Shown here piece by piece: positions 1 to 64,000 of a stretch of DNA of 64,000 nucleotides. This stretch comes from Pseudomonadota bacterium (GTDB lineage: Bacteria; Pseudomonadota; Gammaproteobacteria; Burkholderiales; Gallionellaceae). The notes below the pieces were generated by a model. It was not told where the DNA came from. It saw only the letters and a list, made by a program, of their open reading frames with translations, and did not search any database. The position numbers and the translations under genes were made by a program. The stretch covers positions 1 through 64,000 of the forward strand of contig JAJXTH010000008.1 in the NCBI GenBank assembly GCA_021783995.1. Reading direction: 5' to 3'. The stretch's first letter is position 1, and the number at the start of each line of letters is the position of its first letter.

Positions 1-123
1 CTTGATCCTTGATCCTTGATCCTTGATCCTTGATCCTTGATCCTTGATCCTTGATCCTTGATCCTTGATCCTTGATCCTTGATCCTTGATCCTTGATCCT
101 TGATCCTTGATCCTTGATCCTTG
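1..123. repeat. Heptamer tandem repeat (CTTGATC)n
   Basis: The window opens with about 17.6 uninterrupted, identical copies of the 7-base unit CTTGATC, ending at 123 where the pattern breaks to TTGGCC. It probably continues upstream of the window edge. Read on the other strand and rotated, the unit is GGATCAA, which resembles the GGATGCA/GGATTCA heptamers at the start of ispE near 52561. No reading frame or hairpin explains it. Confidence 0.97.
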
Positions 124-182
124 GCCTCTGTTGCAAAAATGCAACACTTTGTTAAGTTTTTGTGACAAACCGCGATATCCGC

Positions 183-210
183 TTGCATCAAAAATTAATA
201 TCCGCATAAT
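183..210 (+). promoter_or_regulatory. Probable sigma-70 promoter of the porin gene
   Basis: A -35-like TTGCAT at 183-188 is followed after 16 bases by a -10-like CATAAT at 205-210. This would start transcription near 217 and give a leader of about 90 bases before the porin. The region around it is AT-rich and holds no gene. Confidence 0.5.
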
Positions 211-305
211 GCGCTCCAGAATTTTCTGATGAAGAAAATTTAATTTGACTTGCCGAGATTCTGGCAAATCAGAGAACCTAAAACAATTTTATCGAGGATA
301 AATAG

Positions 306-1667
306 ATGAAGATGAACAAGATTCTGTTGGCCATCCTGGCTATGGGTGCGACTGCAGGCGTTGCGCAAGCCGAAGTCAACATGGTCAGCACCGATAGCAC
401 GAGTGTGAGCCTGTACGGTATTCTGGATGCAGGCATGGTTCAGATGACAGGCGCTGGCAACATCAGCCCCAACTTTGTGACTGGTGCTGTGCCTACTGCT
501 TCTGCAGGTGCTCACGTTGGCACGGTCCGCGGCATGATGAACGGTGGCGAGTCGCAATCACGTTGGGGCATCATGGGCTCTGAAGACCTGGGCGACGGCA
601 ACAAGGCCTTCTTCAAATTGGAATCTGCAATCGATCTGGGTAGTGGCAATCTGGCTACTTCAGGCCTGTCGGGCAGCAACGGCATTTCCGGTGCGACTTC
701 TACGCCCACTCACAACATGATCGCTGACACTTCACTGAACGGTCAGCTGTTCAACCGCAATGCATTGATCGGTCTGTCCAACAAGGACATGGGCGCAGTG
801 TCTTTCGGTCGTCAGAACAGCGTGCAGTTGGACGTCATTACTTCTACTGCGGGCGGCTATGATCCTGTGAACGCACAGATGTTTTCTCCTATCAACTTCT
901 CCGGCGCTTACGGCGGCGGCGCAGTGACCGACAACGCGCGCGTTGACAATGCGATCAAGTATGCGAACATGTTTGGCAATTTCAACGTGAACGCGATCTA
1001 TGCATTCGGCGGTATGGCAGGTTCCTCGACTGCTCGCAGTAATGCGCAGTTGAACGTCGGCTATGAAGCTGACACCTTCGGTATTCAGTTGGCAACTCAA
1101 CAGGCACACGATACAACTGCCCTGAATCCAGGCACCGTAGGCGCTTTGGCAGCTGGTCCCTACACCATCAATGCGCAGTTCCTGAACCAGACTTCCTACA
1201 TGCTGACAGGTCGCGTGAAGGTGACAGATCCGCTGATGCTGAAGGCCGGTTACGAGCGCATGGAATACAATGCGCCTAGCGACTTCTCTGCTGACAAAGC
1301 GATGAACACGATCTACAGCTACACCATCGCAACTGCGACTGCATTCACGGGCCCACAAAAGAACCTGAACGTGTACTGGCTGGGTGCGAACTACGATGTT
1401 TCTTCCAGGACGAAGGTGTCTGTCGGCTACTACGATGTAGAACTGCCATCCGGCACCGGTACTGGTGGTGGTACCACTTATACTACCAGCGGCAGCGACA
1501 AGTACTTCTCTGCGATGGTCGAGTACAACCTGAGCAAGAAGACTAATGTCTATGCGGCATTCATGCAGGATAAGAAGTCCGGTGCTATGGCATTCACAGG
1601 TGCAGCTGGCGCTTATGTGCCTAACACCTTCAACACCTACGGTGCTGGTCTGCGCGTCAAGTTCTAA
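306..1667 (+). CDS. Gram-negative general porin (outer-membrane trimeric porin family)
   Basis: This 453-residue protein begins with a clear signal peptide (about residues 1-22, ending VAQA) followed by porin sequence: alternating polar and hydrophobic strands rich in Gly, Tyr, Asn and Thr. Early it has SVSLYGILDAGM, the typical first strand of betaproteobacterial porins, and it ends in GAGLRVKF with the C-terminal Phe used by the BAM machinery. The start at 306 has a purine-rich site (GAGGATA) just upstream. Such proteins are diffusion channels for small hydrophilic solutes. Length is slightly above the usual 350-420 residues because of Gly/Thr/Ala-rich loops. It is transcribed alone, between its own promoter and a strong terminator. 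Substrate preference cannot be read from the sequence. Confidence 0.93.
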   Translation: MKMNKILLAILAMGATAGVAQAEVNMVSTDSTSVSLYGILDAGMVQMTGAGNISPNFVTGAVPTASAGAHVGTVRGMMNGGESQSRWGIMGSEDLGDGNKAFFKLESAIDLGSGNLATSGLSGSNGISGATSTPTHNMIADTSLNGQLFNRNALIGLSNKDMGAVSFGRQNSVQLDVITSTAGGYDPVNAQMFSPINFSGAYGGGAVTDNARVDNAIKYANMFGNFNVNAIYAFGGMAGSSTARSNAQLNVGYEADTFGIQLATQQAHDTTALNPGTVGALAAGPYTINAQFLNQTSYMLTGRVKVTDPLMLKAGYERMEYNAPSDFSADKAMNTIYSYTIATATAFTGPQKNLNVYWLGANYDVSSRTKVSVGYYDVELPSGTGTGGGTTYTTSGSDKYFSAMVEYNLSKKTNVYAAFMQDKKSGAMAFTGAAGAYVPNTFNTYGAGLRVKF

Positions 1668-1668
1668 T

Positions 1669-1738
1669 GCATTGTCGTTCCCGCGAAGGCGGGACCCAGT
1701 TTAAGAACTGGATCCCTGTTTGCAGGGAGATGACGAAT
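1669..1738. repeat. REP-like imperfect palindrome
   Basis: Just after the porin stop lies an imperfect palindrome. The left arm carries GTCGTTCCCGCGAAGGCGGG and CCCAGTT; the right arm mirrors it as AACTGGATCCCTG and CATCTCCCTGCAAACAGGGA on the opposite strand. It belongs to the same family as the elements near 14192, 19250 and 51920. No transposase is linked to it in this window. Confidence 0.75.
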
Positions 1739-1760
1739 GAATTAGGATGAACAAAGAAAA

Positions 1761-1791
1761 ACCCACCGCGGAAACGCGGTGGGTTTTTTTT
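1761..1791 (+). terminator. Rho-independent terminator of the porin gene
   Basis: A perfect 10-base stem (ACCCACCGCG / CGCGGTGGGT) with a GAAA tetraloop is followed by a run of eight T. It separates the porin from the two-component system downstream. Confidence 0.93.
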
Positions 1792-1890
1792 GGGGTTTAA
1801 ATGATGAAATATTGTTAATGGATGCTGTCTTGCGATTGTGATATTTTTCATATGTTTAATGCAGTCAATATCATTTCATCTGGAGCGCGG

Positions 1891-2577
1891 ATGGCAAGAA
1901 TTCTGGTCATAGAAGACGATGCGATCACGGCGCAGGAAATCGTGAACGAGCTTGCCAGCCACGATTTCGAGGTCGAATGGGCGAGCACGGGTAACGAGGG
2001 TTTGGCGCGCGCGCTCACCGGGAATCACGATCTGATCACACTGGACCGCATGTTGCCTGCGATGAACGGGCTTTCCATCGTCACTGCGCTGCGGGAGAAA
2101 AAGATAGACACGCCTGTGCTGATGATCAGCGCATTGAGCGACGTGGACGAACGAGTGGACGGCCTGCGTGCAGGCGGCGACGATTACATGGTGAAGCCTT
2201 TCGCGCCAGAGGAGATGGCGGCAAGGGTGGAGGTCCTATTGCGCCGCCGCAATCCCCCTTCGCGTGAACACAAGCTGCGCGTATCCGATCTTGAACTCGA
2301 TCTCGTTGCAAGGCAGGTGATGCGAGGGGAGAAGGTGCTGGACCTTCTGCCCACGGAGCTCCGGTTGCTTGAATACATGATGCGCAATTCCGGACAGATA
2401 CTCACGCGCACCATGCTGTTCGAATCGGTCTGGGGCTATCACTTCGATCCCGGCACCAACATCATAGACGTGCACATCGCGAGGCTGCGCCGCAAGGTGG
2501 ATGCACCCAACATGCCGCCGCTCATACACACGGTGCGCGGTTCGGGCTATACGCTGAGCGAACATTTCTCCAAGTGA
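1891..2577 (+). CDS. OmpR-family response regulator
   Basis: The 228-residue product is a two-domain response regulator. The N-terminal receiver has the acidic pair in VIEDD (residues 9-10), the phospho-acceptor Asp52 in LDRMLP and the conserved Lys in VKPF near residue 102. The C-terminal half is an OmpR/PhoB winged helix (ELRLLEYMMRNSGQILTR ... VRGSGY). An in-frame ATG exists upstream at 1822, but the ATG at 1891 is preceded by TGGAGCG and gives the standard start MARILVIED. It overlaps the sensor kinase gene and precedes an RND efflux cluster, so regulation of that cluster is the natural hypothesis. The RMLP sequence replaces the more common LMLP after the phospho-acceptor. Confidence 0.93.
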   Translation: MARILVIEDDAITAQEIVNELASHDFEVEWASTGNEGLARALTGNHDLITLDRMLPAMNGLSIVTALREKKIDTPVLMISALSDVDERVDGLRAGGDDYMVKPFAPEEMAARVEVLLRRRNPPSREHKLRVSDLELDLVARQVMRGEKVLDLLPTELRLLEYMMRNSGQILTRTMLFESVWGYHFDPGTNIIDVHIARLRRKVDAPNMPPLIHTVRGSGYTLSEHFSK

Positions 2578-3941
2578 GCATTTCCTCCAAAGTCTCGCGC
2601 ACGGTCGTGTTCAGGCTGACGCTGTTCTACAGCCTGTTTTTTGCGCTCTGCGTGGTGTTGTTGCTGGGCTTCGTGTATTGGCAGACAGCGCGCGAGATGA
2701 ACAGGCGTGTGGACCAGATCCTGACTCTGGAGAAACGGCATTTTGCCGCACTCCCGACTGATCGGCTGCCGGACGAAATAGACAGATCCGTTGCGCGCGA
2801 TCAGCGTCATGTCTATCTTTATGGTCTGTTTGCGCCAGACGGGCACTGGATTTCCGGCAACATGCAGCAGTTGCCGGGAGGTATCCCGATGAATGGCAGG
2901 ATATATCAGGTGGATCTCCTCGTGCCTCACATCCAGGAGGATCTGCTTCCTGCGCGGGTTATGATATACAGGCTGGCGAGCGGCGAACTGCTGTTGCTCG
3001 GGCACGATGTGAAGCAACTGATCGAGTTTGGCGATTTGATGAAGATCACATTCGCCTGGGGCGGATCTCTCACCATCCTGCTGGGTCTCGTGTTCGGCAT
3101 CGTGCTGAGTTCGCATCCCCTGAGCAGGATAGAGCAGATCCAGAAGGTGTGTGAGCGCATCATGCTGGGCGACATCAGGCAGCGGTTGCCGGTCGGAAAG
3201 CGCAGCGACGAACTCGACATGCTTGCCGCCATCGTGAACCGAATGCTGGACGAGATAGAGAGACTGATGTCCGAGATCAAGGGGGCGGGCGACAACATCG
3301 CGCATGATCTGCGCACGCCGCTGACCCGTCTGCGCGTGCTGCTCTACAGGGTGCAGCAGCAGCTTGGCGAGGCCCCGGCGCAGCGCGTCATGGTGGATCA
3401 GGCGATCACCGAAGTGGACTCCCTGCTCTTGAGATTCCGCGCGCTTTTGCGCATCTCCGAAATCGAGAACAAACAGAGGCGCGCGGGCTTCAAGACCATA
3501 CGCCTCCCGGACATCCTGGAGCAGGCGGTCAGCCTGATCTCGCCGCTTGCGGAAGAGAAGTCAATACGGATGTCCATGAAGACCGAGGTGGTCAATCCGG
3601 TGCATGGCGACGGAGAGTTGCTGGTCGAGGCGATGATCAATATTCTGGACAATGCGATCAAGTTCACTCCTGCGGAGGGAAGAGTCGAAGTGAGCCTGAA
3701 ACAGGATGACAGGGGGCCGCGCATCGACATTACGGACAGCGGGATCGGCATCAAGGAGAGCGAGAGGGTGCTGGTTCTGAACCGTTTCTATCGCAGCGAA
3801 AACGATCTGAAGCTGCCGGGCTACGGTCTGGGTCTGGCGATCGTGATGGCGATTATCAAGCTTCATGGCTTCGGGTTCGAACTCTCGGACGCCGGACCCG
3901 GCACGCGCGTGACGATATTCTGCTGGCCGCACAGCATCTAG
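2574..3941 (+). CDS. Membrane sensor histidine kinase
   Basis: The 455-residue kinase starts with GTG at 2574, overlapping the regulator stop (GTGA), a sign of translational coupling. Order of parts: membrane helix at about residues 12-36, a periplasmic sensor loop of about 120 residues, a second helix at about 160-178, a HAMP linker, the dimerisation/phospho-acceptor helix with His244 in AHDLRTPL, an N box (DNAIKF) and G boxes (DSGIGI, GYGLGLAI). All catalytic boxes are present. The sensor loop has no recognisable ligand motif. It would phosphorylate the partner at 1891-2577 and probably controls the RND genes that begin 59 bases downstream. Confidence 0.93.
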   Translation: MSISSKVSRTVVFRLTLFYSLFFALCVVLLLGFVYWQTAREMNRRVDQILTLEKRHFAALPTDRLPDEIDRSVARDQRHVYLYGLFAPDGHWISGNMQQLPGGIPMNGRIYQVDLLVPHIQEDLLPARVMIYRLASGELLLLGHDVKQLIEFGDLMKITFAWGGSLTILLGLVFGIVLSSHPLSRIEQIQKVCERIMLGDIRQRLPVGKRSDELDMLAAIVNRMLDEIERLMSEIKGAGDNIAHDLRTPLTRLRVLLYRVQQQLGEAPAQRVMVDQAITEVDSLLLRFRALLRISEIENKQRRAGFKTIRLPDILEQAVSLISPLAEEKSIRMSMKTEVVNPVHGDGELLVEAMINILDNAIKFTPAEGRVEVSLKQDDRGPRIDITDSGIGIKESERVLVLNRFYRSENDLKLPGYGLGLAIVMAIIKLHGFGFELSDAGPGTRVTIFCWPHSI

Positions 3942-4000
3942 GTGCTGCATTATCGGGCCTGATCGACAGGCTTTCAATTCATCGACAGGAGTGAGCTCGC

Positions 4001-7000
4001 ATGTTGTGGATTGTAAGGATAGCACTGAGTCGCCCCTACACATTCATCGTGCTGGCGCTGCTGATCCTGATCATAGGCCCGCTGGTCTATGCGAACATGC
4101 GCACGGACATCTTTCCCGACATCAGGGTGCCCGTGGTGAGCGTGGTCTGGGCATACAACGGTTTGCCGCCGGACGACATGTCGGATCGCATCATCACCTA
4201 TTACGAGAGGCAGCTGTCCACTGCCGTCAACGACATAGAGCACATCGAGTCGCAGTCTTTGCCGGGCATGGGTGTAGTGAAGATATTCTTCCAGCCCGAC
4301 GTCAACATCAATGCAGCGGTGAGTCAGGTCACGGCGCTCTCGCAGACGGTGCTGAAGCGGCTGCCGCCCGGCATCACACCACCGCTGGTTCTGAGCTACA
4401 ACGCATCCAGCGTGCCGGTGATGCAGCTCGCACTGTCCAGCGATACCCTGCTTGACAACCAGCTGTTCGACCTGGCGAACAATTTCATACGCCCGATACT
4501 GGCCCAGGTGCGCGCGGCCATTCCCTCTCCCTATGGCGGAAAGAACCGACAGGTCCAGGTCGATCTCGACATGCAGGCACTGCGCTCCAAGGGGCTGACT
4601 CCCCAGGACGTGACTACGGCCATCCTGAAGCAGAATCTGATCATCCCGGCCGGAACGGAAAAGATAGGGCGTTATGAATTCAACGTGAAACTCAATTCCA
4701 GCCCCACCGTGCTGGATGAGCTAAACGACCTGCCGGTCAAGTCGGTAAAAGGATCTGCGATTCTCTTGCGCGATGTGGCGCATGTGAGGGACGGATATTC
4801 TCCGCAGCAGAACATGGTGAGGGTGAACGGAAGGCATTCTGTTCTGACAACCATACAGAAGAATGGTAGCGCCTCAACGCTCGACATCATCGAAAACGTC
4901 AAGGCGCTTTTGCCGCGGGTGATGGCGGGCTCGCCGCCCGGGCTGATCCTCAAGGTGGTGGGCGACCAGTCGGTATTCGTGAGGTCTGCAGTGGACGGCG
5001 TGATCCGCGAAGGCGTGATCGCAGCAGCGCTCACGGGGCTGATGATATTGCTCTTTCTAGGTAGCTGGCGCTCCACGCTGATCATCGCGATATCGATTCC
5101 GCTCGCAGTGCTCTCAGCAATCATCGCGCTGGCGGCAAGCGGGCAGACGCTCAACATCATGACGCTGGGCGGGCTTGCCCTTGCGGTCGGGATACTGGTC
5201 GACGATGCCACGGTCACGATAGAGAACATGAACTGGCATCTGGAGAGCGGCAAGCATGTGGAGGCTTCCATCATGGACGGTGCGCATCAGATAGTCGTGC
5301 CCGCGTTCGTGTCGCTGCTTTGCATCTGCATCGTATTCATCCCGATGTTCTTTCTCGAGGGTGTGGCGAAATATCTCTTCGTGCCGCTGGCCGAGGCGGT
5401 GATATTCTCCATGGTCTCGTCCTTCATCCTTTCGCGCACGCTGGTGCCCACGCTCGCCAAGTATCTTTTGCGAGCCCGTCTGCAGCACGGCGCAGAGGAA
5501 ACGCACTCGAAAAATCCGCTGGCAAGATTCCAGCGCGGATTCGAGGAAAGGTTCGGCCGGGTAAGGGAGGGCTACAAGGCGCTGCTGCATCTAGCGCTCT
5601 CTCGTCGCCATGGATTCATCGCACTGTTTCTGGGCTTCGTGCTGATTTCCTTCTCACTGGTCCCATGGCTTGGCCGCAATTTCTTTCCCGCCGTGGATGC
5701 GGGTGAGATCAAGCTGCACGTGCGCGCGCCTACCGGAACTAGGATAGAAGAGACTGCGCGACTCTGCGACGAGATAGAGAGGAGCATCAGGCGCGAGATA
5801 CCGCCTTCGGAGATCAAAAATATTATCGACAACATCGGGTTGCCGGTAAGCGGGATCAATCTCACCTACAGCAATTCGTCCCCGGTGGGGCCGGCCGATG
5901 CGGACATACTGATCTCGCTGAACCGCGGGCACAGGCCCACGGAACAATATGTGAAGTTGCTGCGCGCCCACCTCGAGGATGATTTCCCTGGCGCATCCTT
6001 TGCATTCCTGCCTGCGGACATCGTGAGCCAGATACTGAATTTCGGCATGCCGGCGCCGATCAATGTTCAGGTGGTTGGCTTCAATCGGGCGGTCAACCGG
6101 GAATATGCAGCAAAAATCTTGAGCCGCATCAGAAGGGTGTCGGGTCTGGTCGATGTGCGCATCCAGCAGGCGTTCAATCAGCCCGAACTCGATGTGAATG
6201 TGAACCGCACGAGGGCAAGAGAGCTTGGGCTTACCCAGAGCGATGTCGCGACCAATTTGCTGGTCGCGCTTTCTGGCAGTTTGCAGACAGCACCCAACTT
6301 CTGGGTCAATCCGGGCAACAAGGTTTCCTATCCGGTTGTCGTTCAGGTTCCGCAGTACCGTCTTGATACGCTGAACGAACTTCAGGACATTCCGGTATCG
6401 CAGGGGCAGGGAAAATCGCCGCAATCCGAACTGCTGGGTTCGCTTGCGACCGTCACCATGGGGCAGGGTGAGGCCGTGGTCTCGCACTACGACGTCGAGC
6501 CCACGATAGACATATATGGCTCCGCGCAGGGACGTGACCTGGGCGCTGTGGCAAGAGACATCAGGAAGATATTGCAGGATACAAAAATGGAAGTGCCCAG
6601 GGGTTCCTATGTCGTGATGCGCGGCCAGGTGAAGGCGATGGATGAATCGTACAGGGGGCTGCTGTTCGGCCTGCTGGGCGCGATCGTGCTGATCTATCTG
6701 CTGATCGTGGTCAACTTCCAGTCGTGGCTCGATCCATTCGTGATCATCACCGCGTTGCCCGCAGCCCTCGCAGGCATCGTCTGGATGCTTTTCCTGACAA
6801 ACACCACGCTGTCCGTGCCCGCGCTGATCGGCTCCATCATGTGCATGGGGGTGGCGACGGCAAACAGCATACTGGTGGTGAGCTTCGCGCGCGAGAGGAT
6901 GCGCGAGGGAGATAGCGGCATGACGGCGGCGCTCGAGGCGGGCTTCATCCGATTTCGTCCGGTGCTGATGACGGCCCTCGCGATGATGATAGGCATGGCA

Positions 7001-7174
7001 CCCATGGCGTTGGGTCTGGGCGAAGGCGGAGAGCAGAATGCGCCGCTTGGTCGCGCGGTGATAGGCGGTCTGGCCTTCGCCACGGTCGCGACACTGTTCT
7101 TCGTGCCTGTGGTGTTCAGCCTTGTGCACAAGGCGCACGAGCACGTTGCCGAGGTCATGCATCACCCTGTTTGA
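4001..7174 (+). CDS. RND efflux permease, first copy (AcrB/HAE1-like)
   Basis: This 1057-residue inner-membrane proton-driven pump has the RND layout: TM1 (about residues 11-29), a large periplasmic porter/docking loop, TM2-6, a second large loop and TM8-12. TM4 carries the Asp pair (Asp401-Asp402 in LVDDATV) that relays protons in AcrB. The TM10 lysine of AcrB (Lys940) is not present: the equivalent segment reads VATANSILVVSFARE with Ala954. It lacks the metal-site pattern expected of CusA, so export of drugs or organic compounds is more likely, but the substrate is unknown. It lies downstream of the two-component system, has no adaptor of its own directly adjacent, and has a close paralogue at 7783. 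Confidence 0.93.
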   Translation: MLWIVRIALSRPYTFIVLALLILIIGPLVYANMRTDIFPDIRVPVVSVVWAYNGLPPDDMSDRIITYYERQLSTAVNDIEHIESQSLPGMGVVKIFFQPDVNINAAVSQVTALSQTVLKRLPPGITPPLVLSYNASSVPVMQLALSSDTLLDNQLFDLANNFIRPILAQVRAAIPSPYGGKNRQVQVDLDMQALRSKGLTPQDVTTAILKQNLIIPAGTEKIGRYEFNVKLNSSPTVLDELNDLPVKSVKGSAILLRDVAHVRDGYSPQQNMVRVNGRHSVLTTIQKNGSASTLDIIENVKALLPRVMAGSPPGLILKVVGDQSVFVRSAVDGVIREGVIAAALTGLMILLFLGSWRSTLIIAISIPLAVLSAIIALAASGQTLNIMTLGGLALAVGILVDDATVTIENMNWHLESGKHVEASIMDGAHQIVVPAFVSLLCICIVFIPMFFLEGVAKYLFVPLAEAVIFSMVSSFILSRTLVPTLAKYLLRARLQHGAEETHSKNPLARFQRGFEERFGRVREGYKALLHLALSRRHGFIALFLGFVLISFSLVPWLGRNFFPAVDAGEIKLHVRAPTGTRIEETARLCDEIERSIRREIPPSEIKNIIDNIGLPVSGINLTYSNSSPVGPADADILISLNRGHRPTEQYVKLLRAHLEDDFPGASFAFLPADIVSQILNFGMPAPINVQVVGFNRAVNREYAAKILSRIRRVSGLVDVRIQQAFNQPELDVNVNRTRARELGLTQSDVATNLLVALSGSLQTAPNFWVNPGNKVSYPVVVQVPQYRLDTLNELQDIPVSQGQGKSPQSELLGSLATVTMGQGEAVVSHYDVEPTIDIYGSAQGRDLGAVARDIRKILQDTKMEVPRGSYVVMRGQVKAMDESYRGLLFGLLGAIVLIYLLIVVNFQSWLDPFVIITALPAALAGIVWMLFLTNTTLSVPALIGSIMCMGVATANSILVVSFARERMREGDSGMTAALEAGFIRFRPVLMTALAMMIGMAPMALGLGEGGEQNAPLGRAVIGGLAFATVATLFFVPVVFSLVHKAHEHVAEVMHHPV

Positions 7175-7192
7175 ATTCTATAAGGAGGCTAC

Positions 7193-7609
7193 ATGAAGCT
7201 GGAAAAGGAAGTCGAGGAGTTGATAGGAGTGGAGGTCGAGTTGAGGACGAAGGCGGATCTCAAGGAAAGCCAGTCGCACAGGCTTGCAGGGGTTGAAGCG
7301 AGGCTTTCCGAAATAAATGCTGCACATCCCGGCATCATAGAGCACGTGCGCAGGGATATCGCGCAGGGCATGGCCTTGCAGGGACACAGGAATGCACAGC
7401 ATGGGCTTTCCCTGGCCAGGAAAAAACTTTTTCCTCTGGCCAAGAGAACGGCCCGGGGGTTCGTCGTCAGTGCGGAGGCAATAGAGCAGCTCAACCGTGA
7501 AGGCGCTGCGATAGGTCGCCACACGCAGATTGCGCTGGAGCAAAACAAGCTTTGCACGCGCCTCGAAAACGGCGATCTTCTGCTTCCGTGGGAATGGGCG
7601 ACCCGATGA
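7193..7609 (+). CDS. Small soluble helical protein of unknown function
   Basis: I do not recognise this 138-residue protein. It starts 18 bases after the first RND gene behind an excellent Shine-Dalgarno sequence (AAGGAGG), so it is very likely translated and co-transcribed with it. It is strongly charged, predicted mostly helical (Glu/Lys/Arg/Leu-rich N-terminal 60 residues, coiled-coil-like) and has no signal peptide or membrane segment, which places it in the cytoplasm. It ends in LLLPWEWATR. There is one Cys and no metal or nucleotide motif. It sits between two paralogous permeases; a regulatory or assembly role would be pure inference. Confidence 0.8.
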   Translation: MKLEKEVEELIGVEVELRTKADLKESQSHRLAGVEARLSEINAAHPGIIEHVRRDIAQGMALQGHRNAQHGLSLARKKLFPLAKRTARGFVVSAEAIEQLNREGAAIGRHTQIALEQNKLCTRLENGDLLLPWEWATR

Positions 7610-7782
7610 TACACGCGCATGCAACATGGATATTTGCATTGCAATCAAGGCTAAGCTGTTAATTAAACTTTGTTAATATTCCGTTGCAATTTGCATAGTT
7701 CGGTACAATGCCGCAGCTTTGGCGATCCGCAGGCATGAGCGGATAAGCCGGGAAGAAATCTTTAAAACTGGAGTGGCCTCAT

Positions 7783-10700
7783 ATGTTATGGATTGTCCGG
7801 GTGGCGTTGAGCCGCCCCTATACGTTTATAGTGCTGGCGTTGCTGATTCTGATTCTGGGCCCTCTGGTTTACACGAACATGCGCACGGATATCTTCCCGG
7901 ATATCAAGGTTCCCGTGGTGAGCGCGGTCTGGACCTATAACGGCATGCCGCCGGGAGATATGTCTAGTCGCATCATCACCTTCTATGAAAGGCAGCTGAC
8001 GTCCTCGGTCAACGACATCGAGCACATCGAATCCCAGTCCCTGATGGGGGTTGCGATCGTCAAGATTTTCTTTCAGCCCAGTGTGGATATCAATGCCGCG
8101 GTGAGTCAGGTGACCGCGCTTTCCCAGACGGTGTTGAAGCGTCTGCCGCCCGGCATTACCCCGCCGCTGGTCCTGAGCTACAACGCAACCAGCGTGCCGG
8201 TATTGCAGCTGGCGCTTTCAAGCAAGACGCTGCTCGACAACCAGCTTTTCGATATCTCAAACAACTTCATCCGGCCCCAGCTGGCGGAGGTTGAAGGCGC
8301 TGCGGTACCTTCGCCTTATGGCGGAAAGAACAGGCAGACACAGGTCGATCTCGACATGCATGCATTGCGTTCCAAGGGGTTGACCCCGCAGGATGTCACT
8401 GATGCAATCCTGCGTCAGAGCTTGATCATCCCTTCCGGTACCGAGAAGATGGGCAGGTTCGAATACAACGTGATACTCAATGCGAGTCCGTTGGTGCTCG
8501 ATCAGTTGAACGACCTGCCGGTCAAGTCGGTGAGGGGTGCGACTGTGCTGCTTCGGGACGTTGCGCATGTCAGGGACGGTTTCTCGCCGCAGACGAACAT
8601 GGTGCGCGTCAATGGCGGGCATTCGGTGCTGACAACGATACAGAAGAACGGCAGCGCTTCGACGCTTGACATCATCGCCAAGGTCAAGGAGCTGATGCCG
8701 CGCATCGAGGCGGGTGCGCCTCCCGGACTCGTGGTCAAGATGGTGGGCGACCAGTCGATATTCGTGAAGGCCGCCGTGGACGGTGTTATCCGCGAGGGTG
8801 TGATCGCAGCGGGGCTGACCGGCATGATGATCCTGCTGTTCCTGGGCAGCTGGCGCTCCACACTGATCGTGACGATCTCGATTCCCTTGTCCATCCTTTC
8901 GGCGATCATCGCGCTCGCGGCAAGCGGGCAGACGCTCAACATCATGACGCTGGGAGGTCTCGCTCTCGCAGTGGGCGTGCTGGTCGACGAGGCGACCGTG
9001 ACCATAGAGAGTATCAACTGGCATCTGGAGCAGGGCAAGCATGTGGAGGCTTCCATCCTGGATGGTGCGAACCAGATCGTGGTGCCAGCCTTCGTTTCGC
9101 TGATTGCGATCTGTATCGTGTTCGTGCCCATGTTCTTCCTTACGGGCGTTCAGAAATATCTCTTCGTGCCGTTGGCCGAGGCGGTGATCTTCGCGATGAT
9201 CTCATCCTTCATCCTGTCCCGCACGCTGGTGCCGACACTCGCAAAATATCTGCTGCGCGCTCATGTGCAGCACGAGGAGGGTCATCATCCGGCGCCGTCG
9301 AAGAATCCTCTGGTCAGATTCCAGCACGGATTCGAGCGGGTCTTCAGCTGGGTGCGCGCAAACTACAAGGAACTATTGCTGCTCGCGTTGTCGCGTCGCA
9401 AGTCTTTCGTCATCGGATTTCTGGGGGTGGTTGCGATCACTTTTGCGCTCGTGCCTTTCCTGGGAAGGAATTTCTTCCCTGAGGTGGACGCGGGCCAGAT
9501 CAAGATGCATATCCGCGCCCAAACCGGCACGAGGCTGGAAGAGACCGCGCGCCTGGTCGACGAGATCGAGAATGACATCCGCGCCCGGATTCCTGCCAGC
9601 GAAGTCAGGAACGTGGTGGACAACATAGGCCTGCCTGTGAGCGGCGTGAACCTGACCTACAGTAACTCTTCTCCCATCGGTCCGGGGGATGCGGACATAC
9701 TGGTCTCGTTGAACGAGGGCCATCAGCCGACTGCGGATTATGTGCGCATGTTGAGAGAGAAGCTGAAGGATGATTTCCCGGGTGTATCGTTTGCGTTTCT
9801 GCCTGCCGATATCGTGAGTCAGATACTGAACTTCGGCATGCCGGCGCCCATTGATGTCCAGGTGATCGGGTTCAAGCGCAAGGAAAACCAGGTGTATGCT
9901 GCGGAGATCATGGAACGACTGAGGAAGGTCAGGGGGCTTGCAGACCTTCGTATCCAGCAGGCGTTCAATCAGCCGGAGATCCATGTGGATGTGGACCGCA
10001 CGCGCGCAAGGGAGCTTGGCATGACGCAGCACGACATCGCGACCAACATGCTGGTGTCGCTGGCGGGCAGTTTGCAGACGGCGCCTACATTCTGGGTGAA
10101 CCCGAGCAACGGCGTGTCCTATCCTCTGGTGGTGCAGACGCCGCAGTATCGCCTTGATACACTGAACGATCTCAGGAACATTCCTGTAGCGCCTGGCCAG
10201 AAGGCAAACCTGCCATCGCAACTGTTGGGTAGTGTTGCGGATATCAGCAGAAACCAGGGCGAGGCGGTCGTGTCGCATTACGACGTTCAGCCCACGATAG
10301 ACATATTCGGTGCGGCTCAGGATCGCGATCTTGGCAGCATCGCGAGCGACATCAACCAGATCGTCAAGGATACGGAGAAGGATGTGCCGAAGGGCTCCTT
10401 CGTCGTGGTGCGCGGCCAGGTCAAGGCGATGAGCGATTCCTACCGTCAGCTGCTTTTCGGTCTACTGGGTTCCGTCGTGCTGATTTACTTCCTGATCGTG
10501 GTGAACTTCCAGTCCTGGCTGGACCCCTTCGTGATCATCACGGGATTGCCGGCCGCACTCGCGGGCATCGTCTGGATGTTGTTCATCACGCATACGCCGC
10601 TATCGGTGCCTGCGCTGACAGGTGCGATCATGTGCATGGGTGTTGCGACGGCCAATAGTATTCTTGTGATCAGCTTTGCGCGAGAACGTCTGCAGCTGGG

Positions 10701-10980
10701 TGACAGCGGCATCACCGCCGCAGTCGAGGCGGGCTTCATCCGTTTCCGCCCGGTTTTGATGACCGCGCTTGCGATGATCATAGGCATGATCCCGATGTCG
10801 CTTGGCTTTGGCGACGGCGGTGAGCAGAATGCGCCGCTCGGACGTGCGGTGATCGGCGGCCTGCTATTTGCGACTGTGGCGACCCTGTTCTTCGTGCCGG
10901 TTGTCTTCAGCCTGGTACATGGCAAGAAAGGTAAAACTGACCCTACACCAGAGGGTACTTTGATAATGGAGCATGCATGA
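7783..10980 (+). CDS. RND efflux permease, second copy (AcrB/HAE1-like)
   Basis: The 1065-residue protein is closely similar to the permease at 4001 over its whole length and clearly arose by tandem duplication. The TM4 proton-relay pair is changed: Asp402 is kept but the second position is Glu403 (LVDEATV). As in the first copy, the TM10 Lys of AcrB is absent (VATANSILVISFARE). It is preceded by a GGAG site and about 170 bases of non-coding DNA, and its last codons overlap the adaptor gene (ATGATG at 10977). Adaptor and outer-membrane factor follow, so this copy is the direct partner of a tripartite pump. The first copy may join it as a heteromer, as known for MdtB/MdtC, but this is inference. 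Confidence 0.93.
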   Translation: MLWIVRVALSRPYTFIVLALLILILGPLVYTNMRTDIFPDIKVPVVSAVWTYNGMPPGDMSSRIITFYERQLTSSVNDIEHIESQSLMGVAIVKIFFQPSVDINAAVSQVTALSQTVLKRLPPGITPPLVLSYNATSVPVLQLALSSKTLLDNQLFDISNNFIRPQLAEVEGAAVPSPYGGKNRQTQVDLDMHALRSKGLTPQDVTDAILRQSLIIPSGTEKMGRFEYNVILNASPLVLDQLNDLPVKSVRGATVLLRDVAHVRDGFSPQTNMVRVNGGHSVLTTIQKNGSASTLDIIAKVKELMPRIEAGAPPGLVVKMVGDQSIFVKAAVDGVIREGVIAAGLTGMMILLFLGSWRSTLIVTISIPLSILSAIIALAASGQTLNIMTLGGLALAVGVLVDEATVTIESINWHLEQGKHVEASILDGANQIVVPAFVSLIAICIVFVPMFFLTGVQKYLFVPLAEAVIFAMISSFILSRTLVPTLAKYLLRAHVQHEEGHHPAPSKNPLVRFQHGFERVFSWVRANYKELLLLALSRRKSFVIGFLGVVAITFALVPFLGRNFFPEVDAGQIKMHIRAQTGTRLEETARLVDEIENDIRARIPASEVRNVVDNIGLPVSGVNLTYSNSSPIGPGDADILVSLNEGHQPTADYVRMLREKLKDDFPGVSFAFLPADIVSQILNFGMPAPIDVQVIGFKRKENQVYAAEIMERLRKVRGLADLRIQQAFNQPEIHVDVDRTRARELGMTQHDIATNMLVSLAGSLQTAPTFWVNPSNGVSYPLVVQTPQYRLDTLNDLRNIPVAPGQKANLPSQLLGSVADISRNQGEAVVSHYDVQPTIDIFGAAQDRDLGSIASDINQIVKDTEKDVPKGSFVVVRGQVKAMSDSYRQLLFGLLGSVVLIYFLIVVNFQSWLDPFVIITGLPAALAGIVWMLFITHTPLSVPALTGAIMCMGVATANSILVISFARERLQLGDSGITAAVEAGFIRFRPVLMTALAMIIGMIPMSLGFGDGGEQNAPLGRAVIGGLLFATVATLFFVPVVFSLVHGKKGKTDPTPEGTLIMEHA

Positions 10981-12176
10981 TGTCTGAAAAAATTCCTAAA
11001 CAACCGATACCGGGTCGTCTTCGTCTGGCAGGAATCCTCTTTGCGATATTCCTTATTGTGATGGCTGTTTGGGGCATACTTTCGAGGATGCGTCATGAGC
11101 ATGAACTGCAGAAGGAAGTCGACAATCGGCATATGATGGTCAAGGTCGTGATACCGGAATCCGGCACGAGCGACCAGAGGCTGATCCTGCCCGTGAACGT
11201 CCGTGCGGATGTCGATGCCCCGATATATGCGCGGGTAAATGGCTATCTCAAGACCTGGTATACGGACATCGGTGCACATGTCAAAAAGGGGCAACTGCTG
11301 GGAGAGATAGAGACACCTGAACTCGATCAACAGATCTATCGCGCGAAGGCGGATGTCGCGACTGCGCATTCGAACTGGGAGATTGCGGATGTGACGGCAA
11401 AACGCTGGCAGAATCTGGTCGCAACAGATGCGGTCTCGCATCAGGAAGCCGACGTGAAGACTGCGGACGCGAAAGCCAGACTGGATCTTTTGAATGCAGC
11501 CGAAGCGAATCTCAAAGCGCTGCTGGCCGAGCAGTCTTTCCAGAAACTCATCGCACCATTCGACGGAATAGTGACCGAGAGGAACACCGATATCGGACAA
11601 CTGATCTCTGTCGGCACAACGAGCGGGCAGGCGCTGTTCAGGGTGGTCGACAACACCAAGTTGCGCATCTATACGGAGATACCGCAGAATTACGCATCCT
11701 TGATAAAGCCCAAGATGACGGTGCACATCGTGTTCCCGGAAATGCCAAGAGATACTTTCGATGCGACCGTGCTGGGTGTGTCCAGCGCGATACGTGAAGA
11801 CTCGCGCACGTCCCAGGTCGAGCTTTACATGGACAACAAGGAAGGAAAGCTTCTGACGGGTAGCTATGCGGAAGTGCACTTCGAGCTGCCTGCAAATACG
11901 ACGGTGTTCCGCCTGCCTGTGAGCACGCTGCTGTTCCGCAAGGAAGGACTGCAGGTTGCGACTGTAGGGAAGGACAACAAGGTGGTGCTGAAGAACATCA
12001 CGATTGCGCGCGATCTCGGCCGTGTGGTTGAAGTCTCAAGCGGAATTAACAACACGGATCGTGTGATCGACAGCCCTTCGGACTCCATCGTACAGGGCAA
12101 TTCGGTCGTGATAAAGGATGCGCCGCATAATCCTAACGGTGAACATTCAGGTCATGAGCCCGAGGGGGCGCTATGA
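10977..12176 (+). CDS. RND periplasmic adaptor (membrane fusion protein)
   Basis: The 399-residue protein has one N-terminal membrane anchor (about residues 16-36, no lipobox), then the adaptor fold. It contains a lipoyl-like half motif around GYLKTWYTDIGAHVKKGQLL, a helical hairpin (about residues 120-190), the second lipoyl half (FDGIVTERNTDIGQLI) and beta-barrel/membrane-proximal domains. This class links an inner-membrane RND pump to a TolC-like channel. The start overlaps the stop of the second permease and its own stop overlaps the next start, so the three genes are one operon. Confidence 0.92.
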   Translation: MMSEKIPKQPIPGRLRLAGILFAIFLIVMAVWGILSRMRHEHELQKEVDNRHMMVKVVIPESGTSDQRLILPVNVRADVDAPIYARVNGYLKTWYTDIGAHVKKGQLLGEIETPELDQQIYRAKADVATAHSNWEIADVTAKRWQNLVATDAVSHQEADVKTADAKARLDLLNAAEANLKALLAEQSFQKLIAPFDGIVTERNTDIGQLISVGTTSGQALFRVVDNTKLRIYTEIPQNYASLIKPKMTVHIVFPEMPRDTFDATVLGVSSAIREDSRTSQVELYMDNKEGKLLTGSYAEVHFELPANTTVFRLPVSTLLFRKEGLQVATVGKDNKVVLKNITIARDLGRVVEVSSGINNTDRVIDSPSDSIVQGNSVVIKDAPHNPNGEHSGHEPEGAL

Positions 12177-13600
12177 GTTTCATTCGTCCCGCAGTCATAT
12201 TTTGCATGGCTGCGCTTGCGGGCTGTTCTCTGGCGCCCGCATACAAGACCCCGGTGATAGATCAGCCAGCCGTATACAAGGGTTCGGCTGGAAACTGGCA
12301 ACCTGCACAGCCCGCGGACAACAAACCCAGGGGTGACTGGTGGAAGTACTACAAGGACCCGACGCTCGACAATCTCATCGTGAAGCTCGATGCAGCGAAT
12401 GCCGATCTGGCTGTCGCCGTAGCGAACTTCGACCGTGCGACGGCCTATGCAGCGCAGGCAAGAGCAGATTATTTCCCGACCGTTTCGGCCGCAGCCTATT
12501 CGACGCGCAACCGGCAATCCGATAACCGTGCGCGACGCGGCAAGGGGCAGCCCGACGTGTATGGCGACAATGCGATCGGATTGCTTGCAAACTACGAGGT
12601 CGATCTCTGGGGCAGGGTGCGCAACTATGTGAAGGCCGGAGAGGCTGGCGCCCAGGCTGCGGCGGCAGATCTGGTATCCGTGCATCTGAGTCTGAGGGCT
12701 GAGCTCGCGAACGATTATCTCGCGCTGCGCACGCTGGATGCGCAGGCGAAGTTTCTGGGAGACGAGATAGCCGACTACCAGAAGGCGCTCAAGCTCACCG
12801 AAGATCGCTTCAGGGGCGGGATAGATTCTGATCTCGATGTGGCGCGCGCAAAGATTCAGCTCGAGACGGCCAAGGCCAAGATTTCCGAGCTCACCGCAAG
12901 CCGTGCGGAATACGAACATGCGATTGCAACACTGGTTGGAGAATCGGCGTCTAGCTTCAGCATCGCGCCCATGATCATCGACATCCAGCTGCCGGAAATT
13001 CCTGTGGGTGTGCCTGCCGATCTTTTGCAGAGAAGGCCGGATATTTCATCGGCTGAGCGCAGGCTGGCTGCGGCCAATGCACGCATAGGTGTGGCCAAGG
13101 CTGCATTCTTCCCGACGGTAGATCTGTCTGCAGCGGCAGGATACGAGAGCGCCTATCAGGCATCGTGGTTGACTGCCCCGAATCTCTTCTGGATGATAGG
13201 GCCCAATGCGCTGATGACGATCTTCGATGCGGGACGTCGTCAGGCAGTGGTGGATCAGGCGGAGGCAGTATTCAGAGCTGATGGCGCGCAATATCGCTCT
13301 ACGGTGCTGCATGCCTTCCAGGAAGTCGAGGACAATCTTGCGCTCCTGAACAACTTGACCGAGGAGTCGGTATCCCTGAAGGAGGCGGTGAAGGATACCA
13401 ACCGCGCGCTGGATATCGCGATGACCCGATATAAGGAAGGCGTGGCGAGCTATCTCGACGTGGTTGTGGCGGAAGCTGCCGCCCAGCAGGTGCAACTGGA
13501 TGAATTGAATGTGCGCGGCAGGAGGCTGGAGGCGAGTGTGAACCTGATACGTGCCTTGGGCGGCGGATGGAGCGCAGAGCAGACGACCGCCAGCAAATAG
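12173..13600 (+). CDS. Outer-membrane efflux lipoprotein (NodT/OprM family)
   Basis: The 475-residue protein starts with a lipoprotein signal (lipobox LAGC, Cys at about residue 20) and shows the two repeated halves of TolC-like channels. Typical sequence includes DWWKYYKDPTLDNLI near the N terminus, DLWGRVRNYVKAGEAGAQA, and in the second half LLQRRPDISSAERRLAAANA. It would form the trimeric exit duct of the tripartite pump. The ATG overlaps the adaptor stop (ATGA). Confidence 0.93.
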   Translation: MSFIRPAVIFCMAALAGCSLAPAYKTPVIDQPAVYKGSAGNWQPAQPADNKPRGDWWKYYKDPTLDNLIVKLDAANADLAVAVANFDRATAYAAQARADYFPTVSAAAYSTRNRQSDNRARRGKGQPDVYGDNAIGLLANYEVDLWGRVRNYVKAGEAGAQAAAADLVSVHLSLRAELANDYLALRTLDAQAKFLGDEIADYQKALKLTEDRFRGGIDSDLDVARAKIQLETAKAKISELTASRAEYEHAIATLVGESASSFSIAPMIIDIQLPEIPVGVPADLLQRRPDISSAERRLAAANARIGVAKAAFFPTVDLSAAAGYESAYQASWLTAPNLFWMIGPNALMTIFDAGRRQAVVDQAEAVFRADGAQYRSTVLHAFQEVEDNLALLNNLTEESVSLKEAVKDTNRALDIAMTRYKEGVASYLDVVVAEAAAQQVQLDELNVRGRRLEASVNLIRALGGGWSAEQTTASK

Positions 13601-13626
13601 TTTTTCAACGTCACAGAGGGGGTAGC

Positions 13627-14046
13627 ATGAAAAAGAGCAGTCTGGTTTTGGGCCTTGCATTCGCGGCTTTTTCATACGCAGCAGTTGCGGCCGATGCGGA
13701 TCTCGACAAGATGGTTGCCGAAGGGCAGAAAAATTATCAGCACAACACCTTCAATGGCAATGGCAAGGTGTGTGAATCCTGCCATGTGGGCGGCGGCAAG
13801 GAAGCAGGCAAGCTACCCAACGGCAAGGCAATTCCCAGCCTTGCCAATGCGGCTGCCATCTTCCCGCGAATCAACATGAGGAGCGGCAAGCTGGTAACGC
13901 TGTCCGATCAGGTGAGGAATTGCGCAGCCAATGCGCTCTCCGGCACCCCTCCGGAATATGGCAGCGTAGAGCTCAATTCCATCGTCGCCTATATCACGTC
14001 GCTCTCCCAGGGCAAGGCGATCGACATGGGCGGCATGCCGAAATAA
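13627..14046 (+). CDS. Periplasmic monoheme cytochrome c (SoxA/TsdA-like fold)
   Basis: The 139-residue precursor has a signal peptide (about residues 1-22, ending AVAA) and one heme site CESCH (Cys49, Cys52, His53). The C-terminal half (SGKLVTLSDQVRNC ... TPPEYGS ... IVAYITSLSQG) resembles the heme domains of SoxA/TsdA-type cytochromes, with an extra Cys in VRNC. Several Met residues could be the distal ligand. It starts 26 bases after the efflux channel gene behind a GAGGGG site, and the next feature is a terminator, so it looks like the last gene of the efflux operon, an unusual pairing. A shuttle role in periplasmic electron transfer is plausible; a sulfur role is not supported by neighbours. 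Confidence 0.88.
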   Translation: MKKSSLVLGLAFAAFSYAAVAADADLDKMVAEGQKNYQHNTFNGNGKVCESCHVGGGKEAGKLPNGKAIPSLANAAAIFPRINMRSGKLVTLSDQVRNCAANALSGTPPEYGSVELNSIVAYITSLSQGKAIDMGGMPK

Positions 14047-14069
14047 AAGACGGTTGGTTGCAAAACTTC

Positions 14070-14092
14070 GGGCGCCCTTGGGCGCCCTTTTT
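14070..14092 (+). terminator. Rho-independent terminator after the cytochrome gene
   Basis: Two GGGCGCCC blocks separated by TT form a GC-rich hairpin that is followed by TTTTT. It closes the RND/cytochrome operon. Confidence 0.88.
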
Positions 14093-14143
14093 ATTTGACG
14101 CCGGCATATAATCTTTACATTGCAGGCCTGCTAGGGGAGCATG

Positions 14144-14376
14144 TGACTACTATTCTTCGTTTGTTAGTGAGGTGCTGATTTATTTGATTTTGTCGTTCCC
14201 GCGCAGGCGTGACCCGCTTTTACAAAGGCACGGGTTTCCCGCTTGATGAACCGACTAAGTATTGACTAGGCAATCAAGGCGCGATTGCAAAGTCACTACT
14301 TATTTGCGGGGAAGACAAATAAATCAGTGCCTCGCAGGCGCCCTTTGCAATTGATCCCCTGCGTTAGAAGTAGTCA
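14144..14376. repeat. Non-autonomous inverted-repeat element with REP-like core
   Basis: The 329-base gene-free gap after the cytochrome holds nested inverted repeats. TGACTACT at 14144-14151 mirrors AGTAGTCA at 14369-14376, and GAGGTGCTGATTTATTTG at 14169-14186 mirrors CAAATAAATCAGTGCCTC at 14316-14333 (16 of 18 positions). Between them lies a REP-like core (GTCGTTCCCGCGCAGGCGTG at 14192-14211). There is no open reading frame for a transposase, so this could be a MITE-like element or a degenerate remnant. The right end touches the start codon of the DUF2442 gene. Confidence 0.5.
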
Positions 14377-14627
14377 TGGAGTATGTAACTCGAGTTGTGC
14401 CGCGAGATGATTTTTCGCTGGAATTGTGGTTTAACACAGGGGATCATCGTCTGTTTGATGCTCGCCCTTATTTGGAGCGAGGTGCTTTTATCCGTCTAAA
14501 GGACATAAAATTATTCAAGCAGGCATACGTTGCATTGGTTACTGTGTGCTGGCCTGATCATTTGGATATCGCTCCTGAAACGCTTTTTGATCCATCCATC
14601 CCTGTTGAAATAAAGCTGCCTGCATAA
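14376..14627 (+). CDS. DUF2442 family protein
   Basis: The 83-residue protein has the DUF2442 pattern: an N-terminal strand-rich part (FSLELWFNTGDHRLFDARPYL), a central FIRLKDIKLFKQAYV and the C-terminal signature PDHLDIAPETLF. Function of the family is not established; members often lie beside small toxin-antitoxin-like genes. No good ribosome binding site precedes the ATG, and the start lies at the edge of the inverted-repeat element. A second member lies at 17784. Coding use is AT-richer than in the neighbours, consistent with acquisition. Confidence 0.78.
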   Translation: MEYVTRVVPRDDFSLELWFNTGDHRLFDARPYLERGAFIRLKDIKLFKQAYVALVTVCWPDHLDIAPETLFDPSIPVEIKLPA

Positions 14628-14645
14628 TCGGTTTAAGGAGACATC

Positions 14646-15272
14646 ATGTTTAATCTGGATCGCATCATCATCGAATTCGACAAGGGGCTGCGCACGCTTT
14701 TGGCTGATGCGCACAGCGTGCGTCCGCATCCGGATGCGGATGTGATGGAGTCGCCTCTCGACGAGAACGAAAAGAAACACGCGGCCGCGCTGATGCGCGT
14801 CAACCACAGCGGGGAGATCTGCGCGCAGGCCCTGTATCAGGGGCAGGCGCTGACCGCTAAAGATCCCGTCGTTCAGAAGAAATTGCAACAGGCGGCATTG
14901 GAGGAGACCGAGCATCTAGCCTGGACTGCGCACCGCGTGCAAGAACTAGGCGGTCATCTGAGCGCGCTGAATCCGCTCTGGTATACCGGATCGCTCGTGA
15001 TGGGTGCGTTTGCCGGCATGCTTGGAGACAAATGGAACCTGGGATTCTTGTCCGAGACCGAGCAGCAGGTGGGACGCCATCTGCAAAGCCATCTTGCAAG
15101 ACTGCCCGTTGAAGACGGCAAGAGCCGTGCGATCGTCGAGCAGATGTATACGGACGAGATCGGGCACTCAGAAATGGCGATGGCCCTGGGCGGCGCGGTC
15201 TTGCCAAAGCCAGCGAAGATGCTCATGAAGATCAATGGGAAGATCATGACCAGTGTGGCGTATATGGTATAG
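14646..15272 (+). CDS. coq7: Demethoxyubiquinone hydroxylase Coq7
   Basis: The 208-residue protein is a carboxylate-bridged di-iron monooxygenase of the ferritin-like superfamily that hydroxylates the ring in a late step of ubiquinone synthesis. Visible ligands include RVNHSGEICAQ (first Glu), EETEHLAW (Glu and His) and the C-terminal TDEIGHSEMA (Glu and His). Length matches the bacterial family (about 205-215). It has a near-perfect ribosome binding site (AAGGAGACATC-ATG). Presence indicates that ubiquinone is used as the respiratory quinone, relevant to the alternative complex III in this window. Confidence 0.94.
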   Translation: MFNLDRIIIEFDKGLRTLLADAHSVRPHPDADVMESPLDENEKKHAAALMRVNHSGEICAQALYQGQALTAKDPVVQKKLQQAALEETEHLAWTAHRVQELGGHLSALNPLWYTGSLVMGAFAGMLGDKWNLGFLSETEQQVGRHLQSHLARLPVEDGKSRAIVEQMYTDEIGHSEMAMALGGAVLPKPAKMLMKINGKIMTSVAYMV

Positions 15273-15287
15273 GAGTGAGGCGTTAAG

Positions 15288-15578
15288 ATGAAACCATCGC
15301 AAACATTGGAGACACACCGTGTGCACATCCGGCGAATTGTGGCTGCACATCGCGCAAAGAATGCCCGAGTCTTCGGTTCGGTGATCCATGGCGAGGACAC
15401 CGAAGACAGCGATCTGGACATCCTCATCGACCCGACTCCAGAGACGACCTTGATGGATGTGGCGGCAATTCAGGTTGAACTGGAGAGACTTCTTAGAGTG
15501 ACTGTTGATGTGCTGACGCCAAAGGCCTTGCCTGAAAAATCCCGCTTTCTCCTCTGTGGTAAAAAAGCAACAGTATGA
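15288..15578 (+). CDS. Orphan MNT-type nucleotidyltransferase
   Basis: The 96-residue protein has the minimal nucleotidyltransferase motif: FGSVIHGEDTEDSDLDILI, i.e. GS-x(9)-D-x-D with both metal-binding Asp residues, followed by a third acidic strand (VDVLT). In HEPN/MNT toxin-antitoxin pairs the MNT protein neutralises an adjacent HEPN protein by AMPylation. No HEPN gene follows or precedes; the next 100 bases are the promoter and leader of the Cyc2-like gene. The tail FLLCGKKATV does not look like the usual MNT end, so the gene may be clipped or frameshifted at its 3' side. Confidence 0.8.
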   Translation: MKPSQTLETHRVHIRRIVAAHRAKNARVFGSVIHGEDTEDSDLDILIDPTPETTLMDVAAIQVELERLLRVTVDVLTPKALPEKSRFLLCGKKATV

Positions 15579-15588
15579 AGATTATTTT

Positions 15589-15616
15589 TTGACAGTGCCT
15601 CGCTTCCTTCTATACA
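15589..15616 (+). promoter_or_regulatory. Near-consensus sigma-70 promoter of the Cyc2-like gene
   Basis: A perfect -35 hexamer TTGACA (15589-15594) is followed after 16 bases by TATACA (15611-15616). Transcription would begin near 15623, giving a leader of about 55 bases and a TGAGGA ribosome binding site seven bases before the ATG at 15679. This is the strongest promoter match I see in the window and suggests high expression. Confidence 0.75.
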
Positions 15617-15678
15617 GTACGGCGAGTGGTGTCAAGGAGGGCTTGGCGTCGCTTCTAAACAAAAATGAGGACAAAATC

Positions 15679-17046
15679 ATGAAGAAAATCGTTCTATCTC
15701 TCGCAGGCGTTGTGGCCGCTGCGGCGTTCGCGCCTGAAGCTTCCGCTCTGCCAGTGTTCGCGCGTCAAACCGGCATGGCTTGTTCCGCGTGTCACTTCCA
15801 GCATTTCCCGCTGTTGAACGCTTTCGGTCGCGCATTCAAGGAAGGCGGCTTCACGATGATGGGCGCAGAGCCCAAGGTTGAAGGCGACAATCTGTCCATT
15901 CCCGCATACCTGAACATGGCAGTGCTGACCAGCATGGGCTATATCAAGAGCAATCAGACTGCTGATACATCAGGCGTTACCAAGAACTACGGCAACGGCG
16001 TATGGGGCGTTCCAGGCGTCGGTTTTGGCGGTCAAGGTGAGGCATCCCTGTTCGTTGGCGGCCATGTGAGCGATTTCGCTGGCTTCCTGTCCGAGATCAC
16101 TCTGGGCGGTACTGGCGCAGCGCTGGGTTCGGCCAAGCTGCCGATGCTGTATGACATGGGTTCCGCCAAGATCGGCGTGGTTCCATTCGCAACCAATGGC
16201 CAGGGCGCTTCCTACTCGATGGAAGTTGCGAACACCGGTGCGAACGCGATTCATTCGATCACCAACACGGTCGGTCCTAACGGCGAATTCATCAACGCGG
16301 TTTCCGCTCAGCAGTACATCGGTACAGCCACCAATGCATTGGGTCTGGGCTTCGTTGCAAACAGCGACATGGGCCTGATCAACATCACCAAGTTCCAGCA
16401 GACAGGAACCACAGCCGGGAACTATGGATCCTTGGGTTCTACCTATTCTCGCGTGCTGGGTACTTTCACCATGGGTGACTGGGATACTGCTGTCGGTGCA
16501 CAGAACTGGAGCGGTGCATCTATGTTTACACCTGGATATGGTATGAACGTAAATCCAGCGGATGGCACAACGGGTGCTTTTGCTGCGCAAACTGGCACCG
16601 CCACTATGCAAGCAACCAAGGCATGGGCACTTGACGGCCAGATGCAGGGTTCGCTGGGCGGCATGCCAGTCGGCTTCTACGCAAGCTATGCGCGCGCTCC
16701 CGGTGGACTGCAGAACGGCGAGATCAATACCTACAACAGCGGTACTCTGACTCGCAGCTCGTTCAACATCGATGCCGAACTGGGCGTGGTTCCTGAAGTC
16801 GCAACGATTGGTGCTGCTATCCGCCGTGGCAAGAGCGGTTTTGCCGATGCGGGTGGTAACAACACCAACGACAACGCGATCTTCCTGACTGCAACCTACA
16901 AGCTGCAGCAGAACATGCTGGCTCGCCTGTCGTATGTGAAGCAGAGCGGCAGCTACTGGGATCAGCAAAACATCGGCGGCGGCGGCACCAACTCGCAGGT
17001 ACTGGGCAGCCAGACTTACGAGCTGAACATGTACGTGCTGTTCTAA
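15679..17046 (+). CDS. cyc2: Cyc2-like outer-membrane cytochrome-porin fusion (candidate Fe(II) oxidase)
   Basis: The 455-residue precursor has a signal peptide cut after ASA (residue 23), then one heme c site, CSACH (Cys35, Cys38, His39), only 12 residues into the mature protein, embedded in ARQTGMACSACHFQHFP and LNAFGRAFKEGGFT. The remaining about 390 residues are strand-rich, Gly/Thr/Asn-rich, with no further CxxCH, and end in an aromatic C terminus (MYVLF) typical of outer-membrane barrels. This is the architecture of Cyc2, the Fe(II)-oxidising fused cytochrome-porin of acidophilic and neutrophilic iron oxidisers. An in-frame GTG at 15556 would place 41 unlikely residues before the signal peptide. 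The gene stands alone between a strong promoter and a terminator. Cyc2-like proteins also occur outside known iron oxidisers, so the substrate is inferred. Confidence 0.8.
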   Translation: MKKIVLSLAGVVAAAAFAPEASALPVFARQTGMACSACHFQHFPLLNAFGRAFKEGGFTMMGAEPKVEGDNLSIPAYLNMAVLTSMGYIKSNQTADTSGVTKNYGNGVWGVPGVGFGGQGEASLFVGGHVSDFAGFLSEITLGGTGAALGSAKLPMLYDMGSAKIGVVPFATNGQGASYSMEVANTGANAIHSITNTVGPNGEFINAVSAQQYIGTATNALGLGFVANSDMGLINITKFQQTGTTAGNYGSLGSTYSRVLGTFTMGDWDTAVGAQNWSGASMFTPGYGMNVNPADGTTGAFAAQTGTATMQATKAWALDGQMQGSLGGMPVGFYASYARAPGGLQNGEINTYNSGTLTRSSFNIDAELGVVPEVATIGAAIRRGKSGFADAGGNNTNDNAIFLTATYKLQQNMLARLSYVKQSGSYWDQQNIGGGGTNSQVLGSQTYELNMYVLF

Positions 17047-17088
17047 TCGATGCTTCCTCCGCTCGCGGAGGATTGATTCGATCTTGAG

Positions 17089-17118
17089 CGGGGAAGGCGT
17101 GAGCCTTCCCCGTTTTTT
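17089..17118 (+). terminator. Rho-independent terminator of the Cyc2-like gene
   Basis: A perfect 10-base stem CGGGGAAGGC / GCCTTCCCCG with a GTGA loop is followed by six T. A second small hairpin (CCTCCGC-TC-GCGGAGG) lies just upstream at 17057-17072. Confidence 0.93.
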
Positions 17119-17183
17119 ACGCTTGCGCGTACTGCATTCATGAGTAAGAATGCGGCGTATGTTTAGAGAATGGTGTAAGGATC

Positions 17184-17450
17184 ATGGCGATTGTGTTGGA
17201 TGGCGATATTGAAAAGGTAGTGCAAAAGTTGGCTGCATCGCGACATTGCACCGAGCAATTAATTATGGCGGAAGCCGTGCACCAATTGGCTGTGCGTGAA
17301 CAAATGCGTGGTAGTTTGTGGCAAGCGGGACATGCGGCCTGGCAACAATATCAGGAAACCGGTTTGCATCTGACCATGGAAGAAATGGATAGCTGGATGG
17401 CAAAACTTGAGGCAGGTGAAGATGCTGAACTGCCAAAATGCCACGTTTGA
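17184..17450 (+). CDS. Putative antitoxin (ribbon-helix-helix type)
   Basis: The 88-residue protein has a short strand (IVLDGDIEKVVQKLA) followed by helices (TEQLIMAEAVHQLAVREQM), the pattern of a ribbon-helix-helix DNA-binding antitoxin, and an acidic C-terminal tail suited to toxin binding (MDSWMAKLEAGEDAEL). It precedes and overlaps by 13 bases the RelE/ParE-like gene at 17438, the usual antitoxin-first order. It would repress its own operon and neutralise the toxin. Confidence 0.75.
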   Translation: MAIVLDGDIEKVVQKLAASRHCTEQLIMAEAVHQLAVREQMRGSLWQAGHAAWQQYQETGLHLTMEEMDSWMAKLEAGEDAELPKCHV

Positions 17451-17725
17451 TATGGTCGTATGCGGCGACGCTCGATTTGGCGCGTTTGCATCGGTTTCTC
17501 GTTCGTAAAAATGCTGATGCAGCCCGGCGCGCCATTCAGTCAATTCGCGTAGGTGTAAAGAACCTTGCGGATCAACCGCAGATAGGCCGGGTTGCCGAAA
17601 ACCAAAAGCCAGAGTTCCGCGAGTTATTGATTGGATTTGGCAATAGCGGTTACATCACTCTCTATCATTATGCAGATAATGTGATTACGATTTTGTCAGT
17701 GCGCCACCAAAAGGAAATTGAATAG
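17438..17725 (+). CDS. RelE/ParE-superfamily toxin
   Basis: The 95-residue protein has the RelE/ParE fold signature: WSYAATLDLARLHRFL at the N terminus, a basic helix (RAIQSIRVGVKNLADQP), IGRVAENQKPEFRELLIGFGNSGYITLYHY and the C-terminal strand TILSVRHQKE. Family members inhibit either translation by mRNA cleavage or DNA gyrase; the sequence alone does not decide between them. Together with the overlapping antitoxin it forms an apparently intact type II toxin-antitoxin module. Confidence 0.85.
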   Translation: MPRLIWSYAATLDLARLHRFLVRKNADAARRAIQSIRVGVKNLADQPQIGRVAENQKPEFRELLIGFGNSGYITLYHYADNVITILSVRHQKEIE

Positions 17726-17783
17726 GCCGTCATTTCCTGCAGGCGTGGGGTACATTTCCGCCGTTACAGTAAAGAGGTGAATG

Positions 17784-18038
17784 ATGGAATGGGACGTGGT
17801 TGATTTGAAAACCGGAGATGACTGGAATATGCAGGTGCGCTTTGCCGACGGTACCGAGGGAAGTGTCAAGTTTGAGCAGAGCCATCTTTATGGGGTGTTC
17901 GAATCCTTGAAAGATCCGAACTTCTTTTTCAGGGCATATCTGGATTCGGGTGTTGTGACTTGGCCTGGCGATATTGATATTGCGCCAGATGCGATGTATC
18001 GCGAAATCAAGCGGCATGGCCTGTGGGTGCTGCGTTAA
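17784..18038 (+). CDS. DUF2442 family protein, second member
   Basis: The 84-residue protein shares the family signature with the gene at 14376: YGVFESLKDPNFFFRAYLDSG and PGDIDIAPDAMY. Two consecutive ATG codons exist (17781 and 17784); AGAGG at 17773-17777 is better spaced for the second. It directly follows the toxin-antitoxin pair. Function is unknown. Confidence 0.78.
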   Translation: MEWDVVDLKTGDDWNMQVRFADGTEGSVKFEQSHLYGVFESLKDPNFFFRAYLDSGVVTWPGDIDIAPDAMYREIKRHGLWVLR

Positions 18039-18089
18039 TTCTTTTTCATCTTCAGGCTGCCCCGTTTTTCAGGAGCTGTGGTAAGCTAG

Positions 18090-18110
18090 AAACAGTTTTT
18101 CATACTGTTT
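18090..18110 (+). other. Hairpin before hisC
   Basis: AAACAGT (18090-18096) and ACTGTTT (18104-18110) form a 7-base stem with a TTTTCAT loop, followed by TTAG and then the hisC start. It may be a weak terminator of the accessory genes or an operator or leader element of the his operon. No leader peptide with His codons is visible. Confidence 0.4.
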
Positions 18111-18120
18111 TTAGCCTCAA

Positions 18121-19188
18121 ATGTCCTCTGCGCTGGTTCACAATCTGATACGTCCGGAACTGCTCGCGCTGCATGCCTATCATGTGCCGGAAAGCGGCGG
18201 CATGATCAAGCTCGATGCGATGGAGAACCCATACCATCTGCCGCAGTTTTTGAAGGACGAAATTGCGACCATCGTGACGTCCTGCGAGATCAACCGCTAT
18301 CCGGATCCCGATCCCCGGGAATTGAAGGAAAGGATACGTCAGATCGAAGCCGTTCCAGAGGGGTGCGATGTGCTCCTTGGCAACGGTTCCGACGAGCTGA
18401 TACAGATACTCGCGATGGCTCTTAACAGGCCGGGTGCAGTGCTGCTCTCTGTCGAGCCATCCTTCGTGATGTACAGGATGATCGCGACCTTTGTCGGCAT
18501 GCGCCATGTGGGCGTGCCGTTGTCGCCCGATTTTTCGCTCGACATCGAAGCCACCCTCGATGCGATACGACGCGAGCGCCCTGCGCTTGTTTTTCTGGCC
18601 TACCCCAACAACCCGACAGGCAATCTTTTTTCCGCCGATCATGTCAGACGCATCATAGAGGCATCGCCGGGGCTGGTCGTGATCGACGAGGCGTATTACG
18701 CGTTTGCCAGCGACAGCTTCATGAAGCATGTGGCGGACTACCCGAATCTGTTGGTGATGCGCACCTTTTCAAAGCTGGGCATGGCAGGATTGCGGCTGGG
18801 TTTTCTTGCGGGCCGGAGCGAATGGCTCGATGAGCTTGAAAAGCTGCGTTTGCCTTATAATGTCGGCGTTTTGCCGCAGCGGGTGGCGAAGGCGTTGCTC
18901 GACAATCACGGCGTGCTTTTGCAGCAGGCGGACCAAATCAGGAAGGATCGCATGATCCTGCAGCGTGAATTGCAGACGCTGGTGGAAGTCTATCCGTCGG
19001 AAGCGAACTTCCTTCTTTTCAGGATGGAGAATGCGGCGGCTGTTTTCGATAAGCTCAAGGCGCGCGGCATGCTGATCAAGAATCTGGGCAATGCCCATCC
19101 GATGCTGAAGGACTGCCTGCGCGTGACGGTGGGCACGCCGCTCGAATGCCAGAAATTCATCGAGGCATTGCAGGAGAGTATTGTTTGA
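18121..19188 (+). CDS. hisC: Histidinol-phosphate aminotransferase
   Basis: The 355-residue fold-type I PLP enzyme converts imidazole acetol-phosphate to histidinol phosphate. It shows [10 protein letters not shown] near the N terminus, GNGSDELI, the AYPNNPTGN motif, VIDEAYYAF and the PLP-lysine in [15 protein letters not shown]. Length is typical. No Shine-Dalgarno is visible before the ATG. It heads a his gene run that lacks hisG and hisD, which in many betaproteobacteria lie just upstream. Confidence 0.95.
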
Positions 19189-19219
19189 ACAGGCGTCATT
19201 GGTGAAACTACTAGCCAAT

Positions 19220-19280
19220 CGACTAAGCAAGCGAGCTTGCAAGTCGTTGGTTATCCCGCGAAGGCGGGAATCCGGCTCAA
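19220..19280. repeat. REP-like element between hisC and hisB
   Basis: The hisC-hisB gap contains a stem (GACTAAGCAAGC / GCTTGCAAGTC) followed by TTATCCCGCGAAGGCGGGAA and TCCGG, matching the REP-like family at 1669, 14192 and 51920. It interrupts an otherwise tightly packed operon. Confidence 0.65.
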
Positions 19281-19297
19281 TATGGCTAAGGAACAAC

Positions 19298-19885
19298 ATG
19301 CGTAGCGCGAAAGTCACACGTAACACACTTGAAACGCAGATCAGCGTCGATCTGAATCTGGATGGGACCGGCAAGGCAGGCTTCGAGACCGGCCTGCCGT
19401 TTCTCGATCACATGCTGGACCAGGTCGCGCGCCACGGCCTTTTGGACATGAACATCGTCGCGAAGGGCGATCTGCACATCGATGCGCACCACACCGTCGA
19501 GGATCTGGGCATCACGCTGGGCCAGGCATTCACTCAGGCAGTGGGCGACAAGCAGGGGCTTTCCCGTTATGGCCACGCCTATGTGCCGCTCGATGAGGCG
19601 CTTTCGCGCGTGGTGCTGGATCTCTCGGGTCGGCCCGGGCTCGTGTTCAACTGCGAATTCGTGCGCGCCAGCATAGGCGGTTTCGACGTGGACCTGTTCC
19701 ACGAGTTCTTCCAGGGCTTCGTCAACCATGCGCTCGTCACGCTGCACATCGACAACCTGGCTGGCAGCAATGCGCACCATCAGGCGGAGACGATCTTCAA
19801 GGCGTTCGGCCGCGCATTGCGCATGGCATTGATGGTCGATCCAGGAATGGCGGGCATGATGCCATCGACCAAGGGCGTTCTGTAA
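19298..19885 (+). CDS. hisB: Imidazoleglycerol-phosphate dehydratase
   Basis: The 195-residue monofunctional HisB dehydrates IGP to imidazole acetol-phosphate. It has the metal-binding His clusters of the family ([37 protein letters not shown]). Start at 19298 ([10 protein letters not shown]) follows AAGGAAC and gives the standard length; the longer frame from 19181 runs through a repeat and is rejected. It overlaps hisH by one base. Confidence 0.95.
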
Positions 19886-20517
19886 TGGTCGATATCGCCA
19901 TCGTCGATTACGGCATGGGCAATCTGCGCTCGGTCGAGCAGGCGGTGCGCCATGTCGCTGAAGGCCTTTCGGTCAGCGTGACCGACGATGCGGATGTGAT
20001 TGGAAAAGCGGTGCGCGTGGTGTTCCCGGGGCAGGGAGCGATGCCGGACTGCATGCGCGAGCTGGACGCTCGCGGCCTGCGCGTAGCAGTGCTCAGGGCC
20101 GCAAAGGAAAAGCCTTTCCTGGGTATCTGCATCGGGCTTCAGATGCTTTTCGAGAAGAGCGCGGAAGGGAACGTCGAAGGGCTCGGCGTCCTGAAGGGCG
20201 AGGTGTTGCGCTTCGATGGAAGCATGAAGGACGCGCATGGCAACAGGCTCAAGGTGCCGCACATGGGATGGAACGAGGTGCATCATCTTGATCATCCGCT
20301 GTGGGAAGGCATAGGGCAGGATGCGCGCTTCTATTATGTGCACAGCTATTACGTCTCCCCCGAAGATCGTTCTCTCGTTCAGGCGACGAGCGAATACCCC
20401 CATCCTTTCGTTTGCGCGGTGGCGCGCGACAATCTTTTCGCGGTGCAGTTTCATCCGGAGAAAAGCCAGGCGGCAGGGCTCAAGCTGCTGCATAACTTTG
20501 TACATTGGAACCCCTAA
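19885..20517 (+). CDS. hisH: Imidazole glycerol phosphate synthase, glutaminase subunit
   Basis: The 210-residue class I glutamine amidotransferase has the nucleophile in FLGICIGLQMLF, the oxyanion region DYGMGNLRSVE and the His/Glu pair in QFHPEKSQ. It supplies ammonia to HisF. TAATG overlap with hisB suggests coupled translation. Confidence 0.95.
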   Translation: MVDIAIVDYGMGNLRSVEQAVRHVAEGLSVSVTDDADVIGKAVRVVFPGQGAMPDCMRELDARGLRVAVLRAAKEKPFLGICIGLQMLFEKSAEGNVEGLGVLKGEVLRFDGSMKDAHGNRLKVPHMGWNEVHHLDHPLWEGIGQDARFYYVHSYYVSPEDRSLVQATSEYPHPFVCAVARDNLFAVQFHPEKSQAAGLKLLHNFVHWNP

Positions 20518-20526
20518 ATACTTGCC

Positions 20527-21273
20527 ATGCTGATAATTCCTGCGATTGATTTGAAAGACGGTCATTGTGTGCGCCTGAAACAGGGCGTGATGGAAGACTC
20601 AACCGTGTTTTCCGAGGATCCCGCGGCGACCGCGCGACACTGGCTCGCGCAGGGTGCGAAGCGATTGCACCTGGTAGATCTGAACGGCGCATTTGCCGGC
20701 AAGCCCAGGAACGAATCTGCGGTGCGCAGCATCATCGAGGCGGTGGGAGACGAGTTGCCGGTGCAGCTGGGCGGCGGCATACGCGATCTGGAGACGATAG
20801 AGCGCTATCTCGATCTCGGTGTGACCTACATCATCGTCGGCACCGCGGCGGTCAAGGTGCCGGGCTTTCTGCACGAGGCATGCGACGCATTCCCCGGTCA
20901 CATCATGGTGGGGCTGGATGCCAAGGGTGGCAAGGTGGCGGTCAACGGATGGTCCAAGCTCACCGGCCACGATGTGTCGGATCTCGCAAAGCGCTTCGAG
21001 GATTACGGGGTCGAGGCGATCATCTACACCGACATAGGGCGTGATGGCATGCTCACCGGCGTGAACATAGAGGCGACGGTGGAGCTTGCGCGCCCGCTGC
21101 ATGTGCCGGTGATCGCCAGCGGCGGCATCACCAATCTCGACGACGTGCGCAACCTCTGCCAGGTGGAAAGCGAGGGCATCACCGGCGCGATCACGGGCCG
21201 CGCGATCTACGAGGGCACGCTGGACTTTGCCGCGGCGCAGGCGCTCGCGGACGCGCTCTCGCCGCGACTCTAG
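20527..21273 (+). CDS. hisA: ProFAR isomerase (HisA)
   Basis: The 248-residue TIM barrel has the catalytic N-terminal [14 protein letters not shown], the phosphate-binding QLGGGIRD and the C-terminal Asp in [10 protein letters not shown] plus ASGGI. It isomerises the aminoaldose intermediate of histidine synthesis. Located nine bases after hisH in the operon. Confidence 0.95.
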
Positions 21274-21276
21274 ATC

Positions 21277-22035
21277 ATGCTGGCCAAACGCATCATACCC
21301 TGCCTCGACGTGACCGCGGGCCGCGTGGTCAAGGGCGTCAGCTTCGTATCCCTGCGCGATGCAGGAGACCCGGTAGAGATCGCCCGTCGCTACGACGAGC
21401 AGGGGGCAGACGAGCTGACCTTCCTGGATATTACCGCGAGCTCGGACGACAGGGGCATCATCTTCCGCATCATAGAAGAGGTTGCGTCCCAGGTTTTCAT
21501 ACCGCTTACGGTGGGCGGCGGCGTGCGCGAAGTTGCTGATGTGCGCAACCTGCTCAATGCGGGCGCGGACAAGGTCAGCATCAATACTTCGGCCGTGACC
21601 AATCCGCAACTGGTCGCCGATGCATCGGCGCGCTTCGGCTCGCAGTGCATCGTGGTGGCTATAGACGCAAAGCAGGTGGATGACGGCAGATGGGAAGTGT
21701 TCACTCACGGAGGCCGCAAGGCAACGGGGCTGGATGCGGTGGAGTGGGCAAGAAAGATGCAGAGTCTTGGCGCAGGAGAAATCCTTCTGACCAGCATGGA
21801 TCGGGACGGGCAGAAGAACGGCTTCGATCTGGCATTGACAAGGCAGGTGACAGACGCGCTGGAGATCCCGGTGATCGCAAGCGGCGGCGTGGGCAACCTG
21901 CAGCATCTCGCAGACGGAGTGCTGCAGGGTGGGGCGGACGCGGTTCTCGCCGCGAGCATATTCCATTTCGGCGAATACACGGTCGAAGAGGCAAAGCGAT
22001 ACATGGCTTCCCAGGGCATAGAGGTGAGGCTGTGA
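21277..22035 (+). CDS. hisF: Imidazole glycerol phosphate synthase, cyclase subunit
   Basis: The 252-residue TIM barrel carries the catalytic Asp residues in [14 protein letters not shown] and [13 protein letters not shown] and the phosphate motifs TVGGGVR and ASGGVG. It partners HisH. The end overlaps the hisI start (GTGA). Confidence 0.95.
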
Positions 22036-22430
22036 GAGAAGCCTGGCTGGACAGGGTGAAGTGGCAGGAAGATGGCCTCGTGCCCGCCATCGCCCAGGAT
22101 GCAAGGACCGGCCGCGTGCTGATGGTCGCGTGGATGAACCGCGAGGCATTGAAGCTCACGGCGCAGAAGAACGAGGCGGTTTACTGGTCTCGTTCCCGCA
22201 ACAAACTCTGGCACAAGGGCGAGGAGTCGGGGCATGTGCAGAAGGTGCTCGAAATCAGGCTGGACTGCGATGCGGACGTGATCCTCCTGATGATAGAGCA
22301 AAGGGGCGGCATCGCCTGCCATACCGGGCGCGAGAGCTGCTTCTATACGCGCCTTGAAGAAGGCGAATGGCAGGTCGTCGACGAAGTGCTAAAATCGCCC
22401 GACGAGATATACGGAAAGTCAGGGTCATGA
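22032..22430 (+). CDS. hisI: Phosphoribosyl-AMP cyclohydrolase
   Basis: The 132-residue monofunctional enzyme opens the adenine ring of PR-AMP. It shows [30 protein letters not shown] and the zinc-binding Cys residues in [16 protein letters not shown]. Start is GTG at 22032, overlapping the hisF stop; a longer upstream frame lies inside hisF and is not used. Confidence 0.94.
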
Positions 22431-22747
22431 ACGACATCTTGCAGAGGCTCACCGAAACGATAGAGGCGCGCAGGATCGCATCGCCCGACAGCTCCTATGT
22501 TGCAAAGCTCTTCGCAAAGGGTGAAGATGCGATACTGAAGAAGGTCGGTGAAGAAGCCACGGAAGTGATCCTCGCCTCAAAGTCGGGAGAGCGAGAACAG
22601 ATCGTGTACGAGACGGCGGATCTGTGGTTTCATTGCATGGTGATGCTCGCGCATCACGGTCTTGCGGCAGACGATGTGTTGCAAGAGCTTGCGCGCCGCG
22701 AAGGGCTCTCGGGCATCGCGGAAAAAAACGCCAGGAAGGAAAAATGA
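22427..22747 (+). CDS. hisE: Phosphoribosyl-ATP pyrophosphatase
   Basis: The 106-residue all-alpha pyrophosphohydrolase has the family features [22 protein letters not shown], the EATEV metal site and [14 protein letters not shown]. It hydrolyses PR-ATP to PR-AMP. It overlaps hisI and hinT by four bases on each side (ATGA). Confidence 0.94.
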
Positions 22748-23091
22748 GCGACTGTCTTTTTTGCAGGATAGCGAGTGGCGAATTGCCCAGCCGCAAGGTG
22801 TACGAGGACGATGAAGTTCTGGCGTTCCACGACATACATCCGGTAGCGCCCGTGCACTTCATGCTGATCCCGAAGCTGCATCTGGACTCGCTGGCGGAAG
22901 CGGAAGATGCGCATGCCGCGTTGCTTGGCAGGATGCTTGTGCTGGCGCCGAGGCTTGCGAAGCAGCAGGGATTGGAAAACGGCTTTCGCACGGTGATCAA
23001 CACCGGGCGCGGAGGCGGGCAGGAAGTGTTTCATTTGCATGTGCACGTCATGGGTGGAGGCGACATCCCGCCCATGGTGCGCCGCGGTTAA
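22744..23091 (+). CDS. hinT: HIT-family nucleotide-binding protein (HinT)
   Basis: The 115-residue protein has [13 protein letters not shown] at the start and the catalytic HLHVHVMGG triad near the end, as in HinT purine nucleoside phosphoramidases. The position after hisE and before tatA is the usual betaproteobacterial order. Confidence 0.94.
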
Positions 23092-23105
23092 TTTGGGAGA
23101 ATATC

Positions 23106-23318
23106 ATGGGTTCATTGAGCATCTGGCATTGGTTGATCGTACTGGTCGTGGTGATGATGGTGTTCGGCACCAAAAAGCTGCGCAACATAGGCAGCGATCT
23201 GGGCGGTGCCGTCAAGGGTTTCAAGGAGGGCATGGCTTCCGACGAGCCTCCCAAACAGGTCAAGGATGAGGGCAACACCATAGAGGGCGAAGTCAAGAGC
23301 AAGACGACGCACAGCTGA
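23106..23318 (+). CDS. tatA: Sec-independent translocase subunit TatA
   Basis: The 70-residue protein has a short N-terminal membrane helix ([15 protein letters not shown]), the FGTKKLR hinge and an amphipathic helix ([15 protein letters not shown]), then a charged tail. It forms the variable pore element of the Tat system, needed here for the Tat-type ActB1. Confidence 0.95.
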
Positions 23319-23353
23319 GCGAGTCTTGTGCAAACCTTTTTCCAGGATGAACG

Positions 23354-23689
23354 ATGCTTGATTTCAGCGCAGGGGAGCTGATGGTGGTGATGGTCGTGGC
23401 GCTCGTCGTCATCGGCCCCGAACGGCTGCCCAAGGTGGCGCGCACGCTGGGACACCTGTATGGCCGTGCCCAGCGCTATGTGAACAGCGTGAAGTCGGAC
23501 ATCGAGCGCGACATGGCGATAGAGGAATACCGCCAGCTGCAGCAGAAGGTGCAGGCCGAGGCTGCCAGCCTGCAGTCGGCCGTCGGTGAGGTCGAAGAGA
23601 CTGCAAACCAGAAGATGCAGGCGATCAATCGTGCGATTGCTGATGAGCCTGTCGCGAGCAAGCCGCCGATCGAGCCGCCCAAGTCCTGA
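23354..23689 (+). CDS. tatB: Sec-independent translocase subunit TatB
   Basis: The 111-residue protein starts MLDFSAGELMVVMVVALVVIGPERLP, the TatB signature with Glu in the helix and the GPERLP hinge, followed by a long amphipathic/coiled-coil region and a Pro-rich end. It forms the Tat substrate receptor with TatC. Confidence 0.94.
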   Translation: MLDFSAGELMVVMVVALVVIGPERLPKVARTLGHLYGRAQRYVNSVKSDIERDMAIEEYRQLQQKVQAEAASLQSAVGEVEETANQKMQAINRAIADEPVASKPPIEPPKS

Positions 23690-23723
23690 TGGTCGCTTCT
23701 GCATCAGCACAGGGATGGCGTCG

Positions 23724-24452
23724 ATGAGCACCAGCGAAAGTTTCATCGCCCATCTGATCGAGTTGCGCAAGAGGCTGATGCGCTCGATGATCGCGCTTCT
23801 CGTGGTGTTCGTCTGTCTTTTCCCCTGGTCATCCAAACTCTATGCGCTGCTTGCGAGGCCGTTGCTGGCAAAGCTGCCCAAGGGTGGGCAGATGATCGCA
23901 ACCGAAGTGACCACGCCGTTCTTCGTTCCGCTCAAGGTGGCGCTGATGGCGTCCTTCCTGATCGCGCTTCCCTTCATACTCTATCAGCTCTGGCGCTTCG
24001 TCGCCCCCGGGCTCTATGCGCACGAAAAGAAGCTTGTGCTGCCGCTGATCGTTTCCAGCACGCTGCTCTTCTTCTGCGGCATGTCATTCGCCTATTTCGT
24101 GGTGTTTCCCATCGTGTTCGGCTTCATCACGGCATCCGCGCCCGCGGGCGTTGCGGTGATGACCGACATAGACAAGTATCTGGGCTTCGTGATGACGATG
24201 TTCATGGCGTTCGGCATCACCTTCCAGGTGCCCGTCGCTGTGGTTCTCCTGGTGCGCATGGGCGTGGTTAGCGTTGCCAAGCTGCGCGAGATACGTCCCT
24301 ACATCGTGGTATCCTCCTTCGTGGTCGGCGCGATCTTCACGCCTCCCGATGTCGTTTCGCAGATGATGCTGGCCGTGCCTCTCTGGGTGCTATATGAGGC
24401 GGGTATCATCGTCGCGAGCTGGGTTTCGCCCGTGAGCTCGAATGAAACCTGA
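23724..24452 (+). CDS. tatC: Sec-independent translocase subunit TatC
   Basis: The 242-residue protein has six membrane helices and TatC motifs: FIAHLIELRKRLMRS with the signal-peptide-binding Glu, PFFVPLK, PFILYQLWRFVAPGLY and the FGITFQVPV segment. Start at 23724 is favoured by AGGG nine bases upstream; ATG at 23715 is an alternative. The 3' end overlaps the MscS gene by 11 bases. Confidence 0.94.
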   Translation: MSTSESFIAHLIELRKRLMRSMIALLVVFVCLFPWSSKLYALLARPLLAKLPKGGQMIATEVTTPFFVPLKVALMASFLIALPFILYQLWRFVAPGLYAHEKKLVLPLIVSSTLLFFCGMSFAYFVVFPIVFGFITASAPAGVAVMTDIDKYLGFVMTMFMAFGITFQVPVAVVLLVRMGVVSVAKLREIRPYIVVSSFVVGAIFTPPDVVSQMMLAVPLWVLYEAGIIVASWVSPVSSNET

Positions 24453-25698
24453 AGCGTCCAACCTGCTCTTAGATCTTATCTCTCATGCTGAAGCGATCAG
24501 CCTGCTTTGGCAGATCGGCGCGATCGCTCTTGCGATGCTCCTTGCATGGTTGCTCGATGCGTTCTTCAAGAAGAGGCTCACCAGTGCGCACCAGACCGTC
24601 GCGATCAAGAGCGTCAAGCGCGTTGCCTTTCCCGTCTTTGCGCTCTTGGGCGTGCTCATGGCGCGATCGGCCTTCATCAGGCTGGATCGGCCGGTCACGC
24701 TCCTGAGGCTCGCGATACCCCTGCTGCTTTCTCTCGCTGCGATACGCCTCATGGTCTACGTGATGCACAAGGTGTTCCCGAATTCCACCAAGCTGAAATC
24801 GTGGGAGCTGGGCATCTCGGGCGTGATCTGGCTGGCACTCGCGCTCCACATCACGGGGCTTCTCAACGCGGTGCTCGATGCGATGGCGGACATGAATTTC
24901 AATTTCGGCCACCAGTCCGTATCGCTGCTGATCATCTTGCAGGGCATATTGTCGATCGCGGTCACGGTGATCGCGGCACTCTGGCTGGGCAGATTTCTGG
25001 AGACGCGCATCATGCGCATGGAGGAGATCGACACCAGTTCGCGCGTGCTGCTGACCAAGATCGTGCGCGGTTCGCTGCTGGTGGTCTCGGTGCTGGTTGC
25101 GCTGTCCCTGGTCGGAATAGATATACGCGTGCTCTCGGTATTCGGCGGTGCGCTGGGCGTTGGGCTGGGCTTCGGCCTGCAGCGCATCGCGAGCAATTAC
25201 ATTTGCGGGTTCATACTGCTTCTGGACAAGTCGATCCGCCTGGGCGATCTCATCACGCTGGACAACCGTTATGGCACGGTCACGAGGCTGACCGGGCGAT
25301 ACATGGTGCTGAGAGGCCAGGACGGAGCGGAGTCGCTGATACCGAACGAGACCGCGATCACGTCGACCCTGATCAACCATTCCTTCACCGACCGGAACAT
25401 GAGCCTCAAGATCACCCTGCAAGTCGGCTACAGCAGTCCGATGGACGTCGCGATGCAGATCATGCTGGATGCTGCAACGGCTCACAAACGCGTGCTTGTC
25501 GATCCCAAACCCACGGTCAGTCTGACCGAATTCGCGGACAGCGGCATCACGCTGGAGCTGTCGGTGTGGATAGCCGATCCCGAAGTGTCGCAGACGGCAT
25601 TGCGTTCGGAGATCAATCTTGCGATCTGGCGCGAGTTTCAGCGCGCCAAGATCGAGATACCCTTCCCTCAGCGCGAAGTGCGCATCCTGAACGCCTGA
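24442..25698 (+). CDS. MscS-family mechanosensitive channel
   Basis: The 418-residue protein has about five to six membrane helices, the MscS pore helix rich in Gly/Ala (VFGGALGVGLGFGLQRIASNYICGFILLLDKSIRLGDLI) and a C-terminal cytoplasmic vestibule domain (FADSGITLELSVWI, IEIPFPQREV). It releases solutes on hypo-osmotic shock. It overlaps tatC and ends two bases before the convergent protease gene. Confidence 0.93.
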   Translation: MKPEASNLLLDLISHAEAISLLWQIGAIALAMLLAWLLDAFFKKRLTSAHQTVAIKSVKRVAFPVFALLGVLMARSAFIRLDRPVTLLRLAIPLLLSLAAIRLMVYVMHKVFPNSTKLKSWELGISGVIWLALALHITGLLNAVLDAMADMNFNFGHQSVSLLIILQGILSIAVTVIAALWLGRFLETRIMRMEEIDTSSRVLLTKIVRGSLLVVSVLVALSLVGIDIRVLSVFGGALGVGLGFGLQRIASNYICGFILLLDKSIRLGDLITLDNRYGTVTRLTGRYMVLRGQDGAESLIPNETAITSTLINHSFTDRNMSLKITLQVGYSSPMDVAMQIMLDAATAHKRVLVDPKPTVSLTEFADSGITLELSVWIADPEVSQTALRSEINLAIWREFQRAKIEIPFPQREVRILNA

Positions 25699-25699
25699 T

Positions 25700-26836
25700 T
25701 CACTGATCCTTTGGTTTGGGACGCTTGCCTATCTTCACGGAAAGCGCGAGCTCCTTGCCGTTGCGCACAAGCTCTACCGGGACGATCTTGCCGGGTGCCA
25801 GATTGGCTATGGTGTCGAGCATCGTGCTCCAGTCGTTGATGGGCTTGCTGTCGATTGCGATCAACTGGTCTCCAGCCTTCATGCCGGCAATCTCTGCCGG
25901 GCTGTTGTGCAGCACTTCCGTGATCAAGACGCCTTTCGCACTGTTGTCGGAAAAGGCTGCGGCATCGGGGGACACCTCCTGTATTCCTGCGCCTATCCAG
26001 CCTCTTGTGACGGAGCCATACTGCATGATCTGCTCCATGGTCTTCTTGGCGATGGTCGCCGGGATCGCGAAGCCTATGCCCAGCGATCCGCCATTGGGGG
26101 AATAGATCGCGCTGTTGATGCCCACCAGGTTGCCGTTCGTGTCCACCAGCGCACCGCCCGAATTGCCCGGGTTGATCGCGGCGTCCGTCTGTATGAAGTT
26201 CTCGAAGGTGTTAAGCCCCAGATGGTCGCGCTTCAGCGCGCTGATGATGCCCATCGTGACGGTCTGGCCCACGCCGAACGGATTGCCTATCGCGAGCACG
26301 AAGTCGCCGACATGCGCGTTCTCGGGATGGCCGAAGGTGATTGCGGGCAGACTGCCGGGAAGGTCTATCTTGATCACTGCGAGATCGGTCTCGGGGTCCG
26401 AGCCCACCACATGCGCGCGGCTCTTCTGCCCATCGGCGAGCGCGACCTCGATCTGGTCGGCGGCCTCGACGACATGGTGATTCGTGAGGATGTAGCCGTC
26501 CGGGCTCACGATGACGCCGGAGCCCAGGCTAGATCTCTTGTGCGGTGTGTCGCCCTGATCTCCGAAGAAGAAGCGGAACCTCGGATCATCAAGCAGCGGG
26601 GGCGTCTTGATGATCGTGCTGGTATAGATGTTCACGACCGAAGGCATGGCTTTTTTTGCGGCAAGGCTCAAGCCCGTGAGCGGCGGGTTGACCGCAGGCG
26701 TGGCCGACTCGTAAAGAGTGATCACGCCGCTGCGCGCGGCATTGGGCAGGAGCTCAGGCTTCAGCGTGTGGATGACGAACAGAATAGCCAGTGCTATGGT
26801 TACGGTTTGGGTGAATAATAGCCAGTGTTTACGCAT
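25700..26836 (-). CDS. degS: DegS-like periplasmic serine protease with one PDZ domain
   Basis: The 378-residue protein has one N-terminal membrane anchor (about residues 9-24), a trypsin-like domain with His121 (NHHVV), Asp151 (PETDLAVIKID) and Ser226 (NPGNSGGALVD), and one C-terminal PDZ domain (NSPAEIAGMKAGDQLI). A single PDZ and a membrane anchor fit DegS rather than DegP/DegQ. DegS cleaves anti-sigma factors in envelope stress; no rseA-like gene is in view. Its start is 25 bases from the divergent Nif3-like gene. Confidence 0.9.
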   Translation of the reverse strand: MRKHWLLFTQTVTIALAILFVIHTLKPELLPNAARSGVITLYESATPAVNPPLTGLSLAAKKAMPSVVNIYTSTIIKTPPLLDDPRFRFFFGDQGDTPHKRSSLGSGVIVSPDGYILTNHHVVEAADQIEVALADGQKSRAHVVGSDPETDLAVIKIDLPGSLPAITFGHPENAHVGDFVLAIGNPFGVGQTVTMGIISALKRDHLGLNTFENFIQTDAAINPGNSGGALVDTNGNLVGINSAIYSPNGGSLGIGFAIPATIAKKTMEQIMQYGSVTRGWIGAGIQEVSPDAAAFSDNSAKGVLITEVLHNSPAEIAGMKAGDQLIAIDSKPINDWSTMLDTIANLAPGKIVPVELVRNGKELALSVKIGKRPKPKDQ

Positions 26837-26861
26837 ATCGATTCTGTCTTTGGGAAAGAAA

Positions 26862-27608
26862 ATGAAACTTCTGGATCTTTGCGATTATATCGCAAGCCTG
26901 CTGCAACCTGATCAATTCAAGGACTACTGCCCGAATGGCCTGCAGGTGGAAGGCAGGGCCCAGGTGCTGCGCATCGCAACCGCAGTGACCGCATCCCAAT
27001 CGGTGCTCGACGATGCGATTGCATGGGGTGCGGATGCGATCCTCGTGCATCACGGCTATTTCTGGCGCAACGAGGATGTGCGCATCGCGGGCATCAGGAA
27101 AAACCGCATCGCGGCGCTACTGAAAAACGACGTGAGCCTTCTGGCCTATCACCTGCCGCTCGATGCGCATGCCGTGCTCGGCAACAACGCGGAGCTGGGC
27201 AGGTTGCTCGGGATCAGGGAAACGGCCCGATTCGGAGAGCAGAGCATCGTCTGCAAAGGCGTGTTCGATTCCCCGGTGACACTCTCGCAGTTCGCGGCGA
27301 GGATCGAGGATAGGCTAAAGCGCAAGCCGCTGGTTCTGGGGGATCCGGGCGGCATCGTGAACAACGTGGCCTGGTGCAGCGGTGGGGCACAGGGCTACTT
27401 CGAGGCTGCCATCGCACAAGGCGTGGATGTCTATTTGACCGGAGAGATATCCGAGCAGAATTTTCATCTTTCGAGCGAGACTGGCGTGGCCTTCATCGCG
27501 GCCGGCCATCATGCCACCGAAAGACTGGGCATCAAAGCGCTGGGTATGCATCTTGAACAGAAATTTGATTTCGAGCACCGCTTCTTCGACCAGGACAACC
27601 CGGTCTAG
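26862..27608 (+). CDS. Nif3-like dinuclear metal centre protein
   Basis: The 248-residue protein belongs to the NIF3/YbgI family. Metal ligands are visible in DAILVHHGYFW (His-His), LPLDAHAVLGNNAELG (Asp, His) and the C-terminal AAGHHATERLGIKAL. Function of the family is unsettled, with GTP cyclohydrolase I type 2 a common but weak label. Start at 26862 (MKLLDLCDYIASLL) is used rather than 26718, which lies inside the opposite degS gene. In many betaproteobacteria this gene directly precedes petABC. Confidence 0.92.
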   Translation: MKLLDLCDYIASLLQPDQFKDYCPNGLQVEGRAQVLRIATAVTASQSVLDDAIAWGADAILVHHGYFWRNEDVRIAGIRKNRIAALLKNDVSLLAYHLPLDAHAVLGNNAELGRLLGIRETARFGEQSIVCKGVFDSPVTLSQFAARIEDRLKRKPLVLGDPGGIVNNVAWCSGGAQGYFEAAIAQGVDVYLTGEISEQNFHLSSETGVAFIAAGHHATERLGIKALGMHLEQKFDFEHRFFDQDNPV

Positions 27609-28162
27609 TCCTTTTCCGCAAGCGCTGCATTGGCGTTGTTGATCAGTTCGAGGTGATCGCCCATGAACAAGGCCGATTCGGCCTTGAGCAGTAGCTTCCC
27701 GGGCTGTTGCGCATATTCGAGCAGAAAATCGCTGCGCCTCGGATATAGATCCGTCCATTTCCAGGCGAGAAAATGTTCATTGCTTCTGCAGCCTGCGCTT
27801 TCCAGTTCATGCTTCAGCTTCGAGACCGCGGGTGGTGATGGCAGGGCAGGCGCGCCCTGCCACGCCAGTCCCTGAAAGATGCGCCATTTGCCGCCGATGT
27901 GCTGCTGCTCCAGTATCGGGGACAGACAGCAAGGCTGATCCGGCTTGCACCGCAGGCCAAGCAGAATTTCTTCCGCGTTGTGGTCTTCGATGGTTTCCGT
28001 CTGCATATCTCCGGGAAGTGCATCCACGCGCTGTTTCAGGTCGCGCCAGAAGCGCGAATTCATCTGTTCGCAGATTTCTTCTATTCGGCTGCCTACCGAG
28101 AGCGCGAGATGCAGATTTTCGGGTTGAGAAAAAAATTCCAGGACTGCTTTTTCTTCATTCAT
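27605..28162 (-). CDS. Hypothetical protein, 185 residues
   Basis: I do not recognise this protein. It is soluble (no signal peptide or membrane helix), mixed alpha/beta in appearance, with Trp-rich stretches (GGKWRIFQGLAWQG, FLAWKWTDLYPRR) and several Cys. It overlaps the end of the convergent Nif3-like gene by four bases. It sits as an extra gene on the opposite strand between two genes whose order is otherwise conserved, which suggests insertion. A plausible upstream GGA-rich site is weak. Confidence 0.7.
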   Translation of the reverse strand: MNEEKAVLEFFSQPENLHLALSVGSRIEEICEQMNSRFWRDLKQRVDALPGDMQTETIEDHNAEEILLGLRCKPDQPCCLSPILEQQHIGGKWRIFQGLAWQGAPALPSPPAVSKLKHELESAGCRSNEHFLAWKWTDLYPRRSDFLLEYAQQPGKLLLKAESALFMGDHLELINNANAALAEKD

Positions 28163-28272
28163 GGGGGAATCGTCCGTTCATTTGTTGCAGTGTAGAAATA
28201 TAAGCAAATAATGTAAAACCGCGAAATATAAATAATATTTTTTAGAACTATTAGTATATATAAAAAACCTTG

Positions 28273-28301
28273 TTGACTTTGAAAAACAAACCATACATTA
28301 T
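28273..28301 (+). promoter_or_regulatory. Probable promoter of the alternative complex III operon
   Basis: TTGACT (28273-28278) and CATTAT (28296-28301) are spaced by 17 bases inside an AT-rich 291-base gap (28163-28453) that otherwise holds no gene. Transcription would begin near 28308, leaving about 145 bases of leader before actA, long enough for regulation, though no riboswitch fold is recognised. Confidence 0.6.
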
Positions 28302-28453
28302 CCGGACGTGCTCGCTAATAACTTGATTTGCAGTGATAAAAAAATCGGCAAATCTTGCTCTAATTATGCGGGACATCACACCAGAAAAAATATCCGATTG
28401 AAAAATTCATTCATGCTGAAAGTGGCATGTTGTTTGCTGGGGGAGTTCTTACG

Positions 28454-29173
28454 ATGCATCGTTATTTACGTTTTCCTTTCATGCTGGCGAGCTTTTTGGT
28501 GGCTGTTGCTTGTCATGCAGCCACTGAACAGACGCTTACCACTGAGGACGATCTGGGGCCTCAAGTTCAGCAGCCCATCGAGTTTCCTCATTACCGCCAT
28601 GCCGGGAATCGCAATCCGGTCGATCCGACCAACAGCGATCCGACCAAGGGCGGGATGGAGATCAACTGTCAGTACTGCCACACCTATGCTAGGCGCAGCC
28701 TGACTGCGGGGATTCCGCCGCTGCAGAAGTGCGTGGGTTGTCATCAGAACATTCCTACCGTGCGAGACAAGCCGCGCATCGTCGAGCTCTTCAAGTACTG
28801 GGATGCGAAGAAGGCGATTCCGTGGAAGAAGGTGCACGACTTGCCCGACTTCGTGCGCTTCAATCACGAGCGGCACATCAAGCGTTTCATAGAGCAGCAG
28901 GGGCGCCCCGTTCAGGAGGTCTGCGGATACTGCCACGGCCAGGTGAAGGAGATGGTCACTGCGCGGCGTCAGAAACCCATCACCATGGGTTGGTGCGTCA
29001 GCTGCCACATGAAGGAGCATGTCGTCGTGGCCAAGGGTGCGATACCTGAAGGCGGCACGCCGATTGGCAAGCAGGACTACTGGTATACCTTCCAGAAGCC
29101 CGCGGAGACCAGGAATGCGGAAGGCGAGCTGACTGCCAAGGGCCCCAACGATTGCTGGCTGTGCCACAAGTGA
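28454..29173 (+). CDS. actA: Alternative complex III subunit ActA, pentaheme cytochrome c
   Basis: The 239-residue precursor has a signal peptide (about residues 1-22, ending CHA) and five heme c motifs in order: CQYCH, CVGCH, CGYCH, CVSCH and CWLCH. This is the heme count of ActA in characterised complexes. The start at 28454 follows GGGAG with eight-base spacing. ActA is the periplasmic electron hub that passes electrons between the Fe-S chain of ActB and the monoheme ActE. The frame ends in TGATG, one base into a possible upstream start of the next gene. Confidence 0.94.
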   Translation: MHRYLRFPFMLASFLVAVACHAATEQTLTTEDDLGPQVQQPIEFPHYRHAGNRNPVDPTNSDPTKGGMEINCQYCHTYARRSLTAGIPPLQKCVGCHQNIPTVRDKPRIVELFKYWDAKKAIPWKKVHDLPDFVRFNHERHIKRFIEQQGRPVQEVCGYCHGQVKEMVTARRQKPITMGWCVSCHMKEHVVVAKGAIPEGGTPIGKQDYWYTFQKPAETRNAEGELTAKGPNDCWLCHK

Positions 29174-29199
29174 TGAAAAAATTGAACAGAGAGGCTGTG

Positions 29200-31422
29200 A
29201 TGATAGACAGTGAATCCACAAAAAATTTGTCCGGGCAAGCGTTTGATCGGCGTGATTTTCTGAAGGTATTGGGTTTTGGAGGCACGGCTGTCGCGCTTTC
29301 GGGATGCGGCAACACCTCCATCGAGGATGGCAAGGAGACCGTGGTTTCCTATGTCGAGGCCAAGGATTACGTGATTCCAGGCGTTGCGGTGTATTTCAAT
29401 TCGACTTGCGCGCAGTGCGATGCGGGATGCAGCATCACAGGCAAGATACGCGAAGGCCGCGTGCTGAAGCTGGAAGGCAATCCCGAATCGTCGATCAACA
29501 GGGGCAAGCTTTGCGGGCTGGGTCAGGCTTCCGTGCAGCATCACTACAATCCGGATCGCGTGCGCGAACCTCTGCTGCGCAACGGCGACAAGGGCCAAGC
29601 GATCAGCTGGGAAAAGGCCTATGAGCTGATCAACGAGAAGCTTCAGGGTGCGAAGGGCGAAGAAGTCGCGTTCATCACGGGTGATGTGAGCGGGCATCAG
29701 AAGGTGTTGCTGACCAACTACATCGACAGCCTGGGCAGCAAGAATCATTTCGTTTATGAAGCTGTGGCGCCCGCTGTGGTTAGGGCTGGCAACCTGAAGT
29801 CTTATGGTGTCGAGATGCCGCGCTACCGAATAGACAAGGCCAAGGTGGTGTTGTCATTCGGCGCGGACTTTCTGGGCACATGGATATCGCCAGTGCATTT
29901 CGCGCAGCAGTATGCGGCATTCCGCAAGGGAGTGGACGGGCAGCGCGGCGTGCTGATCCAGGCGGAGTCCAAGATGACCCTGACAGGTGCGAATGCGGAC
30001 CGCTGGCTTGCGGTGCGCCCCGGTACGGAAGGCATACTGGCGCTTGGCATCATCAATGCGCTGGGCATTGCGACAGGGGATGTGGCCGAGCTCGTGAAGG
30101 ACTACGACAGGGCAAGGGTCAGCCGGGATACGGGCGTTGAGCCCAGCAACATAGACAAGATCGCGGCGATCCTGAGGCTGCGCAGCCCGAGCCTGATTCT
30201 GGCTGGCAGCGCTGCGGAAGGCTATGTGCACGGAATGCAGAATGCAGATGCGATCAATCTCTTGAACCATGTGCTGGGAAATGTGGGCAAGACGATAGAG
30301 GCGCCGGTATCCGTGCCCTTCCCGCAGTTGACGCAAACCAAAGGGAATACTGCATCCCTCAAAAAGCTCAATGACGATCTGGCGGCCGGCAAATACAAGG
30401 TGCTGTTCAACATCGCCACCAACCCAGTGTATACCGCGCCCGCCTCCTACAAGTATGGCGACAGCATGGCAAAGGCCGGCTTCAAGGTTGCGTTCGCGCA
30501 TTATCTCGACGAAACCGCGTTGCAGGCTGATCTCGTTCTGCCTCTCGATTCGGAGATGGAGGATTGGGGGACGCATGTGCCGGAATATCTGGCGGATACC
30601 GCCCAGATCAACATACAGCAGCCGCTGATGGAAAGGCTGCATGCGAATACGCGAGGCATGGGGGACATTCTCCTGACGCTTGTCAAGCAACGCAAGCCTG
30701 AGGAATACAAGGCCTTTGACGATTACTACGGCTATCTGCGCTATGCGATGCTGCAGAACAAGGCGGCACTTGGCGGGTCCGGGGATGACGACGTGTTCTG
30801 GAACGATACGCTTTCCAAGGGCATCGTGAAACTTTCGGGTGCATCGGGCGCGTTGTCGGCAAAGGCCGCTGTGGAAGGCCTGAAGCTGCCGCAGCCGGAA
30901 GAAGCCGACAAGCAGTATCCGCTGCGCCTGATCCCGTCGGTGACGTCGAATCTGCGCGACGGCAGGCATACCAACCAGCCCTGGATACAGGAGTCGCCCG
31001 ATCCGCTGACCACGATAGTCTGGGATTCGTGGGTCGAGGTGCATCCGAAGAAGGCTCTGGAGCTTGGCATCGTCGAAGGCGACATCGTCAAGGTCACCTC
31101 GAAGACGGGTTCTGTGAATGTGCAGGTTTATGTTTTTCCGGGCATACATCCTGAGGCGGTCTCCATTCCCATGGGGCGCGGACACGAGGCGATGGGTCGT
31201 TATGCAAAGGGGTACGGCGTGAATCCCTTCGGCATCATGGATGCTGTTTTCGAAGGCTCGACCGGGGAGCTGGCCATGCACGAGACACGCGTGAACATTG
31301 CCAAGACCGGGCAGCGCGTCATCGTCGTCAAGGATGAGGGGCCTGCAGGCGGGAAACAGATGGGAAGAAGGGTTGCGCTGAGCAGGTCAACCGATCAAGT
31401 CGATTTGTCTAAGGAGGTCTGA
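29200..31422 (+). CDS. actB1: Alternative complex III subunit ActB1 (molybdopterin-oxidoreductase-like)
   Basis: The 740-residue protein has the fold of molybdopterin oxidoreductases. Its N terminus carries a Tat motif (FDRRDFLKVLGFGG) followed by a lipobox-like ALSGC, then an Fe-S-type Cys motif (CAQCDAGC ... GKLCGLG). The C-terminal part shows IVWDSWVEVHPKKALELGI, typical of the family's last domain. In characterised complexes this subunit has lost the Mo cofactor and is structural. Here ActB is split: the ferredoxin part is the next gene. Starts at 29173 (TGATG overlap) and 29200 are possible; GAGAGG before 29200 favours the latter. Confidence 0.92.
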   Translation: MIDSESTKNLSGQAFDRRDFLKVLGFGGTAVALSGCGNTSIEDGKETVVSYVEAKDYVIPGVAVYFNSTCAQCDAGCSITGKIREGRVLKLEGNPESSINRGKLCGLGQASVQHHYNPDRVREPLLRNGDKGQAISWEKAYELINEKLQGAKGEEVAFITGDVSGHQKVLLTNYIDSLGSKNHFVYEAVAPAVVRAGNLKSYGVEMPRYRIDKAKVVLSFGADFLGTWISPVHFAQQYAAFRKGVDGQRGVLIQAESKMTLTGANADRWLAVRPGTEGILALGIINALGIATGDVAELVKDYDRARVSRDTGVEPSNIDKIAAILRLRSPSLILAGSAAEGYVHGMQNADAINLLNHVLGNVGKTIEAPVSVPFPQLTQTKGNTASLKKLNDDLAAGKYKVLFNIATNPVYTAPASYKYGDSMAKAGFKVAFAHYLDETALQADLVLPLDSEMEDWGTHVPEYLADTAQINIQQPLMERLHANTRGMGDILLTLVKQRKPEEYKAFDDYYGYLRYAMLQNKAALGGSGDDDVFWNDTLSKGIVKLSGASGALSAKAAVEGLKLPQPEEADKQYPLRLIPSVTSNLRDGRHTNQPWIQESPDPLTTIVWDSWVEVHPKKALELGIVEGDIVKVTSKTGSVNVQVYVFPGIHPEAVSIPMGRGHEAMGRYAKGYGVNPFGIMDAVFEGSTGELAMHETRVNIAKTGQRVIVVKDEGPAGGKQMGRRVALSRSTDQVDLSKEV

Positions 31423-31425
31423 GTC

Positions 31426-32280
31426 ATGTCTGTCACCAATTTGCTGAACAACTGGGCTGCGGTCCGCCATTTTCACCCGATCGACGACAAGCCTCACGAT
31501 CCTTACAAGTGGGCGATGGCGATAGATCTGGATGCATGCATAGGCTGCAATGCATGCGCGGTTGCCTGTTATGCGGAAAACAACCTGCCAGTCGTGGGGC
31601 GCGAGAAGTTCCAGCACGGCCAGGCCATGCACTGGATGCGCATAGAGCGCTACTGGAATGAGGACAGCAGGGAGTTTCCTGATCAGGGGGCGGAATTTTT
31701 GCCGATGATGTGTCAGCAGTGCGAGGCCGCACCCTGCGAGACGGTCTGTCCGGTGGGTGCGACCAACCACACGCAGGATGGGTTGAACTCCCAGATATAC
31801 AACCGCTGCATAGGATCGCGCTACTGCTCTGCGAACTGTCCGTACAAGGTCCGTTACTTCAACTGGTATGACTATCCGACGACGGACAATGTCTGGCCGG
31901 CCGAAATGAATTACCAGCTGAATCCCGACGTGACGGTGCGTGGCAAGGGCGTGATGGAGAAATGCACTTTCTGCGTTCAGCGCCTGCGCGCTGCAGAGGT
32001 GACTGCCAAGGGCGAAGGACGCATCGTGCGCGAAGGGGAGGTGCAAACGGCCTGCCAGCAGTCCTGCCCGACCAATGCGATCTCTTTCGGCAATCTGGTC
32101 GATCCGGAGTCGCGTGTTTACAAGCAGTGGAAGGCGCAGCAGGTCGACCTTGCGAAGGACGAGCAGGAAAAGGACAAGAGGGAAGGTGGAACAGATTTGC
32201 GCGGCTACCGGATATTCGAAGATCTGCGTCCCTATCCTTCGGTTATGTATCTGGAACGCGTGCGCGAGAGCGCTGTTTAG
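31426..32280 (+). CDS. actB2: Alternative complex III subunit ActB2, 4-cluster ferredoxin
   Basis: The 284-residue protein has four Fe-S motifs: CIGCNACAVAC, CQQCEAAPCETVCP, CIGSRYCSANCP and CTFC...CQQSCP. In the third motif the usual second Cys is Ser (CIGSRYC), the pattern that leaves room for a [3Fe-4S] instead of [4Fe-4S] cluster, matching the 3+1 cluster content known for ActB. Cysteines are shared between paired motifs as in NrfC/PsrB proteins. It lies three bases after actB1. Confidence 0.93.
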   Translation: MSVTNLLNNWAAVRHFHPIDDKPHDPYKWAMAIDLDACIGCNACAVACYAENNLPVVGREKFQHGQAMHWMRIERYWNEDSREFPDQGAEFLPMMCQQCEAAPCETVCPVGATNHTQDGLNSQIYNRCIGSRYCSANCPYKVRYFNWYDYPTTDNVWPAEMNYQLNPDVTVRGKGVMEKCTFCVQRLRAAEVTAKGEGRIVREGEVQTACQQSCPTNAISFGNLVDPESRVYKQWKAQQVDLAKDEQEKDKREGGTDLRGYRIFEDLRPYPSVMYLERVRESAV

Positions 32281-32305
32281 TCCGCTGAACATTTAAGGAA
32301 CGACA

Positions 32306-33682
32306 ATGAAAGATATCCGCGAAGACATCGCCTGGGCCAAGATCAACCAGGACGTGATGAAGAGTCTGGAAAACCCGAGGCCGCTTTACTGGGTGATCCT
32401 GTTTTTTGCCGTGCTGACTTTCGGCATAGGCATAGGCTGCGAGGTCTATCAGTACCAGATGGGCATGGGGGTGGCGAATCTGGACAATCCGCATGTGTGG
32501 GGGCTTTACATTGCCACCTTCATCTTCTGGATAGGCATGAGCCATTCGGGCACGCTGCTGTCTGCGATCCTGCACCTGATGCATGCCGACTGGCGTAAAC
32601 CCATCTACCGTTTTGCAGAGGCGATGACCACTTTCTCGCTGATGACTGCGGGGCTTTTCGTGATGGTGCATCTGGGCCGCCTCTGGCAGTTCTATTACGC
32701 GGTTCCCTATCCCAACGAGCGCTGGGTGTGGCCCAACTTCCAGTCGCCTCTGCTTTGGGATGCGATGGCGATCTTCACCTATTTGAGTTCCTCCGTGCTT
32801 TTCCTGTTCGTGGGCATGATCCCGGATCTTGCGATTGCGCGTGACAACATGCACTCGGGATGGCGCAAGAAGCTCTATACGCTGCTGGCGCTGGGCTGGG
32901 AAGGGACTGACAGGCAGTGGCGCAATTTCCGCGTGACCTATCTGACTATCGCCTGCTTTCTGATCCCTCTAGCCGTGTCGGTGCATTCGATCGTTGCATC
33001 CGACTTCGGCATGTCGCAGCAACCTGGATGGCATGTGACCTCATTCCCTCCATATTTCGTCGCAGGCGCATTGTATTCGGGCTGTGCAGCGATCATCACG
33101 CTGTTCATCATCCTGCGCTATGTGTTCAAGTTCGAGGATTACATGACTTTGCCGATCCTGAAGAAGATCGTGCGCCTGACATTCGCGATCGCGATGGTCT
33201 GGACCTATCTCAACTGCATCGAGTTTGCATCGGTCTGGTACAGTCACGATGCTGTCTCCAAGGACCTGTTGATACAGAAGATGACCGGACCCTACGCTCC
33301 TTTCTGGTGGGCGATGATCTTCTGCGGCTCCATCGTGCCTCTGGTGTTCGCGATCAAGCGCTTCCAGACCAACATCCCGGTGCTGTTTGCGACCTCTCTC
33401 CTGCTGAACCTTGGCATGTGGCTGGAGCGCTGGATGATCGTTTCGCCGACATTCTCTCACGGCTACTATCCCTGGACATGGGATCACGATCAGTGGCCCT
33501 CGATGATACAGTGGGGCATCGTGTTCGGCAGTTTCGGCTGGTTTACGCTGCTATTCATGGTGTTCTGCAAGATGTTCCCATCCGTTTCCATGTACGAGGT
33601 GAAGGAGATGGTCTATCACCGCACGCTGCATCTGAAGCAGAACGGCGCATCTGAACAAACCGTTGAACAAGGAGTGCACTAA
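32306..33682 (+). CDS. actC: Alternative complex III subunit ActC, NrfD/PsrC-like membrane protein
   Basis: The 458-residue polytopic protein has about ten membrane helices and the NrfD/PsrC hallmarks: HVWGLYIATFIFWIGMSHSG early, FAEAMTTFSLMTAGLF, and ILKKIVRLTFAIAMVWTYLNC. It forms the quinol-binding and putative proton-conducting part of the complex, against ActB2. It is one of two NrfD-like subunits; ActF is the other. Confidence 0.94.
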   Translation: MKDIREDIAWAKINQDVMKSLENPRPLYWVILFFAVLTFGIGIGCEVYQYQMGMGVANLDNPHVWGLYIATFIFWIGMSHSGTLLSAILHLMHADWRKPIYRFAEAMTTFSLMTAGLFVMVHLGRLWQFYYAVPYPNERWVWPNFQSPLLWDAMAIFTYLSSSVLFLFVGMIPDLAIARDNMHSGWRKKLYTLLALGWEGTDRQWRNFRVTYLTIACFLIPLAVSVHSIVASDFGMSQQPGWHVTSFPPYFVAGALYSGCAAIITLFIILRYVFKFEDYMTLPILKKIVRLTFAIAMVWTYLNCIEFASVWYSHDAVSKDLLIQKMTGPYAPFWWAMIFCGSIVPLVFAIKRFQTNIPVLFATSLLLNLGMWLERWMIVSPTFSHGYYPWTWDHDQWPSMIQWGIVFGSFGWFTLLFMVFCKMFPSVSMYEVKEMVYHRTLHLKQNGASEQTVEQGVH

Positions 33683-33684
33683 TC

Positions 33685-34215
33685 ATGAGCAAACGTCATC
33701 TACTTGCATTGTATGGCGATTTCGATCAGGCGGAGGCGGTCGTCAAGGAGCTGCGCAACACGAAGATTTCGGGTTTCGATGTCAACGACGACATGATCGT
33801 CAAGTCGCCGATAGAGCACCCCGAGGTCGAGAAATTTCTAGGCGAGAAGCCGGTCTACGTGCAATGGTTCACGCTGATAGGCGCAGTGCTCGGTGGCTCT
33901 CTGGGATTCCTCGGCATATCGAGTGCGCAGGCCAACTTCTTCATGCAGATGAAGGGCGGCAAGCCCATCGTGCCTTTGCCCCCCAACTTCGTGCTGACTT
34001 ACGAACTCTTCATTCTGGGCGGTGTATACATCACGATCCTTGGGTTCCTGATCTGTTCCGGGCTGCCAGCGAAGCGCTCGCCCTTGTATAACGCCAAGGT
34101 GTCGGTGGACAACATCGGCATACTGGTAAAGGCGGAGGAGGCGGCAGTGGGTGCATTGAAGGCGATCTTTGCCAAGCACAAGGCGTTGGAAATACAGGAA
34201 GAGGCAGGTAAATGA
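33685..34215 (+). CDS. actD: Alternative complex III subunit ActD
   Basis: The 176-residue protein has a cytoplasmic N-terminal domain (LLALYGDFDQAEAVVKELR, a DUF3341-type start) and two membrane helices (about residues 58-76 and 98-118), followed by a soluble C-terminal tail. Order and length match ActD. It begins two bases after actC and overlaps actE by four bases. Confidence 0.92.
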   Translation: MSKRHLLALYGDFDQAEAVVKELRNTKISGFDVNDDMIVKSPIEHPEVEKFLGEKPVYVQWFTLIGAVLGGSLGFLGISSAQANFFMQMKGGKPIVPLPPNFVLTYELFILGGVYITILGFLICSGLPAKRSPLYNAKVSVDNIGILVKAEEAAVGALKAIFAKHKALEIQEEAGK

Positions 34216-34766
34216 AAAAGTTAACCTTGGCAGTTTCATTGTTGTTGGCGCCGGCACTTGCGCAGGCCTGGCCATGGTCCAGAGACATGGCCAACCAGAT
34301 CAGCATCAAGCCTCAGGAAAGCCCTGATCCTGCACATCCGGGCATGTATCCGTTCCCCTCGCGCTCCGTCCCTGTGCCGGGAACGACGGTGTTCGTGAAG
34401 GATCTGGATGCGGCGAAACTGATGACCAATCCGGTCGTAGCAAACGCAGAGTCGATCCAGAAGGGCAAGCACCTTTTCGAGATCTATTGCACGCCGTGCC
34501 ACGGATTCAAGGGTTACGGAGACGGCCTGGTCGGCAAGAAGCTGATCATGCAGCCCTTCAACCTCTCCTATACCAACTCCATGCACAGCTGGAGTTCCCC
34601 TGACTATCCGGACGGATACATCTTCGGCTACATGACGCTGGGTGGGGCGGTGATGCCCAGTTACGCGAACGATCTTTCTCCGACCGAGCGTTGGAACGTG
34701 GTGAACTATGTGCGCAAGGTCTTGCAGAAGGCGCCTCCTGGCTATGTGGCGCCGAAGTTGAATTAG
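34212..34766 (+). CDS. actE: Alternative complex III subunit ActE, monoheme cytochrome c
   Basis: The 184-residue protein has one heme motif CTPCH in HLFEIYCTPCHGFKGYGDG and a probable Met ligand in GGAVMPSY. The signal peptide ends LAQA-WPW and contains no lipobox Cys, whereas ActE is lipid-anchored in some characterised complexes, so this version may be held only by protein contacts or an uncleaved helix. It is the exit cytochrome that can reduce oxidase or soluble carriers. Confidence 0.93.
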   Translation: MKKLTLAVSLLLAPALAQAWPWSRDMANQISIKPQESPDPAHPGMYPFPSRSVPVPGTTVFVKDLDAAKLMTNPVVANAESIQKGKHLFEIYCTPCHGFKGYGDGLVGKKLIMQPFNLSYTNSMHSWSSPDYPDGYIFGYMTLGGAVMPSYANDLSPTERWNVVNYVRKVLQKAPPGYVAPKLN

Positions 34767-34777
34767 GGGGATAAGAA

Positions 34778-35791
34778 ATGTTGACATACAGCAATTGGTC
34801 GGTACTTACGGTAAGTTTCGTCGTCGTGTTGTCATTGGCATTGAGCGGCGTGGCTTTATGTTCGGTATTGCATCTGGTCGGCGCAAAGTGGCGCTACAAC
34901 GTGCGCAACCTTGCGGTCTCGCTTTATGCGCTTTTTCCTCTTGCGGCCGTGCTGCTGGTGATCCTGTTGGCTGGCGGCGCGCATACCTTTCCGTGGTGGA
35001 ACCAGCCAGTCAATTCGGATTATCACATGCCTGGCTGGTATCAGCCGTACTGGCTGATGTCGCGCGAGGTGGTCGGCATGATATTCATGATGGCGCTCTA
35101 CTGGGTTTTCATCCAGCGCCAAGCGGAAAGCGACAAGGGGCCCAAGGAATACGCGAGCTTTCACAGGGTTGCGACCTGGATCCCGTTCTTCTTCGTGCTC
35201 TACAGCACGATGATCGCATGGGATTTCGAGATGACCCTGGTGCCGCAGTGGCACAGCGCGATCTACGGCATGCAGCAGTTCGTCAGCAACTTCGGCATGT
35301 TCCTGGCCTTCCTCGTGATCTGGATATATGTGCTCAACAGCAGGAACAAGCTGGTTTCGCCGGTGCCTGAAAAGATTTATAATTATCTGGCGCAGATGTT
35401 GCTGGCTTTCACGCTGCTGTATATATATACTTATTACGCACAATTCCTGACCATCTGGTATGGCAACCTGCCAGACGAGACGAATCGTGTGTTCGGCATG
35501 ATGTACGGCGACTATGCCTTTGTCTGGTGGACCGTGCTGGCGCTGAAATTCGTCATACCATTCGTGTCGCTGTGTTTCCCGGTGACGCGGCACAGCATCA
35601 ATGGGATCGCCGCGGTGGCGACGTCCATCATCATAGGCACGATCTGCGAACGTTTCATCTGGATCGCGGGCGTGAACGGCACGGGCAGCTATCCGGTCAT
35701 CGCAGCCGTCCTGGTGTGGGGCAGCGTTGCGCTGGTGGGATATTTCCTGGTGCGGGCTTTTATGCAGAGCAGAAATTTGATTAAGGGGTAA
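34778..35791 (+). CDS. actF: Alternative complex III subunit ActF, membrane protein
   Basis: The 337-residue protein has about ten membrane helices and is related to ActC-type proteins, with PYWLMSREVVGMIFMMALYW and FHRVATWIPFFFVLYSTMIAWDFEMTL as visible family segments. It completes the actABCDEF order. No cytochrome oxidase or sco gene follows, in contrast to several other lineages; sspA begins eight bases later. Confidence 0.92.
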   Translation: MLTYSNWSVLTVSFVVVLSLALSGVALCSVLHLVGAKWRYNVRNLAVSLYALFPLAAVLLVILLAGGAHTFPWWNQPVNSDYHMPGWYQPYWLMSREVVGMIFMMALYWVFIQRQAESDKGPKEYASFHRVATWIPFFFVLYSTMIAWDFEMTLVPQWHSAIYGMQQFVSNFGMFLAFLVIWIYVLNSRNKLVSPVPEKIYNYLAQMLLAFTLLYIYTYYAQFLTIWYGNLPDETNRVFGMMYGDYAFVWWTVLALKFVIPFVSLCFPVTRHSINGIAAVATSIIIGTICERFIWIAGVNGTGSYPVIAAVLVWGSVALVGYFLVRAFMQSRNLIKG

Positions 35792-35798
35792 GAAGGTA

Positions 35799-36395
35799 AT
35801 GATGAGATTGTATTCGGGGACGGTTTGCCCCTACAGCCATCGGTGTCGCATCGTTCTTTACGAAAAGGGCATGGATTTCGAAGTGATCGACGTGGACCAG
35901 ATGGACAGGTCAGAAGATGTCGCGGCGATCAATCCATACAACAAGGTGCCCGTGCTTGTTGAACGCGACCTGATTCTGACAGAGGCAAACATCATCAACG
36001 AATACATCGACGAGCGCTTCCCGCATCCGCAACTGATGCCGGCTGACCCCGTCATGCGCGGACGCGCCAGGCTGTTTTTGCATCGCTTCGAGCAGGAGCT
36101 ATATGCAAACGTGAACGTCATCCAGCAGGGCGGCAAGTCTGTCGACAAGGCGCGCGCGGTCATCAAGGACAACCTTCTGCAGCTTTCGCAGATACTCTCA
36201 AAGCAGAAGTATCTGCTCGGCAACGAGTTTTCCATGCTGGATGTGGCGGTTGCACCGCTGCTTTGGCGTCTGGATCATTACGGCATACAGATGGGCAAGG
36301 ACGCGGCCCCGCTGATGAAGTATGCAGAGAGGCTGTTTGCGCGCCAGGGTTTCATCGATTCCCTGACGCCGGCGGAAAGAGCGATGCGCAAGTGA
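35799..36395 (+). CDS. sspA: Stringent starvation protein A
   Basis: The 198-residue protein is a GST-fold RNA-polymerase-associated factor. It has a thioredoxin-like half (LYSGTVCPYSHRCRIVLYEKGMDFE) and a helical half. In betaproteobacteria sspA and sspB usually follow petC; here they follow actF. ATG at 35802 is an equally possible start. It overlaps sspB by four bases. Confidence 0.93.
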   Translation: MMRLYSGTVCPYSHRCRIVLYEKGMDFEVIDVDQMDRSEDVAAINPYNKVPVLVERDLILTEANIINEYIDERFPHPQLMPADPVMRGRARLFLHRFEQELYANVNVIQQGGKSVDKARAVIKDNLLQLSQILSKQKYLLGNEFSMLDVAVAPLLWRLDHYGIQMGKDAAPLMKYAERLFARQGFIDSLTPAERAMRK

Positions 36396-36775
36396 ACGAT
36401 CTGTCCACGCGCCCCTACCTGATACGCGCCATATTTGAATGGTGCATGGATGGGGGGCATACGCCCTACCTCGCGGTGCGCGTCAACGAAGAGACCAAGG
36501 TCCCGCCTTCCTATGTCAAGGATGGCGAAATCGTGCTGAACGTCAGTCCGACTGCGGTGCGCAGCCTCGACATGGGCAACGAGTGGATCACATTCAGCGG
36601 ACGTTTCGGCGGCGTTTCATTCGATGTCCTGGTTCCAGTCAATGCGGTGATCGGCATCTTTTCCAGGGAAACGGGACAGGGGTTGGTCTTCCAGCCGGTG
36701 GATGCGAGCCCCGAACCCACCGAGCCCACCAGAAAACCGGAGCCTGCGAAGCCGCAGCTCAAGGTAGTCAAGTAA
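36392..36775 (+). CDS. sspB: ClpXP adaptor SspB
   Basis: The 127-residue protein has the SspB substrate-binding fold (RPYLIRAIFEWCMDGGHTPYL, FSGRFGGVSFDVLVPV), a Glu/Pro/Thr-rich flexible linker and a C-terminal LKVVK that matches the ClpX-binding tail of the E. coli protein. It delivers ssrA-tagged proteins to ClpXP. Start is GTG at 36392, overlapping the sspA stop. Confidence 0.94.
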   Translation: MNDLSTRPYLIRAIFEWCMDGGHTPYLAVRVNEETKVPPSYVKDGEIVLNVSPTAVRSLDMGNEWITFSGRFGGVSFDVLVPVNAVIGIFSRETGQGLVFQPVDASPEPTEPTRKPEPAKPQLKVVK

Positions 36776-36790
36776 AATCGTGTAGCGGTC

Positions 36791-37639
<849 letters not shown>

Positions 37640-37703
37640 GATCATAGTCTCCTAGGAATTTTCTCTAACGCTAAGAGTCCTGAAAGCGGATTAGGTTCAT
37701 TCT

Positions 37704-37742
37704 GCAAAAAAACATTACGCTCGCAAGCCGTTTGCCTGCGAG
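37704..37742 (-). terminator. Terminator between the 62-residue protein and rpoH
   Basis: Read on the minus strand, CTCGCAGGC and GCTTGCGAG pair with one mismatch around a five-base loop and are followed by a run of seven T. It ends the transcript coming from 37765-37953 and implies that rpoH has its own promoter in the remaining about 60 bases. Confidence 0.7.
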
Positions 37743-37764
37743 AATTGCATTGCGAGACCCGTGT

Positions 37765-37953
37765 TTAAGCGTGATCCTTGGGGAGCGTGCATTCGGAGTT
37801 CATCACCTTGCCGGCAGCAATGCCGCCTATCCAGATGCTGATGATGACGCAGATGATGCCGAGCTCCTTGCTCAGGAAAAATCCGCCCGCTATCCAAAGT
37901 GCAACGGCAAATAATATGGGCACTACGAGCGATTTGCAGCCTGGCTTTTCCAT
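37765..37953 (-). CDS. Small two-helix membrane protein, 62 residues
   Basis: I do not recognise this protein. After a short charged N terminus with one Cys it has two hydrophobic segments (SLVVPILFAVALWIAGGFFL and IICVIISIWIGGIAAG) and a short polar tail containing one Cys. AGAGGGA precedes the ATG with good spacing, and a terminator follows, so it is likely a real, separately expressed gene. Confidence 0.68.
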   Translation of the reverse strand: MEKPGCKSLVVPILFAVALWIAGGFFLSKELGIICVIISIWIGGIAAGKVMNSECTLPKDHA

Positions 37954-38023
37954 GATCTTTCCCTCTTAAGTATGTACGCGCGTTATTTGACACCGTTGTG
38001 GCCATGTCTGTCAAGCGCAACGT

Positions 38024-38929
38024 TCAGCGCGGCTCTATTTCGGACAGGTGGCGCGCGACCGAAAGCCATGCGCCCATCAGACCGAGGTAAAGCGAGAACA
38101 GCATGAGGGTGAGACTGTCGGCTGCGCTTAGCGGTTGCAGCGCAAAGTTGCTGCCATAAAGGCGGGACAGGGTCGAGACGGGTTGTTTGAGGAAGTGCAG
38201 GCACAGTACGATGATCAGCCATGCCGTGATGCCTCCCAGCATGCCCTGCATTGCACCCAGGTAAAGAAAGGGCCTGCGCACGAAGGAATTCGTCGCACCT
38301 ATCAGCTTGGCAACCTGGATCTCGTCCTTCTGGGTCATGATCTGCAAGCGTATCGTATTGAAGGTGATCGCGACCAGTGCGAGGCTCAACAAGCCGGCCA
38401 GAATGAAGGTCAGGATGCGGGCGAAGTCCAGCATCGCCTCAAGTTTGTATATCCACGCCGAATCGAGCTGTGCAAGATCGACATGGGGAATCTTCTGGAG
38501 TTGGTTGCGCAGGAGATCCAGCGCCTGGGCGCGGGTTGCCCTGGGCGAGACAACGAACGCATCCGGCAGCGGATTGCTCTCGAGACCGGCGATGACATCG
38601 GCAAGCCCGTTGCTTTGCGCGAGGTTCTTGAGCGCATCTGCGCGCGGGACGAAGACGGCCTTGCCGATCGCGGGATTTTGCGCGAGCTGTTTGCGCAGGG
38701 TGGCGATGTCCTCGGCGTTTGCATCCATCGTCAGAAAAAGGCTGATCTGCGGGGAGGCGGACACTTCGGCCAGAAGGCCCTGCGCGTTCTGCATCAACAC
38801 ATACATGCCGGAAGGCAGGCATAACGCGATGCCGATCACGATGATGTTTAAAAATCCGGAAATCGGAGATGAAAAAAGGCGACGCAGCGCGTTTTGCGCA
38901 ATTCCTGCGTGTTGTGCAAGCGCGCCCAT
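38024..38929 (-). CDS. ftsX: Cell division protein FtsX
   Basis: The 301-residue protein has an N-terminal cytoplasmic tail, TM1 (about residues 26-44), a periplasmic domain (NAEDIATLRKQLAQNPAIG to LDSAWIYKLE) and three further C-terminal helices, as in FtsX. With FtsE it activates septal peptidoglycan hydrolases through EnvC-like partners. The ATG overlaps the ftsE stop by one base (TGATG). Confidence 0.94.
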   Translation of the reverse strand: MGALAQHAGIAQNALRRLFSSPISGFLNIIVIGIALCLPSGMYVLMQNAQGLLAEVSASPQISLFLTMDANAEDIATLRKQLAQNPAIGKAVFVPRADALKNLAQSNGLADVIAGLESNPLPDAFVVSPRATRAQALDLLRNQLQKIPHVDLAQLDSAWIYKLEAMLDFARILTFILAGLLSLALVAITFNTIRLQIMTQKDEIQVAKLIGATNSFVRRPFLYLGAMQGMLGGITAWLIIVLCLHFLKQPVSTLSRLYGSNFALQPLSAADSLTLMLFSLYLGLMGAWLSVARHLSEIEPR

Positions 38930-39609
38930 CACGATGCGGCTCCTGTTATTTTGCCGGAGGATTCGGTCGCGATCTCGCCGTGTCTCAGGTTGATGGTGCG
39001 CACGCCTTTCAGCATGCCCGCATCGTGGGTCGAGATCAAGAGGGTCGCGCCCACCTGGTGGAATGAGTCGAATATCTTCATGATCTCCTGCGTGTATTCC
39101 GCATCCAGGTTGCCGGTAGGCTCGTCCGCGAGCAGGATGGATGGGCGGTTGACGATGGCGCGCGCGATGCAGAGCCGTTGCTGTTCGCCGCCGGACAGTG
39201 CGATGGGGTTGGCCTTTTCGCGGCCCAGCAATCCCACCTTGTCCAATGCTGCGCGCACGCGCTTGGCGGTCTCCCTGTGGTCGAAACCGCAAATTTGCAG
39301 GGGGAGTTGCACGTTGTCGAACACGCTGCGGTCGAAAAGCAGTTTGTGGTCCTGGAAGATCATGCCTATGTTGCGGCGAAGAAAAGGGAGTGCCGCGTTT
39401 TTGAGCGCGCTGACATTCTGGTTGTTGACCAGCACGGAGCCCGAGTTGGGGCGTTCGATCGCGGCGATGAGCTTAAGCAAGGTGCTCTTACCCGCACCTG
39501 AATGCCCGGTCAGGAATGCCATCTCCCCCTTGGCCAGATCGAAGCTGACGTTCTTCAGAGCTTCGAATCCGCCAGGATAGCGCTTGCTCACCTGGTTGAA
39601 GGAGATCAT
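38929..39609 (-). CDS. ftsE: Cell division ATPase FtsE
   Basis: The 226-residue ABC ATPase has Walker A GHSGAGKST, the Q-loop region MIFQDHKLLF, signature ALSGGEQQR and Walker B ILLADEPTGNLD. It starts MISFNQVSKRYPGG, the standard FtsE beginning, and overlaps ftsY by four bases. Confidence 0.95.
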   Translation of the reverse strand: MISFNQVSKRYPGGFEALKNVSFDLAKGEMAFLTGHSGAGKSTLLKLIAAIERPNSGSVLVNNQNVSALKNAALPFLRRNIGMIFQDHKLLFDRSVFDNVQLPLQICGFDHRETAKRVRAALDKVGLLGREKANPIALSGGEQQRLCIARAIVNRPSILLADEPTGNLDAEYTQEIMKIFDSFHQVGATLLISTHDAGMLKGVRTINLRHGEIATESSGKITGAAS

Positions 39610-40559
39610 GCAGGCTCTCCGAGCAGTGCGGCTACGAACTCCTCTGCGACGAACGGCCGCAGGTCGTCCAGCCCTTCGCCCACCCCGATGAATCGCACGG
39701 GGATCGGGTGCGCGCGCGCGATCGCGGCGATGATCCCGCCTTTTGCGGTGCCGTCCAGCTTGGTGAGTATCAGTCCCGTGACGCCAAGCGCCGTGTCGAA
39801 GGCCTTTACCTGACTCAAGGCGTTCTGTCCCGTGTTGGCGTCCAGCACCAGAAGCACCTCATGCGGCGCGTCAGGCATCGCCTTGCCGATCACGCGCTTG
39901 ACCTTCCTGATCTCCTCCATCAGGTGCGCCTGTGTGGTCAGCCGACCTGCTGTGTCGGCCAGCACGACGTCTATGCCCCTGGCCTCTGCCGCATGTACCG
40001 CATCGAAAATCACGGCCGCCGCATCGCCGCTTTGCTGCGCGATCACCGTGACATCGTTGCGCTCTCCCCAGGTCATGAGCTGTTCGCGCGCGGCCGCGCG
40101 GAATGTGTCGCCTGCCGCGAGCAGGACGGACAGATTCTGGGACTGCAGATATTTCGCAAGTTTTCCGATGGATGTGGTCTTGCCTGCGCCGTTCACGCCG
40201 ACCATCATGATCACGAAGGGTTTGCGCGATTCGGGCGTCAACGGGATGGCCAGGGGCTTCAGCAGCTTCACCATGCAGTGCGCGAGCGCTTCCCTGAGTT
40301 CACCCGCTTCGGAAAGCTTCTGCTCTCTGACATGGCGGCGCAGGTCGGAAAGCAGGGAATGCGTAGCTTCCATCCCGACATCTGCGGTGATCAGTATCGT
40401 CTCGAGTTCCTCGTAGAGCTCCTCGTCTATTTTGCCGCCGCGTCCGAACAGATCGGCAAGCTGGCCGCCTGTTCTGGCGAGCCCCGACTTGAGGCGAGCA
40501 ATCCATCCCTCGGTGGCCTGGGCTCCGGTCTTTTCGTTCTTCTTCAGGAAACTAAACAT
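39606..40559 (-). CDS. ftsY: Signal recognition particle receptor FtsY
   Basis: The 317-residue SRP-GTPase has a short N-terminal tail, the N domain and the G domain: GVNGAGKTTSIGKLA (G1), DTFRAAAREQL, DTAGRL (G3) and TKLDGTAKGG (G4/closing loop). The acidic A domain found in E. coli is reduced to a few residues. It docks ribosome-SRP complexes at the membrane. Confidence 0.95.
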   Translation of the reverse strand: MFSFLKKNEKTGAQATEGWIARLKSGLARTGGQLADLFGRGGKIDEELYEELETILITADVGMEATHSLLSDLRRHVREQKLSEAGELREALAHCMVKLLKPLAIPLTPESRKPFVIMMVGVNGAGKTTSIGKLAKYLQSQNLSVLLAAGDTFRAAAREQLMTWGERNDVTVIAQQSGDAAAVIFDAVHAAEARGIDVVLADTAGRLTTQAHLMEEIRKVKRVIGKAMPDAPHEVLLVLDANTGQNALSQVKAFDTALGVTGLILTKLDGTAKGGIIAAIARAHPIPVRFIGVGEGLDDLRPFVAEEFVAALLGEPA

Positions 40560-40596
40560 CTTGGATGCATTCCGATAGTTGGGGCATAATATGCTC

Positions 40597-40620
40597 GGTC
40601 ACGCAACGTGACCATTTTTT
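40597..40620 (+). other. Terminator-like hairpin in the ftsY / M16 intergenic region
   Basis: GGTCACG-CAA-CGTGACC followed by ATTTTTT has the form of a small intrinsic terminator, but it lies at the 5' side of the M16 gene rather than after a gene. A possible promoter (TTGGAT at 40561, CATAAT at 40585, spacing 18) would start transcription right at the hairpin. It may be a leader element. Confidence 0.4.
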
Positions 40621-40658
40621 CTATTTTAAGCCGATTAGGCTTGCCGAGGTTGGGGATT

Positions 40659-42020
40659 ATGCGAATATTGTATTGCATTGCACTGCTGGCATTCGGTACG
40701 CAACAGGCGGCCGCGGCCGAAGTGTTCGAGAAGACGCTTGCAAACGGCCTGAAGGTCATCGTCAAGGAAGATCACAGGGCGCCGGTGGTGGTGCAGCAGG
40801 TCTGGTACAAGGCCGGCAGCATGGACGAGGTGACGGGCAAGACAGGTGTGGCCCATGCGCTGGAACACATGATGTTCAAGGGCACAAAAACTGTGCCGGC
40901 AGGCGAGTTTTCTCGCCTCATCGCTGCGGCAGGCGGGCGCGAGAATGCGTTCACCAGCGACGACTATACGGCCTACTTTCAGCAGCTCGACAAATCCAAG
41001 CTGCCGCTGGCGATGAAATTGGAATCCGACAGGATGCACAATCTGGCTCTATCAGAGAAGGAGTTTTCGAAGGAGATCAGGGTCGTGATGGAAGAGCGGC
41101 GCATGCGCACCGACGACGACGCCCACGCGCTGCTGCAGGAAAAAATGATGTCGGTCGTGTATGAGGAACATCCTTACCGGCATCCCGTGATCGGCTGGAT
41201 GAACGACCTCGAGCACATGAAGATCGGCGATGTCAGGGATTGGTACAGCAAATGGTATGCGCCCAACAACGCGACTTTGGTGATCGCCGGCGATGTGAAC
41301 CACGACGCGGTGTTTGCGCTGGCGAAACGCTACTACGGTCCGATACCCAGGCGCATGACGCCCAGTCACAGGGATTACATAGAGCCCCCGCAGGTCGGCA
41401 TCAAGCGCATGGTGGTGAAGGCGCCGGCCGAGCTTCCGCTTCTGGTGATGGCATATCACGCGCCCAATGTGGTCGATCCGCTCAAGGACTGGCAGCCCTA
41501 TGCGCTGGAAATGCTGGCAGGGGTGTTGAGCGGCAACGACGCTGCGCGCCTGAACAAGCACCTGGTGCGCGAGCAAAGGATCGCAAGCGATGTGAGCGCG
41601 GGGTATGACGCGACCTCGCGTGGTCCTGCCATTTTCACGCTGGAAGCCACACCAAGCGAAGGCAAGACGGCTGCCGATGTCGAAGCCGCGCTGCGCAGGG
41701 AGATTTCGGCCATCGTCAAGGATGGTGTCGGCAATGACGAGCTTCAGCGCGTCAAGGCGCAGGTCACGGCAGCCGAAGTGTACAAGCTCGATTCCGTTTT
41801 CTATCAGGCGATGCAGATAGGGCAGATGGAGAGCATAGGGCTGGGCCAGAAGGCCATACCCCAGATGCTGGACAGGTTGCAGGCGGTGACGGCAGAACAG
41901 GTTAAGGAGGTTGCAAGCATGCTTTTGAAGGACGACAACCTGACCGTGGCAGTGCTCGATCCTCAACCACTGTCTGGCAAGCCCAGGCATCAAACCGGAG
42001 ACTCCAGTCATGTCCGTTAA
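40659..42020 (+). CDS. M16-family zinc peptidase, catalytic member
   Basis: The 453-residue protein has a signal peptide (about residues 1-20, ending AAAA) and the inverted zinc motif HALEH in KTGVAHALEHMMFKGT, with a downstream Glu in EKEFSKEIRVVMEE. It resembles processing-peptidase/pitrilysin half proteins exported to the periplasm. It overlaps by 11 bases a second M16 gene lacking the zinc site. Start at 40659 gives the signal peptide directly; 40608 adds 17 unlikely residues. Confidence 0.92.
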   Translation: MRILYCIALLAFGTQQAAAAEVFEKTLANGLKVIVKEDHRAPVVVQQVWYKAGSMDEVTGKTGVAHALEHMMFKGTKTVPAGEFSRLIAAAGGRENAFTSDDYTAYFQQLDKSKLPLAMKLESDRMHNLALSEKEFSKEIRVVMEERRMRTDDDAHALLQEKMMSVVYEEHPYRHPVIGWMNDLEHMKIGDVRDWYSKWYAPNNATLVIAGDVNHDAVFALAKRYYGPIPRRMTPSHRDYIEPPQVGIKRMVVKAPAELPLLVMAYHAPNVVDPLKDWQPYALEMLAGVLSGNDAARLNKHLVREQRIASDVSAGYDATSRGPAIFTLEATPSEGKTAADVEAALRREISAIVKDGVGNDELQRVKAQVTAAEVYKLDSVFYQAMQIGQMESIGLGQKAIPQMLDRLQAVTAEQVKEVASMLLKDDNLTVAVLDPQPLSGKPRHQTGDSSHVR

Positions 42021-43359
42021 ACATCCCGTTGCAGGATTGCTGGGCGCCGTCCTGCTCTGCTGCGCTTCAGGTATTGCATTCGCAACGCCCAGCATCCAGC
42101 ACTGGCAGAGCAGAAGCGGCGCGAAGGTTCTGTTCGTGGAGGACCACGACATTCCGATGCTGGACGTTGCCGTGAGCGTGCCGGCGGGCAGCCGTTACGA
42201 CAGCAAGTCCGGGCTTGCCAGCATGACGCACGAGATGCTGGACCTGGGCGCTGGAGACATGGACGAGGATGCCATATCCAGCGGCATGGCGGACATAGGC
42301 GCGGAGCTTGGCGGAGATATGGACCAGGACATGGCAAGCATCTCGCTGCGCACCTTGAGCCATGATCGGGAACGGGAAAAGGCGCTCTCGATCATGGCAA
42401 AGGTGCTGCAGCATCCGGCATTCAAGGACGAGATACTGTCGCGCGAGAAGACGCGCGTGATCGCAGCGCTGAAGGATGAAGAGACCAAGCCCGAGAGCAT
42501 CGCCAGCCGCGCCTTCTACAAGGCGATATACGGCAAGCATCCATACGCCCTGCCGGTGTCCGGCGATGTGGCGGGCGTCGAGAAAATCAGCGATCAGGAT
42601 GTGAAGGATTTCTACCTCGGCCATTACAATGCGGCGCGTGCAGTCGTGGCCATCATGGGCGACGTGACCCCGGCCGAGGCGCATGAGATCGCAGAGCAGC
42701 TGACGGATGAACTGCCCGTCTCGAAAGATGTGCTTCCGATGCCCGCGGTGGACATGCAGATCAAGGCTGTAGAGGAGCGCATCCCGCATCCCGCCACTCA
42801 GAGTCATATCCTGATGGGTGCGCCCGGCATGTCCCGAACCGACCCCGACTATTTCACGCTTTATGTCGGCAATTACATACTGGGCGGAGGTGGCTTCGTC
42901 TCGCGCCTGATGAACGAGGTGCGGGAAAAACGCGGCCTGGCTTACAGTGTATACAGTTATTTCTTCCCGCTGGGGCAGCCCGGCCCTTTCCAGATCGGCC
43001 TGCAGACGAAGAAGGATCAGGCGGATGAGGCGCTTAGAATCGTGCGCAAGACGGTGGCGGATTTCGTGGCGAATGGCCCTACCGAAGCGGAGCTGAAGGC
43101 CGCGAAGCAGAACATCATAGGCGGATTTCCGCTGCGCATAGACAGCAACCGCAAGATCCTGGGATATCTGTCCGTGATCGGATTCTACGACCTGCCGCTG
43201 ACCTATCTGGACGATTTCACAACGCGCGTTGACAAGGTCAACGTCAGTGAAATCAGGGATGCGTTCGCGCGCCACATCCATCCCGACGAGATGGCGACCG
43301 TGATCGTCGGCGCACCGGACGAAAAATCGGGTGGTCCGGAGCACAAGCAGGCGGAATGA
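42010..43359 (+). CDS. M16-family peptidase-like protein, non-catalytic member
   Basis: The 449-residue protein has a signal peptide (ending AFA) and the M16 fold, but at the site of HxxEH it reads LASMTHEMLDLGAG, so zinc ligands are missing. The C-terminal Arg/Tyr motif (EVREKRGLAYSVYSYF) used for substrate binding is kept. Pairs of this kind form heterodimers, one half catalytic and one half substrate-gripping. Confidence 0.92.
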   Translation: MSVKHPVAGLLGAVLLCCASGIAFATPSIQHWQSRSGAKVLFVEDHDIPMLDVAVSVPAGSRYDSKSGLASMTHEMLDLGAGDMDEDAISSGMADIGAELGGDMDQDMASISLRTLSHDREREKALSIMAKVLQHPAFKDEILSREKTRVIAALKDEETKPESIASRAFYKAIYGKHPYALPVSGDVAGVEKISDQDVKDFYLGHYNAARAVVAIMGDVTPAEAHEIAEQLTDELPVSKDVLPMPAVDMQIKAVEERIPHPATQSHILMGAPGMSRTDPDYFTLYVGNYILGGGGFVSRLMNEVREKRGLAYSVYSYFFPLGQPGPFQIGLQTKKDQADEALRIVRKTVADFVANGPTEAELKAAKQNIIGGFPLRIDSNRKILGYLSVIGFYDLPLTYLDDFTTRVDKVNVSEIRDAFARHIHPDEMATVIVGAPDEKSGGPEHKQAE

Positions 43360-43892
43360 ACAGGGTCAGGATAGGTGCGGGCGAATTCAGGAGCCGCATC
43401 ATTTGCTTTCCCGATGCCGAAGGATTGCGCCCGACGCCTGACCGCGTCAGGGAAACGCTGTTCAACTGGCTGGGGCAGACGCTTTACGGAAGAAGCTGCC
43501 TCGACCTTTTCGCGGGCAGCGGCGCCCTGGGTTTCGAGGCGGCTTCCCGCGGCGCAGAACATGTGGTGATGGTGGAAAAGAGCCTGCCCGTGTTTCGCGC
43601 GCTGAAGGAGAATGCCGCGAAGCTCGGCTGCAAGGGCGTGACGCTGAGCCATCAGGATGGGCTGGAATTCATCTCGCGCGACTTGGAGCGCTACGACGTG
43701 ATATTTCTGGATCCGCCATTTCAAAGCGATTGCCTGCCCGGGCTTCTGGAATTCCTTCCTGGACACCTAGCAGAAGGGGGCGTGGTCTATGTGGAATCGG
43801 GAAGCCCGATCGCTGCGCCACCGCAATGGCGCGTTCTGAAATCGGGCAGGGCGGGACAGGTTTGGTTTCAACTGATAGGATTGAGCGAATGA
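43356..43892 (+). CDS. rsmD: 16S rRNA (guanine966-N2)-methyltransferase
   Basis: The 178-residue SAM-dependent enzyme has [19 protein letters not shown] (SAM motif I) and the catalytic LDPPF. N-terminal [12 protein letters not shown] and [15 protein letters not shown] are RsmD hallmarks. It overlaps the upstream M16 gene and coaD by four bases each. Confidence 0.94.
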
Positions 43893-44365
43893 TCAAGGTG
43901 GTATATCCGGGAACGTTTGATCCCATCACATGCGGCCACGAGGATGTGGTGCGCCGCGCGGCAGGGCTGTTCGACGAGGTGATCGTGGCCGTGGCAAAGA
44001 GCCGGGCGAACACGCTGTTCACGATGGACGAGCGGGTGGAGATGGCGAAAGAGGTGTTTGCGGATTTTTCGAACGTGCGCGTCGAAGGGTTCGACGGCCT
44101 CTTGATGAGCTTCGTGCAGTCGCAGAATTCGCGGGTGGTGCTGCGCGGACTGCGCGCGGCGTCCGATTTCGAATACGAGTTCCAGTTGGCGGGCATGAAT
44201 CGCAATCTTTATCCTGAGATGGAAACGCTGTTTCTGACCCCCGCAGAACAGTACACCTTCATCTCCGCGACCATGGTGCGCGAGGTGGCACGCTTCGGTG
44301 GCGATGTGGGCAAGTTCGTCTCGCCTCTGGTCGCAGCCCGCTTGAGGCAGAAAAACGAAAAATGA
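43889..44365 (+). CDS. coaD: Phosphopantetheine adenylyltransferase
   Basis: The 158-residue nucleotidyltransferase has [19 protein letters not shown] (a TxGH motif), [14 protein letters not shown] and [11 protein letters not shown]. It makes dephospho-CoA. Start at 43889 overlaps the rsmD stop (ATGA). Confidence 0.95.
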
Positions 44366-44381
44366 TTTTGAACGGAGTTGA

Positions 44382-44639
<258 letters not shown>

Positions 44640-44643
44640 TCCT

Positions 44644-45447
44644 CTAGCGCCAGACTCCCTTGATTGGCGAGGTATCGCGGCTGTTGCCTATCGCTTGCAA
44701 GCCGTACAGATCGAGCAGCGTGCGCAGCACGTTGTAGTGGTCTATGCGCTGCCCGCTCGTGCCTTTTTTGATCATGGGGCCTATCAATATCGTGACGATG
44801 CGGTTGTCTCCCTTGAAGTCGTCCTCGTCCCAGGTCAGGATCAGCAGGCTGTTGTGCTGGTTTGCCCATTCCACATAGGGCGCGATATGGGTTTTAAGCC
44901 ATGAATCGGCGGCCTCGAAGCTGCCGTCGTGCATGTCGTTGTTCTGGTCGGGCACCACAAACGAAACCGTCGGAAGCTTCGAGTAATCCTCGGGAAATTC
45001 GCCGAAAGGCAGGCTGACGTTTGCGGGAAGATCGGCCCAGTTCGCTGCCGGATTGTGCTTGCGCTGATAGGCGCCCGCAGAGCAGACGAGGCTCCCTGTT
45101 GCAGGAAGACCTTCGGAGTAGATTGCGAAGCTCATGTGATTGTTCATCAGCGAACTCGCGAGATTATCGCCGGTGAGTTGCTGCGGACAGCTGTCGTCTG
45201 CGACATCGTGAGTGGAGCCTGAAAAGAGCGCCAGGTAATTCGGCTGGCTTGGATGGGTTACGCCATAGGAACGCTTGAAAAGCATGCCGCGCTTTGCGAG
45301 CTCGCTGATGTAGCTGTCCTGATGTCCCATGATCTCTGCATGGCCGCGGTTTTCCTCTATGACCACGACGACGTGTTCCGGGCGCGGGAGCGCGTGGGCG
45401 GAAAATGAAAGCAGGAGCAGGCTGGCTGCGGCAATTTTTCTGATCAT
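44644..45447 (-). CDS. Exported AcpA-like phosphoesterase
   Basis: The 267-residue protein has a signal peptide (about residues 1-19, ending AHA) and the phosphoesterase (acid phosphatase AcpA/phospholipase C-like) pattern: VVVIEENRGHAEIMG, YGVTHPSQPNYLALFSGS, DWND-like HDGSFEAADSWL and LTWDEDD. Metal-binding Asp/Glu/His residues are present. The substrate is not predictable. It converges on the ferredoxin gene with only four bases between. Confidence 0.85.
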   Translation of the reverse strand: MIRKIAAASLLLLSFSAHALPRPEHVVVVIEENRGHAEIMGHQDSYISELAKRGMLFKRSYGVTHPSQPNYLALFSGSTHDVADDSCPQQLTGDNLASSLMNNHMSFAIYSEGLPATGSLVCSAGAYQRKHNPAANWADLPANVSLPFGEFPEDYSKLPTVSFVVPDQNNDMHDGSFEAADSWLKTHIAPYVEWANQHNSLLILTWDEDDFKGDNRIVTILIGPMIKKGTSGQRIDHYNVLRTLLDLYGLQAIGNSRDTSPIKGVWR

Positions 45448-45501
45448 GGTGTTCCCCGGGTCAAATTGAAGATCGTAGCGCGAAATGATTGCAGGAATTT
45501 T

Positions 45502-46308
45502 TCATCTCTGACATCTCGGGCAATAGAAGCTCGAGCGCTGCCCCTGTCTGATCTGCCTGACGGTCGTTCCGCATCTTCTGCAGGGTTCGCCGCTGCGGCC
45601 ATAGACCCAGTGCTGCTTCTGGAAGTAGCCTGGATTTCCCGATGCACCGACGAAGTCCCTGAGCGTGCTGCCGCCCGCGATGATTGCGGCATTCAGCGTG
45701 GATTTTATGGCTGCGACCAGCCTTTGAGAACTGGCCTGTCCCAGCATGCGGCGCTCAGGCCTGATCCCGGCTGTGAAAAGCGCTTCGCTCGCGTAGATGT
45801 TGCCCACGCCCACGACTACATGGTTGTCCATGATCAGCTGCTTGATTGAGACGCTGCGATTCTTCGCGATCCAGTAAAGGTAGTCCGCGTGGAAGTTTTC
45901 ATCGTCCAGAGGTTCTGGCCCCAGGTCCGAGAGCAGAGGGTGGGCTGCTATGTCGCCTTCATGCCACAGCACTGCGCCGAAGCGTCGCGGGTCGCAGAGC
46001 CGCATCAGCTTGCCGTTGCCGAGCAAGAGATCGAAGTGGTCGTGTTTGGCGGGCGGGGTTCCTTCAGTCAGGATGCGCAGGCTTCCTGACATCCCGAGAT
46101 GCAGGATCAGTGTGCCGTCCTTGCAATGCAGCAGCAGGTATTTCGCACGGCGACCGATGCTCAATATTGTCTTGCCCTGCAGCGGCATGTCCGCTCTGAT
46201 GGGCCAGCGCAACCGATCGTTTCGGATCACGGTGCCGGTTATTTTCGCGCCTAGAAGATGCGGTGCAAGGCCGCGCCTCGTGGTTTCAACTTCGGGAAGT
46301 TCAGGCAC
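45502..46308 (-). CDS. mutM: Formamidopyrimidine-DNA glycosylase
   Basis: The 268-residue base-excision enzyme starts at GTG (46308) as PELPEVE, giving the required Pro1 and Glu2 of the mature enzyme. It has the H2TH region ([14 protein letters not shown]) and the C-terminal zinc finger [10 protein letters not shown]...FYCPRCQR. It removes 8-oxoguanine, relevant to an iron-rich lifestyle. The upstream extension to 46470 is not used. It overlaps the next gene upstream by eight bases. Confidence 0.94.
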
Positions 46309-47632
46309 GGCGTCGTTTCCACCAGAGATAGATGCCTGCGCCCAGGAGAAGTAGCGGAAGTGCGACCAGGAATGCGACGCTGATCGAGGCGAGCTGACTT
46401 CTTGACAATGCAATGTTGCTGTCCGGCGCTTTTCGCGGCTGCACCGAGATGTGGCTGTCGTCGTGTGCAAGCCAGTTCACCATGTTGACGCCGAGGTCCA
46501 CGTTGCCGCCGTTGCCCGCGAAGCTGTTGGAGAGGAAGGCGCCGTTGCCGACGACCACGATGCGCTGGTCCAGCGCGTTGACGCTGCGTTCCGAGGCCAG
46601 AGCGATGGTGACAGGCCCCCTGGTGTCGCGCTTCTTGTCAAACTCCTTGTTTGGCGTTTCGCTGACCCAGCCGGTGGAAGCCACGTCGAGCAAAACGCGC
46701 CAGTGGTTGTCTGTCCATGCAAGCGGGCGTGCAAAAGGAAATGCCGTGATCAGATTGAAGCCGCTGGTGATCGGGTGCTGCGTATAGCCTGTGCCCAGAG
46801 CCCAGGTGTCAGGCGCATTCATCTGCGTCGCGGAAGGGTCGATCACGATGCCGGGCGGCAACTGCAGGTCGAGTCTCTCGGCCAGGCGTTCGAGGCCGTG
46901 CAAGGGTCCGGGGTCTATCAGCCACAGCAGATTGCCGCCGCGATCCACATAGCGCAGGAGCTTGTCGATTTCTCCCGGCATCAAATTGGCCTGAGGCTGC
47001 GAGATCACGAGCATGCTGGCATTTGCGGGCACATCCTGAGCGATCGCGAGATTCAGGCTTTCGATCCTGAAACCGTTCTGCTTCAACTTTGCGCCGAAGA
47101 TCAGTCCAAGATCGTGATTCGCGCTGCCGTCCAGCTTGCGCTCGCCATCTCCGTCCAGATACATCACGGTCTGGTTCGAGGCGTGCGCAAGATGCAGCAG
47201 CGCGCCGGTCAGCGTGTCTTCGTTGATCGTGGTCAGGTGTTCGCTGCGGCCCTTGTACTCGACCACCATTTCCCCGTTGAGCTGTATGTTGGCAGTGCGT
47301 GTCTTCTCGGGCTCCTTGGTGGGATCCACGAAAGTCAGCCTGATGTCCGGCTTGTAGCGCTGGTAGAGCGAGACGAAGTCGCCGATGATCTTGCGTATGT
47401 CGCCCAGGCGCACATCCTTGGTCGTCGCATACACGGTGATCACGACAGGGCCTGAAAGCTGGCGGAGTGTCGAGATGCTCGCGGGGGCAAGGCTGTTTCC
47501 TGCATTGAAGGTAAGGTCGCGCTCCACGGGGTGGAGGGATGCGAGATAGCCCAGACCCAGCGCCGCTGTCGCCAGAAGCAGCACGAACAGCAGATTGCGT
47601 AGCGGATTCGAGACAGGAAATTTGCGCGGCAT
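46301..47632 (-). CDS. GldG-like ABC transporter auxiliary protein
   Basis: The 443-residue protein has an N-terminal membrane helix (about residues 11-30), a large periplasmic domain of the ABC_transp_aux/GldG type ([62 protein letters not shown]) and a C-terminal helix followed by KRRRA. Such proteins accompany GldA/GldF ABC exporters. It lies four bases from the permease gene. Confidence 0.88.
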
Positions 47633-47635
47633 GAT

Positions 47636-48379
47636 CTATCCGTATATGCGGTTGTTGTGCAGCCGCCTTGCGGCAAGCATCAGGAAGAACACAGTGAAAA
47701 TCAAGAAGAATGCCGCATCGCGGCTGTCCAGGAGGCCTGCGTTGAAATTCTGGAAGTGATAAAGCGGCGAGAACTGGTGCCAGGGTGCCTGTGCGGATGG
47801 GGATCCTATGTCTGCAAGCCAGAGGCCGATGAGCGCGGCGAGCGTGCCTATCGCGGCGATGACGGGCTGCGTGGTCAGCGAGGAGACATAGAGGCCGAGC
47901 GCGACAAAGCTTGAAGTGAGCAGCGCGATTCCGATGCAGTTGGAGAGCAGAAGGCCGTAATCCAGATGCGTGCCCACGGAAAGTGTGCAGAGCATCAGCG
48001 GCAGGGTCGCTATCAGGAGCAGAAGAAACAGCATCAGGCCAGCAAATTTCCCCAGCACGATCTGTGCGTCCGATACCGGGGATGACAGGAAAAGTGCCAG
48101 CGTATGGCTGCGCCTCTCTTCTGCGATCAGACGCATCGTGAACATCGGAACCAGCATCATCAGAAGCAGCGATGCAGTGTTGAACAGTGATGTGCCGACG
48201 GTGCCGGTCACGCCGGGCGGGTTTGCGAGCAGCGCAAGCTGTGGCTGTATCTCGAGGAATGCCTCAAGCCTCGAGAGGAAGAACCAGGCAAGGATGAACT
48301 CGAGGCCCGCCAGAAACAACCAGGTGGAAGGGATGGAAAAAAGGCTGCGAAATTCGCGCATCGCGATCAGGCGTATCAT
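47636..48379 (-). CDS. GldF-like ABC-2 type permease
   Basis: The 247-residue protein has six membrane helices and the ABC-2 pattern: FRSLFSIPSTWLFLAGL at the N terminus, MRLIAEERRSHTLALFLSSPVS in the coupling region and a polar C terminus. Start at 48379 (MIRLIAMREF) overlaps the ATPase gene stop; longer frames run inside the ATPase gene. Confidence 0.9.
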   Translation of the reverse strand: MIRLIAMREFRSLFSIPSTWLFLAGLEFILAWFFLSRLEAFLEIQPQLALLANPPGVTGTVGTSLFNTASLLLMMLVPMFTMRLIAEERRSHTLALFLSSPVSDAQIVLGKFAGLMLFLLLLIATLPLMLCTLSVGTHLDYGLLLSNCIGIALLTSSFVALGLYVSSLTTQPVIAAIGTLAALIGLWLADIGSPSAQAPWHQFSPLYHFQNFNAGLLDSRDAAFFLIFTVFFLMLAARRLHNNRIYG

Positions 48380-49305
48380 GATCTGTTCTCGCTCGTGATC
48401 CTGACGAAGACGTCCTCGAGAGTGGCGTGTATCGGGGTGAGCTGGGTGAGTCGCCAGCCCCTTTCCGTGGCGAGGGTGAGGAGCTGGCTTCCGGGATTCC
48501 TTTCCGGCGCATGCAGTATGCGAAATTCCGTCTCCGACAGCTGCTCCACGCTCTCCACGCCGTCGATCTTTTCGAGCTCGCTCAATGCGGGAGGATTCCC
48601 GAAGCTGATAGTGAATCCCGGTATTTCGCCGTAGTGTTGCATGTGGTCGCTGGAATCCCCGTAGATCAGCCGCCCGTTCTGCAGGATCTCTACGCGGTCG
48701 CACACGCTTTCCACTTCGCTTAAGAGATGCGTGGAGAGGATCACGCTGCCGGTGTTCCCGAGCTCGCGTATCAGCTGGCGTATGTCGCGTATTTGGGAGG
48801 GATCGAGGCCGACGGTGGGTTCGTCCAGTATGATGACGTCAGGACGATGCACGATGGCCTGCGCGATGCCGACGCGCTGCTGGTAGCCTTTCGACAGGGT
48901 GGCTATCAGTTTCCTTCTTGCGGACTCGAGCCCGCAGCGCCTGATCGCATCCGTCATCGCGGAATCGATGTCATCTTCATGCATGCCGCGCAGGCGCGCG
49001 GCGAAACGCAGATATGTCTCCACGCTGAGTTCTCTGTGCAGCGGCGGCGATTCGGGAAGGTAGCCCATGTGCGTCTTGGCCTGCGCGGGATTCTTTTTCA
49101 GGCTGATGTCGCAGATGTCGATTTCTCCGCTGTCGGGGAGCAGGCAGCCGGTCAGCATCTGCAGCGTGGTGCTCTTGCCTGCACCGTTCTGCCCGAGCAG
49201 ACCGAGCACCTCGCCGCGCTTGAGCTCCAGCGAAAGGTCGTGGATGATCCGGCGCTTGCCGAAGCTGCGGGTGAGGTTGCGCGCTGAAATGGTGGCGTTC
49301 GACAT
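48376..49305 (-). CDS. GldA-like ABC transporter ATPase
   Basis: The 309-residue ATPase has Walker A GQNGAGKST, signature LSKGYQQRVGIAQA, Walker B VIILDEPTVGLD and the His switch STHLLSE, plus a C-terminal extension typical of ABC-2 exporters. Start at 49305 (MSNATISARNL) gives the usual length; the frame to 49452 crosses the opposite TPR gene. It is divergent from that gene with 70 bases between. Confidence 0.92.
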   Translation of the reverse strand: MSNATISARNLTRSFGKRRIIHDLSLELKRGEVLGLLGQNGAGKSTTLQMLTGCLLPDSGEIDICDISLKKNPAQAKTHMGYLPESPPLHRELSVETYLRFAARLRGMHEDDIDSAMTDAIRRCGLESARRKLIATLSKGYQQRVGIAQAIVHRPDVIILDEPTVGLDPSQIRDIRQLIRELGNTGSVILSTHLLSEVESVCDRVEILQNGRLIYGDSSDHMQHYGEIPGFTISFGNPPALSELEKIDGVESVEQLSETEFRILHAPERNPGSQLLTLATERGWRLTQLTPIHATLEDVFVRITSENRS

Positions 49306-49375
49306 GGACGTCCGTAGTTGTGGATAGCCATCAATATAACCTAATATGTAGGCCCGTATCAAAAGCCGTGTTGCC

Positions 49376-51118
49376 ATGAAACGATTCAGACATCTATTGC
49401 TCGCATGCTTGCTGGTCTCAGGATGTGCCGAAGTGCACAAGCCTGCAATCACGGCGCAACCAATGAAGCACCAGGCTCAGCCCATACCCCCTGCTGCACC
49501 GCCCGCGCCTGTCCCCGAGGTGCTGCCGGACATCGAACTGACCCAGGATCTGCTGTACGAGATACTGCTTTCCGAATTTGCAGCGCAGCGCGGCCACATG
49601 GCGCTGGCGCTGGAGGAAAGCATGGATCTTGCAGAAAAGACGCGCGACCCGAGGCTTGCAAGGCAGGCCGCGCAGCTTGCGGTGCAATCCGGAGACATGG
49701 AGAAATCGGTCGAGGCCGTAGGCCTTTGGCACGAACTCGATTCGGGTTCAGCGACGGCCACGCGCATGCTTTCATCGCTGCTTCTACGCGGCGGAAGGCT
49801 GGAGGAGGCGCGTCCCTATCTCGTCGAAGCGTTGAAGGGGGAGGGAGACAATGTGGGCCTGACTTTCCTGCAGCTCTATCCGCTGGTCGGGCCGCAAGCC
49901 GACAAGGCAGAGGCGCTGAAGCTGATGCGAGAGCTGGCAAAGCCTTATCCCGAAGTGAGCGAGGCGCACTGGGTCGTGGCCAAGCTCGCTCAGGCGGCAG
50001 GCGACGAGAAGCTTGCGTTGGATGAGGCGCGCGAAGCGCACAGGCTCCAGCCCGCATGGAATGCACCCGTGTCTCTGGAGGCGGAACTCTTGAGCAAAGC
50101 TTCGCCAGAGCAGAGTCTGGAGCTGCTGAGGGGCTATCTGTCGGACTATCCCCAGGCCTCCGAAGTGCGTTTGCAGTATGCCCGCGAGCTGCTGGTACAG
50201 AAGCAGTACAAGAGCGCGCGCAATGAATTCCAGTATCTCGCGCGCCAGAATCCGGACAATGTCGAGCTGGCCTTTGCGGTGGCCTTGATCTCGCTGCAGC
50301 TCAATGACCTTCCGGAGGCGGAGAAGCAGCTCCAGGACACGCTGGCAAGAAATGGCAAGACCCAGGACGATGTGGCGTATTTTCTGGGACAACTGCACGA
50401 GGCCAAGGAGGATAGCGCGAAGGCGCTCGAATATTACCGTAGGGTGCATGGAGGAGAATACCGCTATGCGGCAGAGCTGCGCATCGTCTACATCCTGAGC
50501 CGGGAAAACAAGCTCGACGAAGCGCGCGAGGTGCTGCACCAGGCGGCAATGGACTATCCGGAAAAGCGTTCGGAGCTTCTGGTGATAGAGGCGCAGCTCT
50601 TGCGCGATGCGAAAGAGCCAGATGCTGCGCTGGATGTGCTGAAGCAGGGTCTGGAAAAGATTCCCGACGATGCTGGGCTTTTGTATGAGGCTGCGATGCA
50701 GGCCGATCAGATGGGGCACTTTGATGAGTCTGAGAAATGGCTGCGCCATCTGATCAAGGTGAGGCCGGATTACGCGCATGCATACAACGCGCTGGGCTAT
50801 GGATTCCTCGAGCGCAAGGTGCGCATACCCGAGGCGACAGCGCTGGTGGAGAAGGCGCTGAAGCTTGCGCCGGACGACTATGCCATCATGGACAGCGTGG
50901 GCTGGGCCTACTATCTCGAGGGCAGACTGGACGAGAGCGTGGCGATGCTGAAGAAGGCGTTCGCAGGGACGGGTGACCCTGAAATTGCGGCGCATCTGGG
51001 CGAGGCACTGTGGGCGCGCGGCGACAAGGATGAGGCGACAAAACTCTTGCAGGGCAGCCTGAAGGAACATCCCGACAGCGAGCCGTTGAAGTCCGTGATG
51101 AAACGGCTGATGCCCTGA
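49376..51118 (+). CDS. TPR-repeat lipoprotein
   Basis: The 580-residue protein has a lipoprotein signal (lipobox VSGC, Cys about residue 17), a Pro-rich linker and about ten to twelve tetratricopeptide repeats (e.g. PDYAHAYNALGYGFLERKVRIPEA, LKLAPDDYAIMDSVGWAYYLEGRLDES). It lies before lolB-ispE, its usual place in betaproteobacteria. It is probably an envelope scaffold; partners are unknown. Confidence 0.9.
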   Translation: MKRFRHLLLACLLVSGCAEVHKPAITAQPMKHQAQPIPPAAPPAPVPEVLPDIELTQDLLYEILLSEFAAQRGHMALALEESMDLAEKTRDPRLARQAAQLAVQSGDMEKSVEAVGLWHELDSGSATATRMLSSLLLRGGRLEEARPYLVEALKGEGDNVGLTFLQLYPLVGPQADKAEALKLMRELAKPYPEVSEAHWVVAKLAQAAGDEKLALDEAREAHRLQPAWNAPVSLEAELLSKASPEQSLELLRGYLSDYPQASEVRLQYARELLVQKQYKSARNEFQYLARQNPDNVELAFAVALISLQLNDLPEAEKQLQDTLARNGKTQDDVAYFLGQLHEAKEDSAKALEYYRRVHGGEYRYAAELRIVYILSRENKLDEAREVLHQAAMDYPEKRSELLVIEAQLLRDAKEPDAALDVLKQGLEKIPDDAGLLYEAAMQADQMGHFDESEKWLRHLIKVRPDYAHAYNALGYGFLERKVRIPEATALVEKALKLAPDDYAIMDSVGWAYYLEGRLDESVAMLKKAFAGTGDPEIAAHLGEALWARGDKDEATKLLQGSLKEHPDSEPLKSVMKRLMP

Positions 51119-51285
51119 TACGCAAAGATGAGCTTGGAATGAAACCGGGTGACAGGATGACATTCACCTTGATGCCGGATGCCACTGTCGTCATGCGCGT
51201 AAAAAATAAAAGTATTACCGATTTGGCAGGTACGCTGTACAGGAAAGGCCGGAAGCCTGTTCCGGTCGAGAAGCTGTCGCGCTGA
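51118..51285 (+). pseudogene. AbrB/VapB-type antitoxin remnant
   Basis: Directly after the TPR stop, a frame reads IRKDELGMKPGDRMTF and continues as a VapB-like C-terminal half to a TGA at 51283, ending PVEKLSR. The first about 20 residues of the AbrB domain are missing, so the junction with the TPR gene marks a deletion. The stop overlaps the vapC remnant start (TGATG). Confidence 0.65.
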
Positions 51286-51635
51286 TGCTGGGCATAGATA
51301 CCAATGTTCTGGTTCGTTTTTAGGTGCAGGACGATGAGGCGCAGTTTGAAAAGGCACGCAGATTGATCAGGCGTGAAGTTGTGGCAGGGCGTCGTGTGCT
51401 TGTCAACCAGTTGGTGCTTATGGAAACCGAATGGATTTTGCGAAGCCGGTATTCCATATCTAAAAATCAGATTCTAGAAGCTATCTTTGTCTGGAAAGAG
51501 GTATCTGCTGATTTTGCCGATTGCCTGATCGGAGCCAGGAATCGACGACTGGGTTGTCAGGCAATAGTAACCTTTGATGCAAAAGTAACCTTTGATGCAA
51601 AAGCTTCGAGGTTGCCGAGTTTCACTGCTGCGTAA
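51285..51635 (+). pseudogene. VapC PIN-domain toxin remnant
   Basis: The frame starts MLGIDTNVLVRF with the first PIN-domain Asp, then meets a TAG stop (51321-51323). Past the stop it continues as a PIN protein (VLVNQLVLMETEWILR, DFADCLIGARNRRLGC, TFDAK). About 40 central residues of the usual domain are missing between ILEAIF and VWKEVSADFAD, and TFDAKV is tandemly duplicated by an 18-base repeat. It is non-functional. Confidence 0.8.
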
Positions 51636-51636
51636 A

Positions 51637-51836
51637 AGATTTGGCGGGCAGGGTATTGGTGGCACGTTGCTTGCGGATGCGCTGCATCGTGCGTCTGTTT
51701 CAGATATAGCAACGCCATGCTGGTTGACGTCAAGGATGATGAAGCCGCTACCTTCTACAAACACTACGGCTTCATTCCCCTGTGGGATACGCCGTTGTCG
51801 CTGTTTTTGCGGCTGGCAATGTTATCCAGTATTTGA
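51637..51836 (+). pseudogene. GNAT acetyltransferase remnant
   Basis: One frame gives RFGGQGIGGTLLADALHRA, the acetyl-CoA-binding motif of a GNAT enzyme of the TacT-toxin type; after a frameshift near 51710 another frame continues AMLVDVKDDEAATFYKHYG and FIPLWDTPLSLFLRLA to TGA at 51834. The N-terminal half is absent. It follows the vapC remnant immediately. Confidence 0.7.
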
Positions 51837-51919
51837 GCGATGGTGCGAAGCGGAAAAAAAGTAAAGGATTGCTTTTGTGATCTCGAAAGCGGGAGCTGGG
51901 CGGAGTGAACAGTAGTGGG

Positions 51920-51966
51920 TTGTCATTCCCGCGCAGGCGGGAATCCAGCCTGCGCGGGAATGACAA
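51920..51966. repeat. REP-like perfect palindrome before lolB
   Basis: A perfect 19-base inverted repeat, TTGTCATTCCCGCGCAGGC and its complement, flanks a nine-base loop (GGGAATCCA) and is followed by GCTTTTTT. It is the cleanest copy of the REP-like family in this window and could also terminate transcripts arriving from the left. The rest of the gap from 51837 to 52007 shows nothing else. Confidence 0.85.
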
Positions 51967-52007
51967 GCTTTTTTCATAGGTAGTTTGAATTTTTATAGGT
52001 TGAATAA

Positions 52008-52559
52008 GTGATACGCTGGTTGCTGGTTTTTCTTTTGTTGGGTGGCTGCGCATCGCAGCCGGTTGTGCCGCATCCTTCGCACGTGGAAGATGTCGCCTTT
52101 GCGATGAATGGCAGGATTTCGGTCAAGTATGACAGCAAGCGTGATTCGGCAGGATTGCGCTGGACGCACCAGTTGCAAAACGACGAGATATTGTTGTTGA
52201 CGCCGCTGGGCCAGACAGCGGCGCGCATCTATCGCGACGAGAATGAGGCCACGCTCGACGAAAGCAATAAGCATTACCAGGAGAAGGATGTCGAGTCGCT
52301 GATGATGCAGGTGCTGGGCTGGCGTTTGCAACTGGACAGCCTGCACCATTGGGTGCTGGGTCAGCCGGCAGCAAGCGATGCGCTGGTCGAGCGGGACAAA
52401 CTTGGGCGCATTTCTGTGCAGTACCAGGATGGTTGGGAAGTGCGCTATCTGAAATATGCGGACGATAAGGCGGATGCCATGCCTTCCCGCATGCAATTGA
52501 CACGCCGTGATTTGCAGCTGACCTTGCTGATAGACGGATGGGAATGGAACATCAAATGA
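52008..52559 (+). CDS. lolB: Outer-membrane lipoprotein insertion factor LolB
   Basis: The 183-residue lipoprotein has lipobox LGGC (Cys14) and the LolB core: [58 protein letters not shown] and [15 protein letters not shown] at the end. It receives lipoproteins from LolA at the outer membrane. The start overlaps nothing and the stop overlaps the ispE start (ATGA). Confidence 0.93.
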
Positions 52560-53461
52560 AGGATGCAGGATTCGGGATGCAGGATTCAGGATGCAGGATT
52601 CAGGATGCAGATCGGAATGAATCCGGCGGTATAACATGTCCCGCGCCCGCTAAGCTGAACCTGTTTTTGCATGTCACAGGCCGCCGCGAGGATGGCTATC
52701 ATGAGCTGCAGACGCTGTTCCGCTTCATCGATCTTTGCGACATGCTGCATTTTTCGCCGAGAGAAGACGGCGAGGTTCATCGCGTCAGCGAAGTCGAAGG
52801 CGTGCCCGAAGACCGCGACCTGTGCGTGCGCGCCGCGCGTCTCCTGCAGGGTGAGACGGGATGCAAGCTTGGGGTCGACATCGCAGTCGAGAAACGCATT
52901 CCCATGGGCGGGGGGCTGGGTGGCGGAAGCTCTGATGCGGCGACTGCGCTGATTGCATTGAATCGTCTGTGGTCGCTTGGGTTGAATCGCGCTCGTCTGA
53001 TGGAGCTGGGGCTCAGGCTGGGTGCCGACGTGCCTGTGTTCGTGTTCGGCGAGAATGCGTTCGCCGAAGGGGTGGGGGAAAAGCTGCAGGCCTATGCCTT
53101 GCCTCCCGCATGGTATGTGGTGTTATTTCCGCCCGTGCATGTGCCCACAGCCAAAATATTTGCGCATCCGGAATTGACACGGGACTCGGTTTCGATAATA
53201 ATTCGCGCCCTCTCAACGCAGCCATTGCGAAATGATCTGCAGGCCGTGGTGTGCAGTCTTTATCCGGAAGTGGCTGATTATATCGCCGAGCTTGGCCGCT
53301 ATGGGCGCGCGATGATGACGGGTTCCGGCGCATGCGTGTTTGCCGAATTTGAGAATCAGGAAAAGGCTCATACTGTTTTGCGGCAGTTGCCGGAAGCGAT
53401 GAGAGGAGTTGCAGTACAAGGTTTGTTGCGGCACCCGTTGCATGACTGGGTGACGGATTGA
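52556..53461 (+). CDS. ispE: 4-diphosphocytidyl-2-C-methyl-D-erythritol kinase
   Basis: The 301-residue GHMP kinase of the MEP isoprenoid pathway has [24 protein letters not shown] and the ATP loop [17 protein letters not shown]. About 25 extra residues precede the conserved start and are encoded by seven heptamer repeats; no other in-frame ATG lies closer than codon 8 (52577). The ATG at 52556 overlaps the lolB stop. Either the extension is translated or a rare start near GGTATAACA is used. Confidence 0.92.
52561..52609. repeat. Heptamer repeat in the ispE 5' coding region
   Basis: Seven consecutive 7-base units alternate GGATGCA and GGATTCA (one unit GGATTCG). They sit immediately after the lolB stop/ispE start overlap. 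Because 7 is not a multiple of 3, any gain or loss of one unit would shift the ispE frame. The unit resembles the repeat at 1-123. Confidence 0.93.
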
Positions 53462-53466
53462 GTTAT

Positions 53467-53541
53467 TGGGGAGTCGCCAAGTGGTAAGGCAACGGGTTTT
53501 GATCCCGTCATTCGTAGGTTCGATCCCTACCTCCTCAGCCA
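53467..53541 (+). tRNA. tRNA-Gln (TTG anticodon)
   Basis: A 75-base cloverleaf with acceptor arms TGGGGAG / CTCCTCA, anticodon loop TTTTGAT (anticodon TTG), T-loop GGTTCGATCC and an encoded CCA end. Position between ispE and prs is the common proteobacterial order. Confidence 0.95.
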
Positions 53542-53586
53542 TATCACGGGCTGTGCCCATTTGATCTTGTTCGTTAAGGGGTTCAC

Positions 53587-54537
53587 GTGTCCTACGATAG
53601 CTTGATGGTGTTCACTGGCAATGCCAACCCTAAGCTTGCGGAAGCGGTGGCGCAGCACCTGGGCATCACGCTGGGACGCGCGACAGTTGCGCGCTTTTCG
53701 GACGGCGAGGTGATGGTCGAACTCCTCGAGAACGTGCGCGGCAAGGACGTGTTCATCCTGCAGTCCACTTGCGCCCCTACCAACGATAATCTGATGGAAG
53801 TGATGGTGATGGCGGATGCGCTGAAGCGCGCCTCCGCTGGACGCATCACCGCAGCCATGCCCTATTACGGTTATGCGCGCCAGGACAGGCGTCCGCGTTC
53901 CGCCAGGGTTGCGATCACAGCGAAGTTGATAGCCGACATGCTGACCAGCGCGGGCGTGGACAGGTTGCTGACCATGGATCTGCATTCCGACCAGATACAG
54001 GGATTTTTCGACATACCGGTCGACAACATATACGCGACTCCCATACTGCTGGCAGACGTGTGGCGCCAGAACTATCCCAACCTGATCGTGGTATCTCCGG
54101 ACGTGGGCGGCGTGGTGCGAGCACGCGCGCTGGCCAAGCAGCTGGATGCGGACCTTGCGATCATAGACAAGCGTCGCCCCAAGCCCAACGTGTCCAAGGT
54201 GATGAACATCATAGGCGAAGTCGCCGGACGCACCTGTCTCATCATGGACGACATGGTGGATACCGCCAACACGCTGTGCGAGGCGGCCAAGGCGCTGAAG
54301 GACAAGGGAGCGGCGCGCGTGCTGTCTTACTGTACGCATCCGGTTCTTTCCGGTCCCGCGGTCGAACGCATCACGAATTCTGCGATCGATGAACTGGTCG
54401 TGACGGACACGATCCCTCTGTCGGAGGCGGCGAGCAACTGCGGCCGCATACGCCAGCTCAGCACTGCGGAACTGATGGCCGAAACGATACGCCGCATCAA
54501 CAACGAGGAGTCGGTCAGCTCCCTGTTTACCGAATGA
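53587..54537 (+). CDS. prs: Ribose-phosphate pyrophosphokinase
   Basis: The 316-residue enzyme makes PRPP. It has [16 protein letters not shown], the flexible/ATP region [16 protein letters not shown], the metal/phosphate motif [15 protein letters not shown] and the PRPP loop [14 protein letters not shown]. Start is GTG at 53587 preceded by AAGGGG. PRPP feeds the histidine pathway encoded earlier in the window. Confidence 0.95.
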
Positions 54538-54613
54538 GTTTGGCGGCAGCCATGTCGGCTGCTGCATGTCTGAACCGCCTGGTCGCGGGCGGTTCTATTT
54601 TGGAGAAGTGAAA

Positions 54614-55249
54614 ATGAAGATCGAGTTCAATGCAACAAAGCGCGATACGCAAGGTACGGGTGCGAGCCGCCGTCTGCGTAAGGCCGGTTCCATTCCCGGC
54701 ATCGTTTATGGTTCGGGAGACGCGGTGATGATCCAGATGGATCACAACGAGATGTATTACAAGCTGCGCGCGGAAGAGTTCCACGCATCCGTGCTGACCA
54801 TGAATCTGGATGGCAAGGCAGAAGCCGTGCAGCTGCGCGACTTCGTGATGCACCCTTTCCGCCAGCAGGTCCAGCATATGGACTTCCAGCGCGTGGACAT
54901 GAGCAAGAAGCTGCACATCAAGGTGCCGCTGCATTTCCTGAACGAGGAAACGGCTCCCGGCGTGAAGACCGGCGGCGGCAAGATCAGCCATGTGATGATA
55001 GACGTGGACGTCAGCTGCCTGCCTGCAGATCTGCCAGCCTTCATCGAGGTTGATCTCGGCAAACTGGAGCTCGGCCATTCCGTCCATCTGTCGGATCTCG
55101 TCCTGCCCAAGGGCGTAGAGTTGGCCGCTCATGGCACGCACACCGGCGAGGCAGTGGTTGTTACGATACAAGTGCCGCGCGGCGCGGCAGAGGCGGAAGC
55201 GCCCGCTGCTGCAGAAGCCGAGGCTGCTCCTGCTGCTGCGAAGAAGTAA
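54614..55249 (+). CDS. rplY: 50S ribosomal protein L25 (CTC/TL5 form)
   Basis: The 211-residue protein has the L25 domain (FNATKRDTQGTGASRRLRKAG, IPGIVYG) and the C-terminal TL5 domain (HIKVPLHFLNEETAPGVKTGG), ending in an Ala/Glu-rich tail. It binds 5S rRNA. Start at 54614 follows GGAG; it is followed by a terminator. Confidence 0.94.
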   Translation: MKIEFNATKRDTQGTGASRRLRKAGSIPGIVYGSGDAVMIQMDHNEMYYKLRAEEFHASVLTMNLDGKAEAVQLRDFVMHPFRQQVQHMDFQRVDMSKKLHIKVPLHFLNEETAPGVKTGGGKISHVMIDVDVSCLPADLPAFIEVDLGKLELGHSVHLSDLVLPKGVELAAHGTHTGEAVVVTIQVPRGAAEAEAPAAAEAEAAPAAAKK

Positions 55250-55267
55250 CAGGGAAACCGCCAGCGG

Positions 55268-55309
55268 ACCCGCCATTGCTGATTGCGGCATGGCGGGTTT
55301 TGCTTTTTT
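55268..55309 (+). terminator. Rho-independent terminator after rplY
   Basis: ACCCGCCAT (55268-55276) pairs with ATGGCGGGT (55290-55298), followed by TTTGCTTTTTT. Confidence 0.85.
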
Positions 55310-55338
55310 GACTCGATGTTTAAGATGATCGTGGACTG

Positions 55339-55914
55339 ATGAATCCGATACGCCTGATCGTAGGTCTTGGGAATCCGGGCCGTGAATACGAGACGACCCG
55401 CCACAACGCAGGATTCTGGTTTGTGGAAGAGCTAGCGCAAAGCGCAAATCACAGTTTCAGGAACGAAGCGAAGTTCATCGGGCTTGCCGTGCGCGGCCAT
55501 TTGCACGGGCATGAAGTGTGGCTGTTGAAGCCGCAGACCTTCATGAATGCGAGCGGGCGCTCTGTGGCTGCGGCAGCGCAGTTCTACAAGATATCGCCTG
55601 CCGAGATACTGGTGGTGCACGACGAGCTGGATCTGCAGCCGGGTGTTGCGCGCTTGAAGATGGGAGGCGGGCACGGCGGTCACAACGGGCTTAAGGACAT
55701 CATCGCGCACCTTGGCACGAGGGATTTCTGGCGGCTGCGGCTCGGGGTCGGGCATCCTGGAGATCGGTCTGAAGTCGTGAGCTATGTCCTGAACGATCCG
55801 CGCAGTGAAGAGCTCGCGCAGATCGAGGATGCGATGCACAAGGCATTGCATCTCGCGCCGCTCATCATCGAGGGAAAGATGGAAGCCGCGATGCTGAAAC
55901 TGCACAGCAAGTGA
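55339..55914 (+). CDS. pth: Peptidyl-tRNA hydrolase
   Basis: The 191-residue enzyme has [22 protein letters not shown] with the catalytic His, [18 protein letters not shown] with the catalytic Asp and [12 protein letters not shown]. It recycles peptidyl-tRNA. Order rplY-pth-ychF is conserved. Confidence 0.95.
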
Positions 55915-55925
55915 GGATTGACATC

Positions 55926-56321
55926 CTAGTCGTCGTCACCCCAGCGCCGATAATATCCGTCGTCACCGCCCCAGCGGGGAACGTAAACGACGCGGGGCGG
56001 CGGCTGATAATATTGTTGCGGCGGATAATAGGCCTGTTGTTGAGGGTAATAGACCTGTTGCTGTGGGTAGTACGCTTGCTGGGGCGGGCCGTAATAAGGC
56101 CCGGAATTGGCTTGCCCGGCGTTGTAGCCTATCACCGCACCCAATGCGGATGCGGCCACTCTTCCATTGCCCTGTCCCACCTGGGCGCCAAGCAAGCCGC
56201 CTGCTATGGCACCCAGAATTCCGCCTCCATTGTCTGCATGTGCGGGAAGCGAAGCCAGTCCGACGGCTGCGGCAAGCGATACGGCGATCAGTCGATTCTT
56301 CAATTTTTGACCCTTTTTCAT
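55926..56321 (-). CDS. Exported glycine-zipper protein with Tyr/Pro/Gln repeats
   Basis: The 131-residue protein from the Met at 56321 has a signal peptide (ending AHA), a glycine-zipper segment (GGILGAIAGGLLGAQVG and SALGAVIGYNAG) that can insert in membranes, and a tail with repeated YYPQQQ units (AYYPQQQVYYPQQQAYYPPQQYY), ending in a Tyr/Trp/Asp-rich stretch. Longer frames to 56486 lack a signal peptide at the start. It is inserted on the opposite strand between pth and ychF. Function is unknown; an envelope location is likely. Confidence 0.78.
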   Translation of the reverse strand: MKKGQKLKNRLIAVSLAAAVGLASLPAHADNGGGILGAIAGGLLGAQVGQGNGRVAASALGAVIGYNAGQANSGPYYGPPQQAYYPQQQVYYPQQQAYYPPQQYYQPPPRVVYVPRWGGDDGYYRRWGDDD

Positions 56322-56610
56322 AAGAAAAGTACGATCGTTAGGCATGGGGCTGGCAGATTTAGTTCCATGCACAAAATTTTCTGATGGCGTATTCGCCCAT
56401 CTGATGCGGCAGGCCTTTGGATCAGTGCTCCAGTGAGTGTTACAATCACCCTTTTCAATACAAAGCCGGTGCAGAATCGTTGTCAACTGCTTCGATTTCG
56501 TTGGTTCTGTCTTGCAGCCGTTTTAAGTCATCACCTCGCGGTTTTCAGCGCATCCGTCTCACGACGATGCAGACGTTAGGCTGGATGGTCTTTAGGATAA
56601 AGGAAAAACC
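56322..56610. other. Intergenic region before ychF
   Basis: This 289-base stretch separates the divergent glycine-zipper gene and ychF and must hold promoters for both. I see no convincing -35/-10 pair, RNA gene or repeat in it. Just before ychF there is an AAAGGA ribosome binding site. Confidence 0.5.
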
Positions 56611-57702
56611 ATGAGTCTCAAATGCGGTATCGTCGGATTGCCCAACGTCGGCAAGTCCACCCTGTTCAATGCGCTGACCAAGGCGGGCATCGCCGCCGAG
56701 AACTACCCCTTTTGCACGATAGAGCCCAATGTCGGTATCGTCGAGGTGCCCGATTCGCGCATGGACGAGCTGGCCAAAATCGTCAAGCCGCAGCGCATGC
56801 AGCCTGCGATCGTCGAATTCGTGGACATCGCCGGGCTTGTCGCCGGCGCATCGAAGGGGGAGGGGCTGGGCAACCAGTTCCTGGCCAACATCCGCGAGAC
56901 GGACGCGATCGTAAACGTGGTGCGCTGCTTCGACGATCCCAACGTGGTTCACGTTTCTGGCAGGGTGGACCCGATCTCCGACATAGAGACCATCGTCACG
57001 GAGCTTGCGCTTGCAGACCTCGCGGCAGTCGAGCGCACGCTGCAGCGCGAAGGCAAGAAGGCCAAGTCCGGGGACAAGGAGGCGCAGAAACTGGTTGCCG
57101 TTCTCGAAAAACTGCAGCCGCACCTGAATGAAGGCAAGCCTGCGCGCACGCTGGGACTTTCCGACGAAGAGAGGGAAATCATAAAGCCGCTCTGTCTTCT
57201 CACCATCAAGCCCGCGATGTATGTCGGCAACGTGCTGGAAGACGGGTTCGAGAACAATCCGCATCTGGACAAACTTCGCGAGCATGCTGCCAAGGAAGGT
57301 GCGCCCGTTGTCGCACTTTGCGCGAAGATAGAGGCGGAGCTAGCCGACCTCGACGATGCGGACAAGAGGGAGTTTCTAGCAGACCTGGGGCTCGAGGAGC
57401 CGGGCCTCAATCGCCTGATCCGTGCAGGCTACGATTTGCTAGGCCTTCAGACCTATTTCACCGCGGGCGTGAAGGAAGTGCGCGCATGGACCATACACAA
57501 GGGTGACACTGCGCCCAGGGCGGCTGGCGTGATCCACACCGATTTCGAGCGCGGCTTCATCCGCGCGCAGACCATCTCCTATGAGGACTTCATCGCCTGC
57601 AATGGCGAGGCGGGCGCTAAGGAGAAGGGCAAGATGCGGGTCGAGGGCAAGGACTACGTCGTTCAGGATGGAGATGTGATGAATTTCCTGTTCAACGTCT
57701 AA
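56611..57702 (+). CDS. ychF: Ribosome-binding ATPase YchF
   Basis: The 363-residue Obg-family ATPase has G1 [37 protein letters not shown] (the hydrophobic substitution of the catalytic Gln seen in YchF) and the C-terminal TGS domain ([17 protein letters not shown] ... [13 protein letters not shown]). Confidence 0.95.
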
Positions 57703-57710
57703 AGAGCTCC

Positions 57711-58676
57711 ATGAATGGCCGTGCATGGCAACTTCTGCACCTGCTCTCCGACGGGGAATTCCATTCCGGGGAGGACCTTGCGCGGGAAATGGACGTCTCG
57801 CGCGCGACTGTTTTCAACGATCTCTCGTCCGCAATGGAAGAGGGCGTGCAGCTGCAGCGCATCAGGGGAAGAGGCTATCGCCTGCCTCATGGCTGGCAGC
57901 CGTTGGATAAAAACGATATAGGGCGTTTCCTGGGAGACAGTGCGGCGCGCTTTGCGATAGAGGTCGCACTTCAGATTCCATCCAGCAACACCGAGCTTTT
58001 GCGCCGCACGGGCATGCAAAGCGGGACGGTGCTCGCAGCAGAATTGCAGACGGCGGGCAGAGGGCGCCTTGGCAGGCAATGGCATTCCGGCCTCGGCAAT
58101 GCGCTGACCTTCTCCCTTATCTGGCGTTTCGACTGCGGGCTCAATGCGCTTTCGGGTTTGAGCCTTGCCGTTGGCGTTGCGGTCATGCGCGCGCTTGACA
58201 GATTCGGCGCAAAGGACGCGGGGCTGAAGTGGCCCAACGACATCCTGACTCGGCACGGGAAACTGGGAGGCGTACTGATCGAGGCTCAGGGAGACATGTA
58301 TGGGCCGAGCCTCGCAGTGATAGGCATAGGCATCAACTGCAGCCTGCCTGCAGTGGTCACGCGTGCCATCGATCAGCCGGCTGATGCGCTCGACAGGATA
58401 TGTGAAAATCCTCCTGGCCGGAACGAATTCCTGGCTGCACTCTTGAGAGAGCTTGCGCTCGTGCTCGACGAATTTTCGCGCAATGGCTTTGCAGCATTGA
58501 GAGGGCAGTGGGAAGAACACCACGTGCATCGCAATTCCCGGGTTTTCCTGTCCATGCCGGATGGAACAGAGGTCGGCGGCATCGCGCGCGGCGTGAGCGA
58601 CAGCGGCGAGCTGGTGCTCGAAACCGCGCAGGGTCTCAGGAGATATAATGCGGGCGAAGTGGGGATGCGATCGTGA
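57711..58676 (+). CDS. birA: Biotin-protein ligase / biotin operon repressor BirA
   Basis: The 321-residue protein has an N-terminal winged helix (GEDLAREMDVSRATVFNDLSSAMEEG) and the ligase domain with AGRGRLGRQWHS, KWPNDILTRHGKLGGVLIEAQGD and a C-terminal SH3-like domain. The presence of the HTH indicates a role as regulator as well as biotinylating enzyme. It overlaps coaX by four bases. Confidence 0.94.
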   Translation: MNGRAWQLLHLLSDGEFHSGEDLAREMDVSRATVFNDLSSAMEEGVQLQRIRGRGYRLPHGWQPLDKNDIGRFLGDSAARFAIEVALQIPSSNTELLRRTGMQSGTVLAAELQTAGRGRLGRQWHSGLGNALTFSLIWRFDCGLNALSGLSLAVGVAVMRALDRFGAKDAGLKWPNDILTRHGKLGGVLIEAQGDMYGPSLAVIGIGINCSLPAVVTRAIDQPADALDRICENPPGRNEFLAALLRELALVLDEFSRNGFAALRGQWEEHHVHRNSRVFLSMPDGTEVGGIARGVSDSGELVLETAQGLRRYNAGEVGMRS

Positions 58677-59392
58677 AGAGACTGCTGATCGATGCGGGGA
58701 ACACCAACATCAAGCTGGCATCGGTGACCGGCGGGGACTGGTCGGAAGTAACGAGCCTGCCGAGCGGCCGCGTGCGTGACCTCGATCTCGGACAATTCAT
58801 TGACGCCGGGCAGGCCTGGGCCAGCAATGTGGCGGGCGATGAAGTCGCAATGCAGATATCACGCGCCTGCAAGGAGCGCGGCATTCCATTGCATTTTGTC
58901 GAGGCCCTGCCCATGCAGTGCGGCGTGCGGAATGGCTACGATGTTCCCGTGCAACTGGGATCCGACCGCTGGGCTTCGATGATCGCCGCATGGCATCTTG
59001 TGAAAAAGCCCTGTCTCGTCGTGAGCTGCGGCACGGCCACCACGGTGGACGCGCTGTCTGACGGCGGGGAATTCCTGGGGGGGCTGATCCTGCCCGGAAT
59101 CGAACTGATGCAGAAGAGCCTCATCGATGCGACCGCCCTGCCGGAGCCTGCGCAAGGAAGGCATGCCGGTTTCCCGCGAAATACTGCCGATGCGATCCTG
59201 AGCGGTGCGATACAGGCGACCTGTGGTGCGATAACGCGCCAGCATGAACGCCTGGATGCGGGATCGTCCGTGCTGCTTTGCGGCGGCGCAGCCCGACTGG
59301 TTTTACCGCATCTGGCATTGCAGGCCGAGATCGTGGACAATCTCGTGTTGATGGGGTTGGAACTAATCGCAAGGGATGCGGATCGGGAATGA
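58673..59392 (+). CDS. coaX: Type III pantothenate kinase
   Basis: The 239-residue ASKHA-fold kinase has LLIDAGNTNIKLA, GSDRWASMIAAWHL, SCGTATTVDALSDGGEFLGGLILPG and CGGAARL. It starts with GTG at 58673 inside the birA stop. Together with coaD it supports a CoA pathway using type III PanK. Confidence 0.94.
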   Translation: MKRLLIDAGNTNIKLASVTGGDWSEVTSLPSGRVRDLDLGQFIDAGQAWASNVAGDEVAMQISRACKERGIPLHFVEALPMQCGVRNGYDVPVQLGSDRWASMIAAWHLVKKPCLVVSCGTATTVDALSDGGEFLGGLILPGIELMQKSLIDATALPEPAQGRHAGFPRNTADAILSGAIQATCGAITRQHERLDAGSSVLLCGGAARLVLPHLALQAEIVDNLVLMGLELIARDADRE

Positions 59393-60090
59393 AGATATTT
59401 TTCTGGGTTTTGGTTGCAGCGAATTTGATTTTCTTTGCGGTGATGAAGTCCGGCATGCTGGACGAAGCGCAGGAGCCTGTGCCGGTGCCCTTGCATGCGG
59501 AACAGATATCCATCCTGAATGCGGCGTCCTCTGTCGCAGAACAGGCATCCGCCGTGGCGCCTGCATCCGCACCCGCAGCACCTGCTTCGGCAGCTTCATC
59601 CGCACCCGCGGCAACATCGGTGCCTGTGAATTCATGTTTCGAATGGGGCGAATTTTCCGGCGCGGAGATTGGCAAGGTGGTGCAGGCGCTGCAGAAGATG
59701 CATCTGGGCAAAAGGTTGAGCCGCCATGAAGTCGGCCACACGATAGGCTACTGGGTTTACATCCCGCCGCTCAAGGACAAGGCGGCTGTGACGCAGAAGG
59801 TCGCGCAGATCAAGTCTCTCGGCGTGTCGGATTATTTTGTGGTGCAGGATGCCGGCGCATGGATGAACGCGATATCGCTCGGCGTATTCAAGACGCAGGA
59901 TGCCGCGCAGAGTTTTCTGGAAGAGCTGCAGGCCAAGGGAGTGCACAGCGCGAAGATAGGCGAGAAGTCCGGCAGCAAGCCCTCCGTGATGTTCGAATTG
60001 AACGGCCTGAATAGGGACGAGAGCGACAGATTGGGCGCGTTGCAGAAGGATTTTTCCGATATCCAGCTGAAGAGCGTATCTTGCCATTGA
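59389..60090 (+). CDS. SPOR-domain membrane protein
   Basis: The 233-residue protein has an N-terminal membrane helix (MKIFFWVLVAANLIFFAVM), an Ala/Pro/Ser-rich linker (about residues 50-80) and a C-terminal SPOR-like domain (WVYIPPLKDKAAVTQKVAQIKSLGVSDYFVV, ISLGVFKTQDAAQSFLEELQAKGV). SPOR domains bind denuded septal peptidoglycan. The birA-coaX-SPOR order is typical. Confidence 0.9.
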   Translation: MKIFFWVLVAANLIFFAVMKSGMLDEAQEPVPVPLHAEQISILNAASSVAEQASAVAPASAPAAPASAASSAPAATSVPVNSCFEWGEFSGAEIGKVVQALQKMHLGKRLSRHEVGHTIGYWVYIPPLKDKAAVTQKVAQIKSLGVSDYFVVQDAGAWMNAISLGVFKTQDAAQSFLEELQAKGVHSAKIGEKSGSKPSVMFELNGLNRDESDRLGALQKDFSDIQLKSVSCH

Positions 60091-60126
60091 CAGGATAGTG
60101 CGAAATCCGGAAAATGCCGCCTCTTC

Positions 60127-60203
60127 GGTGATATAGCTCAGGTGGTTAGAGCGCAGCACTCATAACGCTGAGGTCGGTGGTTCAAATCCACCTATCACCA
60201 CCA
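60127..60203 (+). tRNA. tRNA with CAT anticodon (Met elongator or Ile2)
   Basis: A 77-base cloverleaf with acceptor arms GGTGATA / TATCACC, anticodon loop CTCATAA (anticodon CAT), T-loop GGTTCAAATCC and encoded CCA. It lacks initiator features. Elongator Met and lysidine-modified Ile2 cannot be separated with certainty by eye; the A31-C39 pair at the anticodon stem base is a mismatch. Confidence 0.9.
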
Positions 60204-60212
60204 ATTACAGGG

Positions 60213-60240
60213 GCCAGTTCAGATTGAACTGGCTTTTCCT
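60213..60240 (+). terminator. Terminator after the CAU tRNA
   Basis: GCCAGTTCA (60213-60221) and TGAACTGGC (60225-60233) form a perfect nine-base stem with a GAT loop, followed by TTTTCCTTTT. Confidence 0.88.
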
Positions 60241-60318
60241 TTTCAGGACATCCGGTTCGATCTCTGGCGGGACACACATATATAATTGATCCGGAGAATG
60301 GCATAAGGTCCGTACAAA

Positions 60319-60864
60319 ATGGTCATATCAGTTGGCACTGCAACCGGAAGCGATCTCGACGGCATCATGGCGCTGCAGGAGGCCAACCAGCCGGCCAGGG
60401 GAGGATATCTGTCGGTCAGTCTCTCCAGGACTTGCATCGCTGAGAGGATGGCTGCAATGCCCATGGTCGTGGCAAGGCAAGACGATGCCGTCTGCGGTTT
60501 CCTGATGACCAGCACGTTGGAGATGAACCGTGATGTTCCCGTCATCCGGGCGATGCTGGAAGCGTATGCGGGCGCAGCCGACGCCTATGTCTATGGGCCG
60601 GTGTGCGTGCGGGAAGATGCGCGAGGCCTGGGGCTGGCTCGGACCATGTTCATCGAATTGCAGCGCCATCTGCCCGGGCGCGAAGGAATTCTGTTCATAC
60701 GGCGCGACAACCCGGCTTCGCTGCGCGCGCACGAGAAGATGGGGATGAAGGAAGTCGCGGGCTTTGTCTTCGACGGCAGGGAGTGCGCTGTATTTTCATA
60801 CGTCGCGGCCGACCTCCAGGGTTGCGCAGATGGAGAAAATGCCCCGTTGGGAACGCAAGTATAA
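60319..60864 (+). CDS. GNAT-family N-acetyltransferase
   Basis: The 181-residue protein has the GNAT core: VCVREDARGLGLARTMFIELQ (acetyl-CoA loop, RxxGxA-like) and DNPASLRAHEKMGMKEVAGF. It has no signal peptide. The substrate is unknown. It is transcribed before miaB but separated by 40 bases. Confidence 0.85.
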   Translation: MVISVGTATGSDLDGIMALQEANQPARGGYLSVSLSRTCIAERMAAMPMVVARQDDAVCGFLMTSTLEMNRDVPVIRAMLEAYAGAADAYVYGPVCVREDARGLGLARTMFIELQRHLPGREGILFIRRDNPASLRAHEKMGMKEVAGFVFDGRECAVFSYVAADLQGCADGENAPLGTQV

Positions 60865-60904
60865 TGGTGGCTCGCTGCAAGCACCATGAATTCTGGAACA
60901 TGAG

Positions 60905-62230
60905 ATGAAGAAACTCTACATTAAAACCTATGGCTGCCAGATGAACGAGTACGACTCGGACAAGATGGCGGACGTGCTGCGCGCCTGCGACGGGATGAGC
61001 CAGACGGACAAAATCGAGGAGGCGGACGTTATCCTCTTCAACACCTGTTCGATACGCGAGAAGGCCGAGGACAAGGTGTTCTCCGATCTTGGGCGCGTAC
61101 GCCCGCTCAAGGAGGCCAGGCCTGACCTCCTGATCGGCGTGGGTGGATGCGTTGCAAGCCAGGAAGGCGAGACGATCATCAGACGCGCGCCCTATGTGGA
61201 CATGGTGTTTGGACCGCAGACGCTGCATCGTCTGCCGGAACTCATCAAAGCGAGGCAGGAAACGGGAAGTTCTCAGGTTGATATCAGTTTCCCCGAGATC
61301 GAGAAGTTCGACCATCTGCCCGTGCCGCAGACGACCGCCGCATCGGCCTTCGTTTCGGTGATGGAAGGGTGCAGCAAGTACTGCACTTTCTGCGTCGTGC
61401 CCTATACACGCGGCGAGGAAATTTCGCGTCCCATGGCCGACGTGATGCGCGACATCGAACTGCTCACGGATCAGGGCGTGAAGGAAGTGACGCTGATAGG
61501 ACAGAACGTGAACGCGTATGCGGGCGAAGCGGAGGACGGGGACACGGTGGATTTCGCATATCTCATCCAGGCCATCGCGGGCCTTCCCAGAATATCGCGC
61601 ATACGCTACACGACCTCGCATCCCAGAGACATGAGCCAGAGGCTGATAGACGCGTATGCGAACAATCCGAAGCTCGTGAGCCATCTGCATCTGCCCGTGC
61701 AGTCGGGCTCTGACAGGGTGCTCGCCGCGATGAAGCGCGGCCATACCGTGCTGGAATACAAGTCCATCATCAGGCGGGTTCGCGCAGCCCGCCCTGACAT
61801 ATGCATCTCCTCGGATTTCATCGTGGGTTTCCCCGGGGAGACTGAGCAGGATTTCGAGCTCACGATGAAGCTGATCGAAGAGATAGGCTTCGACAACAGT
61901 TTCAGCTTTCTTTACAGTCCGCGCCCCGGAACACCGGCTGCCGAGATGAAGGACGACACGCCGATTGATGTGAAGTCGCAGCGTCTTTATCGCCTGCAGG
62001 AGCTTCTGTTCAAACAGGAAACGGCAGTGGCTGAAAGCATGCTGGGGACGGTGCAGCGCGTGCTGGTGGAAGGCATCTCGAAGAAGGATGTGCAGGAGCT
62101 TGCGGGGCGCACCGACAACAACCGCGTGATCAACTTCAGGGGATCTCCCGGCATGATAGGGCGGTTCGCGGACATCAGGGTAACCGAGGTGGTCAAGCAC
62201 ACGCTGCGCGGAGAGCTTCATGAAAAATAA
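60905..62230 (+). CDS. miaB: tRNA-2-methylthio-N6-dimethylallyladenosine synthase
   Basis: The 441-residue radical-SAM methylthiotransferase has the auxiliary cluster Cys residues in [25 protein letters not shown] and GGCVASQEG, the radical SAM motif CSKYCTFC and a C-terminal TRAM domain. The stop region overlaps ybeY by 11 bases; phoH, usually between the two, is absent. Confidence 0.95.
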
Positions 62231-62651
62231 GCTCTCGCTTTCCGTGCAGTATGCAAGCGATGCGGCTGCGCTTCCCACCAGACAGCAGTTGCGCCGCTGG
62301 GTGTCAGTCGCGATGCAGAGGGATTTGAGCATGACCCTGCGCATCGTTGACGAGGAAGAGGGAAGGGAACTCAACCTCGCCTACCGTGGGCGCGACTATG
62401 CGACCAACGTGCTGACCTTCGTCTACGACGATGCGGGGGGAGATATAGTCATCTGCGCGCCCGTCGTCGAGCGCGAGGCGCGTGAGCAGCACAAGGACCT
62501 GATGGCGCATTACGCACACATGGTGATACATGCGGTGCTGCACCTGCAGGGGTACGACCACGAGACGGATGAGGAGGCGAAGCGGATGGAAGCACTCGAA
62601 ACCGGCTTGATGGTAAGATTGCGCTATCCCGATCCCTACATGGAAGCCTGA
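62220..62651 (+). CDS. ybeY: Endoribonuclease YbeY
   Basis: The 143-residue protein has the zinc motif [17 protein letters not shown] (three His) and the NVLTF region ([13 protein letters not shown]). It acts in 16S rRNA 3' maturation and ribosome quality control. Length is at the short end of the family. Confidence 0.93.
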
Positions 62652-62660
62652 CACCCTAAA

Positions 62661-63497
62661 ATGCCCGAACCCGAGAGTCACAAGCCGACGCTGCTGGAAC
62701 GCCTTTCCGCGCTGTTGCTGCGCGAGCCAGAAGACCGCGAGCAACTGGTGAAACTTTTGCACGGCGCTTACGAGAACAACCTGCTGGATGCGGATGCGCT
62801 GTCGATGATGGAGGGTGTGCTGCAGGTGTCGGAGAGGCAGGTGCGGGAGATCATGATACCCAGAGCGCAGATGGATGTGATCGACATCAGCCTCTCTCCA
62901 GACGAATTCATCCCCTTCGTCATCGAAACCGCACATTCGCGCTTCCCTGTGATCGATGGTGACAAGGACAACATCATCGGCATCCTGCTGGCCAAGGATC
63001 TACTGCGCTATTACGCGGGCGAGGAGTTCGACGTGCGCGACATGCTGCGCCCTGTCGTCTTCGTGCCGGAAGCCAAAAGGTTGAATGTGCTGCTCAGGGA
63101 GTTCCGCAGCAACCGCAACCACATCGCACTGGTGGTGAACGAATACGGCGGCGTCTCCGGCATGGTGACGATAGAAGACGTGCTGGAGCAGATCGTGGGC
63201 GACATCGAGGACGAGTACGATTTCGACGAGGACGAGGACAACATCATCCCAGACGGCGCGGGCAAGTTCAGGATCAAGGCGGAAACCGAGATCGCCGATT
63301 TCAATGCAGAGCTGGGCGCGGATTTCAGCGACGAGGAATGCGATACTGTCGGCGGCCTGCTGCTGAAGGCTGCGGGGAGATTGCCCAAGGCCGGCGACAG
63401 TCTGCACCTGGACGGATTCGTCTTCACCGTGCTGCGTGCGGACAGCCGCAGGCTCTATACGCTGCTGGTGGAGCGTGAGCAGTCGGCAAGCCGTTGA
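62661..63497 (+). CDS. corC: CorC/HlyC family CBS-domain protein
   Basis: The 278-residue protein has two CBS domains (about residues 60-190: MIPRAQMDVIDI, HSRFPVIDGDKDNIIGILLAKDLL, NHIALVVNEYGGVSGMVTIEDVLEQIVGDI) and the C-terminal CorC_HlyC FAD-like domain. It follows ybeY as usual; lnt, its normal downstream neighbour, is not present. Confidence 0.93.
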   Translation: MPEPESHKPTLLERLSALLLREPEDREQLVKLLHGAYENNLLDADALSMMEGVLQVSERQVREIMIPRAQMDVIDISLSPDEFIPFVIETAHSRFPVIDGDKDNIIGILLAKDLLRYYAGEEFDVRDMLRPVVFVPEAKRLNVLLREFRSNRNHIALVVNEYGGVSGMVTIEDVLEQIVGDIEDEYDFDEDEDNIIPDGAGKFRIKAETEIADFNAELGADFSDEECDTVGGLLLKAAGRLPKAGDSLHLDGFVFTVLRADSRRLYTLLVEREQSASR

Positions 63498-63500
63498 TGC

Positions 63501-64000
63501 TTAAGGTGCCTGCTGGACTAAGAGCTGTGTCAGCCCCTGCCGGGAAAGCGGCCTGTGATACAGGAATCCCTGCATGATGGAGCAGCCTGCGTTCTCGAGG
63601 TAGCTTGCCTGAAGCTCCGTCTCTACGCCTTCGGCGATCAGGTTCAACCCAAGCTCTTTCGCGATCGAGATGATCGCGAGGATGATGGGTGAATGCGCGC
63701 CATCGAATACGATACCCTTCACGAAGGACTGGTCTATCTTGATGGTGTGTATGGGCAGGCGCTGCAGATAGGCAAGCGAGGAATAACCGGTTCCGAAATC
63801 GTCGATCGCAACGCTCACCCCGCTCATGGAGAGCATCTTGAGCTGCTCTATCGCGAGGCCGGGATTGCGGATGCAGATGTTTTCGGTGATTTCGATCTCC
63901 ATCTGGTTTGGCGTTATGTCGCGGTGTAGCAGCGCATCCTTCAGCTTCCTCGGGAATCCCCGCTCCAGGCATTGCGGAGAGAGGTTGATCGAAAGCCTGG
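63501..64000 (-). CDS. EAL-domain cyclic-di-GMP phosphodiesterase, partial
   Basis: The gene runs off the window; only the C-terminal about 166 residues are seen, beginning RLSINLSPQCLERGF. EAL-domain catalytic motifs present: MEIEITENI, VAIDDFGTGYSSLAYLQRLP, IKIDQSFVKGI and LIAEGVETE. These are the metal and c-di-GMP binding residues of active phosphodiesterases. The EAL signature itself and any sensor or GGDEF domain lie outside. It is convergent to corC with three bases between. Confidence 0.92.
   Translation of the reverse strand, partial: RLSINLSPQCLERGFPRKLKDALLHRDITPNQMEIEITENICIRNPGLAIEQLKMLSMSGVSVAIDDFGTGYSSLAYLQRLPIHTIKIDQSFVKGIVFDGAHSPIILAIISIAKELGLNLIAEGVETELQASYLENAGCSIMQGFLYHRPLSRQGLTQLLVQQAP

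Follow-up and report, generated by a model that had tools for sequence, protein, structure and literature searches.

Cyc2 is commonly used as a marker of biological iron oxidation, with its expression serving as a main read-out. The described proteins closest to the one studied here are those of Cluster 1, which in print comprises the Cyc2 of iron-oxidising Gallionellaceae and of Zetaproteobacteria (PMC7029218; PMC10734462). They include Cyc2-PV1 of Mariprofundus ferrooxydans and, as described in PMC8406198, have in common with our protein a signal peptide, the family motif, a single heme, a 16-stranded porin, and a similar length; the same source names OprP and OprO as structural matches of Cyc2-PV1. 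Three tandem genes of this family in Sideroxydans lithotrophicus ES-1 (Slit_0263-0265) are the subject of PMC8788666, which reports cyc2_1 among the most expressed genes under all conditions tested. The genome analysed here has a single copy, in a slot between coq7 and the his operon. Compared with Cluster 1 Cyc2, its protein lies in a 28-row Gallionella sub-clade and is slightly poorer in acidic residues.

The 5' stem-loop of the Escherichia coli ompA mRNA acts by stabilising the transcript. More generally, 5' stem-loops are known to protect mRNA (PMC7509114). The cyc2 hairpin reported below resembles that of ompA, as described there, in that the mRNA encodes an outer-membrane barrel protein and the hairpin is expected near its 5' end, a position predicted in cyc2 from the -10 box.

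We analysed a stretch of 64,000 nucleotides, hereafter the window, which is part of contig C25 of a Gallionella assembly (2.18 Mb, 94.6% complete). We are fairly confident that its cyc2, the only one found in this genome, encodes a Cluster 1-type Fe(II) oxidase behind a conserved promoter and a conserved leader hairpin that probably stabilises the mRNA, and that the coding part of the gene has been exchanged at a slot shared with relatives. The gene is ordinary for these bacteria, and its conserved folded leader is without a published description that we could find: the openly accessible journal literature, searched with a limited set of wordings, returned no account of a cyc2 leader or of the control of cyc2 mRNA.

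A Cyc2-type cytochrome-porin

The features of the locus are the following.

14376-14627 and 17781-18038: DUF2442 genes, from a family scan
14646-15272, + strand: coq7 (COQ7), upstream border gene of the slot, from a family scan and synteny
15589-15616, + strand: putative sigma-70-type promoter, TTGACA-N16-TATACA, from the sequence; kept before the slot cyc2 of all four Cyc2 lineages
15624-15654, + strand: predicted 5' leader hairpin, 13 bp with a loop of 5, from folding, covariation, and a covariance model
15679-17046, + strand: cyc2 (ATG at 15679, stop at 17046), 455 residues, monoheme cytochrome fused to a predicted 16-stranded outer-membrane porin
15679-15747, + strand: signal peptide of 23 codons, from the sequence, with a cleavage site placed by eye
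15748-15840, + strand: cytochrome domain, ALPVFARQT-CSACH-FQHF-PLL (Cyc2 consensus), from motif comparison; ALPVFARQT begins one codon earlier, at A23
17089-17118, + strand: predicted intrinsic terminator, 10-bp stem and T-run, from the sequence and folding
17184-17725, + strand: small antitoxin-like ORF and ParE toxin (ParE at 17438-17725, from a family scan), an insertion between cyc2 and hisC
18121-22035, + strand: hisC-hisB-hisH-hisA-hisF, downstream border of the slot, named from their sequences

The signal peptide, the single c-type heme site, the 16-stranded porin fold, and the place among Gallionellaceae Cyc2 were all computed here. Members of the family have a signal peptide, a single CXXCH, and more than 365 residues; the window protein has a hydrophobic N-terminus and one CXXCH in its 455 residues. 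Both parts of the Cyc2 motif are present, AXPXFAR[QK][TY] before the heme site (as ALPVFARQT) and PXL four residues after it (as PLL). If cleavage occurs after A23, Cys35 of CSACH is residue 12 of the mature protein, which is where the original prediction had put the only heme site. The same prediction had a Cyc2-type cytochrome fused to one barrel, and motif, phylogeny, and structure model agree with it: the predicted structure is a 16-stranded outer-membrane porin barrel, as expected, with no sign of an open barrel. The heme domain is modelled poorly (ten-residue pLDDT means of 30-56 across residues 1-80). The structure work used alignment A2, in which the window protein is joined by 65 complete frames from loci L105-L184, frames identical to a protein from an earlier locus being omitted. 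The 16-stranded barrel is shared with OprP/OprO and OmpF/OmpC, which are porins without a heme domain and only 10-12% identical to the window protein.

Searches with the window Cyc2 returned no Pfam family at E≤1, chance matches alone in NCBIfam (far below the cut-off), and no solved Cyc2 structure at E≤10 by sequence. A plasmid or phage origin was considered and dropped, as two plasmids match at residues 27-60 only and no phage matches. An acid-adapted surface was dropped too. Aspartate and glutamate make up 5.6% of the window protein, against a mean of 7.4% in 36 canonical-copy rows, and they are alike low in clades A, B, and C described below (means 5.8-6.0%), so that the composition tracks clade rather than known habitat.

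Phylogenetic placement

Cyc2 matches at E≤0.01 are present in 32 of the 36 same-genus relatives of a first sample, often two or more per genome. Among the best 80 of 263 confirmed loci from named genomes, 47 bear the label Gallionella, Sideroxydans, Ferrigenium, Gallionellaceae, or Gallionellales, and the rest have broader or other labels. The Cyc2 tree contains 153 rows, after removal of 2 near-duplicates from 155. In this tree, the window protein forms a four-row group with DBS2-1.bin99, BP5.bin129, and the row of G030 (support 99). The group lies within clade A (28 rows, support 99), which includes Ca. Gallionella acididurans and is sister to clade B (25 rows); together they make 53 rows (support 99). 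Then follow clade C (13 rows), made up of Gallionella, family f37, and LL2.bin39, a few smaller groups with Myxococcota and Nitrospirota labels, and clade D (39 rows), which comprises the canonical Gallionella, Sideroxydans, and Ferrigenium copies. Clades A to D and the smaller groups form one clade of 117 rows (support 97), with 27 rows of f79, very probably Zetaproteobacteria, beside it.

Because published Cluster 1 consists of Gallionellaceae and Zetaproteobacteria Cyc2, we place the window protein in this cluster; it falls there in our own tree, whose anchors are partly unnamed and include no known Mariprofundus, Acidithiobacillus, or Leptospirillum sequence. The phylogeny groups the protein with Gallionellaceae Cyc2 and not with non-iron porin-cytochromes. 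We suspect that family f37 is Ferrovaceae. It nests among Gallionella Cyc2 in our tree, which, should this identity be right, conflicts with a 2026 paper in which every Ferrovaceae Cyc2 is assigned to Cluster 2.

An Acidithiobacillus anchor was sought and given up, as none of the 398 genomes of the phylum sample passed the rusticyanin cut-off; no rus operon was recognisable at four loci with distant homologues. Five divergent Gallionella Cyc2 paralogues (L046, L047, L048, L049, and L050) have PSFSRQ, or PAFSRQ in L050, in place of PXFARQ, against the published motif.

Iron oxidation as the probable role

By analogy with the characterised relatives (Keffer et al.), dissolved Fe2+ would enter the Cyc2 barrel and give an electron to the single heme that plugs its periplasmic side. 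The electron would then pass to periplasmic cytochromes and on to the respiratory chain, and the cell would fix CO2 with it. The genome contains RuBisCO, and Cyc2, found once, is the only candidate iron oxidase to turn up in a search that covered Cyc2, MtrB/PioB, and rusticyanin; MtrB/PioB was not found in the assembly, which at 94.6% completeness may still lack an existing gene.

The window protein might be a Cyc2-like cytochrome-porin with another role, serving a different donor or general electron exchange. Outside the few characterised proteins the function of Cyc2 is an extrapolation, Keffer et al. allow additional functions (PMC8406198), and the most expressed ES-1 copy is reported to stay high on thiosulfate too (PMC8788666). 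We consider such a role unlikely for a protein that nests among Gallionellaceae Cyc2, treated as Cluster 1 iron oxidases in the pangenome paper (PMC10734462), and that is the only candidate found in a RuBisCO-bearing genome. Nor is the neighbourhood of this putative Fe(II) oxidase far from respiration, since the same window holds alternative complex III genes (29152-35791), namely those of the molybdopterin subunit, NrfD, ActD, a cytochrome c, and a downstream membrane protein without Pfam match. Elsewhere in the window, two neighbouring RND-type pump genes (4001-7174 and 7783-10980) with very similar N-termini come after a response regulator/sensor kinase pair and a general porin (306-1667).

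A slot shared by one part of Gallionella

The cyc2 gene precedes the his operon and is flanked by toxin, DUF2442, and nucleotidyltransferase genes. We compared this arrangement across the genus, in which the window hisC finds 73 of 76 genomes, by reading the region before hisC in these 73 loci (72 relatives and the window). In 19 loci a cyc2 begins no more than about 7 kb before hisC, and 12 of these show coq7 ahead of it. Another 32 loci extend 7 kb or more upstream of hisC and lack a cyc2 there; contig ends cut the other 22 shorter. The host tree was made from five His proteins and has 66 loci with at least four of the five, 7 of the 73 being dropped for having fewer. The slot is common to one part of the genus and is not universal: 18 of the 19 occupied slots are in one 27-row part of the His tree (weak support, 66/39), G730 being outside.

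The nearest relatives by His proteins, G030, G720, G721, and G009, all have a cyc2 in the slot (four out of four readable, G719 being cut at hisC) and also carry the nearest Cyc2. This bears on the suggestion that cyc2 was recently transferred in together with the neighbouring toxin and DUF2442 genes, for which one may cite, besides these neighbours, the 32 loci that have no cyc2 at the slot and the apparently empty slot of G032 (L212, G032:C49), where coq7 adjoins hisC with no cyc2 between them and cyc2 is on another contig. We find this very hard to credit: the four relatives have cyc2 at the same place, the order coq7-cyc2-hisC is common to Gallionella with Cyc2 merely 36-45% identical, and G032 is close to the A-type hosts on the His tree without being among them. 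Of the 19 occupied slots, 4 have the ParE pair between cyc2 and hisC, and the DUF2442 copies vary, which marks these genes as local insertions. The DUF2442 and toxin neighbours noted in the original prediction are real, whereas the accessory island and the gain by transfer that it read from them are at odds with the shared synteny.

Proposed replacement of Cyc2 lineages at the slot

Four deep lineages are represented among the 19 slot proteins (6 in A, 6 in B, 1 in C, and 6 in D), and these types need at least six changes on the His tree. The hosts G714 and G018 are sisters (100/93), yet carry A and C; habitat is an unlikely cause of this difference, since both are apparently from one acid mine drainage site according to PMC8357290. 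AU tests reject joining the Cyc2 of G714/G018 (p = 8e-5) and those of G704/G706 (p = 7e-5), and an AU test on the His data rejects uniting the A-type hosts (p = 3e-7); the His tree served to choose the two pairs, at a point when the Cyc2 tree was already known.

The segments of the gene behave differently in the pairs G714/G018, G704/G706, and G003/G010, with identities of 85-98% in the leader, 91-100% in the signal peptide, and 72-74% in the barrel, where about 70% looks like the floor of the measure. The control pairs differ less (leader 95% and barrel 90% in G734/G014; 88% and 84% in G000/G030), and G010/G014 goes against the pattern (84% and 86%); the 17 pairs considered were hand-picked, and the fast evolution of porin barrels may exaggerate the contrast between barrel and flanks. 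Mantel correlations over 18 slot genomes are weak for every segment (0.48 with hisC and 0.20 with hisB for the leader, 0.20 and 0.12 for the barrel, 0.21 and 0.05 for the tail), and the 3' tail has no clear agreement with the host. The case for a swap therefore rests on the AU tests and the named pairs. From the tree conflict and these few pairs we infer that the coding part was exchanged between deep lineages, whereas the host lineage for the most part retained its promoter, leader, and signal peptide. Where the Cyc2 lineage at the slot conflicts with the genes on either side, it may have been replaced in place.

The mismatch between lineage and flanks could also stem from old tandem arrays followed by differential loss, with neither recombination nor transfer. 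Mixed tandem pairs do occur, A-C in Ca. Gallionella acididurans and LL2.bin39, C-A in Chersky.3_41, and D-A in G011, and the three tandem copies of ES-1 (37-50% identical according to PMC8788666) differ from one another as much as do the lineages alternating at the Gallionella slot. We take this explanation seriously and nonetheless lean against it: in the three pairs of neighbouring hosts the leader and signal peptide follow the host and the barrel does not, an outcome hard to obtain from the loss of whole genes in an array. Exchange at the slot offers one reason for the conflict between Cyc2 and host trees within Gallionella that involves no arrival at new loci. It is also a warning that the Cyc2 lineage is no proxy for the host lineage.

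The tandem pairs that combine two deep lineages (A-C, C-A, D-A) are found at loci L130, L120, L122, and L037.

Promoter and terminator

The promoter boxes (TTGACA at 15589-15594 and, 16 nt further, TATACA at 15611-15616) have 10 of the 12 consensus bases. A generic promoter scanner gave an overlapping 18-nt reading, as 1 site against 1.6 expected by chance, which alone proves nothing; since this count is no better than chance, the call rests on the comparison across slot genes. Promoters with at least 10 of 12 bases precede 16 of 18 slot cyc2 genes and 13 of 400 shuffled upstream regions, the best-scoring spacer being 18 nt in three of the 16. The slot gene of G027 was left out of the upstream comparisons, because its contig starts too close to the gene, and was kept in A3.

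Behind the gene, a perfect 10-bp stem (17089-17112) with the loop GTGA is followed by six T ending at 17118. Its fold (-25.5 kcal/mol, z -6.2) is reached by none of 200 shuffles; a generic scanner reported no terminator at 17089-17118. Stems of at least 6 bp with at least four T in the next eight bases lie behind 17 of 18 slot copies. The original prediction of a monocistronic gene with its own promoter and a perfect 10-base-stem terminator therefore holds, and both elements are conserved across relatives. This layout suggests that cyc2 is expressed alone from a strong conserved promoter.

A covarying hairpin in the cyc2 leader

The stem of the leader hairpin starts 7 nt after the -10 box, near the predicted 5' end of the mRNA. 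As a single sequence, the window hairpin is moderately unusual (-14.6 kcal/mol, z -2.2). In an alignment of 30 leaders, 87% of the cells pair. The covariation score of these leaders (0.330) is reached by none of 500 shuffles (mean 0.203), and slid versions give at most 0.081. Cells changed on both sides number 23, against 7.2 in the shuffles (0/500). For two of the five measures, pair count (6) and pair type (19), 40 and 43 of the 500 shuffles do at least as well; this test is inflated by relatedness, as the slid control is to a lesser extent. RNAalifold recovers 9 of 12 pairs from the leader alignment. On top of the covarying stem, the Gallionella leaders retain a loop rich in purines (GGGAGG, GGAGGG, or GGGGGG). 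In eight Sideroxydans-type leaders this position is taken by a different hairpin (97% paired), whose covariation is weak (0.361 against 0.293, and 2 both-side-changed pairs, reached by 90 of 500 shuffles). A promoter could be recognised in 65 cyc2 leaders, and the fold has z < -1.5 in 33 of them; the divergent paralogues L047-L050 have no hairpin at the leader position.

These data bear on what the hairpin is. Its position right behind the -10 box, a site of repressor binding, would suit a DNA operator, in which case the dyad would be recognised by a regulator and would not act as folded RNA. The 23 both-side changes with pairing kept are hard to reconcile with a sequence-specific operator, and the stem letters differ in the Sideroxydans-type leaders; we regard an operator as improbable. 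As an RNA structure, the hairpin would shield the cyc2 mRNA from 5'-end-dependent decay and so help to keep Cyc2 abundant, a role suggested by its position, by the high expression of cyc2_1 in ES-1, and by the known mRNA-protecting 5' stem-loops.

A loop with GGA is the target motif of CsrA-type regulators. The leader may be a regulatory RNA rather than a plain stabiliser, be it such a GGA-loop, a small-RNA target, or a metal-responsive element. The loop kept over a covarying stem and the near-exclusive association of the leader with cyc2 speak for this, which we see as possible and somewhat doubtful: the Sideroxydans-type leaders keep a hairpin at the same place and not the loop, and no Rfam family matches window positions 15500-15800 on either strand at E≤10. 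Beyond the stabilising role, we tentatively raise a broader reading, in which part of Gallionella would maintain a single chromosomal cyc2 cassette whose resident control region (promoter, RNA leader, and signal peptide) would drive interchangeable barrels swapped by recombination, and the leader, with one strong copy in a genome and nearly always at cyc2, would represent a new cis-acting RNA family that sets the oxidase level post-transcriptionally, possibly via iron or a global RNA-binding regulator. The conserved leader offers a testable handle on cyc2 control and an aid in recognising cyc2 control regions in metagenome-assembled genomes.

Specificity of the leader

We searched genomes with a covariance model made of the -10 box and the hairpin. 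The window match (15611-15661, E = 1.9e-13) is the sole one in this genome at E≤0.5. The 76 genus genomes gave 41 matches at E<1e-7, one per genome, and 13 weak ones. In all 30 loci returned for the strong matches, a cyc2 begins 15-90 nt behind the match. Among the remaining 11 strong matches, those of G716, G733, and G723 precede cyc2 in the loci inspected, and those of G720, G721, G730, G030, G007, and G023 lie just before cyc2 coordinates; the match of G725 is cut by a contig end, and that of G004 (L310, G004:C40, around 9497-9546) precedes a general porin, named from its sequence. The training set of the model contained 29 of the 41 strong matches. The 12 outside it comprise 10 before cyc2, 1 before the porin, and 1 cut, and at least three of these ten are close kin of training rows. 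Three of the weak matches were inspected and have no cyc2.

Strong matches are missing in 35 of the 76 genus genomes, including several carriers of Cyc2 from the wider clade of the window protein (G005, G011, G021, G025, and G029). None of the four family members with cyc2 outside the genus has a leader match. A sample of 300 genomes of the order gave five matches at E<1e-7, all in Gallionella, and five weak ones (5e-4 to 0.027); exact per-genome E-values would predict about 15 below 0.05.

Three further leaders or groups of leaders are of interest. G004 is a Gallionella without a close Cyc2 match, and its leader may be shared with, or have moved to, another outer-membrane barrel gene. The leaders of six probable Zetaproteobacteria cyc2 (L077, L081, L083, L087, L094, and L099) share a stretch of roughly TGGCTC-CACG-GAGTCA, which could form a hairpin of its own about 40 nt before the start codon. 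Finally, L176, a Gallionella-type cyc2 with the leader, lies on a contig that bears the label Candidatus Moranbacteria, probably through mistaken binning.
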